DNA from: a virus | DNA length: 42,453 nt | Direction: 5' to 3' (one strand) | IMG/VR virus record: IMGVR_UViG_3300008050_000101 | Span: 1-42,453 of that record | Shown: positions 1 through 42,453 of the stretch, one piece after another | How the letters are laid out: each line of letters opens with the position of its first letter | How positions within the stretch are numbered: position 1 is the stretch's first letter | The notes under the pieces: generated by a model | The model's input: only the letters and a program-made list of their open reading frames with translations | Database searches by the model: none | Told to the model about the DNA's origin: nothing | Position numbers and translations under genes: made by a program

Positions 1-2
1 CC

Positions 3-407
3 GCGCAGGCCACGCAGGCCGCCGAGGATCGCGCCGAGGCCACCGATGCCCTCGCGCCCGCCCCGGCTGCGGACGACAACCGGGCCGAGCTGGAGCGCCA
101 GAACGCCGAGCTGCGCAGCCGCCTGGAGCGGACCATGACCGCCGCTGGCCGGCAGGGCATGGCCGCCGCGACCCGCCAGCGCATGCAGCTGGCCGGTGGC
201 TTCAAGGGCATGGTGCAGCGATGCGCCCCGGCCCTGGGCGACACCAGCACGATTCGCATGGTCACGGAGGCCCAGTCGGACCGACGTGACGCTTCCAAGA
301 AGGAGACGCCCGACCGGGAGTCCCTGGAGGCCGACCTGCGGTCCCTCCTCGCCGCTGCCTATGCGGACGGCGTCATCACCGACCCCAACGAGCGGGGCGG
401 CTGGTAG
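3..407 (+). CDS. C-terminal part of scaffold-like head protein (partial)
   Basis: The frame is open from the left edge to TAG at 405-407, so the true start lies outside the window. The visible 134 residues begin with an Ala/Glu/Asp-rich stretch, then a likely coiled-coil (heptad-like RAELERQNAELRSRLERT), then a linker, and end in an acidic helical tail (ESLEADLRSLLAAAY). A charged, helical protein placed directly before the major capsid gene is typical of a capsid scaffold or of the scaffold tail of a head maturation protease. No catalytic motif is visible in this fragment, so the scaffold role is inferred from position and composition only. Internal ATGs such as the one at 135 are unlikely starts because coding character continues upstream. 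Confidence 0.65.
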   Translation, partial: AQATQAAEDRAEATDALAPAPAADDNRAELERQNAELRSRLERTMTAAGRQGMAAATRQRMQLAGGFKGMVQRCAPALGDTSTIRMVTEAQSDRRDASKKETPDRESLEADLRSLLAAAYADGVITDPNERGGW

Positions 408-425
408 TAGGCCCAGCCTACTATC
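403..425 (+). terminator. Hairpin overlapping the scaffold stop codon
   Basis: TAGTAGGC (405-412), loop CCA, GCCTACTA (416-423) form a perfect 8-bp stem, extendable by a G-T and a G-C pair. It overlaps the TAG stop and lies 30 bases before the capsid start. There is no T-run, so it may be an attenuator or an mRNA processing or stabilising element that raises capsid mRNA relative to upstream genes. Confidence 0.5.
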
Positions 426-453
426 TGCCTCCTCACACCGGAGAGACATTCTC

Positions 454-1449
454 ATGACCACGACTGCCTGGGCTGGCCTCGACCCCGCCCGCCGCGAGCG
501 CTTCGAGCGTGCCATCAACGTGTCCGGTGCCGGCTCGGTGCTGGTGCAGAACTTCACCAATCGCATCATCCAGCAGCTCACCATCCGTGAGCAGGGCGCT
601 GGTGCGACGCTGCCCCGAAAGCCGGGTTCCGGCTCGCAGGCGGTCATCAACCGTCGCAGCGGCAGCAGCATGACCGCCTCGAACGTGTGGGTGGCTGACA
701 CCGACAGCGTGACCGAGAGCACCGGTTCCGTCGCCCAGGCGACGTTCTCGTACGCGACCCTCGCCACGCGGGGCAAGGTCACCCGCAAGATGCGCGCCAT
801 CGGTCGGTCCTACGTGGACATTCTGGCCGAGGAGATGCTGGCGAAGGCCGACGACTGGAACGAGTCCCTGGAGTCCGCGCTGTTCATTGGTGACAGCGCC
901 GCCATCACCAACCAGATTGACGGGCTGCTGACGCTCATCAACGCTGTCTCCGGACAGGTGGTGGCGCAGACCAGCGCCGCCGGTGGTGACGACCTGTCGC
1001 TCGCAAAGCTGGACGAGACCATCGACTCGGTGAAGGGCGCGGGCAACCGTGCCGACCTCGTCATCTATGCCAGCTTCCTGGGTGCGCGCAAGCTCAACGC
1101 AGCGCTCGACAGCCGCCAGCGCTTCAACGACATGATCGAGATCAGCGCTGGCTTCCGTGTGCGCCAGTACGACGGCATCCCTGTCGTGGTCAGCACCGGC
1201 CTGGGTGACGACCTCTCGTGGAGCGGCAGCGCCGTCACCGGCCTGTCCGGTGAGTCGACCAACCCCACCACGGCCCTGGTGGTCGTGAACAAGCGGCATG
1301 TCTGGATCGAGGAACTCACCCCGATGACCATGATGCCGCTGGCCCGCGACGACAGCCAGTACGAGCAGTTCGACATCTTCGGCGACATGGCGCTCGTCCA
1401 GGCGAACACCATGGGTGGCGCGCTCCTGGGTGGTATCTCCATCGCATAA
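454..1449 (+). CDS. Major capsid protein, HK97 fold
   Basis: This 331-residue protein is the main shell subunit. It follows the scaffold-like gene and precedes a head-tail connector, the standard head-gene order. ATG 454 is chosen because a GGAGAG ribosome-binding site sits at 440-445. Sequence features fit HK97-type capsids: an N-terminal arm, a beta-rich segment around residues 70-115 (TESTGSVAQATFSYATLATRGKVTRK) like the E-loop/spine-helix boundary, a central helical A-domain stretch (SLAKLDETIDSVKGAG), a conserved GIPVVVS-like strand, and the C-terminal strand DMALVQANTMGGAL. Codon choice is slightly more varied (TCC, TCG, CGT) than in neighbours, as often seen in highly expressed genes. 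Fold assignment is by pattern; no alignment was run. Confidence 0.85.
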   Translation: MTTTAWAGLDPARRERFERAINVSGAGSVLVQNFTNRIIQQLTIREQGAGATLPRKPGSGSQAVINRRSGSSMTASNVWVADTDSVTESTGSVAQATFSYATLATRGKVTRKMRAIGRSYVDILAEEMLAKADDWNESLESALFIGDSAAITNQIDGLLTLINAVSGQVVAQTSAAGGDDLSLAKLDETIDSVKGAGNRADLVIYASFLGARKLNAALDSRQRFNDMIEISAGFRVRQYDGIPVVVSTGLGDDLSWSGSAVTGLSGESTNPTTALVVVNKRHVWIEELTPMTMMPLARDDSQYEQFDIFGDMALVQANTMGGALLGGISIA

Positions 1450-1465
1450 AGCGGCAGCCCGTAGT

Positions 1466-1501
1466 CGCGCCCACCAGCTGCCCCGGCGGCTGGTGGGCGC
1501 G
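1466..1501 (+). terminator. Strong hairpin terminator after the capsid gene
   Basis: A 13-bp perfect stem (1466-1478 with 1489-1501; arms CGCGCCCACCAGC and GCTGGTGGGCGCG) with a 10-base loop, followed by GCTGTGTTTG, which is mildly T-rich. It ends the capsid unit, and a P1 promoter restarts transcription about 35 bases further on. Confidence 0.75.
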
Positions 1502-1533
1502 CTGTGTTTGGGGAGCAGTTAGGCGCAGACTCA

Positions 1534-1550
1534 TGCGGGGTGATACAGTC
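1534..1550 (+). promoter_or_regulatory. P1-family (late) promoter
   Basis: TGCGGGG-TGATACAGTC, an extended -10 (TGA-TACAGT) found almost unchanged at 6186 and 13341, each time shortly before a late operon. No good TTGACA-like -35 is visible. The transcription start would be near 1556, just before the GCAGGAGG ribosome-binding site. Confidence 0.6.
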
Positions 1551-1568
1551 CACCGCAGGAGGCACCCC

Positions 1569-2087
1569 ATGCCAGCGCTGTCCACGACCCCGCCGCCCGA
1601 AGGCACGTACCGCTTCGTCCTGCAACACGCTCGGTTCGTGGCTGTCCCAGGCCGCACGCACCCCGTGCGGCTGGTGGGCTACGAGGAGTCCCACGAGTCC
1701 ATCGGTGTGGCCCTGCCTGGGCAGCCCATGCGACACACCGTGTTTGCCCGCAAGCGTACCACGGTGGAGCGCGCCGTGCGGGATGGCTGGGTGGACGTGA
1801 CCAAGCCCTGGGAGCAGTACCTGCTGGCCCAGCGCCCGAAGGCCAGCACGCCCGCCCAGGCTTCCGTGCTGGCGGTGCTGACGGAGGACTGGCAGGACAA
1901 GGCCAGCATCGTGGCCGCCAGCCACATCACCGACACCGAGTGGCGCACCACCATCAAGCTGCTGGAGGAGCGCGGGCTGGTGGAGCTGAACCACGGCCCG
2001 CGCCAGCGGAAGGCCGCCAGTAACCGGAGTTTCCGGTATAGGCGTGGACCGCGCTACGCCGACGCCCTGGTGGTGGCCGGTGGCTGA
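1569..2087 (+). CDS. Winged-helix-like protein, first gene of head-tail operon
   Basis: This 172-residue protein starts at ATG 1569, with GCAGGAGG at 1555-1562 as ribosome-binding site. The N-terminal half (residues 10-75) is beta-rich and resembles a small-molecule- or peptide-binding module (YRFVLQHARFVAVPGRTHPVRLVGYEES cut short here). The C-terminal half resembles a winged helix: helix (ASVLAVLTED), turn, recognition-like helix (TDTEWRTTIKLLEERGLVEL), then a basic wing with several Arg and Lys. That suggests DNA or RNA binding. It is the first gene after a P1 promoter and overlaps the connector gene by 8 bases. It could be a late regulator or a virion-associated DNA-binding protein. Function unproven. 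Confidence 0.6.
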   Translation: MPALSTTPPPEGTYRFVLQHARFVAVPGRTHPVRLVGYEESHESIGVALPGQPMRHTVFARKRTTVERAVRDGWVDVTKPWEQYLLAQRPKASTPAQASVLAVLTEDWQDKASIVAASHITDTEWRTTIKLLEERGLVELNHGPRQRKAASNRSFRYRRGPRYADALVVAGG

Positions 2088-2661
2088 GCTGACCTCCGCA
2101 GCCCGCATCAAGCGGGTGCTGGGAATCCCGGCAGCCATCACCCTGCACGACACGTACCTGGGCGAGCTGGCCGACGCCGTGGACACCCTGGTGCTGGAGT
2201 ACTGCGGGCAGCCCACGCTGACGTGGGGCAGCGGCTTCTCGGACAAGTTCGACGTGGAGCTGAACGGCATGAGCGAGGTCATGCTGCGCCGGTTCCCGGT
2301 GGAGGAAGTGACCGCCGTGCTGGATGCCGGCAGCACCCTGAGTGCCGACAGCTGGTACCTCGACAGCCGCACCGGGGCCGTGCGCCTGACCGGTGCAGGC
2401 GCAGCCTTCACCCAGGGGAAGCAGAAGGTGGAGGTGCAGTACACGGCTGGACACACCGCCGCCAGCCCTGGCCTGAACACCCTGGCCCACGCTGCCAGCG
2501 TGTGGGCCACAGCCCTGTTCAACGCAGGCCGCCACGCTGGCCTGCGCAGCGAGGGCGCTGGGAGCTACCGCTACTCCGTGGACACCGATGGTGTGCCTGC
2601 GCCTGTTCGCGCCATGCTGTCCAGCTACATTCGCATCATTCCAAGGGACAGCCAGCCATGA
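2080..2661 (+). CDS. Head-tail connector (adaptor) protein
   Basis: This 193-residue protein resembles the phage head-tail connector (HK97 gp6 / SPP1 gp15-like) family: an N-terminal helical part beginning AARIKRVLGIP with an internal helix LADAVDTLVLEYCGQ, then a beta-rich middle (FPVEEVTAVLDAG, TGAVRLTG, KVEVQYTAGH) and a C-terminal helix. The beta-strand series WYLDSRTGAVRL...VEVQYTAG is characteristic. It would dock on the portal ring and form the channel to the tail. The GTG at 2080 is preferred because it overlaps the previous stop (translation coupling); a more upstream start would lie well inside the previous gene. Its stop TGA overlaps the next ATG. Confidence 0.75.
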   Translation: MAELTSAARIKRVLGIPAAITLHDTYLGELADAVDTLVLEYCGQPTLTWGSGFSDKFDVELNGMSEVMLRRFPVEEVTAVLDAGSTLSADSWYLDSRTGAVRLTGAGAAFTQGKQKVEVQYTAGHTAASPGLNTLAHAASVWATALFNAGRHAGLRSEGAGSYRYSVDTDGVPAPVRAMLSSYIRIIPRDSQP

Positions 2662-2927
2662 GCACCACCGTCATTCGCCGCCTTGTCGGCCCGCAGGACA
2701 AGCGTTTCACCACCATGATCTGCCCGTGCGGCGAGAAGGTGGTAGCCACCCCCGACCCCGGCAGGCTCGGCTACATGCGCGCCACGGTGCACACGCAGGA
2801 GGCCCTGGCATTCTGCCTGTCACGTGGGTGGACCAAGGTGCCTTCGGCCCCGAAGGCCGTGGCTGCGCCGAAGAAGCGCGCCCCGAAGAAGCGCGCCCCG
2901 AAGGTCAAGCCCAGCGGGGACAAGTAG
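2658..2927 (+). CDS. Small basic protein with CxC motif and Lys/Ala repeats
   Basis: An 89-residue protein starting at ATG 2658, overlapping the connector stop by 4 bases. The N-terminal 60 residues contain a CPCG pair (MICPCGEKVV) but no second Cys pair, so a full zinc finger is not evident. The tail is made of a tandem 15-base DNA repeat around 2870-2905 that encodes APKKR units, giving a strongly basic, disordered end that could touch DNA or an acidic partner. Position next to connector genes suggests a head or neck role, or a control protein, but nothing specific can be assigned. Confidence 0.7.
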   Translation: MSTTVIRRLVGPQDKRFTTMICPCGEKVVATPDPGRLGYMRATVHTQEALAFCLSRGWTKVPSAPKAVAAPKKRAPKKRAPKVKPSGDK

Positions 2928-2929
2928 CC

Positions 2930-3946
2930 ATGAACGTGCTGGTGACAGGCGGCTGCGGCTTCATCGGCCAGGAGCTGGTGCAGCAGTTGGTGGACCGCTA
3001 CGGTGCCAGCGCCGTGTGGGTGCTGGACGACCGTACTCGCGCAGCCACCGGCTGGTATCGCGTGCAGGAGCTGGGCGTGCGCCTGGAGCGGGGCACCGTG
3101 CAGGACGCCGAGCTGGTGCACCGCATGCTGCAGCTGCAGGTGCCCGACGTGGTCATCCACTGCGCTGCGCAGTCCCACGTGGACTTCAGCCTGCAGGAGC
3201 CCAGCGCCACGTGGATGGCGAACGCCATCGGCACCCAGGTGGTGGCCGAGGCGTGCACCGTGTGGGGCGTGCCCCTGGTGTACTGCAGCACCGACGAGGT
3301 GTACGGCAGCACGCCCGTAGACGAGGACGGCAAGACGAAGCAGGTGCGGGAGGATGCGCCGCTGAACCCCTCCAGCCCCTACAGCGCCAGCAAGGCCGCA
3401 GGCGAGCACGCTGTGCGCGCCATGGGCCACAGCGCCGGGCTGCAGTACGCCATCACGCGGGGGAGCAACGCGTGGGGGCCGCACCAGCTGGGCGAGAAGC
3501 TGGTGCCCCTGGCCTGTGCCCTGCTGCAGCAAGGCAGCGCCGTGCCCCTGCATGGCGGTGGCCACCAGCTGCGCCAGTGGGTGCACGTGGCCGAGTTCGC
3601 CGATGCCCTGCACACAGTGGCGTCAGCCCTGACGGTGGGCAAGGGCGCAGGACAGACCTTCAACATCGCCGGGCCTGAGCTGCTGTCGGTGCGTGAGCTG
3701 GTGCTGGCCCTGGCCGCCCAGGCTGGCGTGCCCGAGGAGAAGGCCGTGTGGTCCAGCGAGGACCGTCCAGGCCAGGACGAGGCCTACCACGTCAGCGGCG
3801 GTGCCATGCACCGCACCCTGGGCTGGCGTGCGCGCCGCAAGATCAGCAGCAAGGCAGAGATGAAGGCGCTGCTGGAGCACTACGCCGAGACCAATACCAC
3901 CGCGCTGGTGGCCGAGTACGTCAGCGCACCGAGGACCACCGCATGA
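2930..3946 (+). CDS. RmlB-like NAD-dependent sugar-nucleotide dehydratase/epimerase (extended SDR)
   Basis: This 338-residue protein is a full-length extended short-chain dehydrogenase. Residues 1-13 hold the NAD-binding TGGCGFIG (GxxGxxG). S120-T-D-E-V-Y-G126 is the signature of dTDP-glucose 4,6-dehydratases, with Asp and Glu as acid/base residues. Tyr151-x3-Lys155 (SPYSASKAA) is the SDR catalytic pair. ITRGSNAWGPHQ and RQWVHVAEFADAL match the sugar-nucleotide end of RmlB. It should convert an NDP-hexose to a 4-keto-6-deoxy form; the exact base and sugar cannot be read. It sits between connector and methyltransferase genes in a structural operon, an unusual place. An RmlD-like reductase lies at 26839. 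UDP-sugar epimerases are the main alternative. Confidence 0.85.
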   Translation: MNVLVTGGCGFIGQELVQQLVDRYGASAVWVLDDRTRAATGWYRVQELGVRLERGTVQDAELVHRMLQLQVPDVVIHCAAQSHVDFSLQEPSATWMANAIGTQVVAEACTVWGVPLVYCSTDEVYGSTPVDEDGKTKQVREDAPLNPSSPYSASKAAGEHAVRAMGHSAGLQYAITRGSNAWGPHQLGEKLVPLACALLQQGSAVPLHGGGHQLRQWVHVAEFADALHTVASALTVGKGAGQTFNIAGPELLSVRELVLALAAQAGVPEEKAVWSSEDRPGQDEAYHVSGGAMHRTLGWRARRKISSKAEMKALLEHYAETNTTALVAEYVSAPRTTA

Positions 3947-4404
3947 CCGCCATCCTGGGACTATTGCCCACCGCCGAAGACCTGACCCCCGACGTGCAGC
4001 AGGGCCTGCACTACGCCCCGAGCGTGCTGGTGCTGGACGCCGAGCCCGGAGCTGCCCTGCCCGCCACTGGCCGGGGCAACCCCGTGGCCGCTGCTGGCAC
4101 CAGCGGCCTGCTGGCTGGCCCGGTGGCCGTGCTGTGGGGCAAGGATGCCGCCCTGGCCCGCCAGCTGGCAGGCGCGCCCAGGCGCACCGTGCTGGCCGTG
4201 GTGGCCAGCAAGGCCAGCCGTCGCACCGTGGCGGCCCTGCGTAGGTTGCAGGCCGCCGGTGTGACCGTGCACCTGCTGCACTGCCCCGAGCACCCCGTGC
4301 GGGTGCTGCAGGACGGTGACACCGTGCGGCTGGAGCAGCACGCTGGCAGCTGGCAGCCCCTGGCTGCTGCGCTGCCCGAGCCCGCCACCCCTGCCCCCGA
4401 GTAG
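3943..4404 (+). CDS. Unknown 153-residue protein in sugar/methyltransferase cluster
   Basis: ATG 3943 overlaps the upstream TGA (ATGA). The protein alternates hydrophobic strands and helices: SVLVLDAEP (about residue 27), VAVLWGKDAALARQLA, TVLAVVASKASRRTVAALRRLQAAGVTVHLLHC. This beta-alpha-beta pattern looks like a Rossmann-type or phosphoesterase-like fold, but without a recognisable catalytic motif. The end is Pro/Ala-rich. Being sandwiched between a sugar-nucleotide enzyme and a methyltransferase with overlapping reading frames suggests a part in the same pathway. No family was recognised. Confidence 0.65.
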   Translation: MTAILGLLPTAEDLTPDVQQGLHYAPSVLVLDAEPGAALPATGRGNPVAAAGTSGLLAGPVAVLWGKDAALARQLAGAPRRTVLAVVASKASRRTVAALRRLQAAGVTVHLLHCPEHPVRVLQDGDTVRLEQHAGSWQPLAAALPEPATPAPE

Positions 4405-4409
4405 AACTG

Positions 4410-4931
4410 ATGCACGGCCAGATCATGGGCTTCCTGCAGGGCAGGAAGGAGCACCACCCTGGGCATTTCGTGCCCGGTGTGCGCGTGCTGGAACTGGGCA
4501 GCCGGGACATCAACGGCAGCCCCCGCCAGCTGTTCGACCGCCCTGGCTTCTACCTGGGCATCGACTGCCACGGTGGCCCCGGCGTGGACGTGGTGGGCGT
4601 GGTGCACGAGGTGCTGGCCAGCCGCAAGCTGGACCTGCTGGACGTGGTGGTGAGCACCGAGATGCTGGAGCACGACCCGTACTGGCAGCAGACGCTGCAG
4701 GCTGCCGTGCCACTGCTGCGCCCTGGTGGGCTGTTCATGCTCAGCTGCGCCAGCCGCTGCCGCCCCGCGCATCACTTGGAGGACAGCCCGGTGCCTGGGC
4801 ACTACGGTGGCCTGGACCCCGCCGACCTGCTGCCCGTGCTTGAGCCCATGCACCTGTGGACCAGCCTGGAGGGCTGGCTGGTGCGCAACGACTTGGACAC
4901 CCTGGTGGCCGGGGTGGTGGGGGACGGGTGA
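4410..4931 (+). CDS. SAM-dependent methyltransferase (class I)
   Basis: The 173-residue product has the class I layout: motif I VLELGSRDING near residue 30 (SAM-binding glycine loop), an acidic residue after beta 2 (YLGIDCHGGPGVDVVG), motif IV-like DVVVSTEMLEHDPYWQQTL near residues 85-103, and LLRPGGLFMLSC near residue 110. TEMLEH and LRPGG are hallmarks of the Methyltransf_11/23 group that modifies small molecules and sugars. The neighbouring RmlB-like gene makes a sugar or glycan target reasonable. The ribosome-binding site is weak (GAG at 4398), fitting coupling to the preceding gene 6 bases away. Confidence 0.8.
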   Translation: MHGQIMGFLQGRKEHHPGHFVPGVRVLELGSRDINGSPRQLFDRPGFYLGIDCHGGPGVDVVGVVHEVLASRKLDLLDVVVSTEMLEHDPYWQQTLQAAVPLLRPGGLFMLSCASRCRPAHHLEDSPVPGHYGGLDPADLLPVLEPMHLWTSLEGWLVRNDLDTLVAGVVGDG

Positions 4932-5557
4932 TCAGCAGCAGCGCGAACCGATACTTCACCTTCTACCAGCGCACAGCCTACGTGATGGACGCGGTGGCTG
5001 CAGCCGCTGCGCTGGTGCTGGACCGGGCCATCGGTGACGAGTGCTTCTTGCAGGTGGACGTGGCGGGCGGCACTACCGGCAGCGGCACCGTGACCATCAC
5101 CGGCACCGACCCTGACGGGAACGCCCAGGTGGAGGCCCTGGTCTTCACCGAGAACGGCACCATCCAGACCACCGGCAGGTGGCAGGCTGACACCACGCCC
5201 ACGGTGGCCACCACCGGCCTGGACGACGAGGCCACGGTGGCCACGGTGGCCATCAGCACCATCAGCGCGGACGGGCAGGCGCAGTTGCAGTTGGTCAGCA
5301 AAGCCACAGCCCGCCCCGTGCTGGTCAGCACCCTGGGCGGGGCCGCCTGGAAGGCCGCCCGGCAGGGCACGCAGGAGGCAGGCCGGGCCTATTTTGACGT
5401 GGACTACGAGGAGGTCTGGGAGCCGGACGTGGGGTACGTCGCCATCGAAGACGCCACCAGTGACGAGTGGACCGTGCAGGCCGTGGAGGAAGTGCGCGTG
5501 GGCTTCGGCGTGCGGCCCCGGCACTGGCGGCTGACGTGCCAGCGGTACGACACCTGA
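4928..5557 (+). CDS. Beta-rich putative virion protein
   Basis: This 209-residue protein starts at GTG 4928, overlapping the methyltransferase TGA. The middle is Thr/Gly/Ala-rich with alternating strands (GTVTITGTDPDGNAQVEALV, TVATVAISTIS), typical of Ig-like or head-decoration and neck proteins. The C-terminal part (YVAIEDATSDEWTVQAVEEVRVGFGVRP) is also strand-rich. It is the last gene of this late operon. A head-tail stopper, decoration protein or fibre part are all possible; no motif decides. Structural nature is inferred from composition and position. Confidence 0.6.
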   Translation: MISSSANRYFTFYQRTAYVMDAVAAAAALVLDRAIGDECFLQVDVAGGTTGSGTVTITGTDPDGNAQVEALVFTENGTIQTTGRWQADTTPTVATTGLDDEATVATVAISTISADGQAQLQLVSKATARPVLVSTLGGAAWKAARQGTQEAGRAYFDVDYEEVWEPDVGYVAIEDATSDEWTVQAVEEVRVGFGVRPRHWRLTCQRYDT

Positions 5558-5566
5558 AGAAAACCC

Positions 5567-5595
5567 TTGCGCCTGTACCCGCCCTGTGGTTAGCT
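5567..5595 (+). promoter_or_regulatory. P2-family promoter for accessory gene
   Basis: TTGCGC (5567-5572), a 17-base spacer containing TGTACCCGC, then TTAGCT (5590-5595) preceded by TGG (extended -10). Same layout at 27561, 28834, 30102 and 11422. GAAGAAAA just upstream may act as an UP element. Confidence 0.65.
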
Positions 5596-5620
5596 ACTCA
5601 ACAGCACACAGGAGCAGCAA

Positions 5621-6097
5621 GTGACCGACACCTTCGACCTGACCCACGCTGACGCCCCCGACAGCACCGTGTACGACACCAGCTTCGGCAGAATGCGCAG
5701 CCGCCCGAGCACCCTGGCCGACCGCCAGCAGTGGCTGTACAGCCAGCGCCGCGCCTGGAAGCGCGCCTTGGAGGCAGACCAGCGCGTGGCCCACCAGCGC
5801 GAGCAGTACCGAGCCCTGCGCAGCCAGGGCGTGGCCATGCGCTGCCGCTACCGCACCACCGTGCACGGCAGCACCTGGGCCGTGGTGCGCACCGCCGCCG
5901 ACTTCGACGCAGCCTGCGAGACGCAAGCCCTGCGCGCCCTGTTCGACCGCGACCCGCAGGGCTACAGCTACCAGTGCGACAAGCCCCGCGCCGGCTGGGA
6001 GTACGTGCGCGCCGCCCACCGCGTGGTGGCCCTGGCCACCGACGACGCCGAGGCCGAGGCCGGCATGCAGTGCCGCGCTGAGTACCGCGCCGCATAG
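5621..6097 (+). CDS. Self-contained accessory gene (moron-like), unknown function
   Basis: The 158-residue product starts at GTG 5621, preceded by the conserved AGCACACAGGAG leader at 5603, which places the Shine-Dalgarno correctly. The first 25 residues are acidic and flexible. Residues 30-75 are highly basic and helical (DRQQWLYSQRRAWKRALEADQ), followed by a beta/alpha segment with three Cys. No known domain was recognised. It has its own P2 promoter and a hairpin terminator (6123-6148), so it is transcribed apart from the late structural genes on both sides, and is likely expressed at another time, probably early. Confidence 0.7.
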   Translation: MTDTFDLTHADAPDSTVYDTSFGRMRSRPSTLADRQQWLYSQRRAWKRALEADQRVAHQREQYRALRSQGVAMRCRYRTTVHGSTWAVVRTAADFDAACETQALRALFDRDPQGYSYQCDKPRAGWEYVRAAHRVVALATDDAEAEAGMQCRAEYRAA

Positions 6098-6122
6098 CCC
6101 CCGCAGCCCCCCCGCACCGCCC

Positions 6123-6148
6123 GCGCCCAGGCCCGCCAGCCTGGGCGC
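6123..6148 (+). terminator. Hairpin terminator of accessory gene
   Basis: Perfect 10-bp stem GCGCCCAGGC / GCCTGGGCGC with loop CCGCCA, followed by TGTTGCGTGTG. It lies 25 bases after the stop at 6097 and 40 bases before a P1 promoter. Confidence 0.75.
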
Positions 6149-6170
6149 TGTTGCGTGTGGTGCGGGGTAC

Positions 6171-6200
6171 GTGACGAGCGGGTTGTGCGGTGATACAGTC
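6171..6200 (+). promoter_or_regulatory. P1-family (late) promoter
   Basis: TGCGG-TGATACAGTC at 6186-6200, identical over 15 bases to 13341-13355. GTGACG at 6171-6176 lies 17 bases before TACAGT and is the only P1 copy with a TTGACA-like -35. Confidence 0.65.
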
Positions 6201-6239
6201 GCCGGGCTAACCGCGAACCCACGCCCAGGAGGCGACCCC

Positions 6240-9158
6240 GTGGCCCGACCGAACCCCGCCCTGCCCGACGACCTGCAGGCCACCGTGATGATCCCCACCG
6301 TGGGGGACCCGGCCCTGGTGCTGCCCTGCGTGCAGCGCTTGCTGGAGACCACCGTGGTCACGCACTGGCAGCTGATGCTGGTGGTGAACCCTGTGCCAGC
6401 CACTGCACCGTCGCTGCCCATGCTGCGGCAGCAGGTGGAGGCCACCGTGCAGGCGTTCAACGTGGCGTGCGACGGTCACGTGGAGCTGCACTGGCTGGAG
6501 CTGCCAGCGGCAGCCGGCTGGACCGGTGCGGTGAACGCAGGCGTGCGCTGGCTGCTGCAGGAGGGCATGCCTGGGTGCGTGGTGGTGATGAACGACGACG
6601 TGCTGGTGACGCCCAGCTGGCTGGCCCGTATGGGCAACGCCCTGGACCCGCAGAAGGTGCTGATGCAGGGCGAGGTCGGCATGCACGGCAACGACGCCCC
6701 GCCCCGCGACCCGGCTGGCTTCGGGCGCGTCGGCATGGTCGGCCCCTGCTCTAACGAGGTGGCCGGTGTGCAGAAGGTGCAGGCCCCCGAGGTGCGCATG
6801 GCGAACGGGGCCGCGTTCATCAACGACGGTGCCACCATGCTGGACCGCTTCAGCGCGGACTTCACCAAGAAGGCCAACCCGTACCCGATGGCCGCCGCGT
6901 TCCTGTCGGGGCTGTGCACCCTGTACCGTCGCGAGTGTCTGCTGGACCTGCTGATGGAGCGGGACGAGGGCTGGTGCCTGCTGGACCCCGTGTACGGGAC
7001 CGGCGGCTACGACGACAACGACGCATGCCAGCGTGCGGCCCTGGCCGGCTGGCGCAAGGTGGTCGCGACCACCGTGTACGTGCACCACCTGGGCCACCAG
7101 ACCCTGGACGTGCATTTCCCCGAGGCCCAGCGTGGGCTGGCGAACGCGCCGACCTACCTGCGGGCCTGGGAGCACGCCACCGACAAGGACCACCGGCTGG
7201 TGGCCGTGTACCGCGTGGCCTGGGAGGTGCCCTGGGACGTGCTGATGCTGGGCAAGAGCCTGCGCGCCGTGGCCCAGCTGGCCGACGCCGTGGCCCTGCT
7301 GGCCACCAGCAGCCCGGCAGCGGTGACCAGCTCACCCGCGTGGAAGGCTGCCATGGGCCAGCTGCCCCCGCCCGAGGCCCAGCTGGTGGCTGCGGCTGCC
7401 GACGCTGGCGACGACCACGACAAGCTGACCGCCGCCCTGGACCTGTACCTGCTGGCCGTGACCGGTGATGCCGGGCACCCCGTGGAGGTGGCCGCTGGCG
7501 TGTGGGACGGTGAGTGGAACGAGCGCGACGAGCGTAACGCCGCCATCCAGCTGGGCATGCAACTGCGGCCCGACTGGCTGCTGAGTGTGGACCACGACGA
7601 GGTGCCCGAGGACCGCATCACCCGCGCCCACGTGCAGCGCCTGATGCGCCACCCGGACCCGTCCGTCACGCACTACGACATGGGCTGGCTCAACCACTGG
7701 GACAGCCCCCGGCTGATGCGTGTGGATGCCCCCTGGGCGCACGGCTACAGCAGCAGCATGCGCGGCTTCCGGCTGTGGCGGGTGCAGCACCCGGCCTTCC
7801 AGCAGATCCTGGGCGGCAACGAGAAGGGGCTGCACTGCGGCAACGTGCCCGACGCCGGCGAGTCGTCCAAGCGCGTAGCCGCCTTCCGGTTCCGTCACTA
7901 CGGCTACCTCCGCCCAGAAGACCGCCTGCGGAAGCACAACCGGTATCAGCGGCTGGACCCCGAGCCCGACGCTGTGCTGACCCAGGCCGCCATCAATCCG
8001 GTCGGCGGGTACAGCCATCTGGTCAACGAGGAGGGCATGCAGATGCAGCCCTACCACGCGGCGAACGGCATCGGCCTGACCATGCTGTGGCACGCTGGCG
8101 AGAGCCTGCACGACCTGATGCGCTGGCTGGACCTGACCTACGGCATGGTGGACCAGTGCGTGCTGGTGTGGACCGGCCCCGAGGACACCGCACCCAGCCC
8201 CGACATGCAGTACGTGGCGCAGCGCTTCGGGGCGCGGTGGACCCACCACCCGATGGCTGACGACCTCGCAGCAGCCCGGAACGCTGGCGTGGATGCCCTG
8301 CGCGAGCTGGGCGTGACGTGGTGCTGGGTCATGGACCCCGACGAGCACCTTGCCCCGCCGTTCCCCACGCTGGTGGCCATGCGCCGCATGGCCGAGGTGA
8401 CGGACAGCTGGGCGTGGATGTTCCGGTTCCGCAACCACCGCCCAGACGGTCAGTTCAACTGGAGCGAGAACACCCGCCTCTTCCGCCTCGCGGACGGCGT
8501 GCTGCGGTTCGGCAACCGGGTCCATGAGACCCTGGAGGCCGGGCTGGCCCAGCTGGGCAGCATGGGCATCCACCCGAACGTGCGCTTCGCGCCGTTCCAC
8601 GTGGAGCACTTCGGCCTGAACGGCGGCGATGCTAAGACGCAGCAGAAGCTGCGCCGGTACACCCGGCTCCTGGCCCTGCAGCTGCAGGACGACCCGCTGC
8701 GCAGCCCCGGTGCCTGGGTGAGCCTGGGCCTGCAGTACGGCAACGACGGGCTCTACGACGAACAGTGGCAGTGCTACGAGATGGCGCTGCGCACGGCAGG
8801 GCACGGCTATCTGCCGTTCCGCGAGGCAGCCCTGTACCATCTGCGCAAGGGACGGCACCTGATGGCAGCCGCCCACGAGCGGCTGAGCCCGGCCCACCAG
8901 CTGCACGGCCCCGTGGGCCAGCTGGTGGACGTGTTGTCGAAGCAGGCCCCTGACCAGCCCCTGCTGGGCAAGGCGCGGGGCGGTGGGGCTGTGCCCCCTG
9001 ACGTGGACCTGCCCGCGCTCCTGGCCCACGCGCACGCCACTGCCGAGGGGGCCGGGCTGGTGCAGCCCACGGCCAGCGTGCAGCAGTCCCTGGCTGCGCC
9101 TGCGCTGGACGCTGCCCCCGCACCGGGCCATGATGGTGCGAAGGAGGAGCGCGACTGA
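6240..9158 (+). CDS. Giant multi-domain glycosyltransferase (three GT-A-like modules plus helical tail)
   Basis: This 972-residue protein starts at GTG 6240 behind CCAGGAGG (6225-6232). Module 1 (residues about 13-330) opens with ATVMIPTVGDP, has the metal-binding VVVMNDDVLVTPSWL near 115-128 and a GGYDDNDACQRA acid motif near 255: a GT2 transferase. Module 2 (about 420-600) has NERDERNAAIQLG and LLSVDHDEVPEDRI (DHDE near 452). Module 3 (about 615-800) has DDLAAARNAGVDAL and WVMDPDEHLAPPF (DPDE near 698). Residues 815-890 resemble TPR helices; the tail is Pro/Ala-rich. Three acidic metal sites suggest sequential sugar additions. It opens a late operon whose next genes are tail-neck proteins, so the target may be a virion protein, but host surface glycans or DNA are alternatives. 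Confidence 0.85.
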   Translation: MARPNPALPDDLQATVMIPTVGDPALVLPCVQRLLETTVVTHWQLMLVVNPVPATAPSLPMLRQQVEATVQAFNVACDGHVELHWLELPAAAGWTGAVNAGVRWLLQEGMPGCVVVMNDDVLVTPSWLARMGNALDPQKVLMQGEVGMHGNDAPPRDPAGFGRVGMVGPCSNEVAGVQKVQAPEVRMANGAAFINDGATMLDRFSADFTKKANPYPMAAAFLSGLCTLYRRECLLDLLMERDEGWCLLDPVYGTGGYDDNDACQRAALAGWRKVVATTVYVHHLGHQTLDVHFPEAQRGLANAPTYLRAWEHATDKDHRLVAVYRVAWEVPWDVLMLGKSLRAVAQLADAVALLATSSPAAVTSSPAWKAAMGQLPPPEAQLVAAAADAGDDHDKLTAALDLYLLAVTGDAGHPVEVAAGVWDGEWNERDERNAAIQLGMQLRPDWLLSVDHDEVPEDRITRAHVQRLMRHPDPSVTHYDMGWLNHWDSPRLMRVDAPWAHGYSSSMRGFRLWRVQHPAFQQILGGNEKGLHCGNVPDAGESSKRVAAFRFRHYGYLRPEDRLRKHNRYQRLDPEPDAVLTQAAINPVGGYSHLVNEEGMQMQPYHAANGIGLTMLWHAGESLHDLMRWLDLTYGMVDQCVLVWTGPEDTAPSPDMQYVAQRFGARWTHHPMADDLAAARNAGVDALRELGVTWCWVMDPDEHLAPPFPTLVAMRRMAEVTDSWAWMFRFRNHRPDGQFNWSENTRLFRLADGVLRFGNRVHETLEAGLAQLGSMGIHPNVRFAPFHVEHFGLNGGDAKTQQKLRRYTRLLALQLQDDPLRSPGAWVSLGLQYGNDGLYDEQWQCYEMALRTAGHGYLPFREAALYHLRKGRHLMAAAHERLSPAHQLHGPVGQLVDVLSKQAPDQPLLGKARGGGAVPPDVDLPALLAHAHATAEGAGLVQPTASVQQSLAAPALDAAPAPGHDGAKEERD

Positions 9159-9679
9159 TGGGTGCTTCGGTGCAAGGTGCGGCCCTGGTGGCGTACAACC
9201 TGCGGCAGCTGCAGGGTCAGCAACTGGAGAAGGCGACCGAGCTGGCGCTGGGCGAGATGGGCACCGTGGCCCTGGACGCCGTGCGCCGGAACGTCACCCG
9301 CCGGGACCACACCCTGGCCGCCCTGGCCGGGATGGGCCACCCCTACGCCCGCCGCCATGGCAGCATCCGGGTTCACGCTGGCGAGACGCACGTGGTGCAC
9401 CAGCACAGCGGGCGGCTGGCGCGCAGTCTGCACGGTCAACTGGTGCGCCGCCCTGGTGGCGGTGGTGCGCACTGGAAGTACAGGATCGACTTCAGCAAGG
9501 GGCCGCCGAGGTACGTCGAGCACGTCATCAAGGGCACCCGCGTCATGCTGGGCCGCGACGTGCTGGGCGCATCGGTGTACACACCCACCGTGCGGAAGGG
9601 CATGTTCAAGGCGGCTGTCGTGGTGTTCGGCCAGCAGCTGCGCACGGGGGCCGGGCTCCGGTTCCCGTCAGGCGGGTAG
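9158..9679 (+). CDS. Tail completion (neck) protein, HK97 gp10-like
   Basis: A 173-residue protein whose ATG overlaps the glycosyltransferase stop (TGATG). The pattern fits minor tail/neck proteins of the gp10 family: N-terminal helix LEKATELALGEMGTVALDAVRRN, a Thr/Arg-rich link, then HSGRLARSLHGQL, a typical TGRLRxS-like element, and a beta-rich end (WKYRIDFSKGPPRYVEHVIKGTRVML). Such proteins sit between connector and tail tube. The following gene is a tail terminator, the usual order. Confidence 0.65.
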   Translation: MGASVQGAALVAYNLRQLQGQQLEKATELALGEMGTVALDAVRRNVTRRDHTLAALAGMGHPYARRHGSIRVHAGETHVVHQHSGRLARSLHGQLVRRPGGGGAHWKYRIDFSKGPPRYVEHVIKGTRVMLGRDVLGASVYTPTVRKGMFKAAVVVFGQQLRTGAGLRFPSGG

Positions 9680-9682
9680 GCC

Positions 9683-10111
9683 ATGTCGTTCGCTGACACC
9701 CAGCAGCTGGTGGCGGTGCTGCGGCACACCCTGCTGCAGAACGCCGAAGTGAAGGCCATCGTGGGCGGCAGGGTGCTGGGGGCACACCCCCGCACCCCCG
9801 ACGAGCGCACCGTGGTGTACCCCATGGTCATCACCGAGCTGGACGGCGGCAGCGTGAGCCCCACCAGCACGTTCCAGGCGCAGACGATGTACCTGTACGC
9901 CTACAGCCGGGGGAGCCAGGGCGAGGCACACCGGCTCTACGACGCCTGCTTCGCCGCGCTGCAGCACAACCTGCTGCGCCGCGACGGCGTCACGGTGGCG
10001 GGCTACGCCATGGAATCACAGCGCCCCGAGTCGGGGTGGAACGAGCAGGCCCGCGCTTACTGGTCGCAGGGCCTGTGGACGCTGCGCGCCAGCTACAGGA
10101 GCAGCAGCTGA
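9683..10111 (+). CDS. Tail terminator / tail completion protein
   Basis: The 142-residue product begins with MSFADTQQLVAVLRHTLLQNAEVKAIVGGRV, matching the N-terminal helix and small domain of DUF3168/gpU-like tail terminators, then YPMVITELDGGS, an internal strand-rich core (FQAQTMYLYAYSRGSQGEAHRLYDACFAAL) and a final LWTLRASYR strand. This fold ends the growing tail and joins it to the head. Position after a gp10-like protein and before tail tube supports it. Its stop overlaps the next ATG. Confidence 0.7.
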   Translation: MSFADTQQLVAVLRHTLLQNAEVKAIVGGRVLGAHPRTPDERTVVYPMVITELDGGSVSPTSTFQAQTMYLYAYSRGSQGEAHRLYDACFAALQHNLLRRDGVTVAGYAMESQRPESGWNEQARAYWSQGLWTLRASYRSSS

Positions 10112-10302
10112 TGCGCAGCCAGGACTGGAAGCAAGCGGCACCCAACACTCGCAAGCGCGGGCCAGCCACCACCGTGCGCTGCAGCCAGGGCCACCCTGTG
10201 GCCCTGGTGCGCGGCGACATCGACGTGCGCACCGCCACGTTCACCGAGCAGGCGTGCACCGCATGCGGTGAGGCCGTGCGCGTGCCCCGGAGCAACGCAT
10301 GA
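10111..10302 (+). CDS. Small zinc-finger-like protein
   Basis: A 63-residue basic protein starting at ATG 10111 (TGATG overlap with the upstream stop). CSQGHP and ACTACG form a C-x3-H / C-x2-C arrangement that could bind one zinc ion. It is followed directly by a second zinc-ribbon gene with an ATGA overlap. It is too small for further assignment; nucleic-acid binding or a chaperone role in tail assembly are possible. Confidence 0.6.
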   Translation: MRSQDWKQAAPNTRKRGPATTVRCSQGHPVALVRGDIDVRTATFTEQACTACGEAVRVPRSNA

Positions 10303-10673
10303 GCGAGCCGACTGCGGACCAGCGCCTGGGCGCTGTGGAGGCTGCCTGCATGGAACTGCAGGACGCCGTGGGTGCCATGCACCAGACGGTGCAGCTGCTG
10401 CTGCTGCAGCACAGCGCCGAGGTGGAGGAGCAGGCCAGCCCCGGCAAGATGCGCGACAGCGTGTGGGCCTGCACCAGCTGCGGGGCAAAGCTGGGCGTCT
10501 ACAACGCTGAGACGGACGAGCTGCGGCTGCGCTACAAGGAACTCGCCGTGTACATGACCCCCGGCCAGGGGGGCAGTATCAAGGTGCCATGCAGGCGCTG
10601 CGCCGAGCTGAACACCCTGGAAGACACTCGCAACACTGCCCAGGTAGCCGAGGCCGCCGCCGCCGGGAAGTAG
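10299..10673 (+). CDS. Com-like zinc-ribbon protein with N-terminal helix
   Basis: This 124-residue protein has a long N-terminal amphipathic helix (residues 5-50, coiled-coil-like, LQDAVGAMHQTVQLLLLQHS) and then a zinc ribbon WACTSCGAKLGVY ... IKVPCRRCAELNTL with C-x2-C and C-x2-C pairs about 35 residues apart. The ribbon resembles phage Mu Com, an mRNA-binding translational activator, in the C-x2-C-x-K-L and the ending C-x2-C-x3-N. In this position it may control late translation, but many Com-like ribbons in phages have unknown roles. Confidence 0.6.
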   Translation: MSEPTADQRLGAVEAACMELQDAVGAMHQTVQLLLLQHSAEVEEQASPGKMRDSVWACTSCGAKLGVYNAETDELRLRYKELAVYMTPGQGGSIKVPCRRCAELNTLEDTRNTAQVAEAAAAGK

Positions 10674-10690
10674 ACTGCACCCGGCTGGCG

Positions 10691-10700
10691 TGATAGGCTC
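10691..10700 (+). promoter_or_regulatory. Divergent P1-like promoter before tail tube gene
   Basis: TGATAGGCTC keeps the TGATA start and the final TC of the P1 core TGATACAGTC and lies 70 bases before the tube gene, the same distance range as other P1 sites. Three core positions differ, so confidence is modest. Confidence 0.4.
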
Positions 10701-10771
10701 CACCTGACATGCCGCCCTGACGCTGGACAGGCGCACGCGGTGCCCGCACTAACCAGCTGCTGGAGGCACCT

Positions 10772-11323
10772 GTGCCCTATAACGTACCCACCGTCACCAC
10801 GAACGACATCAGCTTCGGCCCCGCCGTGCTGTACATGGGCGTGGCCGGTGCCACGCCCACCACCGACGTGGGCTCCATCACCGAGGACGGCGTGGCTGTC
10901 GAGGTGACGAGCGAGAAGCGCACCATCACCCAGGGCAACCCGAAGATCGCCCTGTACACCTTCACCCAGGCCCAGGCGGTCATGGCGAAGGTGACCGGCA
11001 TCGAGTGGAACTTCGACCGGTTCGCCGACGCCCTGGGCGCTGGCAACACCACGGTCAGCGGTGCCGCTGAGACCTTCAGCTGGGGAGGCGACCCCATTGT
11101 CACCCGGCTGGCGATGCACATCGAGCATTACATGGCCGTCACGGGCAACACGATGAACGTGTACCTGTGGGAAGTCGTCAGCGAGAGCGGGCTGTCCCTG
11201 CCGTTCGGCCACGACGAGCACAGCTTCGAGTACAGCTATCAGGCCCAGCGGGTCACCACGGACTGGAACAGCGTGGCGCTGCCCGCCACCGAGCAGCTGA
11301 TGCGGGTTGACCGCACGCTGTAG
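10772..11323 (+). CDS. Major tail tube protein
   Basis: The 183-residue protein starts at GTG 10772 with TGGAGG at 10761-10766. It is beta-rich with the expected order: N-terminal FGPAVLYMGVAGATPTTDVGSITEDGVAVEVTSEKRTITQGNP, a pattern common in tail tube subunits (small-loop then EKRTITQG strand), a helix FTQAQAVMAKVTGIEWNFDRFADALG, and C-terminal strands ending in LMRVDRTL. It lies between the tail terminator and tail chaperones, interrupted by two accessory genes. It assembles as stacked hexameric rings around the tape measure. Confidence 0.75.
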   Translation: MPYNVPTVTTNDISFGPAVLYMGVAGATPTTDVGSITEDGVAVEVTSEKRTITQGNPKIALYTFTQAQAVMAKVTGIEWNFDRFADALGAGNTTVSGAAETFSWGGDPIVTRLAMHIEHYMAVTGNTMNVYLWEVVSESGLSLPFGHDEHSFEYSYQAQRVTTDWNSVALPATEQLMRVDRTL

Positions 11324-11346
11324 CTCCTGGCCGCAGACGTACACCC

Positions 11347-11380
11347 CACGGGCTGGGCATCTAAGGGTGCCCGGCCCGTG
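11347..11380 (+). terminator. Hairpin terminator after tail tube gene
   Basis: 13-bp stem (11347-11359 with 11368-11380, one G-T pair) around loop TCTAAGGG, 24 bases after the tube stop and 42 bases before a P2 -35. No T-run follows. Confidence 0.65.
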
Positions 11381-11421
11381 CTGTGCCTGGAGGGAATCTC
11401 CAACTAAGTGGAGATTGACGG

Positions 11422-11450
11422 TTGCACAGTTAACCGCAGCATGGTTAGCT
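11422..11450 (+). promoter_or_regulatory. P2-family promoter, apparently leaderless
   Basis: TTGCAC (11422-11427), 17-base spacer, TTAGCT (11445-11450) preceded by TGG. Only 6 bases separate the -10 from ATG 11457, so transcription would start at or next to the start codon. Confidence 0.65.
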
Positions 11451-11456
11451 GTGGTC

Positions 11457-12689
11457 ATGGAAACGAACACCACCCCCGCCGCCCGCCCCCTCAACTGCTG
11501 CCCCTGCTGCGGCGACGACTGGGACTACAGCGCGGTGAGCGAGGCGCACTGGATGCTGGACGTGCGCACCAGCGGCACCGACTGCTGGGCCGAGCTGCAC
11601 CCCTGCTGCCAGGGCATGGCCGACGAGCTGGAAGCCCACGGCTACGAGCTGGCCACGGGCCGCACGGTGGCCAGCGTGGTGCGCGAGCTGACCGGGCGCG
11701 ACGTGCTGGCAGTGGAAGAAGACGGCACCGGCACCGTGGTGTGCCGCCTGCGCACCGTGGACCCCACCCAGGTGCTGGCCGCCACCGACGCCCACGGCAA
11801 CCGGAAGGCCAAGAGCCCGAAGGGCTGGCAGACTGAGGTGTTTGCGGACGTGGACGAGAACCACCGCCACCACCCCGCCCCGCAGGGCTGGAAGTTCGGC
11901 GTGGCCGTGTACAACGGTGGCGTGAAGGTGGGCGTGGCCACGGTGGGCCGCCCGGTGAGCCGCGTGCTGCAGGCCGCCCAGCCCCACACCCTGGAAGTGA
12001 CGCGGGTGTGCACCTGGGGACCCGCCCCCCTGCGCAAGAACGTGGTGAGCAAGCTGTACGCCGCAGCCGCCGAGCGCGCCCGTAGCATGGGCTACCGCAA
12101 GCTCATCACGTACACCATCCACCACGTGGAGAACGGGCGCAGCCTGCAGGCCAGCGGGTGGGTGAGCTGCAACGTGAGCGACGGCGGCAGTTGGAAGTGC
12201 GAGGCACGCCCCGACGCCAGCGAGGCCGCGCCCACGAACCAGAAGGTGCGCTGGGAGCGCGGCCTGAGCAAGAGCGCGGGCAAGGCCGTGCGCCGCACCG
12301 CCGTGGCGCTGCCCGCCGCCGCCCCTGTGGACCACGCCGCCCTGGCCACCACCGCCGCGCAGGGCTGGACCGACGACCAGCTGCTGACCGCCATCGACGG
12401 GCACAGCGCGTACCTGCCCCACGCTGGCAAGGCCGAGCGCGCCCAGCTGCTGGCCGAGGGCCGGGCCTGGGCCGCCGTGTACCGCGCCCGCACCGCCCAC
12501 CTGCTGGCCGCCGTGGCCCAGGGTGGCGAGCTGCTGCTGACGGACCTGTTGGCCGCCGGTGCCCCCGCCCGGTGGGCACAGCCCAGCAGCTGGGACCGCA
12601 CCGGTGCAGCGTGGTGTGCCGCCCAGGCCATGGGCCTGCAGGTGGTGCGGTTCAACCGCCGCCACAGCGTGGTGCTGGCCAGCAAGTAG
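11457..12689 (+). CDS. XF1762-like (GNAT-fold) protein with Cys-rich N-terminus
   Basis: This 410-residue protein starts at ATG 11457; no Shine-Dalgarno fits between promoter and start. Residues 10-50 are Cys-rich (CCPCCGDDW, then C-W and CC), possibly zinc-binding. Residues about 125-245 match the XF1762 family of phage proteins with an acetyltransferase-like fold: HRHHPAPQGWKFGVAVYNG, VGVATVGRPVSRVLQ, LEVTRVCTWG, SKLYAAAAERARSMGYRKLITYT and a final GRSLQASGWV. The last 150 residues are helical with no known domain. It is an accessory gene with its own P2 promoter and flanking hairpins inside the tail operon. The biochemical activity of XF1762 proteins is not known to me. Confidence 0.75.
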   Translation: METNTTPAARPLNCCPCCGDDWDYSAVSEAHWMLDVRTSGTDCWAELHPCCQGMADELEAHGYELATGRTVASVVRELTGRDVLAVEEDGTGTVVCRLRTVDPTQVLAATDAHGNRKAKSPKGWQTEVFADVDENHRHHPAPQGWKFGVAVYNGGVKVGVATVGRPVSRVLQAAQPHTLEVTRVCTWGPAPLRKNVVSKLYAAAAERARSMGYRKLITYTIHHVENGRSLQASGWVSCNVSDGGSWKCEARPDASEAAPTNQKVRWERGLSKSAGKAVRRTAVALPAAAPVDHAALATTAAQGWTDDQLLTAIDGHSAYLPHAGKAERAQLLAEGRAWAAVYRARTAHLLAAVAQGGELLLTDLLAAGAPARWAQPSSWDRTGAAWCAAQAMGLQVVRFNRRHSVVLASK

Positions 12690-12694
12690 CAGCG

Positions 12695-12755
12695 CGCCAC
12701 CAGCCGCCGGAACAGCTATAAAGCGGCCTGCGGTCTGCGTTTACAGCTGGTGGCG
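12695..12755 (+). terminator. Long-loop inverted repeat after XF1762-like gene
   Basis: CGCCACCAGC (12695-12704) pairs with GCTGGTGGCG (12746-12755); the 41-base loop contains a smaller GC hairpin. GTGTTT follows. It ends just before the -35 of the next P2 promoter, so it probably acts as a terminator separating two accessory genes. Confidence 0.5.
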
Positions 12756-12758
12756 TGT

Positions 12759-12786
12759 TTGCCAGCTAACCGTAAACGTGTTACCC
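12759..12786 (+). promoter_or_regulatory. P2-like promoter
   Basis: TTGCCA (12759-12764), 16-base spacer with TAACC, then TTACCC. It is a weaker copy of P2, but the AGCACACAGGAG leader follows at 12817, as at the other P2 genes. Confidence 0.5.
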
Positions 12787-12833
12787 TGTGTGCAGGCCCG
12801 GCGTCCTGCCGGTGCCAGCACACAGGAGTGTCC

Positions 12834-13142
12834 ATGTTCAGGCACGGAGAGCAGTGGGGGCGGAAGTACGCCCCCGTGAAGGACGTGACCACCATCACCC
12901 GGAAGGGTGTGGTGTTCACGTGCAGCGAGAGCGACGACGCCACCCACAACACCAGCATCAGCTGGAAGGTGATGTACGACCGGGAGAAGCCCCGCACGCT
13001 GCCGGATGGCCGGGTGCTGGCCCGGCAGGGCCGCAGCGGGGCCAGCAGCGGGCGCATGGTGCGCCTGTATCGCAGGATGCAGCGGGCTGGGCGCAACCCC
13101 GTCGCCACCTTCAGCCTGTGCGGCGGCTGGCTGGCCCTGTAG
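12834..13142 (+). CDS. Small self-contained accessory gene, unknown function
   Basis: A 102-residue basic protein starting at ATG 12834 with GGAG in the shared AGCACACAGGAG leader. It has alternating strands in the first half (DVTTITRKGVVFTCSES, TSISWKVMYD) and a very basic centre (REKPRTLPDGRVLARQGRSGASS cut short; RMVRLYRRMQRAGRNP), suggesting nucleic-acid or acidic-protein binding. No family recognised. It has its own promoter and a strong terminator (13156-13194), like the genes at 5621 and 11457. Confidence 0.65.
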   Translation: MFRHGEQWGRKYAPVKDVTTITRKGVVFTCSESDDATHNTSISWKVMYDREKPRTLPDGRVLARQGRSGASSGRMVRLYRRMQRAGRNPVATFSLCGGWLAL

Positions 13143-13155
13143 CCGGGCCTGCACC

Positions 13156-13194
13156 ACGCCCTGGACGGACGCCACCGCAGTCCGTCCAGGGCGT
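13156..13194 (+). terminator. Very strong hairpin terminator
   Basis: 15-bp perfect stem (13156-13170 with 13180-13194; core GCCCTGGACGGAC / GTCCGTCCAGGGC), 9-base loop, then TCGTCCGTT. It closes the accessory unit before the tail chaperone operon. Confidence 0.8.
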
Positions 13195-13355
13195 TCGTCC
13201 GTTACGGACCCTGGGCAGACCTGTGGGGAGCCGCCCGCCCAGGTGGGCCTGTACCCCGCCCAGCGGCTGGCGGGCCAGCACGGGCGACTGAGGGGCGAGC
13301 ACGGACGAGGTTCGCAGTGGAGCGTGGGCGCACCCTGCGGTGCGGTGATACAGTC
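13195..13355 (+). promoter_or_regulatory. Spacer with P1-family (late) promoter at 13341-13355
   Basis: TGCGG-TGATACAGTC at 13341-13355 is identical over 15 bases to the copy at 6186. The rest of the spacer holds only small hairpins (for example GTCCG-TTA-CGGAC at 13197-13209) and no convincing gene. Confidence 0.65.
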
Positions 13356-13380
13356 GGCGCACACGCCCCGGAGGTGCCCC

Positions 13381-13869
13381 GTGTCTGAGAACGATCCCGC
13401 CCTGGCAGCAGCTGCCGACCCCGCGACCGCCGACCCCGCCGACTTCATGGCGCAGCTGGAGGGCCTGCTGGACAAGCTGGTGCCCGAGGACGGGGTGGTG
13501 ATCACCACGTGTGACGGCACCGAGCTGGCGCTGCCGGTGGCCCTGCCAGCCCGCCGGCAGGTGCGGGCCTTCCGCCTGCTCCGCGCCCTGCTGGAGCAGG
13601 CCGAGGTGCAGGAGAGCATGGCGGCCTTCCAGGGCGGCACCACCGCCAGCGTGGTGGACGCCGTGGTGGGGCTCGCCACGGACGACGGTGTGGCCGAGGC
13701 CCTGGGCGCTGTGTTCAGCGCCGCCTACCCCGACCTTCTGCCCGAGGGCACCGACCCGTTAGACGCGCTGCCGCTGGAGGAGCTGGTGCGCAGCATCCTC
13801 CCTTTCAGCGCCCGCTTCGCCCGTCAGCTGGGGACGGGGCTGGCCAGCCTGCTGCAGCTGAACCAGTAG
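13381..13869 (+). CDS. Tail assembly chaperone, short form (lambda gpG analogue)
   Basis: The 162-residue acidic protein starts at GTG 13381 with CGGAGG at 13369-13374. It is mostly helical, with FMAQLEGLLDKL, a small central beta part and PARRQVRAFRLLRALLEQAEVQ. It lies directly before the tape measure gene, the position of lambda gpG, which coats the tape measure during tail assembly. The decisive feature is CCCTTTC at 13800-13806, an X-XXY-YYZ slippery heptamer in the right frame (Leu-Pro-Phe codons CTC CCT TTC), with the -1 frame open from there to 14162. Sequence similarity to known chaperones is not visible by eye, as usual for this fast-evolving family. Confidence 0.75.
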   Translation: MSENDPALAAAADPATADPADFMAQLEGLLDKLVPEDGVVITTCDGTELALPVALPARRQVRAFRLLRALLEQAEVQESMAAFQGGTTASVVDAVVGLATDDGVAEALGAVFSAAYPDLLPEGTDPLDALPLEELVRSILPFSARFARQLGTGLASLLQLNQ

Positions 13870-14162
13870 ACCCTGCCCTGGCCATGCGCCAGCTGCAGCA
13901 GGGCCTGGGTGCCCTGTTCGTAGGCGGCTGGACACTGGACGACGTGCTGGGCCTGACCTGGGACCAGCTGGAAGTGGTGTCCACCTGCGTGGCCGAGTAT
14001 CGCGCCCTGCAGTTGAACACAGTGGTGGAGCTGGTGGCTGGTGCCCTGGGCGGCAAGGTGGAGAAGAAGGCCACCCGTAAACGCCCAGCGCAGGCGCGCC
14101 CAGGCAGCAGCAACACCGCCGACAAGTTCGCCGCCATCGGGGTGCAAGTGCACCCCGGCTAA
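13381..14162 (+). CDS. Tail assembly chaperone, long form by -1 frameshift (gpGT analogue)
   Basis: Ribosomes that slip back one base at CCCTTTC (13800-13806) leave the short frame after Phe142 and continue from 13806 in the third frame to TAA 14160-14162, giving about 260 residues. The added 118 residues include MRQLQQGLGALFVGGWTLDDVLGLT at 13884 onward, a helical T-like domain, and a Lys/Arg-rich end. The T frame has no internal start with a Shine-Dalgarno (ATG 13884 follows CCCTGGCC), which supports frameshifting over separate initiation. In lambda the T part recruits tail tube subunits to the tape measure. Confidence 0.75.
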
Positions 14163-14236
14163 GCCAGTGCGGGACGCGTGGGCCTGGGCGCGGTACGATG
14201 TACTGACACTCGTTCCCTTCAACCCAGGACCGTATC

Positions 14237-17200
14237 ATGGCAGGTGGCACCAGCATCGGTCGCATGTTCGTTGAGCTGGGCCTCAAAGATGCCAACTTCA
14301 GCCAGGGCCTGAAGGGGGCCGAGCAGGGTGTGGCCGGCTTGCAGGAGAAGGGTGGCCGCCTGGGCGCAGCCCTGGACGGCGTGGTCAAGCGGGGATTCAT
14401 GGCCGCCACTGCAGCAGCTGTCGGCTTCGCCACTGCTGCCGTGATGGTGGGCCAGGAGTTCCAGCAGTCGCTGACCAAGGTGGCCGCCATCGCCGGGGCC
14501 ACCGGCTCCGAGTTCCAGGCCCTGGAGGACAAGGCCCGCCAGCTGGGTGCCAGCACCCAGTACACGGCGTCCCAGGCTGCCATCGCCATGGGCGACTTCG
14601 CCCGCGCTGGCATGGACGTGAACGAGATCGTGGCTGCCAGCGGCCCCGCCATGCTGCTGGCTGGAAGCGCCGGTGCTGACATGGCACAGTCCACGGCCCT
14701 GATGGCCAGCACCATGGCGCAGTTCACGCTGGACGCGGGCGAGGCCACCCGCATCAGCGACGTGTTCAGCACAGCGCTGCGCCGCAGCCTGTTCGACATG
14801 GGCAGCTTGACGGAGGCGATGAAGTACGCGGGCACTGTGGGTGCCAGCTTCGGCATGACCCTGGAAGAGACCACCGCCAGCGTGGCCATGTTCAGGAACC
14901 TGGGCCTGGAGGGGTCCATGGCAGGTACGAACCTGCGCATGGCCCTGGCTGCCGCTGCCAAGCCCACCGCGAAGGCAGGCGCAGCGCTGAAGAAGTACGG
15001 GCTGGAGATCCGCGACATCAACCCCGAGCTAAACAGCTTCGCGGAGATCATGCAGACGGTGGGCGATGCAGGCATCACCACCACCGACGCGCTGCAGGTG
15101 TTCGGCACGCGGGCCGGTGCCAACGTGGCCACCATCGCCCGCCAGTTCGCGGACGGCAGCACCGACTTCCACAACCTGCTGGGCGAACTGGAGAACAGCG
15201 CGGGCAGCACCGCCGACCTGTATGAAGCCATGGGGCAGACGGTGCAGTATCAGGCCCGCGTGGCCATGTCGGCACTGCAGGAGCTGCTGCTCTCCACGTT
15301 CGACACGTTCAAGGCCCCGCTGCAGGACCTGATGGCTGAGATCGCCACCACCATCCAGTACGTGGCGCAGGTGTTCAACGACCAGTCGGGCAGCATCGGG
15401 AACAGCTTTGACGACACCATCGGCAAGGCCATCACGTACCTGCAGGAGAACAGGCACGAGATCGCCACCAGCTTCGTGGGCATGGTGCGCGGGGCCAGCG
15501 AGGCCATCAGCACGCTGGGCCAGATGCTGCCACTGCTGCTGAGCATCGGCAAGGCCATGGTCCTGCTGTGGGTGGCCAACAGCGTTCGGGCCTTCACCGC
15601 CGCTGTGGTGGGCACCATCACCCAACTGTGGGCGCTGCGCGGCAGCATCCACGGGGTCATGGTGTCGCTGACCGCAGCCACCGGCGGCATCTACGCGCTG
15701 GTCGCAGCCATCGGCACGGCCCTGGCCGTGCTGGCCGTGTGGGTCAGCGGCATGCGGGAGGCCGAGCAGGCCGCCGAGAACCTGCGCGCCGCCGAGGAGC
15801 AGCTGGAGGCCGACCGCGCCGCACGGGACGCGAAGGCAGCCGAGCGCGCCGCCGCCCTGCAGTCGGGCATGGCCCTGCGCCTGGGCAGCATCATGGCCGA
15901 GCTGGAGGCCGACGACCAGCTGACCGCTGCCCTGGAGCGGCAGCTGACCGCCCTGCAGGACTTGGACGCCGAGCAGGTGGCCGCCGGGCTGGCCAGCGGC
16001 GAGCTGTTCGAGGTGATGCTGAACGGCCAGCAGGTGGTGCTGGACCACGCCACCGCGCTGGAGCTGCAGTGGGAGTCCACCACCCTGGCAACCGACGCGA
16101 CCAAGGGGCTGGAGCAGGCCGAGCACAACAGCCGAGTGGAGCAGGGGAAGGTGCGGGAGGAGCTGGAGGCCCTGACCGAGCAGATGGACCGCTACAGCGG
16201 CATGACCGAGGGGTCTGGGTCGGCGACCCTGTTCTTCAACGAGCAGCTGTCTGGATACGGTGACACCATCGATGCCGTGCGGGCGAAGCAGACCATGCTG
16301 GCCGAGACGCTGGAAGGGCTGGAAGCCGTTGAGGACGGGCTGGTGGCAGGCCGGAAGAAGGCCCTGCAGGAACTGACGCGGAAGGAGACGGTGCTGGCGA
16401 AGGCGGCGGACCGCACCGGTGAAGCCGACAAGCGCGCCGCCGCCGCCGCCCGCGAGCGGGAGAAGGCCGAGCGCGAGCTGCAGAAGGCCCTGGAGAAGCG
16501 CGCAGGCGTGGTGGAGGGCCTGCAGGACACGCACGCCGCCCTGTACATGACCGACGAGCAGGCCGCAGCCGCCAGCTACGAGAAGCGCCTGGACGCCCTG
16601 CAGGCCACGTTCAACACCGAGCGGGCTGCCCGCGAGAAGCTGGGCGAGGACACCCTGGAGCTGGACCGGGAGCAGGCCCAGGCTGAGGCCCTGCTGTGGA
16701 ACACGCACCAGAAGCAGCTGGCCGACCAGCGGGCGCAGGAGGAGCTGGCCGCCGCGAAGCAGCGGGCCGCCCAGGTGAACGCCCTGCTGGCCGAGGAGGC
16801 CAGGGCCGGGGCTAACACCCTGGAGGGCATCGAGCTGGACCGGCTGGCCGCACTGGAGGCAGCCGAGGGCGCGGGGGCCGAGGACGTGGCGGCCATCAAC
16901 GCCGTCTTCGACGCCCGGCGGGCCAGGGCGCGCAAGACCCTGAGCGACCGCGTGACGGACACCACCAGCGACGAGAATGCCGAGGTGGTGCGCCTGACCC
17001 GCGAGCGGGACGCCCTGCTGGCCGAACTGGACACCAGCATGGTGGAGGAGCGCGCCGCCATCATGGCGCACTACGGTGAGGCCATCACCCAGGCCACGGG
17101 AGACGCCGCTGACGACGGAGAGGACAATAGCGGGCGGCTGGGTGCCGCGCTGCGCAAGGTGGGCGACACCGCCCTGGCCGTGGGGCGCAAGGTAGCGGAC

Positions 17201-18928
17201 GCCATGAAGGGCGTTGTGTCTGGTATCGGTGGCCTGCTGGTCGGCATCACCGGCTTCAGCTTCAGCCTGTTCGATGCCGTCAGCGACGTGAACGACCAGC
17301 TGCAGAAGGCCGCCGAGCTGCAGGAGGAGCTGGCCAGCGGCGAGATCGACCAGCAGCAGTACGACAAAGCCATGGCCGACCTGCCCGCCACCGCCGAGGA
17401 GGGTGCCCAGGCGTTCGTGGACGAGCTGCTGGGCGGGGTGCTGGCCATGGTGGACACGTTCGTGGCCGCCGCGCCGGTGTTCGTCACCGAGCTGGCCGCA
17501 GCTGTGCCTGCTGCCCTGGCCAGCCTGCTGGCCGCCATCCCGCAGATCGTGTCCTCGCTGGTGGCATCGGTGCCCACCCTGGTGGGCGCTGTCGCGGAGG
17601 CGCTGCCTGCCCTGGTGGCCACCCTGGTGGCACAGCTGCCCGCTCTGGTGGACGCCCTGGTGGCGCAGCTCCCTGTCGTCATCGACGCGCTGACCGAGGC
17701 CATCCCTGTGCTGGTGGCTGGCGTGGACGAGGCCGTGGTGCGCGTGCTGGCTGCCATCCCCGGCATCGTGGAGAAGCTGCTGGAGCAGCTGCCCACCATC
17801 ATCACCGCCGTGGTGGCCAGCGTCCAGACCGTGGTGGGCGCGCTGGTGGAAGCCATCCCGGTGCTGCTGCAGGTGCTCATCGAGCAGCTGCCGACCATCA
17901 CCATGGCCCTGCTGGACGGCGTGCTGTCGCTGGTGGGCACCGTCATCACCGAGGTGGTGGGCAAGCTGGTCCCCGCCCTGGTGGGGATGCTGCCCGAGCT
18001 GGTGCAGATGCTGCTGTCGCTGGTGCTGTCCACGGTGCAGGAACTGGTGGCCCAGCTGCCTGTGCTCGTTGAGGCGCTGCTGCTGGCTGTCACCGACGTG
18101 GTGGTGGCCCTGGTGGAGATGCTGCCCGTGCTGCTGACAGCCGTTGTCAGCATGGTGCCGAAGATCATCAGCGCCGTCATCGACCTCATCCCGGCGGTCA
18201 TCCTGGGCATCGCTAACGCCCTGCCCGCCATCATGGGCGCGCTGATGGACCTGCTGCCGACCCTGATTGTGGCCCTGGTCACGGAGCTGATCCCTGCCCT
18301 GCTGCTGTCCATCCCCGCGCTGACGAAGGCCCTGGCCATCGAGCTGCCGCTGGCCCTGGCCGGTGCCCTGGTGGAAATGGGTGCAGCCATCGCTGATGCC
18401 ATCTGGGTGGGCCTGCAGAAGCTGGTGCAGTTCTTCAAGGATGTCATCGCTGAGATCGTGTCCCTGGGTGCCAAGAAGACCGAGTCGTTCGGGGACACCC
18501 CCGGTGCCGTGCTGGCTGGCGCAGGTGGCATGACGGCCCGCTTCGCGCCGGGCGACAGCATCATCGCGGCCCAGGACCCCATGGAGCTGCTGCGGCAGGC
18601 CCTGGACGCCGTGCAGGGCGGGCTGGCTGGCGCGCTGGCTGGGTCCACCGTGCGGCCCGCCAGCATGAGCATCCCCGGCCTGGACGCCGTGGGCGTGGCC
18701 ATGCTGCAGGCCGCAGACGCCATGACCGGGGCAGGCCCCGGTGCCCAGGGCGGTGCCCAGGGCGGCAGCTGGAGCGTCACCCTGGAGGCTGACGGGCAGG
18801 TGCTGGACAGTGTGCTGTACCGTGCAGGCACGCGGGGCAAGGCCCCGCAGCTGGAGCGCCGGGCGCGTAAGGCCACGGTCCAGGCTGGCGTGCACCCAGG
18901 ATTCCAGCGCGGGAACTACCAGAAATGA
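14237..18928 (+). CDS. Tape measure protein
   Basis: At 1563 residues this is the longest gene, placed right after the tail chaperones. AGGA at 14226-14229 supports ATG 14237. Residues 60-330 match the TP901-type tape measure domain (FQQSLTKVAAIAGATGSEF, AMGDFARAGMDVNEI, MKYAGTVGASFGMTLEETTASVAMFRNLG cut short, VFGTRAGANVATIARQ). Residues about 430-500 hold hydrophobic membrane-like helices. Residues 520-980 are long coiled-coil. Residues about 1060-1400 are a remarkable hydrophobic repeat in which a P-x-L/I-V unit (PALVATLVAQL, PVVIDALTEAI) recurs every 11-22 residues. Length suggests a tail of very roughly 230 nm by the usual 1.5 angstrom-per-residue rule. It may form the DNA channel through the membrane. 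Confidence 0.9.
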   Translation: MAGGTSIGRMFVELGLKDANFSQGLKGAEQGVAGLQEKGGRLGAALDGVVKRGFMAATAAAVGFATAAVMVGQEFQQSLTKVAAIAGATGSEFQALEDKARQLGASTQYTASQAAIAMGDFARAGMDVNEIVAASGPAMLLAGSAGADMAQSTALMASTMAQFTLDAGEATRISDVFSTALRRSLFDMGSLTEAMKYAGTVGASFGMTLEETTASVAMFRNLGLEGSMAGTNLRMALAAAAKPTAKAGAALKKYGLEIRDINPELNSFAEIMQTVGDAGITTTDALQVFGTRAGANVATIARQFADGSTDFHNLLGELENSAGSTADLYEAMGQTVQYQARVAMSALQELLLSTFDTFKAPLQDLMAEIATTIQYVAQVFNDQSGSIGNSFDDTIGKAITYLQENRHEIATSFVGMVRGASEAISTLGQMLPLLLSIGKAMVLLWVANSVRAFTAAVVGTITQLWALRGSIHGVMVSLTAATGGIYALVAAIGTALAVLAVWVSGMREAEQAAENLRAAEEQLEADRAARDAKAAERAAALQSGMALRLGSIMAELEADDQLTAALERQLTALQDLDAEQVAAGLASGELFEVMLNGQQVVLDHATALELQWESTTLATDATKGLEQAEHNSRVEQGKVREELEALTEQMDRYSGMTEGSGSATLFFNEQLSGYGDTIDAVRAKQTMLAETLEGLEAVEDGLVAGRKKALQELTRKETVLAKAADRTGEADKRAAAAAREREKAERELQKALEKRAGVVEGLQDTHAALYMTDEQAAAASYEKRLDALQATFNTERAAREKLGEDTLELDREQAQAEALLWNTHQKQLADQRAQEELAAAKQRAAQVNALLAEEARAGANTLEGIELDRLAALEAAEGAGAEDVAAINAVFDARRARARKTLSDRVTDTTSDENAEVVRLTRERDALLAELDTSMVEERAAIMAHYGEAITQATGDAADDGEDNSGRLGAALRKVGDTALAVGRKVADAMKGVVSGIGGLLVGITGFSFSLFDAVSDVNDQLQKAAELQEELASGEIDQQQYDKAMADLPATAEEGAQAFVDELLGGVLAMVDTFVAAAPVFVTELAAAVPAALASLLAAIPQIVSSLVASVPTLVGAVAEALPALVATLVAQLPALVDALVAQLPVVIDALTEAIPVLVAGVDEAVVRVLAAIPGIVEKLLEQLPTIITAVVASVQTVVGALVEAIPVLLQVLIEQLPTITMALLDGVLSLVGTVITEVVGKLVPALVGMLPELVQMLLSLVLSTVQELVAQLPVLVEALLLAVTDVVVALVEMLPVLLTAVVSMVPKIISAVIDLIPAVILGIANALPAIMGALMDLLPTLIVALVTELIPALLLSIPALTKALAIELPLALAGALVEMGAAIADAIWVGLQKLVQFFKDVIAEIVSLGAKKTESFGDTPGAVLAGAGGMTARFAPGDSIIAAQDPMELLRQALDAVQGGLAGALAGSTVRPASMSIPGLDAVGVAMLQAADAMTGAGPGAQGGAQGGSWSVTLEADGQVLDSVLYRAGTRGKAPQLERRARKATVQAGVHPGFQRGNYQK
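17440..18370 (+). repeat. Hydrophobic 11-residue-type repeats in the tape measure
   Basis: Within the tape measure gene, units built as P-x-(L/I)-(V/I)-x2-(L/V)-(V/L)-x2-(L/I/V) repeat many times, for example LPALVATLVAQ, LPALVDALVAQ, LPVVIDALTEA, IPVLVAGVDEA, LPTIITAVVAS. DNA is only partly conserved, so this is an old, diverged repeat at protein level. Confidence 0.7.
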
Positions 18929-18941
18929 GCAGGGAGTAGCT

Positions 18942-19964
18942 ATGGCTGTCGTCTTCGCGTGTGGGTGGGAGCTTGCTGCACCCCTGCCGGACTACCAGAA
19001 CAGCGGCTGGACGGCTGCTGGCACGCCCGACCCACGGGAGGGAGGCACGTTCGCCCAGCACCCGGACGGATACGGTGGCGGCGAGCGCAGCCTTGCACTG
19101 CCCACGAACAGCGCCTGGATGGAAGCTGCCCAGGTGTTCTCCGCGCCCAGCAACTGCTGCGTCAACACTATGGTGCGAGGCACGGGTGTCTACGTGACAG
19201 ACGGCACCGTGCTGAAGCTGCTGGACGACAACGGCGACACCGTGGCCGAGGTGAAGTCGGTGGACGCGGGGGCCACCAGCAGGCTGGCCCTGCTGCACGC
19301 AGGCACCACCGTGGGCACCAGCGCTGCACGGCTGGCTGCGAACCAGTGGCACCGGCTGGCGGTCACCTTCCAAGACGTGGCCAGCGTGGCGCACTGCAAG
19401 CTGTACATGGACGGCCAACTGCGCGTGAGCGGCACCGCAGCGCTCACCACCCTGGCCACGGTCACCGGCCTGCGCTGGGCCGGGGCCACCACCGGCACCA
19501 TGTTCCACGACCACACGGTGGTGCATGACAGCCTGCCAGAAGCCACCGTGGCCACCTGGGTGCAGGGCCTGCGCCCGAACGCTGACGACATCAACGGGGC
19601 GTGGACCCCGAACCCCGCCGGCAGCACGTGGTCGCGTGTGGTCGATGCGAACGACGGTCTGGAGATGCAGACCACCGCTTCCAGCGTGTTCAGCGTGAAC
19701 CTGGACAACCGGAGCGCGGTTAACGCTGCGTGGCTGGCCCCCGAGGTGCACGCCGTGCAGGTCTGGTGCAACGGCAACGGCGACGGCAGCCTGGATGACG
19801 GGCAGGCCCAGCTCAACCTGGGTGCCAGCGTGGTCACCGGGACTACGATGTCCATGAACCCAGGCGGCTCGCTGGCCTGGGCCGTGGCACCCGATAAGCC
19901 CGGCGGAGTCGGCTGGGCCGCCACCGACCTCGACAACATCAGCACCGGCTACAGCGCCGCATAG
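18942..19964 (+). CDS. Tail protein with LamG/concanavalin-like domain
   Basis: This 340-residue protein follows the tape measure by 13 bases; AGGGAG at 18931 supports ATG 18942. The centre has LamG-type sequence: NQWHRLAVTFQDVASVAHCKLYMDGQLRVSG (shown in part), LTTLATVTGLRWAG, with the typical W-H-x-L-x-V-T-F and Y-x-D-G-x-L pattern of sugar-binding jelly-roll domains. The start FACGWELAAPLPDY and the Ser/Thr/Gly-rich end are typical of tail-tip proteins. In this slot many siphophages carry the distal tail protein, sometimes with a carbohydrate-binding insert. Host glycan binding is plausible but inferred. Confidence 0.65.
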   Translation: MAVVFACGWELAAPLPDYQNSGWTAAGTPDPREGGTFAQHPDGYGGGERSLALPTNSAWMEAAQVFSAPSNCCVNTMVRGTGVYVTDGTVLKLLDDNGDTVAEVKSVDAGATSRLALLHAGTTVGTSAARLAANQWHRLAVTFQDVASVAHCKLYMDGQLRVSGTAALTTLATVTGLRWAGATTGTMFHDHTVVHDSLPEATVATWVQGLRPNADDINGAWTPNPAGSTWSRVVDANDGLEMQTTASSVFSVNLDNRSAVNAAWLAPEVHAVQVWCNGNGDGSLDDGQAQLNLGASVVTGTTMSMNPGGSLAWAVAPDKPGGVGWAATDLDNISTGYSAA

Positions 19965-19972
19965 GAGCCGGG

Positions 19973-22900
19973 ATGGCCGCACGCTCACAGGGACACGTCG
20001 CATCGGTCGTTCACTCCGGTGCCACCCTGGCCCGCTGCCAGGGCATGGTGGCCGAGGTGGTGTGGTCCTCGCGTGCCCCTGGGCGCAGCGAGCCCCGCAG
20101 CTTCCTGCTGTTCCAAGACGCCCAGCTGGGCGGTGGCCGGGCAGCGTTCAACCAGAAGCCCGAGGAGGAAGGGGCCTTCCTGGCAGTAGCCTACGCGGAC
20201 CTCGGCAACGAGGGCGATCTGGTGCCCTACGTGAGCGGCGTGTGGGACACCGACCCAGGCGTGGCCCAGCAGACGCCCGCGCCCCTGGCCCTGCGTGTGC
20301 AGAAGACCGGCAGCCTGTGGAGCAGCGCCGAGTGGGCCTACCAGTACGAGCCCGACCAGCCCGACCAGTGGCGCGGAATGGACGACATGCGCTGGGTCCA
20401 CGACGTGCACACCCCGTTCGGCGGCAGCGCCGTGCTGGGCAGCTGTTACGCCGTCTGTCACAGCAGGGCGTTCAACCGCATCGTGGCGGGGTACCACCCC
20501 ACCGGCACCACCGACCTGCAGTGGGTATACCGCAGCGCCGGCAACGCCGACCCGAAGGCGTGGGGGCCGCTGCAGACCCTGACGCTCAAGCCCACGCGTG
20601 GCCCCGACCTCAGCGCCGGGTACAGCACCATCTGGGAGCTGCCTGACGGCGCGATGCGCTGGGCGTACAGCTACGCCCCCGACACCACCGTGCCCAACGA
20701 GCTGGACATCGACATCCTCGGCAGCACGGACGGCGGGCAGACCTGGGATCTGGTGAAGGAGCGCGTGGTCACCGACCTGTACGGTGCGCCGCAGGTGTTG
20801 CGCCGATTCAAGGTGGCCGCCAGCGGCGACTGGATGCGCATGGAGCTGTGGAACGACAGCGTGACGAACTCTGGGCTGGTCAGCGCCACCAGCACCGACC
20901 GGGCTGCCACGTGGCAGCTGGTGCCCGGTGCCGAGGACGGCGACGGCACCGACGACACTGGCGCGAACGCTGATGCGAACGGGAAGTACGAGACCTGGGA
21001 CCTGTGCGCTGTGGACAGCAGCGGCACCTTCATGCGGGTGCGCACCCGCAGCACCATGGCCCACCTCGACTTCCAGCTGGCCACCCGCGACGGCACCTGG
21101 GACACCATCGACGCCACCCTGTCGGCCACCTTCGCAGCCTCCGACACCGACGTGGTCAACGTGATGTGCGCCGGTGGGGCCGGGCGGTGCTTCGTGCTGG
21201 TGTTCCGCAGCGACCACCATGGCGCTGCCACTGGCCTGGACTACTGGTCCTCGGCCAGCTTCATCATCCCGGCTGACCGGGTGGAGCGCGGCTGGCCCAG
21301 CAACGAGGACCCCCGCGTGAACCGCTGGGCGAAGTGGGGCGGCACCGACTGGCTGGGCTACGCTGGCGCGGCCCGCATGCACCCGAAGGGCTGCACCCTG
21401 GCCTGGGTGGGCGACCGGCTGGCGCTGGTGGGTGGTGCCGTGGACCGGCAGACCGGCACCAGCACCGCCGCATGGCAGACGCCCGCCATGCACTACATCG
21501 GCGGGGCCAGCCGCAGGCCCGTGCGGCGGCCCCTGCCCACGCATTTCGACATGACCGGCAGCCTCGTCCGGTACAGCTGGAACGCCGCCCTGGGCAGCAT
21601 CGACCCCGGTGGCGCGGCCACCAGCGCGTTCATGCCGTGGGGCCGGTCGGGCGGTGGCACGCCCACCCGCACGTGGACCCCCGAGGCGCAGACCATCCAA
21701 GTGGACCCGACGGACACCGACGGGTACGCTGTGTCGCAGGCCCTGGCTGGGCTGCTGACCACGGTGGCTGACAACGGCTCCATCTGCTGGAGCACCCGCG
21801 CCCTGCCCGGCACGGTGCCCGGCACCCCGTACCCCACCAGCTGGACCCAGGTGGGCCTCGGCAGCCCCCGGTGGGGCATGCACGTGCAGTCCGAGAGCGT
21901 GCGCAGCGCTGGCCTGACCCTGGACCTGGGTGTCCACATCGACGGCAACGACGGCAGCTTCGCCGTGTACGACTGCGCCGCCCAGCTGACGCTGTTCGTC
22001 AGCGACCCCGGTGCCCTGGCTGGCATCACCAGCGGTGACTGGTACGACTTCCGTGTGGGCATGGCGCACAGCCACGCCCTGGAGATCCCCGGTGCGCCGC
22101 AGCTGTTCGTAGACATCGGCGTCGGCAAGGCTGGCGACTACACCATGGTGAACACCGGCCTGCTGACCATCACCGGCGGGGCACCGCTGGCCACCGCCTA
22201 TGAGCTGGTGGAGTTCGGCCACCAGAGCACCCCCGTCACCAGCAGCAGCATGCAGTGGCGCGAGTGGCTGTACAGCAGGGAGGACGCGCTGGCCCAGGTG
22301 GGGTTCACCAACCCTGGCACCCTGCGCGGCTTCGACTGCATCCCCCACGTGCAGCGCGTGGGCGCTGGGCACGACGTGCTGTGGGGCGGTGCGGGCGGCT
22401 TCAAGGGCGACCTGTACGACAGCCCCGTGCGGTACGAGTACGGGGCTGGGCAGATGCTGGGTGCCAGCCCTGCCAGCCAGTGGCACAGCACCACCAGCAC
22501 CACCCAGACGAGCGTGCTGGACGCCACCCTGGTGCGGTCCGACCAGAATGCGCGGTTCGTCCACGCTGGCTGCGCCGGCATCAGCACGAACAGCAGGTAC
22601 TTGGACCTGGAGTACAGCGACAGCCAGAACATCGCCGACCCCGTCTACCTGCGGGTGGACGGCCTGCGCTACAGCGTAGGCGTGCAGGCCACCGCTGCGC
22701 CCACGCACGTGCAGGTGAGCGGCGGCCCCTGGCAGGACGGCGAGCTGACCGGGCACTACCTGCGGGCACAGCCGGGCGCGGTGGCGAACCCCGGCATCCT
22801 GCGCATCGCGGGCAACGCGGGCAGCTGGGTGCACCTGACCGGGCTCAGTCTTGCTGGGTCGCTGGCGAGCTACGGCATCACCGCCGGGGCCACCCTGGAC

Positions 22901-23461
22901 GTGTGGGGCACCCAGCACCTGCACGCGTTCGATGACTGGCCCGAGGGGGTGCGCGTCATCACTGCGGGCGGGCTCGTGGACGGGGCCTTCCCCCGGTACG
23001 TGCGGGTCAGCATCCCTGGCGCTGACGTGCAGGGCGAGCCGCCCGAGGGCTACTGGCAGCTCGGCAGGCTGCAGGCAGGGCTGACGCTGCCCGTGCTGGT
23101 GCCCCTGGCCTGGGAGTCCGTGAAGGACGACGAGGAGGGGAACATCGACCTGCAGACCATGGCCAGCGGGGTGCGCGTCGGGTACGAGGCCGGGGCACCC
23201 AGGCGCACGTGGAGCGGCACCAGCAAGGGCGACGTGAGCCGCTGGCGTGTGGCGTTCCGCAGTATGGTCAAGGCCCTGGGCCGCTACAGCCAGGAGCCGG
23301 TGGTGGTCTGCACCGACGACCAGCAGCAGAACCTGCGCGGCCTGTACAGCCGGTTCATGGGCGGCACCGACATGGCGAACGCTGGCTGGCAGTGGAACGG
23401 CGACCGCTCACGCTGGGAGCGCATGGGCGACCTGAAGGTCACGTTCGAGCAGGAGGTTTAG
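19973..23461 (+). CDS. Large tail protein with Asp-box (BNR-like) repeats
   Basis: The 1162-residue protein starts at ATG 19973, with GGAGCCGGG before it. It is rich in Trp, Gly and Ser. STDGGQTW near residue 245 fits the Asp-box S-x-D-x-G-x-T-W and STDRAATW near residue 303 is a degenerate copy; such boxes occur in sialidase and other beta-propeller proteins. The region to about residue 540 could be a propeller, followed by beta-rich modules (WGTQHLHAFDDWPEGVRV, VRVSIPGADVQGE). The last 140 residues (WESVKDDEEGNIDLQTMASG cut short) look like a tail-tip adaptor with a conserved RRTWSGTS. Receptor binding or glycan depolymerisation are possible; no sialidase active-site Arg triad was established. 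Confidence 0.65.
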   Translation: MAARSQGHVASVVHSGATLARCQGMVAEVVWSSRAPGRSEPRSFLLFQDAQLGGGRAAFNQKPEEEGAFLAVAYADLGNEGDLVPYVSGVWDTDPGVAQQTPAPLALRVQKTGSLWSSAEWAYQYEPDQPDQWRGMDDMRWVHDVHTPFGGSAVLGSCYAVCHSRAFNRIVAGYHPTGTTDLQWVYRSAGNADPKAWGPLQTLTLKPTRGPDLSAGYSTIWELPDGAMRWAYSYAPDTTVPNELDIDILGSTDGGQTWDLVKERVVTDLYGAPQVLRRFKVAASGDWMRMELWNDSVTNSGLVSATSTDRAATWQLVPGAEDGDGTDDTGANADANGKYETWDLCAVDSSGTFMRVRTRSTMAHLDFQLATRDGTWDTIDATLSATFAASDTDVVNVMCAGGAGRCFVLVFRSDHHGAATGLDYWSSASFIIPADRVERGWPSNEDPRVNRWAKWGGTDWLGYAGAARMHPKGCTLAWVGDRLALVGGAVDRQTGTSTAAWQTPAMHYIGGASRRPVRRPLPTHFDMTGSLVRYSWNAALGSIDPGGAATSAFMPWGRSGGGTPTRTWTPEAQTIQVDPTDTDGYAVSQALAGLLTTVADNGSICWSTRALPGTVPGTPYPTSWTQVGLGSPRWGMHVQSESVRSAGLTLDLGVHIDGNDGSFAVYDCAAQLTLFVSDPGALAGITSGDWYDFRVGMAHSHALEIPGAPQLFVDIGVGKAGDYTMVNTGLLTITGGAPLATAYELVEFGHQSTPVTSSSMQWREWLYSREDALAQVGFTNPGTLRGFDCIPHVQRVGAGHDVLWGGAGGFKGDLYDSPVRYEYGAGQMLGASPASQWHSTTSTTQTSVLDATLVRSDQNARFVHAGCAGISTNSRYLDLEYSDSQNIADPVYLRVDGLRYSVGVQATAAPTHVQVSGGPWQDGELTGHYLRAQPGAVANPGILRIAGNAGSWVHLTGLSLAGSLASYGITAGATLDVWGTQHLHAFDDWPEGVRVITAGGLVDGAFPRYVRVSIPGADVQGEPPEGYWQLGRLQAGLTLPVLVPLAWESVKDDEEGNIDLQTMASGVRVGYEAGAPRRTWSGTSKGDVSRWRVAFRSMVKALGRYSQEPVVVCTDDQQQNLRGLYSRFMGGTDMANAGWQWNGDRSRWERMGDLKVTFEQEV
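23451..23456 (+). promoter_or_regulatory. Consensus Shine-Dalgarno for the tail hub gene
   Basis: AGGAGG, inside the last codons of the preceding gene, lies 8 bases before GTG 23465 and fixes that start over downstream alternatives. Confidence 0.75.
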
Positions 23462-23464
23462 TCC

Positions 23465-25162
23465 GTGGCCGCCGTCCGCAACGAGTACCAGCTGCACCCG
23501 GCCATGACGCACTGGCGTCATGGCCAGCGTGGTGGCCACACCCTGCTTAACGATGCGTGGCGACGGCAGCTGGAGCGCGACCCCGACCTGAGCGAAGCCA
23601 TCCTGTGCGTGCAGCTGGTGTTCGGGGCCGACTACGAGCTGCATCTGGCGACGAAGAAGTGCAGCACCACCAGCTCGTTCACGGGGAAGAAGGTCAACTT
23701 CCAGGGGGTGCTGGCCAACAGCGCCGAGGTGGCCTGGGAGTACGAGCCGGGCGAGGCCAACAGCGTAGCGAAGACGCTCAGCCTGCGCCTGCCGAACGCC
23801 CTGGTGGATGCTGCCGCCCTGGTGCGGCAGGCCCGCGTGCTGGCAGGCGTGGCCGAGGTGTCGCTGCAGGTGGATGGCGGGGACTACGACGACCGGCTGG
23901 TGCTGATGCGCGGCGACCTGACGGACGTGAAGTACAGCGCCGTGACCCAGCTGGTCAGCTGCACCGTGGCCGACCCGAAGGGGTCGGTGGACCTGCACCT
24001 GCCACCGTACACGCTCACCAGCGACCGGTTCACCAACATCATCAACGCCAGCGTGGGACAGGTATTGGCCGTGGTGATGCCCAGCTTCGGGGGCATCCAA
24101 GGCTGGTTCGTGGACAACCACCCCACCGCCCCGGAGGTGGTGGTGTGCCACGGCCACCTGGACGTGGACACGGTGTACGTGGACGGCGTGGCGTACTCAG
24201 ACGTGAGCCCCATCTTCCCGTGGTCCGTGCTCCACGGGGTGGACCGGCTGGGCGCACCCTACACCGCCGTCCAGTTCAACGGCGGCACCGGCACCTTCGA
24301 CGGCGAAGGTGGCGAGAAGGTGTACGTCGAGCTGAGCGGCGGCCCCACCAGCGGCAACCCCGTGCAGGTGGTGCGCCGGCTGGTGGAGCAGCACACCACC
24401 CTGGGCGTGCCCGGTGCGAACGCCCTGCTGTTCGGCAGGGCCGAGGCCCGGTCAGGGTACCTGCTGGGCCGGTGCTGCGCGAACGCCAGCGGCAGCGGCA
24501 ACGTGAAGGCCCTGGAGTTCATCGAGGGCTCGCTGCTAGAGTCCTTCCCGATGCTGTCCATGGTGTGGGCCGGTGGCGGGTACGCCCCCGTCTACACCGA
24601 CCGGAAGGCCGGGCTGCCCGCCTTTCGACTGGTGGCCGACCAGCACCCCGTGCTGGACCGCGCCACCAGCGTGGCCGAGCTGCCGAAGACGGACTGCTTC
24701 AACACGTTCAGCATCCAGTACAACTATCAGCCTCTGGACGACGAGTTCCTGGGCTACGCCGAGCGCACCCCTGCGAACAGCGCCCTGTGCGAGCTGAGCC
24801 GCCGGGTGACCGGAGAGCGCCACGCCGACACCATCGAATCCCTGTACATCACCGACGCCCAGGTGGCCGAGCTGGTGATGGACTGGCTGGTGGCGCACCG
24901 CACCATGCCCGCCCACGACGTGGCCTACGACGTGAGCCCTGGGCTGGTGGTGCAGCTGGTGCTGGGAGACAATGTGGCACTTGACGACGCCGAGTTCGGC
25001 TGGGACGACACCGTGGCCACCGTGCGGAGGCTGGTGTACAGGCCCGCACGTGGCGAGCTGGGCCTGCGCGTGTGGAACGACGCCGTGGAGCTGAGTGGTG
25101 CCACGTCCGTGGGTGGAGGCACCACCGGCGGCATCGGCAGCGGTAACGGCGGCGGTGACTAG
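23465..25162 (+). CDS. Tail tip / baseplate hub-like protein
   Basis: The 565-residue protein follows the large tail protein. It resembles tail-associated hub proteins: an N-terminal strand domain with RLVLMRGDLTDVKYSAVTQLVSCTVAD (shown in part), typical of siphophage Tal-like proteins that describe a segment before the ring domain; a central strand-rich region; a helix VVRRLVEQHTTLGVPGANALL; and a C-terminal part ending in a glycine-rich tail. The pattern of a VRRLVEQ helix followed by a conserved FNTFSIQYNY strand also fits a hub domain. It would close the tail tube at the host-facing end. Function inferred from gene order and pattern. Confidence 0.6.
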   Translation: MAAVRNEYQLHPAMTHWRHGQRGGHTLLNDAWRRQLERDPDLSEAILCVQLVFGADYELHLATKKCSTTSSFTGKKVNFQGVLANSAEVAWEYEPGEANSVAKTLSLRLPNALVDAAALVRQARVLAGVAEVSLQVDGGDYDDRLVLMRGDLTDVKYSAVTQLVSCTVADPKGSVDLHLPPYTLTSDRFTNIINASVGQVLAVVMPSFGGIQGWFVDNHPTAPEVVVCHGHLDVDTVYVDGVAYSDVSPIFPWSVLHGVDRLGAPYTAVQFNGGTGTFDGEGGEKVYVELSGGPTSGNPVQVVRRLVEQHTTLGVPGANALLFGRAEARSGYLLGRCCANASGSGNVKALEFIEGSLLESFPMLSMVWAGGGYAPVYTDRKAGLPAFRLVADQHPVLDRATSVAELPKTDCFNTFSIQYNYQPLDDEFLGYAERTPANSALCELSRRVTGERHADTIESLYITDAQVAELVMDWLVAHRTMPAHDVAYDVSPGLVVQLVLGDNVALDDAEFGWDDTVATVRRLVYRPARGELGLRVWNDAVELSGATSVGGGTTGGIGSGNGGGD

Positions 25163-25581
25163 TGATCCCGCCCCTGCCGATGCCTACCACCGCCGACGTG
25201 CGCGTGGCCATGCGAGCCCTGCATGCAGCCCTGCCCGAGCCCTGCGCTGTGGTCCAGGCGCACGTGGATGGCCTGGAGGAGCGGGTGCAGCTGCTCAGCA
25301 GTGACGACGCTTTCCGGGCCTACCTGCTGGCACGCGCCCGGCAGGACGGTGCAGTGCTCCACCTGCTCCGCAGCCTGGACGACAGCGTGCTGGCCCAGCT
25401 CGCAGCTGGCGAGAAGGCCAGGGGCGAGGCCGAGCTGCTGAGCGCAAAGAGCCGGCAGGCCCGGTCACTGACCACGAGGCAGGTGTTGACCCAGCCTGTG
25501 GTGCTGGCTGTGGTAGGCATTCTGAGCACAGCCGTGGGGGGGGTGATGACGCTCATTCTCCACTTTGCAGGAGCACAATAA
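25162..25581 (+). CDS. Membrane-anchored helical protein, lysis region
   Basis: A 139-residue protein starting at GTG 25162, overlapping the previous TAG by one base. Residues 15-105 are helical, including LEERVQLLSSDDAFRAYLLA and a charged heptad stretch. Residues about 110-136 form a transmembrane helix (VVLAVVGILSTAVGGVMTLIL), giving a tail-anchored layout. The transmembrane code includes eight consecutive G (near 25535), which is slippage-prone. It overlaps the next gene by one base. A holin accessory or a tail-tip membrane component are possible. No family recognised. Confidence 0.6.
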   Translation: MIPPLPMPTTADVRVAMRALHAALPEPCAVVQAHVDGLEERVQLLSSDDAFRAYLLARARQDGAVLHLLRSLDDSVLAQLAAGEKARGEAELLSAKSRQARSLTTRQVLTQPVVLAVVGILSTAVGGVMTLILHFAGAQ

Positions 25582-25859
25582 TGGCAGCCGCCCCGACCCC
25601 CGCCAGCCTGTTGCTCGCTGCGGTCGCCCGTGGCGAACGGTGCCCCGACCCCACGCTGCGGGCGCTGCGGGCTGTGCTGACCCCGCTGCCTGGGTGCCCT
25701 GCCGAATGTCCGGACATCACCACCGGCCACGCTGGCGAGCACGCTGCCCTGCTCTATACAGCCACCCCGCCGCCGTGCCTGCGCGCCGAAGCGCCCCGCC
25801 ACGCCAATGAGCGTGATACGGTGGCCGCCCCGCTCCACCTGAAGGAAGTGATGCGATGA
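25581..25859 (+). CDS. Small Ala/Pro/Cys protein of unknown function
   Basis: This 92-residue reading frame starts at ATG 25581 (TAATG overlap) behind GCAGGAGC and ends overlapping the holin-like ATG (ATGA). It has four Cys (positions about 21, 39, 43 and 66), no transmembrane segment and no recognised fold. Tight overlap at both ends supports it being translated. The P1-like site at 25814 lies in its last codons. Confidence 0.55.
   Translation: MAAAPTPASLLLAAVARGERCPDPTLRALRAVLTPLPGCPAECPDITTGHAGEHAALLYTATPPPCLRAEAPRHANERDTVAAPLHLKEVMR
25814..25822 (+). promoter_or_regulatory. P1-like promoter inside gene end, before holin-like gene
   Basis: TGATACGGT differs from the P1 core TGATACAGT at one position. 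It lies 34 bases before ATG 25856 and could give extra late expression of the lysis genes. Confidence 0.4.
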
Positions 25860-26095
25860 CCATCCTCGACAAGCTGAAGTCCCGCAAGTTCTGGTTCGCC
25901 CTGGTGGGTGCCATTCTCCCCATCGTCATGCAGTTGCTGACCGGAGAGCTGACCTGGGAGCTGGCCGTGGCCGCGTCCGTCACGGTGATCGTCGGGTACC
26001 TGTTCGGCCAGGGCTACGTGGACGGCAAGACCGCCGAGGCCGCCATGACCGTCGTCACCGAGGCCCCCGCGATTGGGGCTGGCGGGGCCGAGTAG
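25856..26095 (+). CDS. Holin-like two-helix membrane protein
   Basis: A 79-residue protein with GAAGGAAG at 25843-25849 before ATG 25856. Lysine-rich start (ILDKLKSRK), transmembrane helix 1 (FWFALVGAILPIVMQLL, residues 12-28), a short loop with GELTWE, helix 2 (LAVAASVTVIVGYLFGQG, residues 37-54), then a soluble acidic tail. The ending GYLFGQGYVDGKTA resembles several phage holin families in which helix 2 is followed by a G-x-A/V-D-G segment. It would form the membrane lesion at lysis. Confidence 0.6.
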   Translation: MTILDKLKSRKFWFALVGAILPIVMQLLTGELTWELAVAASVTVIVGYLFGQGYVDGKTAEAAMTVVTEAPAIGAGGAE

Positions 26096-26370
26096 TGCCC
26101 GACTGGCTGCTGGCCCTGCTGGGTGCCCTGGCTGGCCTGCTGGCGGGCGGTGGTGGGCTGGCCCTGTGGCAAGCCCTGCGCGGATCACAGCAGGCCCCTG
26201 CTGCCCCGCAGCCGCCACCGCCCGCCCCTGTGCCCCCGGAGGTGCTGGAGAGCAGCAGGAGCGTGCTGGAGGCCGCTGCTGCGGCTGGGCACGTGGAGGT
26301 GGTGGAGGCCCTGGCCGACGACGACCCCGAGGGCGCGGTGGCCGACCTGCTGAACGGGAGGCACCCGTGA
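26095..26370 (+). CDS. Membrane protein with proline-rich linker
   Basis: This 91-residue product starts at GTG 26095, overlapping the holin-like stop by one base. It has one N-terminal transmembrane helix (residues 4-26, WLLALLGALAGLLAGGGGLA), a proline-rich linker (QPPPPAPVPP) and a short acidic helical tail. An inner-membrane anchor with an extended stalk resembles an i-spanin in outline, but it is shorter than most. It overlaps the next gene by four bases (GTGA). Confidence 0.55.
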   Translation: MPDWLLALLGALAGLLAGGGGLALWQALRGSQQAPAAPQPPPPAPVPPEVLESSRSVLEAAAAAGHVEVVEALADDDPEGAVADLLNGRHP

Positions 26371-26834
26371 TCCTGCTGCTGCCGCTGCTGCTGGCGGTGG
26401 GGCCTGCGCAGGCAGGCCCGCCGCAGCTGCCGCCCGCGCCAGTAGAGACAGAACCACTGGACAGCCAGTGCGAGCAGGCTGTCCCCCTGCGCGCCGGTGC
26501 AGCCGTGCCCCCTGAGCTGCTGGCCCTGGACGGCACCCTGGCCTGCGGTGCGGTGGCAGTGCCCACCACGACCGTGGCCTACTTCCTGGCGACCGAGGTG
26601 TACGCCGCCGAGGCGACCGCCCTGTACGCCCTGGAGGTGACCGCCCTGGAGGCCGAGCGCGCTCGGCTGCAGCAGGAGCTGCTGGCCACCCAGGGCGAAC
26701 TGGCACTGGAGCAACAGGAGCCGCCCTGGCTGCAGCAGCCGCGCACCCAGCGCTGGCTGGGCCGCGCCGAGGTGGCCCTGGTGGTGGCCCTGGTGGCAGG
26801 CGGCACCGTAGCCCTCGTCAACGCTGGCAGCTGA
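26367..26834 (+). CDS. Secreted or membrane-anchored coiled-coil protein, spanin-like
   Basis: A 155-residue protein starting at GTG 26367. MILLLPLLLAVGPAQAG is a clear signal peptide with a likely cleavage after AQA. Two Cys (about 35 and 60) may form a disulphide. Residues 85-115 are coiled-coil (TALEAERARLQQELLATQGEL cut short), and residues 133-152 form a C-terminal transmembrane helix (VALVVALVAGGTVALV). Together with the overlapping upstream membrane gene, it suggests an envelope-disruption pair in a two-membrane host, but the orientation is not that of a classic lambda Rz/Rz1 pair. Confidence 0.6.
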   Translation: MILLLPLLLAVGPAQAGPPQLPPAPVETEPLDSQCEQAVPLRAGAAVPPELLALDGTLACGAVAVPTTTVAYFLATEVYAAEATALYALEVTALEAERARLQQELLATQGELALEQQEPPWLQQPRTQRWLGRAEVALVVALVAGGTVALVNAGS

Positions 26835-26838
26835 GCCC

Positions 26839-27558
26839 ATGCGCATCGCTGTCAGCGGTGGCCATGGCCGCCTGGGCACCCACGTGGTGCGCCACCTGCG
26901 CCAGCAGGGACACGTGGTCGAAGCCCCGCCCCGCGAGCTGCTGGACTGGACCCAGCCTGCAGCTGTGCACCGGACCACCGGGTGGAAGGACCGCGTGCTG
27001 GCCCTGGCCAGCTGGACCGACGTGCCCGGTGCCCAGCTGGACCCGGCTGGCTGTGTGCGCGACACCGTGGGCACGGTGGAGGCCACCCTGCGCGCAGCCA
27101 GCCGCAGCGCCGCCGTGGTGCATTATGTGAGCACTGACTACGTCCTGCCCCTGCTGCACGGGCAGGGGGTGGCGGGCGTCTACGCCGCCGCGAAGCTGGT
27201 GGCCGAGCAGCGCGTACTGGCCGCCAGTGGTGGCCGGCACCGGGTGGCGCGGGTGGCGTTCGTCACCCCCGAGCAGGCCGCCGACTGGTCCTGGGTTGAC
27301 GGCATCAGCGTGGCGAACAGGTGCTGGGTTGACGAGCTGGTGCCACAGCTGGCCAGCTGGGTGCTGAGCGAGGGTGGTCCGCAGCTGGTGCACCTGGGCG
27401 GGGATGCCTGCACCCTGGCCCAGCTGCTGCGCCGCAGGTACCCCGCGCACCCCGCGCTGCAGCGCGTGGTGACCGACCACGACGAGCTGGCTCGGCTATC
27501 CATAAACCCGCGCCCACAGGACACCCGCTGGCCCCGGCCTGCATTAGTTTGCGATTAG
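26839..27558 (+). CDS. RmlD-like sugar-nucleotide reductase (short SDR)
   Basis: The 239-residue protein opens with MRIAVSGGHGRLGTHVV, a G-x2-G-x2-G NAD(P) site. VVHYVSTDYVL and GVYAAAKLVAEQ supply the S/T-D-Y-V and Y-x3-K motifs of dTDP-4-dehydrorhamnose reductases. The C-terminal half is short and its ending LSINPRPQDTRWPRP resembles the RmlD terminal P-R-P element. RmlD is usually near 290-300 residues, so this is a shortened form, possibly with narrower function. It could reduce the 4-keto sugar made by the RmlB-like enzyme at 2930, but the two genes are 23 kb apart. It closes the late region. Confidence 0.75.
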   Translation: MRIAVSGGHGRLGTHVVRHLRQQGHVVEAPPRELLDWTQPAAVHRTTGWKDRVLALASWTDVPGAQLDPAGCVRDTVGTVEATLRAASRSAAVVHYVSTDYVLPLLHGQGVAGVYAAAKLVAEQRVLAASGGRHRVARVAFVTPEQAADWSWVDGISVANRCWVDELVPQLASWVLSEGGPQLVHLGGDACTLAQLLRRRYPAHPALQRVVTDHDELARLSINPRPQDTRWPRPALVCD

Positions 27559-27560
27559 TG

Positions 27561-27589
27561 TTGCGCATGTACGCGCCCTGTGGTTAGGT
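27561..27589 (+). promoter_or_regulatory. P2-family promoter for DUF6744-like gene
   Basis: TTGCGC (27561-27566), 17-base spacer with TGTACGCGCCC, TGG-TTAGGT (-10 27584-27589). Upstream TTTGCGATTAG recurs before the P2 copy at 30102. Confidence 0.65.
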
Positions 27590-27636
27590 GCTCTGGCGAG
27601 ACGGCAACCCAGCCGCCCGGCACACAGGACGCAGAC

Positions 27637-28731
27637 ATGACCACCGACAACACCAGCCCCATGCGCAGCACCGACGACACCACCATGACCCCCGTGACGG
27701 GAGGTATGGCCAGCATGGTGTGGTGGGCCTTCAACGGCACCCGCATCACCCCCGACGACCTGCGCACCCGCGTGGCTGCCGCCGGCATGGACCCCGACAC
27801 CGTCGGCGACATCGACCCCGTGCAGGCCCTGCACCGGGCGGCCCGCGAGTACAGCGTGCGGGAAGGCAAGCGCCGCGTGATGGAGGCCGCCGTGGCCCAC
27901 GAGGACGACGCCACTGTGGTGGTGAACCTGCTGAAGCTGCAGAAGCAGGGCAGCCGCAAGGTGGCGAAGCTGCCCGTGGACACCCTGGTGTGGGACAAGG
28001 CGGCGAAGGGCTGGTTGCCCGGCGGCCTGGGTGCCACCGAGTACGCCAGCAAGCTGCGCACCGCAGTGCTGAAGCGGCAGACCTACATGGACGGCAACGA
28101 CGTGCGCGACCTGCTGGTGATGCCGGCCATGGCCAAGAGCAGCAGTTTCACGCTGCGACGTGGTATGTACGTGGTGCCCCACACCACGGCCCAGCCGCTG
28201 GCCGAGGCCCAGGCTGCCCTGCACGGGCTGGAGAGCTTCCAGTTGCACGTGGCGAACGTGGCCCCCGGCCAGGGCTGGGAGCAGCCCATGCGGCAGGCCG
28301 CCGACGAGCAGCTGCGCAACGAGCTGGGCGAGCTGCAGCAGCAGATTGAGGGCTGGCGCGACATGGCCCACCGGGTGCGCAGCGACACCCAGGCCCACGT
28401 GCTGGCCCGGTTCGCCAGCCTGCGCAGCCGCGCCGAGCTGTACGCCCAGGCCCTGAGCGTGAGCCTGGAGGACCTGCAGGACGACGTGGCAGACATGGAG
28501 GCCCTGGCCGAGCAGGTCATCGAGGAGAACGACGCGGACGCGGAGGCGCGCAGCACCACCGTGGTGCCGGCCATGCCCCCGGCCCAGGCGCTGCGGGAGG
28601 CCCTGGCCGCCATGCCTGTCAGCCAGTTGCAGACCCTGTGGATGGCGCTGTGCGACGGCGACATGCCCGACGAGACCGCCGGGCTGGTGGAGCAGGTGGC
28701 GGTGGCGCGGGAGGGCAGCGCCGCAGCGTAG
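27637..28731 (+). CDS. DUF6744-like phage protein
   Basis: The 364-residue protein starts at ATG 27637 behind the shared GCACACAGGA leader. The order of features resembles DUF6744 phage proteins: a disordered N-terminus, MVWWAFNGTRITPDDL, DPVQALHRAAREYS, a strand pair with TLVWDKAAKGWLP, a region with MYVVPHTTAQPL, then long helices (residues 225-320, strongly coiled-coil, ending in EQVIEENDADAEA). The role of the family is unknown to me. It sits with MoxR and VWA genes, each with the same promoter type, which suggests one functional group. A chaperone substrate or adaptor role is a guess. Confidence 0.65.
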   Translation: MTTDNTSPMRSTDDTTMTPVTGGMASMVWWAFNGTRITPDDLRTRVAAAGMDPDTVGDIDPVQALHRAAREYSVREGKRRVMEAAVAHEDDATVVVNLLKLQKQGSRKVAKLPVDTLVWDKAAKGWLPGGLGATEYASKLRTAVLKRQTYMDGNDVRDLLVMPAMAKSSSFTLRRGMYVVPHTTAQPLAEAQAALHGLESFQLHVANVAPGQGWEQPMRQAADEQLRNELGELQQQIEGWRDMAHRVRSDTQAHVLARFASLRSRAELYAQALSVSLEDLQDDVADMEALAEQVIEENDADAEARSTTVVPAMPPAQALREALAAMPVSQLQTLWMALCDGDMPDETAGLVEQVAVAREGSAAA

Positions 28732-28750
28732 CCCCGCGCCCCGCACCACC

Positions 28751-28783
28751 CACGGCCCGCCATGCCCAGCATGGCGGGCCGTG
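28751..28783 (+). terminator. Strong hairpin terminator after DUF6744-like gene
   Basis: 15-bp perfect stem CACGGCCCGCCATGC / GCATGGCGGGCCGTG with loop CCA (28751-28765 with 28769-28783). Separates this gene from the MoxR gene. Confidence 0.8.
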
Positions 28784-28833
28784 CTGCGTGTGGTCCCTGC
28801 AGGCGCAACCGTGCGTCCATCGGAAGAAAGGTG

Positions 28834-28862
28834 TTGCGCGTGTACCCCGCGCGTGGTTACGT
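28834..28862 (+). promoter_or_regulatory. P2-family promoter for MoxR gene
   Basis: TTGCGC (28834-28839), 17-base spacer with TGTACCCCGC, TGG-TTACGT (28857-28862), with GGAAGAAAG just upstream as at 5556. The AGCACACAGGAG leader follows at 28869. Confidence 0.7.
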
Positions 28863-28885
28863 GGCCGCAGCACACAGGAGCTGAC

Positions 28886-30046
28886 ATGACCGAGAACAAG
28901 CCGACCCTCCCCGCCGCCCACAGCCAGCTGCAGCAGCTGCGCACCGAGCTGAAGGCCGCCTTCGTGGGCCGTGACGCCGAGATTGACGGGCTGCTGCAGG
29001 CCACCATGGCCCGCACCCACCTGCTGCTGCTGGGACCCCCTGGTACCGCGAAGAGCCTGCTGACCCAGGTGTTTGCTGACGCCCTGGGCGGCAGCTACTT
29101 CCAGCGCCTGCTGACGGCGTTCAGCGCCCCGGAAGAGGTGTTTGGCCCCTACGACCTGAGCGCCCTGGACGCAGGCCGGTACGAGCGCGCTGTGCAGGGC
29201 TACATGCCCACCGCCACGACTGCGTTTCTGGACGAGGTGTTCAAGGCGAACAGCGGCGTGCTGAACGCCCTGCTGACCATGCTGAACGAGCGCGAGTACG
29301 ACAACGGTACCAGCCGCATGCAGTGCCCGCTGCAGGTGTGCGTGGGTGCCAGCAACGAGTACCCCGAGGACAGCAGCCTGGAGGCGTTGTACGACCGGTT
29401 CCAGCTGCGATACTGGACCGAATACGTGCCCACCCGCAGCGACCGCCTGCGCCTGATGACCTGCGCCGACCCGGCCAGCATGGTGACCGCGAAGTTGGCC
29501 CCCGCTCAGGTGGCCGAGCTGCAGCAGGCTGCCCGGCAGGTGGTGGTGCCGCCTGCCGTGCTGGAGGCCCTGCTGGACGTGGCCGAGGCGCTGGCCCAGG
29601 AGCACGGCATGGTGGTGAGCGACCGGCGGCTGCGCGCCAGTGTGAAGCTGGTGCAGGCCCGCGCCCTGCTGAACGGGCGCATGGTGGCGCGGAAGCTGGA
29701 CCTGCAGGTGCTGAGCGACAGCGTGTGGCACCGCCACGAGCAGCGCCCCGCCGTGCACGCCACGGTGCTGGCCTGCGCCGCCCCTGCGCTGGCGAAGGCC
29801 CAGCAGGTGGCCGACGCCGCCCGCGAGACGCTGGACAGCCTGGGCGAGAACGCCCCCACCGAGGCTATGGAGAAGGCCATGCAGCAGCTGCTGGGCCAGG
29901 AGGGTGAGATTCGCGACCTGGACGTGGACGCCGAGGAGGCCGAGGACGTGCGCGCCCTGCGCGCCCAGGTGGCCGGCTACCGGAAGGCACTGGCCCGCCG
30001 CGTGGCCCTGCAGAACCCCGCCCTGACCAGCGCCCTGCGCCGCTGA
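28886..30046 (+). CDS. MoxR/RavA-type AAA+ ATPase
   Basis: The 386-residue protein is a complete AAA+ module of the MoxR group. GRDAEIDGLLQATMAR (box II) precedes Walker A GPPGTAKS near residues 50-57. TAFSAPEEVFGP is the MoxR-specific segment, Walker B TAFLDEVFKANSGVLNALL lies near residues 111-129, sensor 1 is GASNEYPED, and sensor 2 is SDRRLRAS near residue 250. The last 100 residues are helical and acidic. MoxR ATPases act as chaperone-like motors, usually with a VWA partner, and one is encoded immediately downstream. ATG 28886 has GGAG 6 bases before it. The phage role is unknown: assembly help, host-complex remodelling or anti-defence are options. Confidence 0.9.
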   Translation: MTENKPTLPAAHSQLQQLRTELKAAFVGRDAEIDGLLQATMARTHLLLLGPPGTAKSLLTQVFADALGGSYFQRLLTAFSAPEEVFGPYDLSALDAGRYERAVQGYMPTATTAFLDEVFKANSGVLNALLTMLNEREYDNGTSRMQCPLQVCVGASNEYPEDSSLEALYDRFQLRYWTEYVPTRSDRLRLMTCADPASMVTAKLAPAQVAELQQAARQVVVPPAVLEALLDVAEALAQEHGMVVSDRRLRASVKLVQARALLNGRMVARKLDLQVLSDSVWHRHEQRPAVHATVLACAAPALAKAQQVADAARETLDSLGENAPTEAMEKAMQQLLGQEGEIRDLDVDAEEAEDVRALRAQVAGYRKALARRVALQNPALTSALRR

Positions 30047-30083
30047 GCAGCTGCGGCGGGTGCGCCCCTGGGCCGCCCGCTGC
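30047..30083 (+). terminator. Imperfect hairpin after MoxR gene
   Basis: GCAGC (30047-30051) with GCTGC (30079-30083) and GGCGG (30055-30059) with CCGCC (30073-30077), separated by small bulges. It starts right after the stop and is followed by ACTGTTT. Confidence 0.45.
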
Positions 30084-30101
30084 ACTGTTTGCGATTAGCG
30101 C

Positions 30102-30130
30102 TTGCAAGTGTACCCCGCACGTGGTTACGT
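30102..30130 (+). promoter_or_regulatory. P2-family promoter for VWA gene
   Basis: TTGCAA (30102-30107), 17-base spacer with TGTACCCCGC, TGG-TTACGT (30125-30130). Upstream TTTGCGATTAG matches 27549. The AGCACACAGGAG leader follows at 30137. Confidence 0.65.
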
Positions 30131-30153
30131 GCCCACAGCACACAGGAGCCACC

Positions 30154-31662
30154 ATGGCACGCCCCGCAGCCTTCCACACCACCCGCCACACCGATGCCAC
30201 CATGGCCGTGGGCCGGTGGGCCGCCTACCTGTACGCCAGCCGCACCGAGGCCAGCGATGCCCTGCGCCGCAGCGTGTGCCGCACGAAGGTGGCTTTTCAG
30301 GGCCGGTGCCACGACAGCCGCGACGAGCAGGCCGAGCGCCGCCGCATGGACGCCCTGGCCGACTGCCTGGGCCGCGAGGTGTACGCCAGCCTGTACGACG
30401 CCCAGGGCACCGAGCGCCTGGACAAGCCCGCCCCCGGCACCGAGCTGGTGACCCAGGCTCACGAGCAGTTGCAGGCGCTGCCCGAGTATGCTGCCCTGCA
30501 GCAGCAGGTGCACGGCGACCCCGACCTGAGCGCCGTGGCCACCGCCCAGCTGCTGGGTGGCGTGGCCGCAGCGCTGCCCGAGCAGCTGGCCGAGCAGAAG
30601 AAGAAGGCCGAGCAGGATGCCCTGGAGGCCCAGGGCCGCCGGGTGCGCGGCCCGAAGGCCGACCCCGAGGGGGCTGTGCGCCGCGCCCTGCGCCGTGCCG
30701 TGGGTGCCGCCGCCGAAGGCGCGGCCCAGGCCCGCATGGCGCTGGAGGGCCTGGAGCCCGGCCTGGGCGCGCCCCCTGCCCAGCACGAGCAGGACGACGC
30801 GGGCCGGCTGGCCCTGGCCGAGCGCGTGGGCACCGACCCCCGGCTGCAGGCAGTGATGAAGCTGGCGGGCCGCCTGCAGCGGCTGGCCGCCACCGGCAAG
30901 CGGGAGCGCGACCCCATGGGCTGCACCACCCTGGTGGGCGTGACCATGGGCGGCGACCTGCCCCGCGCCTTGCCCACCGAGCTGGGCCTGCTGCGCCACC
31001 CGCGCCTGCGCCGCCTGCAGCTGGCGAAGCTGGCCGACCGCCGGCTGCAGCAGTACGCCCTGGAAGGCAAGACCCCGAAGGGGCGCGGCCCCGTGGTGGT
31101 GCTGCTGGACGAGAGCGGCAGCATGGACGGCGACCGCAGCCTGTGGGCCAGCGCCGTGGCCCTGGCCTGCCTGGGCAACGCCTGCCGCGAGCGCCGGGCC
31201 TGCACCATCATCGGCTTCAATGGCGGCCTGCGCTACTGTGTGAGCCTGGACGCCCAGGGTCGCGGCTGGAGGCATGGCCTGCACGGCAGCCACGCCATCG
31301 CGCAGGGGCAGGAACTGCGCATGGGCGGCTGCGCCCAGGTGGCCCTGCACGTGGCCACCAGCCGCCCGAGCGGCGGCACCAGCTTCGACCCACCCCTGCA
31401 GGCGGCCCTGGCCCTGCAGGACGGCGTGGTCAACGAGCGCGCCGACCTCGTTCTGGTGACGGACGGCCACGCCAGCGCCAGCGCCAGCACCATGGCGCAG
31501 CTGGCCGACGCGAAGGCCGAGCGCGGGCTGCGGGTGTTCGGTCTGACGATAGGCGGTGGCAGCCTGGGCCACGCTGTGCAGCAGCTGTGCGACAGCGCCG
31601 TGGACCTGGACGACGCCATGGCACGCGACAACGCGAAGGGGGCCGCCGGTGTCCTTCCCTGA
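30154..31662 (+). CDS. VWA (von Willebrand A) domain protein, MoxR partner
   Basis: The 502-residue protein starts at ATG 30154 behind CAGGAG. Residues 1-310 are helical with basic clusters (EQKKKAEQDALEAQGRRVRG cut short) and a conserved-looking LGLLRHPRLRRLQLAKLADRRLQQY element like the N-terminal part of ViaA-type proteins. The VWA domain (about 313-495) has an intact MIDAS: DESGS near 319-323, a Thr within RPSGGTSF near 405-413, and VTDGHAS near 435. A Mg-dependent adhesion-like site would bind an acidic ligand. Adjacent MoxR and VWA genes are a well-known pair in bacteria. The stop overlaps the next gene by 14 bases. Confidence 0.85.
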   Translation: MARPAAFHTTRHTDATMAVGRWAAYLYASRTEASDALRRSVCRTKVAFQGRCHDSRDEQAERRRMDALADCLGREVYASLYDAQGTERLDKPAPGTELVTQAHEQLQALPEYAALQQQVHGDPDLSAVATAQLLGGVAAALPEQLAEQKKKAEQDALEAQGRRVRGPKADPEGAVRRALRRAVGAAAEGAAQARMALEGLEPGLGAPPAQHEQDDAGRLALAERVGTDPRLQAVMKLAGRLQRLAATGKRERDPMGCTTLVGVTMGGDLPRALPTELGLLRHPRLRRLQLAKLADRRLQQYALEGKTPKGRGPVVVLLDESGSMDGDRSLWASAVALACLGNACRERRACTIIGFNGGLRYCVSLDAQGRGWRHGLHGSHAIAQGQELRMGGCAQVALHVATSRPSGGTSFDPPLQAALALQDGVVNERADLVLVTDGHASASASTMAQLADAKAERGLRVFGLTIGGGSLGHAVQQLCDSAVDLDDAMARDNAKGAAGVLP

Positions 31663-32056
31663 GCCCGACGCCCGCGTGGTGCGCGCCCAGGTGCTGCAGG
31701 CCCTGGCCGTGCTGCAGCCCCTGGCTGACGGCTTCCTGCCCGTGGGCGCGCTGGTGGAGGACGCCCGGATGGCGCTGGCTGGGCATGGCGGCCTGACCGC
31801 CACCCAGCTGGGCCAGCTGCGCAGCTGGGCAGCCCGCTGGCAGGCGCTGGACCCACGGCTGCGCCAGCTGTACGCCCAGCACCTGGGCCGTGGTGCAGTA
31901 CAGGCTGCCCTGTGGACCCTGCTGGTGGCGCGCAGGCCATGCACGCCCAGCGGTGCCGTGTACGGTGGCCTGCGCGCCCTGTGGGCCGACGTGTACGGCT
32001 ACCCGCCCAGCCTGGAGCTGGTGCCCTGGGTGCACCTGCGCACCGTGTCCCCGTGA
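31649..32056 (+). CDS. Unknown protein coupled to VWA gene
   Basis: A 135-residue protein starting at GTG 31649, with AAGGGGG at 31635-31641, overlapping the VWA stop by 14 bases, so it is likely translationally coupled. It is helical and Leu/Ala-rich (VLQALAVLQPLADGFLPVGALVEDAR, shown in part; QLRSWAARWQALDPRLRQLYAQ, shown in part), with a Trp/Tyr-rich end (LWADVYGYPPSLELVPWVHL). The helical pattern resembles small replication or adaptor proteins, but no family was recognised. Coupling suggests it works with the VWA or MoxR protein. Confidence 0.65.
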   Translation: MSFPEPDARVVRAQVLQALAVLQPLADGFLPVGALVEDARMALAGHGGLTATQLGQLRSWAARWQALDPRLRQLYAQHLGRGAVQAALWTLLVARRPCTPSGAVYGGLRALWADVYGYPPSLELVPWVHLRTVSP

Positions 32057-32066
32057 GAATCTACCC

Positions 32067-32084
32067 GCCACGCGGTAGCGTGGC
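32067..32084 (+). promoter_or_regulatory. Palindrome upstream of sigma-like gene
   Basis: GCCACGC-GGTA-GCGTGGC, a 7-bp stem with a 4-base loop, lies 11 bases after the previous stop and covers the place where the -35 of the next (weak) P2-like promoter would be. It may be a terminator or an operator. Confidence 0.45.
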
Positions 32085-32103
32085 ACCCGCAACGTGGTTA
32101 GAC
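32075..32103 (+). promoter_or_regulatory. Weak P2-like promoter before sigma-like gene
   Basis: ACGTGG-TTAGAC at 32093-32103 copies the P2 -10 region, but the matching -35 position (GTAGCG) is poor. This might need an activator. Confidence 0.35.
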
Positions 32104-32145
32104 CCACACCCCACACCGAGCACACGCCCCCTGGAGGCACAGACC

Positions 32146-32634
32146 ATGACCGACACCGACACCGACACCACCGCCCAGGCATGGCTGTGGGTTCTGCAGC
32201 ACAGCGCCCTGATCGAAGGCACCGCCCGCAAGCTGGGCAACGGCTCCGGCGTTGACGTGGAGGACCTGCACAGCGAGCTGCTGCTGCGGATCGTCCGCGT
32301 GTGGCCGAAGTACGACAACGCCCGCAGCGCGCCCAGCACCTGGGTGTGGTGGCAGGCCCGCGCCGCGAAGAAGGAGATGGTCAAGGCTCGCGCCCGGCGG
32401 CTGTACGAGGAGCCCCTGCCCGACGACGGCGAGCACGCCCTGCGCGTGCAGCTGCCCGCCGCCGAGGCCACCGTGCTGCTGGGCGAGCTGCGCGAGCTGG
32501 CAACACCTGACGAGTGGGACGCGCTGCTGGCGCGTGCCCACGGCTACGAGGGGGCCGAGCTGCGCGAGCGCTGCGGCTGCGCCCCGTTCAGCGCCCGTCG
32601 CCGGGTCGCCCGGCTGCTGGCGCGCACTGTCTAA
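32146..32634 (+). CDS. Sigma-70-like (ECF-type) transcription factor
   Basis: This 162-residue protein starts at ATG 32146 with TGGAGG at 32132. Residues 20-85 follow sigma region 2: LIEGTARKLGNGSGVDVEDLHSELLLRI (shown in part) like the D-L-x-Q-E-x-x-L-R core helix, then VWPKYDNARSAPSTWVWWQARAAKKEMVKARARR (in part) like the -10-binding Y-D-x-F-x-x-W-L-x-x-I-A segment. Residues 110-160 follow region 4: LGELRELATPDEWDALLARAHG, AELRERCG, FSARRRVARLLA, a helix-turn-helix. That two-domain layout is typical of ECF-size sigma factors. It could direct host core polymerase to one of the three phage promoter families. The match is by pattern; the family is divergent. Confidence 0.7.
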   Translation: MTDTDTDTTAQAWLWVLQHSALIEGTARKLGNGSGVDVEDLHSELLLRIVRVWPKYDNARSAPSTWVWWQARAAKKEMVKARARRLYEEPLPDDGEHALRVQLPAAEATVLLGELRELATPDEWDALLARAHGYEGAELRERCGCAPFSARRRVARLLARTV

Positions 32635-32648
32635 CCCTGGAGACCCCG

Positions 32649-32990
32649 ATGCCTACCATCGATACCCGCGACACTGCGCTGCTGCGCACCCTGCAGACGC
32701 CCGACGGCGAGCTGCCGCTGCACGCTGTGTTCAGCGAGCTGGCCGAGCTGTGGCACACGAAGAACCCCGGCATGAGGAACAAGGACCTCGCCGCCCTGCT
32801 GGGCACGCGCCCGCAGGCGCTGAGCCAGTGGAAGTCGGGGAGCGACCCGCGTCGCCGCCCGCCCTGGAGCGCCATCGTGCTGCTGTGCCACCTGACCCGC
32901 AGGCAGGTGATGATGCACCCGGCTGGGCTGCGGCTGCAGCGCATCCGGCCCTGGCCGCACGACGGCACGCCAGCCACGCACGACGGGTGA
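32649..32990 (+). CDS. HTH (XRE-like) DNA-binding protein
   Basis: A 113-residue basic protein starting at ATG 32649 with CTGGAG at 32636. Residues 35-85 hold a helix-turn-helix of the XRE/Cro type: MRNKDLAALLGTRPQALSQW then a K-S-G-S-D stretch and PPWSAIVLLCHL. The Q-x-L-S-x-W signature is the recognition helix. It probably binds a phage operator; the tandem palindromes at 37747 are a possible target. It overlaps the resolvase gene by four bases. Confidence 0.7.
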   Translation: MPTIDTRDTALLRTLQTPDGELPLHAVFSELAELWHTKNPGMRNKDLAALLGTRPQALSQWKSGSDPRRRPPWSAIVLLCHLTRRQVMMHPAGLRLQRIRPWPHDGTPATHDG

Positions 32991-33532
32991 GCCACGCGGG
33001 GCGCGGCACAGCGTGGGAGCAGCTGCTGGAGCTGCACGCCACCCGCTACGAGCGAGCCGGGCAGGCGGTGGTGCTGCGCACCCCGCCCCCGGTGAAGCTG
33101 CTGAAGGCCATGCCCGGAGGGCGGTGGCTGGCCGTGATGACCAGCGAGGGGCCGCCCGACTACAGCATGCTCGTGGGCCGCCCAGCAGGCGGCCCGCTGG
33201 CCGTGCTGGCCGAGGCGAAGAACAACGACAGCGGGCGGTGGGCGCTGAAGCAGCTGCACCCGCATCAGGCGCAGAAGCTGCAACTGTGGCACGGCCTGGG
33301 CGGGCTGGCCTGCGTCATCCTGGGTCACCAGCCCACGCGCACCGGGTACGTGCTGCCCTGGGCCACGCTCGGTCCCGTGTGGCAGCGGTGGCACGCGCAG
33401 AAGCTGACGGGCCGGAAGGCCACCAGCGGGACCGCCAGCCTGGGCGAAGGTGACCTCGCCGCCCTGGGCGTGCCCTGGCCCATGGGCCAGGGCTACCTGG
33501 GCGCGCTACTGCACTGCGCCCCGGTGCCGTAG
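32987..33532 (+). CDS. RecU-like Holliday junction resolvase
   Basis: The 181-residue protein starts at GTG 32987 (GTGA overlap). It shows the RecU layout: GTAWEQLLELHATRYERAGQAVVLRTPPPVK (in part) matches the G-x2-x-E-x3-x-x-x-Y of RecU, PDYSMLVG the catalytic D-x2 strand, VLAEAKNN the E-x-K site, HPHQAQKLQLWHGLGGLACVIL (in part) the H-Q-x3-L helix and the following strand, and GYVLPWATL the ending motif. RecU resolves four-way DNA junctions. RecU is known best from low-G+C Gram-positives and their phages, so its presence in a very G+C-rich genome is notable. Length (about 170-200) is normal. Confidence 0.75.
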   Translation: MSHAGRGTAWEQLLELHATRYERAGQAVVLRTPPPVKLLKAMPGGRWLAVMTSEGPPDYSMLVGRPAGGPLAVLAEAKNNDSGRWALKQLHPHQAQKLQLWHGLGGLACVILGHQPTRTGYVLPWATLGPVWQRWHAQKLTGRKATSGTASLGEGDLAALGVPWPMGQGYLGALLHCAPVP

Positions 33533-33691
33533 CTACTGCAGCAGCTGCAGCAGGCCCAGGGCAGCGGCCAGCAGCAGGCCCAGGGCAGGCACTGCCAGCA
33601 GCAGCCCGCACCCGCAGCCCAGCCAGAACGTGCGGCGTTCACCGGGCGGCATCTGGTGCGGGCTGCGCCAGCCCTCGCTGAGCAGGAACAT
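33533..33691 (-). CDS. Lone minus-strand small membrane protein
   Basis: Read on the minus strand, this 52-residue peptide starts at the ATG complementary to 33689-33691, with a TTGGAGG ribosome-binding site just upstream (around 33694-33701). It has a soluble basic start (EGWRSPHQMPPGERR) and one hydrophobic helix with two Cys (FWLGCGCGLLLAVPALGLLLAAALGLLQ, in part). A P3-type promoter (GTGCGG-N17-TACAAC) faces this way at 33742-33714. Its stop (CTA on +) abuts the TAG stop of the resolvase gene. It is the only minus-strand gene with promoter and ribosome site. Superinfection exclusion, lysis control or anti-defence are guesses. Confidence 0.65.
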   Translation of the reverse strand: MFLLSEGWRSPHQMPPGERRTFWLGCGCGLLLAVPALGLLLAAALGLLQLLQ

Positions 33692-33713
33692 GGAGCCTCC
33701 AAGGGGATGCCCC

Positions 33714-33742
33714 GTTGTAGGCCGCCGCCGTGTGCGCCGCAC
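33714..33742 (-). promoter_or_regulatory. P3-family promoter, minus strand
   Basis: On the minus strand: GTGCGG (33742-33737), 17 bases, TACAAC (33719-33714), followed by GGGGCA as at 37824 and 40939. Drives the small membrane gene. Its -35 overlaps that of the divergent + promoter. Confidence 0.65.
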
Positions 33743-33761
33743 CGCCTGGGCGTGCTACAAC
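33732..33761 (+). promoter_or_regulatory. P3-family promoter, plus strand (divergent partner)
   Basis: GTGCGC (33732-33737), 18-base spacer, TACAAC (33756-33761), then ATGGGGCA. Shares the GTGTGCGCCGCAC core with the minus-strand promoter, so the two polymerase sites cannot be filled together. Confidence 0.65.
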
Positions 33762-33847
33762 ATGGGGCACCCGGCTGGTAGGAGCCAGCCGGGGCCTGCG
33801 TGGGGCGATGCCCCATCACGCAGCAATCACCAGCACACAGGGTTCAG

Positions 33848-35302
33848 GTGGTGAGAGCACCAGCAGTCTACCCCCGCGACGTCTCCACGTCCAGCCTGGG
33901 CGACCGCGCTGCGACGTGGGCAGTGACGCAGGGCCTGCGTCAGCTGGCCGAGCGCGACGACGCTGTGGGGCGCGGCACCCGAGCCCTGCTGCACTGCTGG
34001 CGGGCAGCCCACGACAGGGCGGCCCAGGTGCTGCCCTGCGGCGTGCTGTACGTGGAGACGTGCCCGGCCTACCTGGGCACCCTGCAGGGAATGACTCGCT
34101 GGGCGGCCCGTGTGGCGTGGAAGGCTGCCCAGCAGCTGGTCGGCTGGCTGGAAGTGACCGCCGCTGAAGCGGTGTCCCTGGGTGCCAGCCTGCGCCCGCT
34201 GCCGCCCGGCAAGCGCAGGGGCGGCAGGCACCTGCTGCTTCACCCCTGGCAGGCCATGGGCCTGCGCATCGCCTGCGGAGCCATGGCGGCCCCTGCTGGC
34301 CCGCAGGCCCGCACGGTGGTGCTGCCCCGCCCCGCCGCCCTGGGACGGCTGCAGGCCGCCCAGGGGCCGCGCACGGTGGCGGTGTGCTGCCCTGCCCATA
34401 GCGACCGCCACCCGTCCCTGGTGCTGTGGGGCAACGGTGGCGGCCAGTGCATGGCCTGCGGGTGGCGCGTGGCCTGGGTGGCCACGGCCTCGCAACTGGT
34501 GCTGCACCCGGCCCAGGGGCAGCGCCTGCCCGCCCAGGGTGCCCACCACCACAGCGCCGCCACAACAAACACCCCCCCACGGGGGGCTGCACCCAGCACC
34601 GGCCCCGTGGGTGGGCTGGTGGCTACCCGCAGCAGCTGTACAGCCCACGTCGGTGCCACCCTGGCAGCGTGGCAGGACAAGGCCAGCCGGTGGCAGCTGG
34701 CCCGCAGCCCTGGTCACCGGCTGGCGGGTGACCCGGCCCACGCCCTGGCTGTGGCCGAGCGCCGCAGCGCAGGGCCAGCAGCCACGGACCGCGCCCAGGT
34801 GGCCGTGGTGGCAGGCCCTGGCCTGCCGGGTCGCGCCCTGCTGCCCGACCGGCTGATGTCCGTGTCGTGCATGGGCCGCGCCAGCTGGCGGGACCGCTGG
34901 GAGGCCAGGGTGCAGCGCTGGATGCTGGTGGACTTGGACGACGTGCAGGGCCTGGACAGCTGCGGCCCAGCGCTGGGCAGCGCCCTGGCCGCCGCAGCCC
35001 TGGCTGACCACGAGGTAGGCCAGCGCGTGGCGGTGGTGCGCACCGGCCCCACCGGGCTGCAGGTGTGGGTGGAGCTGGCCGCGCCCCGGCACAGCCCGGC
35101 CACGTGGTGCAGGCTGCCCGAGGTGCGCCGCTGGCACGCGTCCCTGGGTGCTCGTCTGCTGGCCGTGGCCCACGGCCTGGGCGCGGCTGCCGGGCACCCC
35201 GACGCCAGCGTGTGCGCAGCAGGCCGGTTCGGCAGGCGGCCCGGCTGGCGGGTGGTGCGGGGCAAGGCGTACCGCAGCCATCTGCTGGCCCTGGTGGCGT
35301 AG
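33848..35302 (+). CDS. Primase-like protein: CHC2 zinc finger plus AEP-like domain
   Basis: This 484-residue protein is placed at GTG 33848, which follows the AGCACACAGG leader at 33832; GTG 33851 is a close alternative. Residues 181-204 form a primase zinc finger: Cys181-x2-His184 in CCPAHSDRHPSLVL and Cys201-x2-Cys204 in QCMACGW, as in DnaG. A low-complexity linker with a C7/G6 run (34572-34586) follows. The C-terminal domain has VDLDDVQGLD (acidic pair near 362-365), GPTGLQVWVEL and DASVCAAGRFGRRPGW, resembling archaeo-eukaryotic primase motifs, but a Gln sits where motif II usually has His. It heads the replication region. Catalytic activity is likely but unproven. Confidence 0.65.
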   Translation: MVRAPAVYPRDVSTSSLGDRAATWAVTQGLRQLAERDDAVGRGTRALLHCWRAAHDRAAQVLPCGVLYVETCPAYLGTLQGMTRWAARVAWKAAQQLVGWLEVTAAEAVSLGASLRPLPPGKRRGGRHLLLHPWQAMGLRIACGAMAAPAGPQARTVVLPRPAALGRLQAAQGPRTVAVCCPAHSDRHPSLVLWGNGGGQCMACGWRVAWVATASQLVLHPAQGQRLPAQGAHHHSAATTNTPPRGAAPSTGPVGGLVATRSSCTAHVGATLAAWQDKASRWQLARSPGHRLAGDPAHALAVAERRSAGPAATDRAQVAVVAGPGLPGRALLPDRLMSVSCMGRASWRDRWEARVQRWMLVDLDDVQGLDSCGPALGSALAAAALADHEVGQRVAVVRTGPTGLQVWVELAAPRHSPATWCRLPEVRRWHASLGARLLAVAHGLGAAAGHPDASVCAAGRFGRRPGWRVVRGKAYRSHLLALVA

Positions 35303-35305
35303 GGT

Positions 35306-35334
35306 GTGCGCCCCGGCCCTGGTGCGGCTACAAC
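35306..35334 (+). promoter_or_regulatory. P3-family promoter for helicase
   Basis: GTGCGC (35306-35311), 17 bases, TACAAC (35329-35334), located directly after the primase stop. The remaining 90 bases before the helicase ATG show no strong structure. Confidence 0.65.
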
Positions 35335-35425
35335 ATGTCAGACGGCGGCTGCTGGCAGCGGCTGAAACCGTGCCTCGCCTGTGTGCTACGTGTGGGGCCA
35401 GTAGTCGCCGTCATCTACCCTTGCC

Positions 35426-36940
35426 ATGAGCCGCCAGTCCGCCACCGTCGAAGTCGGTACGAGGCTTCGGCTGGACACGCGGCAGCTGCCCGCCCGCATG
35501 ACGGACGCCCTGCAGCAGCACCTGACGGTGGCGAACCCTGAGCGCAGCAAGGCGCAGCGGTCGGGCCGCGACCCCGACCGGGTGCCGCCCCTGGTGCAGC
35601 TGTTCAACCGGGAAGGCCCGCAGCTGCTGCTGCCCCGTGGGGCACTGCCCCTGCTGCAGACCCAGGCACGCCAGCACCACGTGCCCCTGGCCTGGGTCAG
35701 CCACGTGGTGAGCCGCAGCACGCAGCGTGTGCCGATGGACGACCTGCACGTGGAGCTGCGCGACTACCAGCGCACCGCCGTGCAGGCCCTGGTCATGGGC
35801 GTGCAGGGCTACGTGAAGGCCCCGTGCGGTGCGGGCAAGACCATCATCGGGGCGTCTGCTGCCATCTGCACCGGGGAGCCCACCCTGGTGCTGGTGCACA
35901 CGCACGACCTGCTGCAGCAGTGGGTGGGCCTGCTGCGCAGTTGGGAGTACAGGGTGCGCAGCATCAGCGGCGGGGCGAAGGTCGCGCTGAGGAAGCCCCT
36001 GGCTGTGGAGAACGGGCAGCCCGAGTTCGCCGTGGCCACCGTGCAGACTCTGACGCGGGCTGGCGCAGCTGCCACCACGCTGCTGGAGAGCGCGGGTGCC
36101 GTCCTGCTGGACGAGGCACACCACGCCCCGGCAGGCACCTTCCGCAGCTTGCTGGAGCGCTGCCCTGCCCGGTACAGGTGGGGCGTCACAGCCACACCGA
36201 AGCGTGACGACGGCTGGGACGTGCTGCTGCCGCTGGTCATCGGGCCTGAGCTGTGGTCCACGACCATGGCCGAGCTGGTGGCTGGCGGCTGGCTGATGCT
36301 GCCCCGCCTGCTGCCTGTGCGCAGCGGGGCCACCCTGGACGAGACGGCCTACCGCAGCCAGGGCGGCACCGGGCGGGCGAACATGGCCATCGCCACGAAC
36401 CTGCTGGCTGCCGACCCCGACCGCGAGCTGCTGCTGCTGCGCGTGTGCACCCTGCTGGCCGAGTACGGCAGGACGGTGCTGCTGCTGGTGCCCCGCGTGG
36501 CCCAGGCGCACCGGCTGGCCAGCTTGCTGCAGGCGCAGGGCGTGCTGGCCATGGCCGTCACCAGCGACGTGGGCAAGGGGCTGCGCCGTCAACGGCTGCA
36601 GCACCTGCGCCAGCGCCAGCTGCAGGTGCTGGTGGCCACCCAGCTGGCCGACGAGGGGCTGGACGTGCCCGCCCTGGACGCCCTGGTGGTGGCCAGCACA
36701 GGCCGGGCAGCGGGCCGGGCAGTGCAGCGGGTGGGCCGGGTCATGCGCCTGAGCCCCGGCAAGGGCGAGCCCCTGGTGGTGGACGTGGTGGACCCGACCC
36801 CGTTCGGCAGCCAGTGGCAGGCCAGGGCGCGGGCCTACTTCAGTGAGCTGGGCATCGTTGCCCCGCGCCCGCAGCACGCGCTGGAGCTGCTGGCGGAACT
36901 GGAGGCCACCCTGCGGTGCTCCGAGGATGCGCACAGGTAG
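35426..36940 (+). CDS. SF2 DNA helicase (DEAH-type)
   Basis: The 504-residue protein has all main SF2 motifs: Q-motif-like LRDYQRTAVQAL near residue 112, Walker A APCGAGKTIIG near 132-142, DLLQQWVGLLRSW (motif Ia region), Walker B LLDEAHHAP near 228-236, TATPKRDDGW (motif III), and in the second RecA domain VLLLVPRVAQAHRLA, LVATQLADEGLDVPALDALV (motif V, in part) and AVQRVGRVMR (motif VI) near 430. The N-terminal 100 residues are a small accessory domain. It resembles phage and UvrB/XPB-type helicases such as T4 UvsW-like proteins that act in recombination-dependent replication. No Shine-Dalgarno is obvious before ATG 35426. Confidence 0.85.
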   Translation: MSRQSATVEVGTRLRLDTRQLPARMTDALQQHLTVANPERSKAQRSGRDPDRVPPLVQLFNREGPQLLLPRGALPLLQTQARQHHVPLAWVSHVVSRSTQRVPMDDLHVELRDYQRTAVQALVMGVQGYVKAPCGAGKTIIGASAAICTGEPTLVLVHTHDLLQQWVGLLRSWEYRVRSISGGAKVALRKPLAVENGQPEFAVATVQTLTRAGAAATTLLESAGAVLLDEAHHAPAGTFRSLLERCPARYRWGVTATPKRDDGWDVLLPLVIGPELWSTTMAELVAGGWLMLPRLLPVRSGATLDETAYRSQGGTGRANMAIATNLLAADPDRELLLLRVCTLLAEYGRTVLLLVPRVAQAHRLASLLQAQGVLAMAVTSDVGKGLRRQRLQHLRQRQLQVLVATQLADEGLDVPALDALVVASTGRAAGRAVQRVGRVMRLSPGKGEPLVVDVVDPTPFGSQWQARARAYFSELGIVAPRPQHALELLAELEATLRCSEDAHR

Positions 36941-36981
36941 GGGACCCTTCGGTTTATTTTGCAGGTAGTGACGATTTCTCC

Positions 36982-37010
36982 TTGCCGCCTAACCACAGCC
37001 GGGGCATATT
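36982..37010 (+). promoter_or_regulatory. Divergent P2/sigma-70-like promoter with AT-rich upstream element
   Basis: TTGCCG (36982-36987), 17 bases, CATATT (37005-37010). Just upstream, TTTATTTTG (36953-36961) and ATTTCTCC form the most AT-rich patch in the window and could act as an UP element. The spacer has TAACC like other P2 variants. Confidence 0.55.
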
Positions 37011-37066
37011 GAGTGGGCCAGGGGGGAAACGCCCCGCAGGCAAAACTCAAGCACACAGGCGAGAAC

Positions 37067-37657
37067 ATGACCAACATTCTCAACATCTCCACCGACGTCA
37101 TCAACCGCACCGACCTGATTGCCGCCCTGAAGGCGACCAACGCGTACAGCAAGGTGGCCCGGTTCAACGTGGCCGACCTGCGCAACTACGCCCAGAAGGT
37201 CCAGGTCATCCGTGCCGACGAGAGCGAGAACAACATGGAGCAGGTGGCGCTGAACGCCGACAACGTGGACGCCGAGCTGGCGCGGAACCCCGCCGAGGAG
37301 GCCCCGGCCACCGAGCCCGACGCCGCCGCCCTGCTGGAGCAGCTGGACGCCACGGTGGAAGAGGCCACGAAGCCCCGCAAGAGCGGCGGCTACGCCACCA
37401 GCAAGGCCCGTTACACCCGCGCGCCCAGCAAGAAGGTGCAGGGCAAGGTGGACGCCATGCTGGCCGACAGCCCCGCCGAGGTGGTGGTGACCGAGACCAT
37501 GCTGACCGAGGCCGGCCTGGGGAAGGGCTGGCTGCGGGCCAGCGCCAACCACCGCAAGTGGACCGAGGGCGGCGTGTACGCCCAGGCCGCCGCAGGTGCC
37601 GGCTACCAGCTGGTGAGCGTGGACCGCAACGAGGGCGTGACCCTGCGTAAGGCGTAG
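37067..37657 (+). CDS. Unknown acidic-then-basic protein in replication region
   Basis: The 196-residue protein starts at ATG 37067, behind AGCACACAGGCGAG. The start (MTNILNISTDVINRTDLIAALKATNAYSK, in part) is helical; residues 60-105 are very acidic (DAELARNPAEEAPATEPDA cut short); residues 110-130 are basic (KPRKSGGYATSKARYTR). The C-terminal 70 residues (VTETMLTEAGLGKGWLRASANHRKWTEGG, in part) look like a small globular domain with a wing, possibly DNA binding. Codons are more A-rich at the start. No family recognised. It has a terminator after it, so it is transcribed alone. Confidence 0.7.
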   Translation: MTNILNISTDVINRTDLIAALKATNAYSKVARFNVADLRNYAQKVQVIRADESENNMEQVALNADNVDAELARNPAEEAPATEPDAAALLEQLDATVEEATKPRKSGGYATSKARYTRAPSKKVQGKVDAMLADSPAEVVVTETMLTEAGLGKGWLRASANHRKWTEGGVYAQAAAGAGYQLVSVDRNEGVTLRKA

Positions 37658-37680
37658 CCCGCCCCGCCCCCGCAGCCCCC

Positions 37681-37714
37681 TGCGCCCCGGCAGCCACACG
37701 GCAGCCGGGGCGCA
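37681..37714 (+). terminator. Hairpin terminator
   Basis: 11-bp perfect stem TGCGCCCCGGC / GCCGGGGCGCA (37681-37691 with 37704-37714), followed by GTTGCGTGTGG. Ends the transcript of the gene at 37067. Confidence 0.75.
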
Positions 37715-37746
37715 GTTGCGTGTGGGATGCAGCTGCCACGCACCCC

Positions 37747-37776
37747 GGACAGATTCTGTCCGGACAGATTCTGTCC
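37747..37776 (+). promoter_or_regulatory. Tandem 15-bp palindromes, likely operator
   Basis: GGACAGATTCTGTCC occurs twice with no gap (37747-37761 and 37762-37776). Each copy is a perfect 7-bp inverted repeat around one central base; the junction makes a third palindrome TCTGTCCGGACAGA. It sits 19 bases upstream of a P3 -35 and fits a pair of dimer binding sites, possibly for the HTH protein at 32649 or a host regulator. Confidence 0.75.
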
Positions 37777-37794
37777 GGGTGTTACGGTGCCGGT

Positions 37795-37823
37795 GTGCGG
37801 TTACGGGGCTGGTGGCCTACAAC
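37795..37823 (+). promoter_or_regulatory. P3-family promoter for recombination operon
   Basis: GTGCGG (37795-37800), 17 bases, TACAAC (37818-37823), then GGGGCA. The Shine-Dalgarno CAGGAG follows at 37839-37844. Confidence 0.7.
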
Positions 37824-37850
37824 GGGGCACACACCACCCAGGAGCCCCCC

Positions 37851-39449
37851 ATGCCCCGACCGCAGGGCCGCCCGCAGCTGCGCTTTCGCGCAGCTGCCAC
37901 ACTGGCTGACCGCTACGACGAGTCCGTTGTGCACGGGCTGCCCGCCAGCGCGATGGTCATCAGCAACAGCGAGCGGAAGGACGCGCACTGCGGCAGGCGC
38001 TGGTGGTTCAGCCGTAGCGTGGGGCTGCAGTCCCTGCCCGGCAAGGCGCTGCGCTTCGGCGCGGCCTACGACGAGGCCATGGGGCGCATCTTGGAGTTCT
38101 ACCGGGACAACGACGGCGCGTTGTACACCCAGGGCGGCCTGCACCGCTGCCCCGCCTGTGCTGGCGACGGCTGGCTGTACGTGGACGGCCAGCAGCAGGA
38201 CTGTGCCAGTTGTGGCGGCACCGGCCTGGGCGCGTTCGCCCTGGTGGCCCGCCAGCTGGCCCTGACGCCCGAGGTGTACGAGGAGGACGGTGGCCTGGAT
38301 GCCGAGCTGGAGCGGCTGCAGCGCGCCCTGGAGGGCTGGCTGCAGACCTACGACGCCAGCATGGCCAGCGAGTACCGCGTGCTGGCCGTGCAGCCCACGT
38401 TCGCCGTGCCTATCACCAGCCCCACCACCGGGCAGGTGTACCGCAGCAAGGTGCCTGTCGTGCCCACCGACGACGGCTGGCGGCTGGCCACCGGCCACGA
38501 CCTGCCCGACACCGTGCAGCTGGTGCTGCTGCCCTGGTACCAGCTGGTGAAGCTGGACGCCGTGGTGCAGGAGCGCCGCAGCGGCACCCTGCGCACCTGG
38601 GAGGTGAAGACCAGCGGCACCCCCGAGGGGTTCAGCGCCGACCTGCTGCTGGACACCCAGCTGCCCGGCTACGTGCGCGCCCTGTGGTACGTGACCCAGG
38701 CCCTGGGCCTGTACGACGGTGCCCAGCCCGGCGGCTGGCTGTGGGACGTGACCAGCAGCCAGCCGCACCGCGACCCCCGCCGGCTGAAGGATGGCAGCTG
38801 GAGCACGGCCAAGAACCAGCGCGTGCCCAGCTGGCGCTGGCGGCAGGCCCTGGCCGACGAGCCGCTGAACGAGGCCCTGGCCAGCCGGGAGGCCGACCGC
38901 CTGGAGCAGCTGCTCCAGGGTGCCGATGCCGAGTACGACCGGGCCGCCCAGGCTGCGAAGGAAGCCGGCAGCGGCAAGGCGGGAGCACCCTTCCGCGCTG
39001 CCCGCGCCGCCGCGAAGGAGGCCGCGAAGGCGGCGAAGGTGCAGGCCCAGGGCATGCGCAACCGGGCCGACGCCCTGGCCATGGTCCAGCTGGCGCTGGA
39101 GACGGTAGACCCGGCCCTGTACGTGCGCCGGTGGGGCAAGTTCACCCCGGAGCGCCTGCGCGAGTACGAGCTGGAACTGTACGCCGACGCCGTGCGCATC
39201 AGCAGCTGGCTGCGGGCCATGCCCGGCACCGCCAGCCAGCCCTGGCAGCACGACGAGCGCGTGGCATTGAACTGGCCCCGCGTGCCCCTGTGCCGCCTGC
39301 CCGGCGGGCACTGCCCGTACACCGGCCCCTGCCTGGAGGACAGCGCCGAGGCGCGGTCCTCCTTCGATACCCGCCAGCCACTGCGCTGGCTCCACAGTGC
39401 GGCCCTGGCCGTGCACCACACCCCCCCCGAGAAGGACGACACCCCATGA
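37851..39449 (+). CDS. PD-(D/E)XK nuclease with Fe-S Cys set and DnaJ-like zinc insert
   Basis: The 532-residue protein starts at ATG 37851. Core nuclease residues are visible: KLDAVVQERRSGTLRTWEVKTS (in part) gives Asp near 234 and Glu-x-Lys near 250-252, then QLPGYVRALWYV supplies the Q-x3-Y of RecB/Cas4 nucleases. Cys46 (DAHCGRRWWF) plus C-x6-C-x5-C at 481-494 (CRLPGGHCPYTGPC) match the split four-Cys iron-sulphur staple of AddB and Cas4. Residues 100-126 insert two C-x2-C-x-G-x-G units (CPACAGDG, CASCGGTG), as in DnaJ zinc domains. A long Ala/Lys coiled-coil lies near 370-410. It probably trims DNA ends for recombination with the next two genes. Confidence 0.8.
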   Translation: MPRPQGRPQLRFRAAATLADRYDESVVHGLPASAMVISNSERKDAHCGRRWWFSRSVGLQSLPGKALRFGAAYDEAMGRILEFYRDNDGALYTQGGLHRCPACAGDGWLYVDGQQQDCASCGGTGLGAFALVARQLALTPEVYEEDGGLDAELERLQRALEGWLQTYDASMASEYRVLAVQPTFAVPITSPTTGQVYRSKVPVVPTDDGWRLATGHDLPDTVQLVLLPWYQLVKLDAVVQERRSGTLRTWEVKTSGTPEGFSADLLLDTQLPGYVRALWYVTQALGLYDGAQPGGWLWDVTSSQPHRDPRRLKDGSWSTAKNQRVPSWRWRQALADEPLNEALASREADRLEQLLQGADAEYDRAAQAAKEAGSGKAGAPFRAARAAAKEAAKAAKVQAQGMRNRADALAMVQLALETVDPALYVRRWGKFTPERLREYELELYADAVRISSWLRAMPGTASQPWQHDERVALNWPRVPLCRLPGGHCPYTGPCLEDSAEARSSFDTRQPLRWLHSAALAVHHTPPEKDDTP

Positions 39450-40279
39450 GCATCCTCAACTGGACGAAGGTGGGCGACATGCCTGCCTCTAGCATCCTCA
39501 TCAAGCTGCTGCTGTACGGTGACAGCGGGGCCGGGAAGACGTGGTGCGCCAGCACCGCGCCGAAGCCCTGCTTCCTGCTGACCGAGCCGAACGGGCTGCC
39601 CACCATCCGGGCGTCGAACCCCGACGCCGTGGTGGTGCAGGCCGACGAGGCGAACGGCGGCATGACCACCGTGCGTAACTTCCTGCGCGCCGCCATCAGC
39701 GGCGAGCTGGCCGAGCAGGCCGGGTGCCAGTCCATCGTCATCGACAGCCTGAACGAGCTGCAGCGCATGCTGCGGGACGAGATCATGGCAGGCAAGCGGG
39801 GCACCCCGCAGGCAGGCACGTTCACCCTGCAGGATTGGGGCACGCTGACCGACAAGATGCGCGGACTAGTGCGGGCCTTCCGCGACCTCCCCTTCCACGT
39901 CGTGGGCATCACCCACGCCAGCGCCGCCACCGACGAGGCCAGCGGCATCCGGTACGTGCAGCCCATGTTCCAGGGGAAGAGCCTGCCGAACGAGATCGCT
40001 GGCTATTTCAGCGCGGTGGGCTTCATGTACCGGGAGCACGCGGCCCTGGAGGGTACCGACGAGCTGCAGGTGCAGCACCGCGTGCTGCTGGAAGGCCCCG
40101 CCAGTGTGCTGAGCAAGGTGCTTCCCGGCCTGGACGCCGTGGAGGTGCCCGACATCGGCTCCTGGCTGGAGCGCATGGCCGCCCACGAGCCGGGTGTCAA
40201 GCCCACGCCCCGGAAGGCCGCTGCGGACCCGACCGCCCCGCCGAAGAAGAAGAGTCGTCGCGCTGCGGCGAACAGCTGA
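39446..40279 (+). CDS. Sak4-like RecA-fold ATPase
   Basis: The 277-residue protein overlaps the nuclease stop (ATGA). Walker A is GDSGAGKT at residues 25-32; Walker B QSIVIDSLNELQRML lies near 93-107; a conserved-looking DWGTLTDKMRGLVRAFRDLPFHVVGITH (in part) contains the sensor strand. This matches phage AAA_24/Sak4 proteins, single-strand annealing ATPases that work with SSB. The C-terminal tail is Lys/Arg-rich (PPKKKSRRAAANS). Next genes encode an SSB-like protein, and the upstream gene a nuclease: a compact recombination set. Confidence 0.8.
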   Translation: MSILNWTKVGDMPASSILIKLLLYGDSGAGKTWCASTAPKPCFLLTEPNGLPTIRASNPDAVVVQADEANGGMTTVRNFLRAAISGELAEQAGCQSIVIDSLNELQRMLRDEIMAGKRGTPQAGTFTLQDWGTLTDKMRGLVRAFRDLPFHVVGITHASAATDEASGIRYVQPMFQGKSLPNEIAGYFSAVGFMYREHAALEGTDELQVQHRVLLEGPASVLSKVLPGLDAVEVPDIGSWLERMAAHEPGVKPTPRKAAADPTAPPKKKSRRAAANS

Positions 40280-40291
40280 ACCACACCACAC

Positions 40292-40310
40292 GCGGGGGCG
40301 CTGCCCCCGC
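40292..40310 (+). terminator. GC hairpin between ATPase and SSB-like genes
   Basis: GCGGGGGC-GCT-GCCCCCGC, an 8-bp stem in the 50-base gap. There is no T-run; it may lower read-through or protect or process the SSB mRNA. Confidence 0.55.
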
Positions 40311-40329
40311 ACACACTGAGAGGACAACA

Positions 40330-40893
40330 ATGGCATTCGAAGTCAACCCCGAGGGGTACGAGGACAAGGGCGGCCCGCGCCGACCGGACGTGCGCGCAGG
40401 CGAGAAGCTGCTGTGGCTGGCCGGGATGACGTTCGGCAAGTCGCAGAACGACAACGTCAAGATTGACGCCTGCTACGTGGTCGTCGGCGACAACGACGGC
40501 GGCCAGGACGTGGGCGGGCTGGTGTGGACGAACTTCACGCTGACGCAGACCGCCGCCTGGAAGCTGCAGCAGGTGTCCGTGGCCCTGCAGCAGCGCGGCA
40601 GCTGGAACGCCGAGAACCCGAAGGAGGCGTGGGACGTGCTGAGCAAGCGGCCCGTCATCGCTGACATCAGCGTGCAGCCGAAGCACAGCGGTGACGGCAC
40701 CCGCCCGAACATCGAGCGGTTCAAGCCCTACGGTGGCGATGTCACCGAGGGTATGGAGGCGGTGGTGAACGCCGCCGAGGGCTGGTACACCGAGTGGTCG
40801 AGGAAGAAGGCCCAGGGCGGTGGTGGGCGCAGCGCCGGGCCGACCGGCGGCTACGGTGGGGGCGCGCCCGCCGACGACGGCATCCCCTTCTAG
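40330..40893 (+). CDS. Single-stranded DNA-binding-like protein
   Basis: This 187-residue protein starts at ATG 40330 with GAGAGGA at 40318. The body is beta-rich (KLLWLAGMTFGKSQNDNVKIDACYVVVGD, in part), consistent with an OB-type fold as in phage DUF669-like proteins, followed by a Gly-rich linker and the terminus ADDGIPF. An acidic tip ending in D-x-x-I-P-F is the hallmark of SSB proteins, used to dock helicases, primases and nucleases. That, with its place behind a Sak4-like ATPase, strongly suggests an SSB role. Confidence 0.8.
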   Translation: MAFEVNPEGYEDKGGPRRPDVRAGEKLLWLAGMTFGKSQNDNVKIDACYVVVGDNDGGQDVGGLVWTNFTLTQTAAWKLQQVSVALQQRGSWNAENPKEAWDVLSKRPVIADISVQPKHSGDGTRPNIERFKPYGGDVTEGMEAVVNAAEGWYTEWSRKKAQGGGGRSAGPTGGYGGGAPADDGIPF

Positions 40894-40900
40894 CCCTGCA

Positions 40901-40924
40901 GGCGGCCCGGTGCGCCGGGCCGCC
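40901..40924 (+). terminator. Hairpin terminator overlapping the next promoter
   Basis: Perfect 10-bp stem GGCGGCCCGG / CCGGGCCGCC with a TGCG loop. The loop plus one base on each side is the -35 (GTGCGC, 40910-40915) of the following P3 promoter, so stop and start signals share sequence. Confidence 0.7.
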
Positions 40925-40938
40925 GGCTACCCTACAAC
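40910..40938 (+). promoter_or_regulatory. P3-family promoter for replication-initiator-like gene
   Basis: GTGCGC (40910-40915), 17 bases, TACAAC (40933-40938), then GGGGCAGC. Produces a leader of about 108 bases. Confidence 0.7.
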
Positions 40939-40994
40939 GGGGCAGCGGCACAGCTGCTGCTCACCCGCCCGCAGCCATCCCCGGCTGCACCCCC

Positions 40995-41045
40995 GTGCCT
41001 GCTGCACACTCCCTCCCTGGTGCAGCAGGCACACCCTCATGGAGG
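40995..41045 (+). promoter_or_regulatory. Leader hairpin with loop complementary to Shine-Dalgarno
   Basis: A 13-bp perfect stem (40995-41007 with 41020-41032) lies in the leader. Its loop holds CCTCC (41012-41016), complementary to the ribosome site GGAGG (41041-41045). The two could pair as a pseudoknot and hide the start of the gene at 41053. Confidence 0.5.
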
Positions 41046-41075
41046 CACACCCGTGAACCACACACCCGTGAACCA
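41046..41075 (+). repeat. Tandem 15-bp duplication across the start codon
   Basis: CACACCCGTGAACCA occurs twice in a row (41046-41060 and 41061-41075), creating two in-frame GTG starts at 41053 and 41068 and the peptide repeat VNHTP VNHTT. Confidence 0.75.
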
Positions 41076-42267
41076 CACCACCGTCCTGCCACCCAACTGG
41101 TGGAGCCTTCCGCCAGCGCCCGCCGACCAGCGACTGCTGCACCTGCTGCTGATGGCCCAGGCCGACCGCGACGGAGTGGTCCAGCTGGACACCACGCAGC
41201 TGGCCCCGGCCCTGGGCACCACCCGCGTGAGCGTTGTCCAACTGTTGGACGCCCTGGAGGCTGCTGGGCTGCTGGCCATGTACCCCACCGCCAGCGGCGT
41301 GTGGGCGTGGCTGCCGCACGTGGCCGAGTACCAGCCCACGCGGGGCAAGCTGCAGCGCCCCCGCGACCCGGCTTTGCCGGCACCGCCCCGCGACCGTGTG
41401 GTGGCCACCCTGGCCCAGCTGTGGGGCCGCCAGCCCACCACCCCCGAGGCCAGGGCTGCCTGCCCCCGCGCATGGGGGCGCAGCGGGCGCAGCGCCGGCA
41501 GCACCGGCCCAGCCCCCGAGGCTGTGGCTCAAGTGTGGGAGGCGTGGCGCGCCCGGCAGGACCGGCCCGAAGCCTGCCGCCTGGGCGTGGGTGCCAGGGC
41601 CATCATCGCCCGAGCCCTGGGTGAAACCACCCCCGAGCACCTGCTACTGCTGCTGCGGTTCGCTTACGAGGCCGACGCTGCTGGCCCCCGCTTCTGGCGT
41701 GGCGCGAACGACCAGCGCCGCACGTACCTGGGCCTGGACAACCTGCTGCGCCTGGGCAAGCTGCAGGAGCGCCTGCAGCACGCCCTGGCCTGGGACGAGC
41801 GGCAGGCCCGGCAGGGTGCCCAGGGTGACGGCACCACCCTGGGTCCGCTCGCGTCCTACAGGCGGCCCAGGGCGGCCCGCCCTGCAGCGGAGGGTGCAGC
41901 CGACCAGCCAGCTGGGGACCAGCCAGCGGACCGCACAGGTCCGGCAGGGACGACCAGCACGCCAGCCCCCCGACCGCTGCGCCTGAGCACGCAGTGCCGC
42001 CGCATGCTGGGCATGCTGGTGCAGCGTGGCCCGGCTGGCGTGCGCACCAGCGAGCTGGCCCGCATCGGGCTGAAGTACACCGGGCGCATCAGCGAGCTGC
42101 GGGGCGTGGGCTGCGACGTGTACGTGGCCGAACGCGACCCCGGCGGGGACAACCTGTACGTGATGCGGAACGCCGGGAAGTACGCTGACGGCTGCCCGCA
42201 GTGCCGTGCCCTGGTGGCCGCCCAGGGCTGCCTGCTGTGCGGACGTGGCCTGGAGAACGACAGGTGA
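41053..42267 (+). CDS. Replication-initiator-like protein with winged helices and zinc ribbon
   Basis: The 404-residue protein starts at GTG 41053, 7 bases after GGAGG. Residues 20-85 resemble a winged helix (PADQRLLHLLLMAQADRDGVVQ and LGTTRVSVVQLLDALEAAGLLA, in part), typical of phage replisome organisers. A helical middle (EHLLLLLRFAYEAD, TYLGLDNLLRLGKLQERLQ) looks like the DnaD/O-like domain, including a W-R-G-x-N-D-Q-R element. A disordered linker precedes a second winged helix (residues 315-375) and a zinc ribbon C-x2-C-x8-C-x2-C (CPQCRALVAAQGCLLCGR). This is the layout of an origin binder or helicase-loader partner. An upstream hairpin may control its translation. Confidence 0.6.
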   Translation: MNHTPVNHTTVLPPNWWSLPPAPADQRLLHLLLMAQADRDGVVQLDTTQLAPALGTTRVSVVQLLDALEAAGLLAMYPTASGVWAWLPHVAEYQPTRGKLQRPRDPALPAPPRDRVVATLAQLWGRQPTTPEARAACPRAWGRSGRSAGSTGPAPEAVAQVWEAWRARQDRPEACRLGVGARAIIARALGETTPEHLLLLLRFAYEADAAGPRFWRGANDQRRTYLGLDNLLRLGKLQERLQHALAWDERQARQGAQGDGTTLGPLASYRRPRAARPAAEGAADQPAGDQPADRTGPAGTTSTPAPRPLRLSTQCRRMLGMLVQRGPAGVRTSELARIGLKYTGRISELRGVGCDVYVAERDPGGDNLYVMRNAGKYADGCPQCRALVAAQGCLLCGRGLENDR

Positions 42268-42347
42268 CCCCCGAACAGGTCGCGCTGTCTCAGCGCCCCG
42301 TGGCCGCCCTGGTCCCTTTCAACAGCGCAGAAGGAGTAGCGCAATGA
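42264..42347 (+). CDS. Possible 27-residue coupled peptide
   Basis: GTG 42264 overlaps the previous TGA (GTGA), and the frame runs 27 codons to TGA 42345-42347, which overlaps the next ATG (ATGA). Perfect overlap at both ends is common for genuine coupled genes in this genome. The peptide (MTPEQVALSQRPVAALVPFN, first 20 residues) is short and has no motif. It may just couple ribosomes to the next gene. The AAGGAG of the next gene lies inside it. Confidence 0.45.
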   Translation: MTPEQVALSQRPVAALVPFNSAEGVAQ

Positions 42348-42453
42348 GCAGCAAGAACACCATCACCATCGACGGCGTCGAGTACGTCCGGGCAGACAGC
42401 GTCACCAACTACGAGCCGCCCGAGGGTACGCGCCACGTCATCGTCATCGACCG
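42344..42453 (+). CDS. Start of another gene (partial)
   Basis: ATG 42344 follows AAGGAG at 42331-42336. The 36 visible residues (MSSKNTITIDGVEYVRADSV, first 20) look like a short beta-hairpin start common in small phage proteins, running off the right edge. The I-D-G-V-E-Y-V-R motif is often seen in small DUF proteins of replication regions, but no call is possible. Confidence 0.6.
   Translation, partial: MSSKNTITIDGVEYVRADSVTNYEPPEGTRHVIVID

Follow-up and report, generated by a model that had tools for sequence, protein, structure and literature searches.

Gene content and order of the locus

The window, that is, the entire 42,453-base virus record analysed here, has a GC content of 70%, and all of its recognised genes lie on the plus strand. 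Reading 5' to 3', the first gene of interest encodes an HK97/SU10-like major capsid protein (MCP; positions 454–1449; phrog_212, 6.4e-13; Pfam SU10_MCP, 1.4e-5) and is followed on the same strand by a terminator-like hairpin (1466–1501; 16 bp stem with 13 GC pairs), detected by a pattern scan alone. A head–tail connector/adaptor gene comes next (2080–2661, start inferred; phrog_442, 1.1e-16), and then an RmlB-like dehydratase (2930–3946), a small protein (3943–4404), a methyltransferase (4410–4931), a neck-like protein (4928–5557), an ORF that is probably coding (5621–6097; GC3 0.93; no homologue in the relatives), a large glycosyltransferase (GT; 6240–9158), and an HK97 gp10-like tail/neck gene (9158–9679), after which the tail genes begin. 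The gp10-like gene had no Pfam match, and its putative name is based on position and conservation. Neighbouring genes in this cluster are separated by short gaps or have overlapping start and stop codons, several of the overlaps amounting to a few bases.

The original prediction described a set of sugar-nucleotide and GT genes interleaved with structural genes and expressed from late promoters. The gene set is real and its coordinates were correct; a chance arrangement can be excluded because the synteny recurs in dozens of related contigs. The interleaving holds for the first four genes of the set, which lie between the MCP/connector genes and the tail genes, but not for the RmlD-like reductase gene (26839–27558), which lies 17 kb downstream of the head–neck cluster, beyond the tail genes, and adjoins RavA/ViaA-like genes. 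The late promoters were not recovered: a scan of positions 1–12700 for sigma-70-type promoters found 0, against 0.4 expected by chance, and the phage may use promoters of other types. An Rfam scan of the window yielded nothing useful.

Dehydratase and reductase

The product of 2930–3946 is an intact RmlB-type NDP-glucose 4,6-dehydratase, as predicted (Epimerase, 3.4e-50; TIGR01181, 2.1e-67), and RmlB is its nearest solved structure (PDB RmlB, 1.3e-61). Its catalytic motifs GxxGxxG, TDE (residues 121–123), and YxxxK (residues 151–155) were invariant in an alignment of six phages. The protein scored 227.5 bits against an equivalog cut-off of 365.1 for TIGR01181 and is therefore called RmlB-like, the exact donor nucleotide not being fixed by this match. 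The reductase encoded at 26839–27558 also proved to be of the expected kind, a short SDR resembling the 4-ketoreductase RmlD (RmlD_sub_bind, 5e-13), with 52–53% identity to its relatives and the motifs GGxGRLG, STDY, and YAAAK (YxxxK) intact and invariant across three sequences. Because it fell below the TIGR01214 cut-off (48.3 bits vs 224.05), with the best-matching stretch spanning the first half only, the label RmlD-like is as far as the assignment goes. The RmlD-like sequence of one relative (G006) contains an in-frame TGA. Neither RmlA nor RmlC was found in the window; of 18 records, six encoded RmlC and two an RmlA-like protein, in each case in relatives.

A three-module glycosyltransferase

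Alignments, profiles, and a predicted model together describe the product of 6240–9158 as a 972-residue GT with three GT-A modules and a helical (TPR-like) C-terminal domain. The GTG start at 6240 was chosen by alignment with relatives, a start at 6171 being possible. Pfam names module 1 only (4.6e-10), but the fold is predicted with confidence (pLDDT 86.9, pTM 0.85), the structural matches are GT-A enzymes, and each module carries an acidic motif: NDD at residues 118–120 (positions 6591–6599), DHDE at residues 451–454 (7590–7601), and DPDE at residues 699–702 (8334–8345). The acidic residues of all three motifs were invariant or nearly so in 25 aligned proteins, down to 23–27% identity, which bears out the expectation of three modules with active sites. 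On the basis of these motifs, the dehydratase, the reductase, and the GT all look active.

GmaR and SunS are glycosyltransferases that modify protein and peptide, respectively, and profile matches to both (GmaR, 5.5e-15; SunS, 1.2e-12) were centred on module 3 and the helices that follow it. A Foldseek search with the GT model likewise retrieved SunS (2.1e-11), together with polypeptide GalNAc-transferases, and its best match was the polysaccharide polymerase K4CP. The GT has no transmembrane segment (maximum 19-residue hydropathy 1.35). Searches of the phage collection with the GT gave no match, and its profile found only distant GTs (21–33% identity) among bacterial and archaeal genomes, these being in metagenome-assembled genomes.

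Conservation and co-divergence of the cluster

Searches of IMG/VR with the MCP and the GT gathered dozens of relatives, with GC contents from 31 to 72%. Of 38 GT loci, 35 had the neck-like gene before the GT, and most had the gp10-like gene after it; several contigs were near-identical, so that the independent lineages are fewer. In one locus (L081), an insertion of approximately 2.6 kb separates the neck gene from the GT. Pairwise GT distances tracked those of the MCP closely (r = 0.91 across 16 records; 0 of 2000 permutations as high), as did those of the connector (0.92) and the major tail protein (0.87). The linkage to structural genes seen in both measures was treated as supporting evidence for virion glycosylation, not as strictly required for it. 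Given the wide range in GC content, the GT goes with the head and neck genes and not with one type of host. In the low-GC members, the GT was detected with neither RmlB nor a capping gene, those genes occurring in a larger, mostly higher-GC group; the deoxysugar is therefore not universal in the lineage.

No cultured member of the lineage was found, the window MCP having no match in the phage collection. The MCP of a divergent member weakly matches those of Synechococcus phage S-CBS2 and Leptospira phage LE4, neither of which has an annotated GT near the MCP.

A swappable tailoring slot

The small protein encoded at 3943–4404 keeps its position between RmlB and the tailoring slot while evolving fast (homologues at 22–33% identity). 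It was earlier called Rossmann-like, a description left without support, since Pfam, PHROG, NCBIfam, and PDB profiles gave no match. A profile comparison with the sulfotransferase-like family described below was also negative.

The slot between the small gene and the neck-like gene holds a methyltransferase in the window phage and in many relatives. That at 4410–4931 is a class I SAM methyltransferase, in agreement with the original prediction (phrog_32762, 1.5e-23; Pfam weak), with a weak profile match to UbiG O-methyltransferases. In other relatives, the same slot holds a sulfotransferase-like P-loop protein. Both genes are present in L068 and L074–L076, and L004 and L002 (the latter truncated upstream), which are near relatives of the window phage, carry the sulfotransferase-like gene. 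The family has a conserved GxQR[SA]GT loop, and five of six members weakly matched PF13469 (best 6.8e-8), the first-listed member falling below the cut-off. In divergent members, GDSL hydrolases and other sugar genes lie nearby. That methyl- and sulfate-type enzymes replace each other at a single site is the pattern expected of a glycan-capping step. The methylated deoxysugar that had been proposed fits the window phage, but because the methyltransferase is replaced or supplemented by a sulfotransferase-like gene elsewhere, the theme across the lineage is a capped sugar chain and not methylation as such.

A probable route to a glycosylated particle

Taken together, the sequences make it probable that these phages encode enzymes for attaching an oligosaccharide, capped and containing a deoxysugar, to a head or neck protein. 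The RmlB-like and RmlD-like enzymes would yield an NDP-6-deoxyhexose, for instance dTDP-rhamnose or a similar sugar; for the window phage, RmlA and RmlC would come from the host, whereas in some relatives the phage itself encodes them. As the particle assembles, the soluble three-module GT would then furnish one of its head or neck proteins with a short chain. Module 3 and the SunS/GmaR-like helical C-terminal domain would probably start the chain by linking a sugar to the protein, modules 1 and 2 would add further sugars, and the neighbouring methyltransferase, or the sulfotransferase-like enzyme in sister phages, would cap the product.

The candidate acceptors are the MCP and the neck/head-closure-like protein encoded at 4928–5557, upstream of the GT. 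We weakly favour the latter on account of its constant association with the GT and of its N-terminal beta domain, which is rich in Thr and Ser. Its predicted model (pLDDT 89.2) weakly resembles phage neck and cement proteins, with no match at E<0.001, and in 20 homologues, the N-terminal domain is 20–37% Ser+Thr, against about 6–20% in the C-terminal part. No obvious Ser/Thr-rich C-terminal tail was seen in the MCP or the major tail protein. A stricter form of the proposal, in which the three-module enzyme builds the chain on the Thr-rich domain of this protein as a dedicated glycosylated neck, methyl- or sulfate-capped from the swappable slot, strikes us as unlikely. If it were true, it would imply that sulfated glycans occur on phage particles and that glycosylation is a conserved step tied to their assembly.

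Virion glycosylation, the central claim of the original prediction, is therefore the best-supported reading, in view of the head/neck position, the co-divergence with the capsid, the resemblance to protein GTs, the lack of a membrane anchor, and a separate locus for DNA modification in relatives. The glycan would presumably benefit the phage; the suggested blocking of antibodies is documented in mycobacteriophages but unsupported for these environmental phages. On this analysis, a sugar coat on the particle would be a core trait, passed on vertically in a widespread uncultivated lineage with very different GC contents, and no mere accessory of a few mycobacteriophages. The lineage also offers a compact, putatively three-step GT that is open to in vitro testing, together with putative capping enzymes of the methyl and sulfate types that can replace one another.

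Comparison with known glycosylation systems

Particle glycosylation itself is already known from mycobacteriophages and chloroviruses, and relative to the systems covered by the accounts cited here, the present arrangement is a new variant. Mycobacteriophage Che8 and its relatives have phage-encoded GTs and a glycosylated capsid and tail tube (Freeman 2023, as related in PMC11256854 and PMC12619734), and a GT and methyltransferase of Rhodococcus phages have likewise been read as virion glycosylation (PMC13313380). The window phage shares phage-encoded GTs with the mycobacteriophages. The GT genes of the F1 phage Maravista are close to the 3' genome end, unlike that of the window phage, which is located between the connector and tail genes.

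The capsid glycan of the chlorovirus PBCV-1 is encoded by the virus, contains rhamnose, and carries terminal O-methylation; the viral protein A064R combines two rhamnosyltransferase domains with a methyltransferase (PMC7019647). A064R and the window set are thus alike in pairing a multi-domain GT with methylation; in A064R, from a virus of a eukaryotic alga, the methyltransferase is fused, whereas in the window phage it is a separate, replaceable gene. SunS and GmaR resemble the module 3 region by profile, and SunS also by fold, but the three GT-A modules of the window GT set it apart from both. Tandem GT-A domains are shared with the E. coli K4 chondroitin polymerase (K4CP), which, however, has two of them, polymerises a polysaccharide, and is about 10% identical to the window GT.

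Alternative roles of the sugar genes

A role in hypermodification of the phage DNA, with the GT and sugar genes placing a sugar on a modified base for protection against restriction, seems quite improbable. DNA modification does matter in this lineage, since TET/JBP genes occur in three of 21 records (none of them in the window, a record that may not be complete) and a Mom-like gene in the window and two others. In addition, three of 11 head-cluster GTs, all divergent, weakly match Pfam TAGT (best 3.9e-6), as can be expected between GT-A families. However, the relatives with TET/JBP have a separate TAGT-like gene near TET in two loci (27.4 bits in the one scanned, just under the cut-off of 27.5) and an amino-acid:DNA transferase in the third. 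These TET/TAGT-like loci lie elsewhere in the genomes, whereas the head-cluster GT is much larger than a TAGT and is independent of TET, being present with or without it and also in carriers of the Mom-like gene. DNA hypermodification thus looks separate from the head-cluster GT, whose position, SunS/GmaR resemblance, and sulfotransferase-like partner fit protein glycans better.

A role in remodelling the glycans of the host surface in the course of infection, with prevention of superinfection as one conceivable purpose, is just as doubtful. Phages encode O-antigen-modifying GTs, and seven of 25 homologues of the GT matched a GtrB-like PHROG (best 3.8e-11), but the GT lacks a transmembrane segment, a GtrA-like partner was not noticed, and the gene is fixed among head and neck genes and tracks the MCP over very different GC contents. 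Finally, it is very improbable that the sugar genes are cargo with little connection to one another, the dehydratase and reductase serving general host metabolism and the GT acting on a small molecule. The RmlD-like gene does lie outside the cluster and went undetected in some relatives, and the structural matches of the GT include AvpGT, whose structure was solved with Ara-A, but the order RmlB, small protein, capping enzyme, neck gene, and GT is conserved, with correlated divergence.

TET/JBP DNA-hypermodification loci were found in three related phage contigs (L126, 6203–11756; L127, 3716–9280; and L042, 9750–13999). Alongside TET/JBP, these loci contained either genes of the ParB-like, TAGT-like, radical SAM, and cupin types or a gene for an amino-acid:DNA transferase (ADDT). 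In the window, a Mom-like gene matching phrog_1384 (11451–12689; 1.9e-22) was located between the major tail protein gene and the downstream tail genes. The relatives had no Mom-like gene at the equivalent position, and two of them carried Mom-like genes at other positions in their genomes. An in-frame TGA lay within the Mom-like gene of one relative (G019:C1, 2899–3558) and within the RmlD-like gene of another (L044, 1161–1874, minus strand), which may reflect decay or sequencing errors.

A strong, terminator-like 16-bp hairpin (window 1466–1501) was located directly 3′ of the major capsid gene. The small protein encoded upstream of RmlB (window 2658–2927; 4625–5098 in the relative L071) had a Lys/Pro/Ala-rich tail. 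A gene pair encoding a RavA-like MoxR ATPase and a ViaA-like VWA protein (window 28886–31662) was retained in the relatives L038, L041, and L048.

Judging from their sequences, the tail-region proteins encoded at window positions 18942–23461 may bind host glycans. A sub-threshold match to a LamG/ConA-like domain occurred among these proteins, and Asp-box-like repeats were spotted by eye in the protein encoded at 19973.
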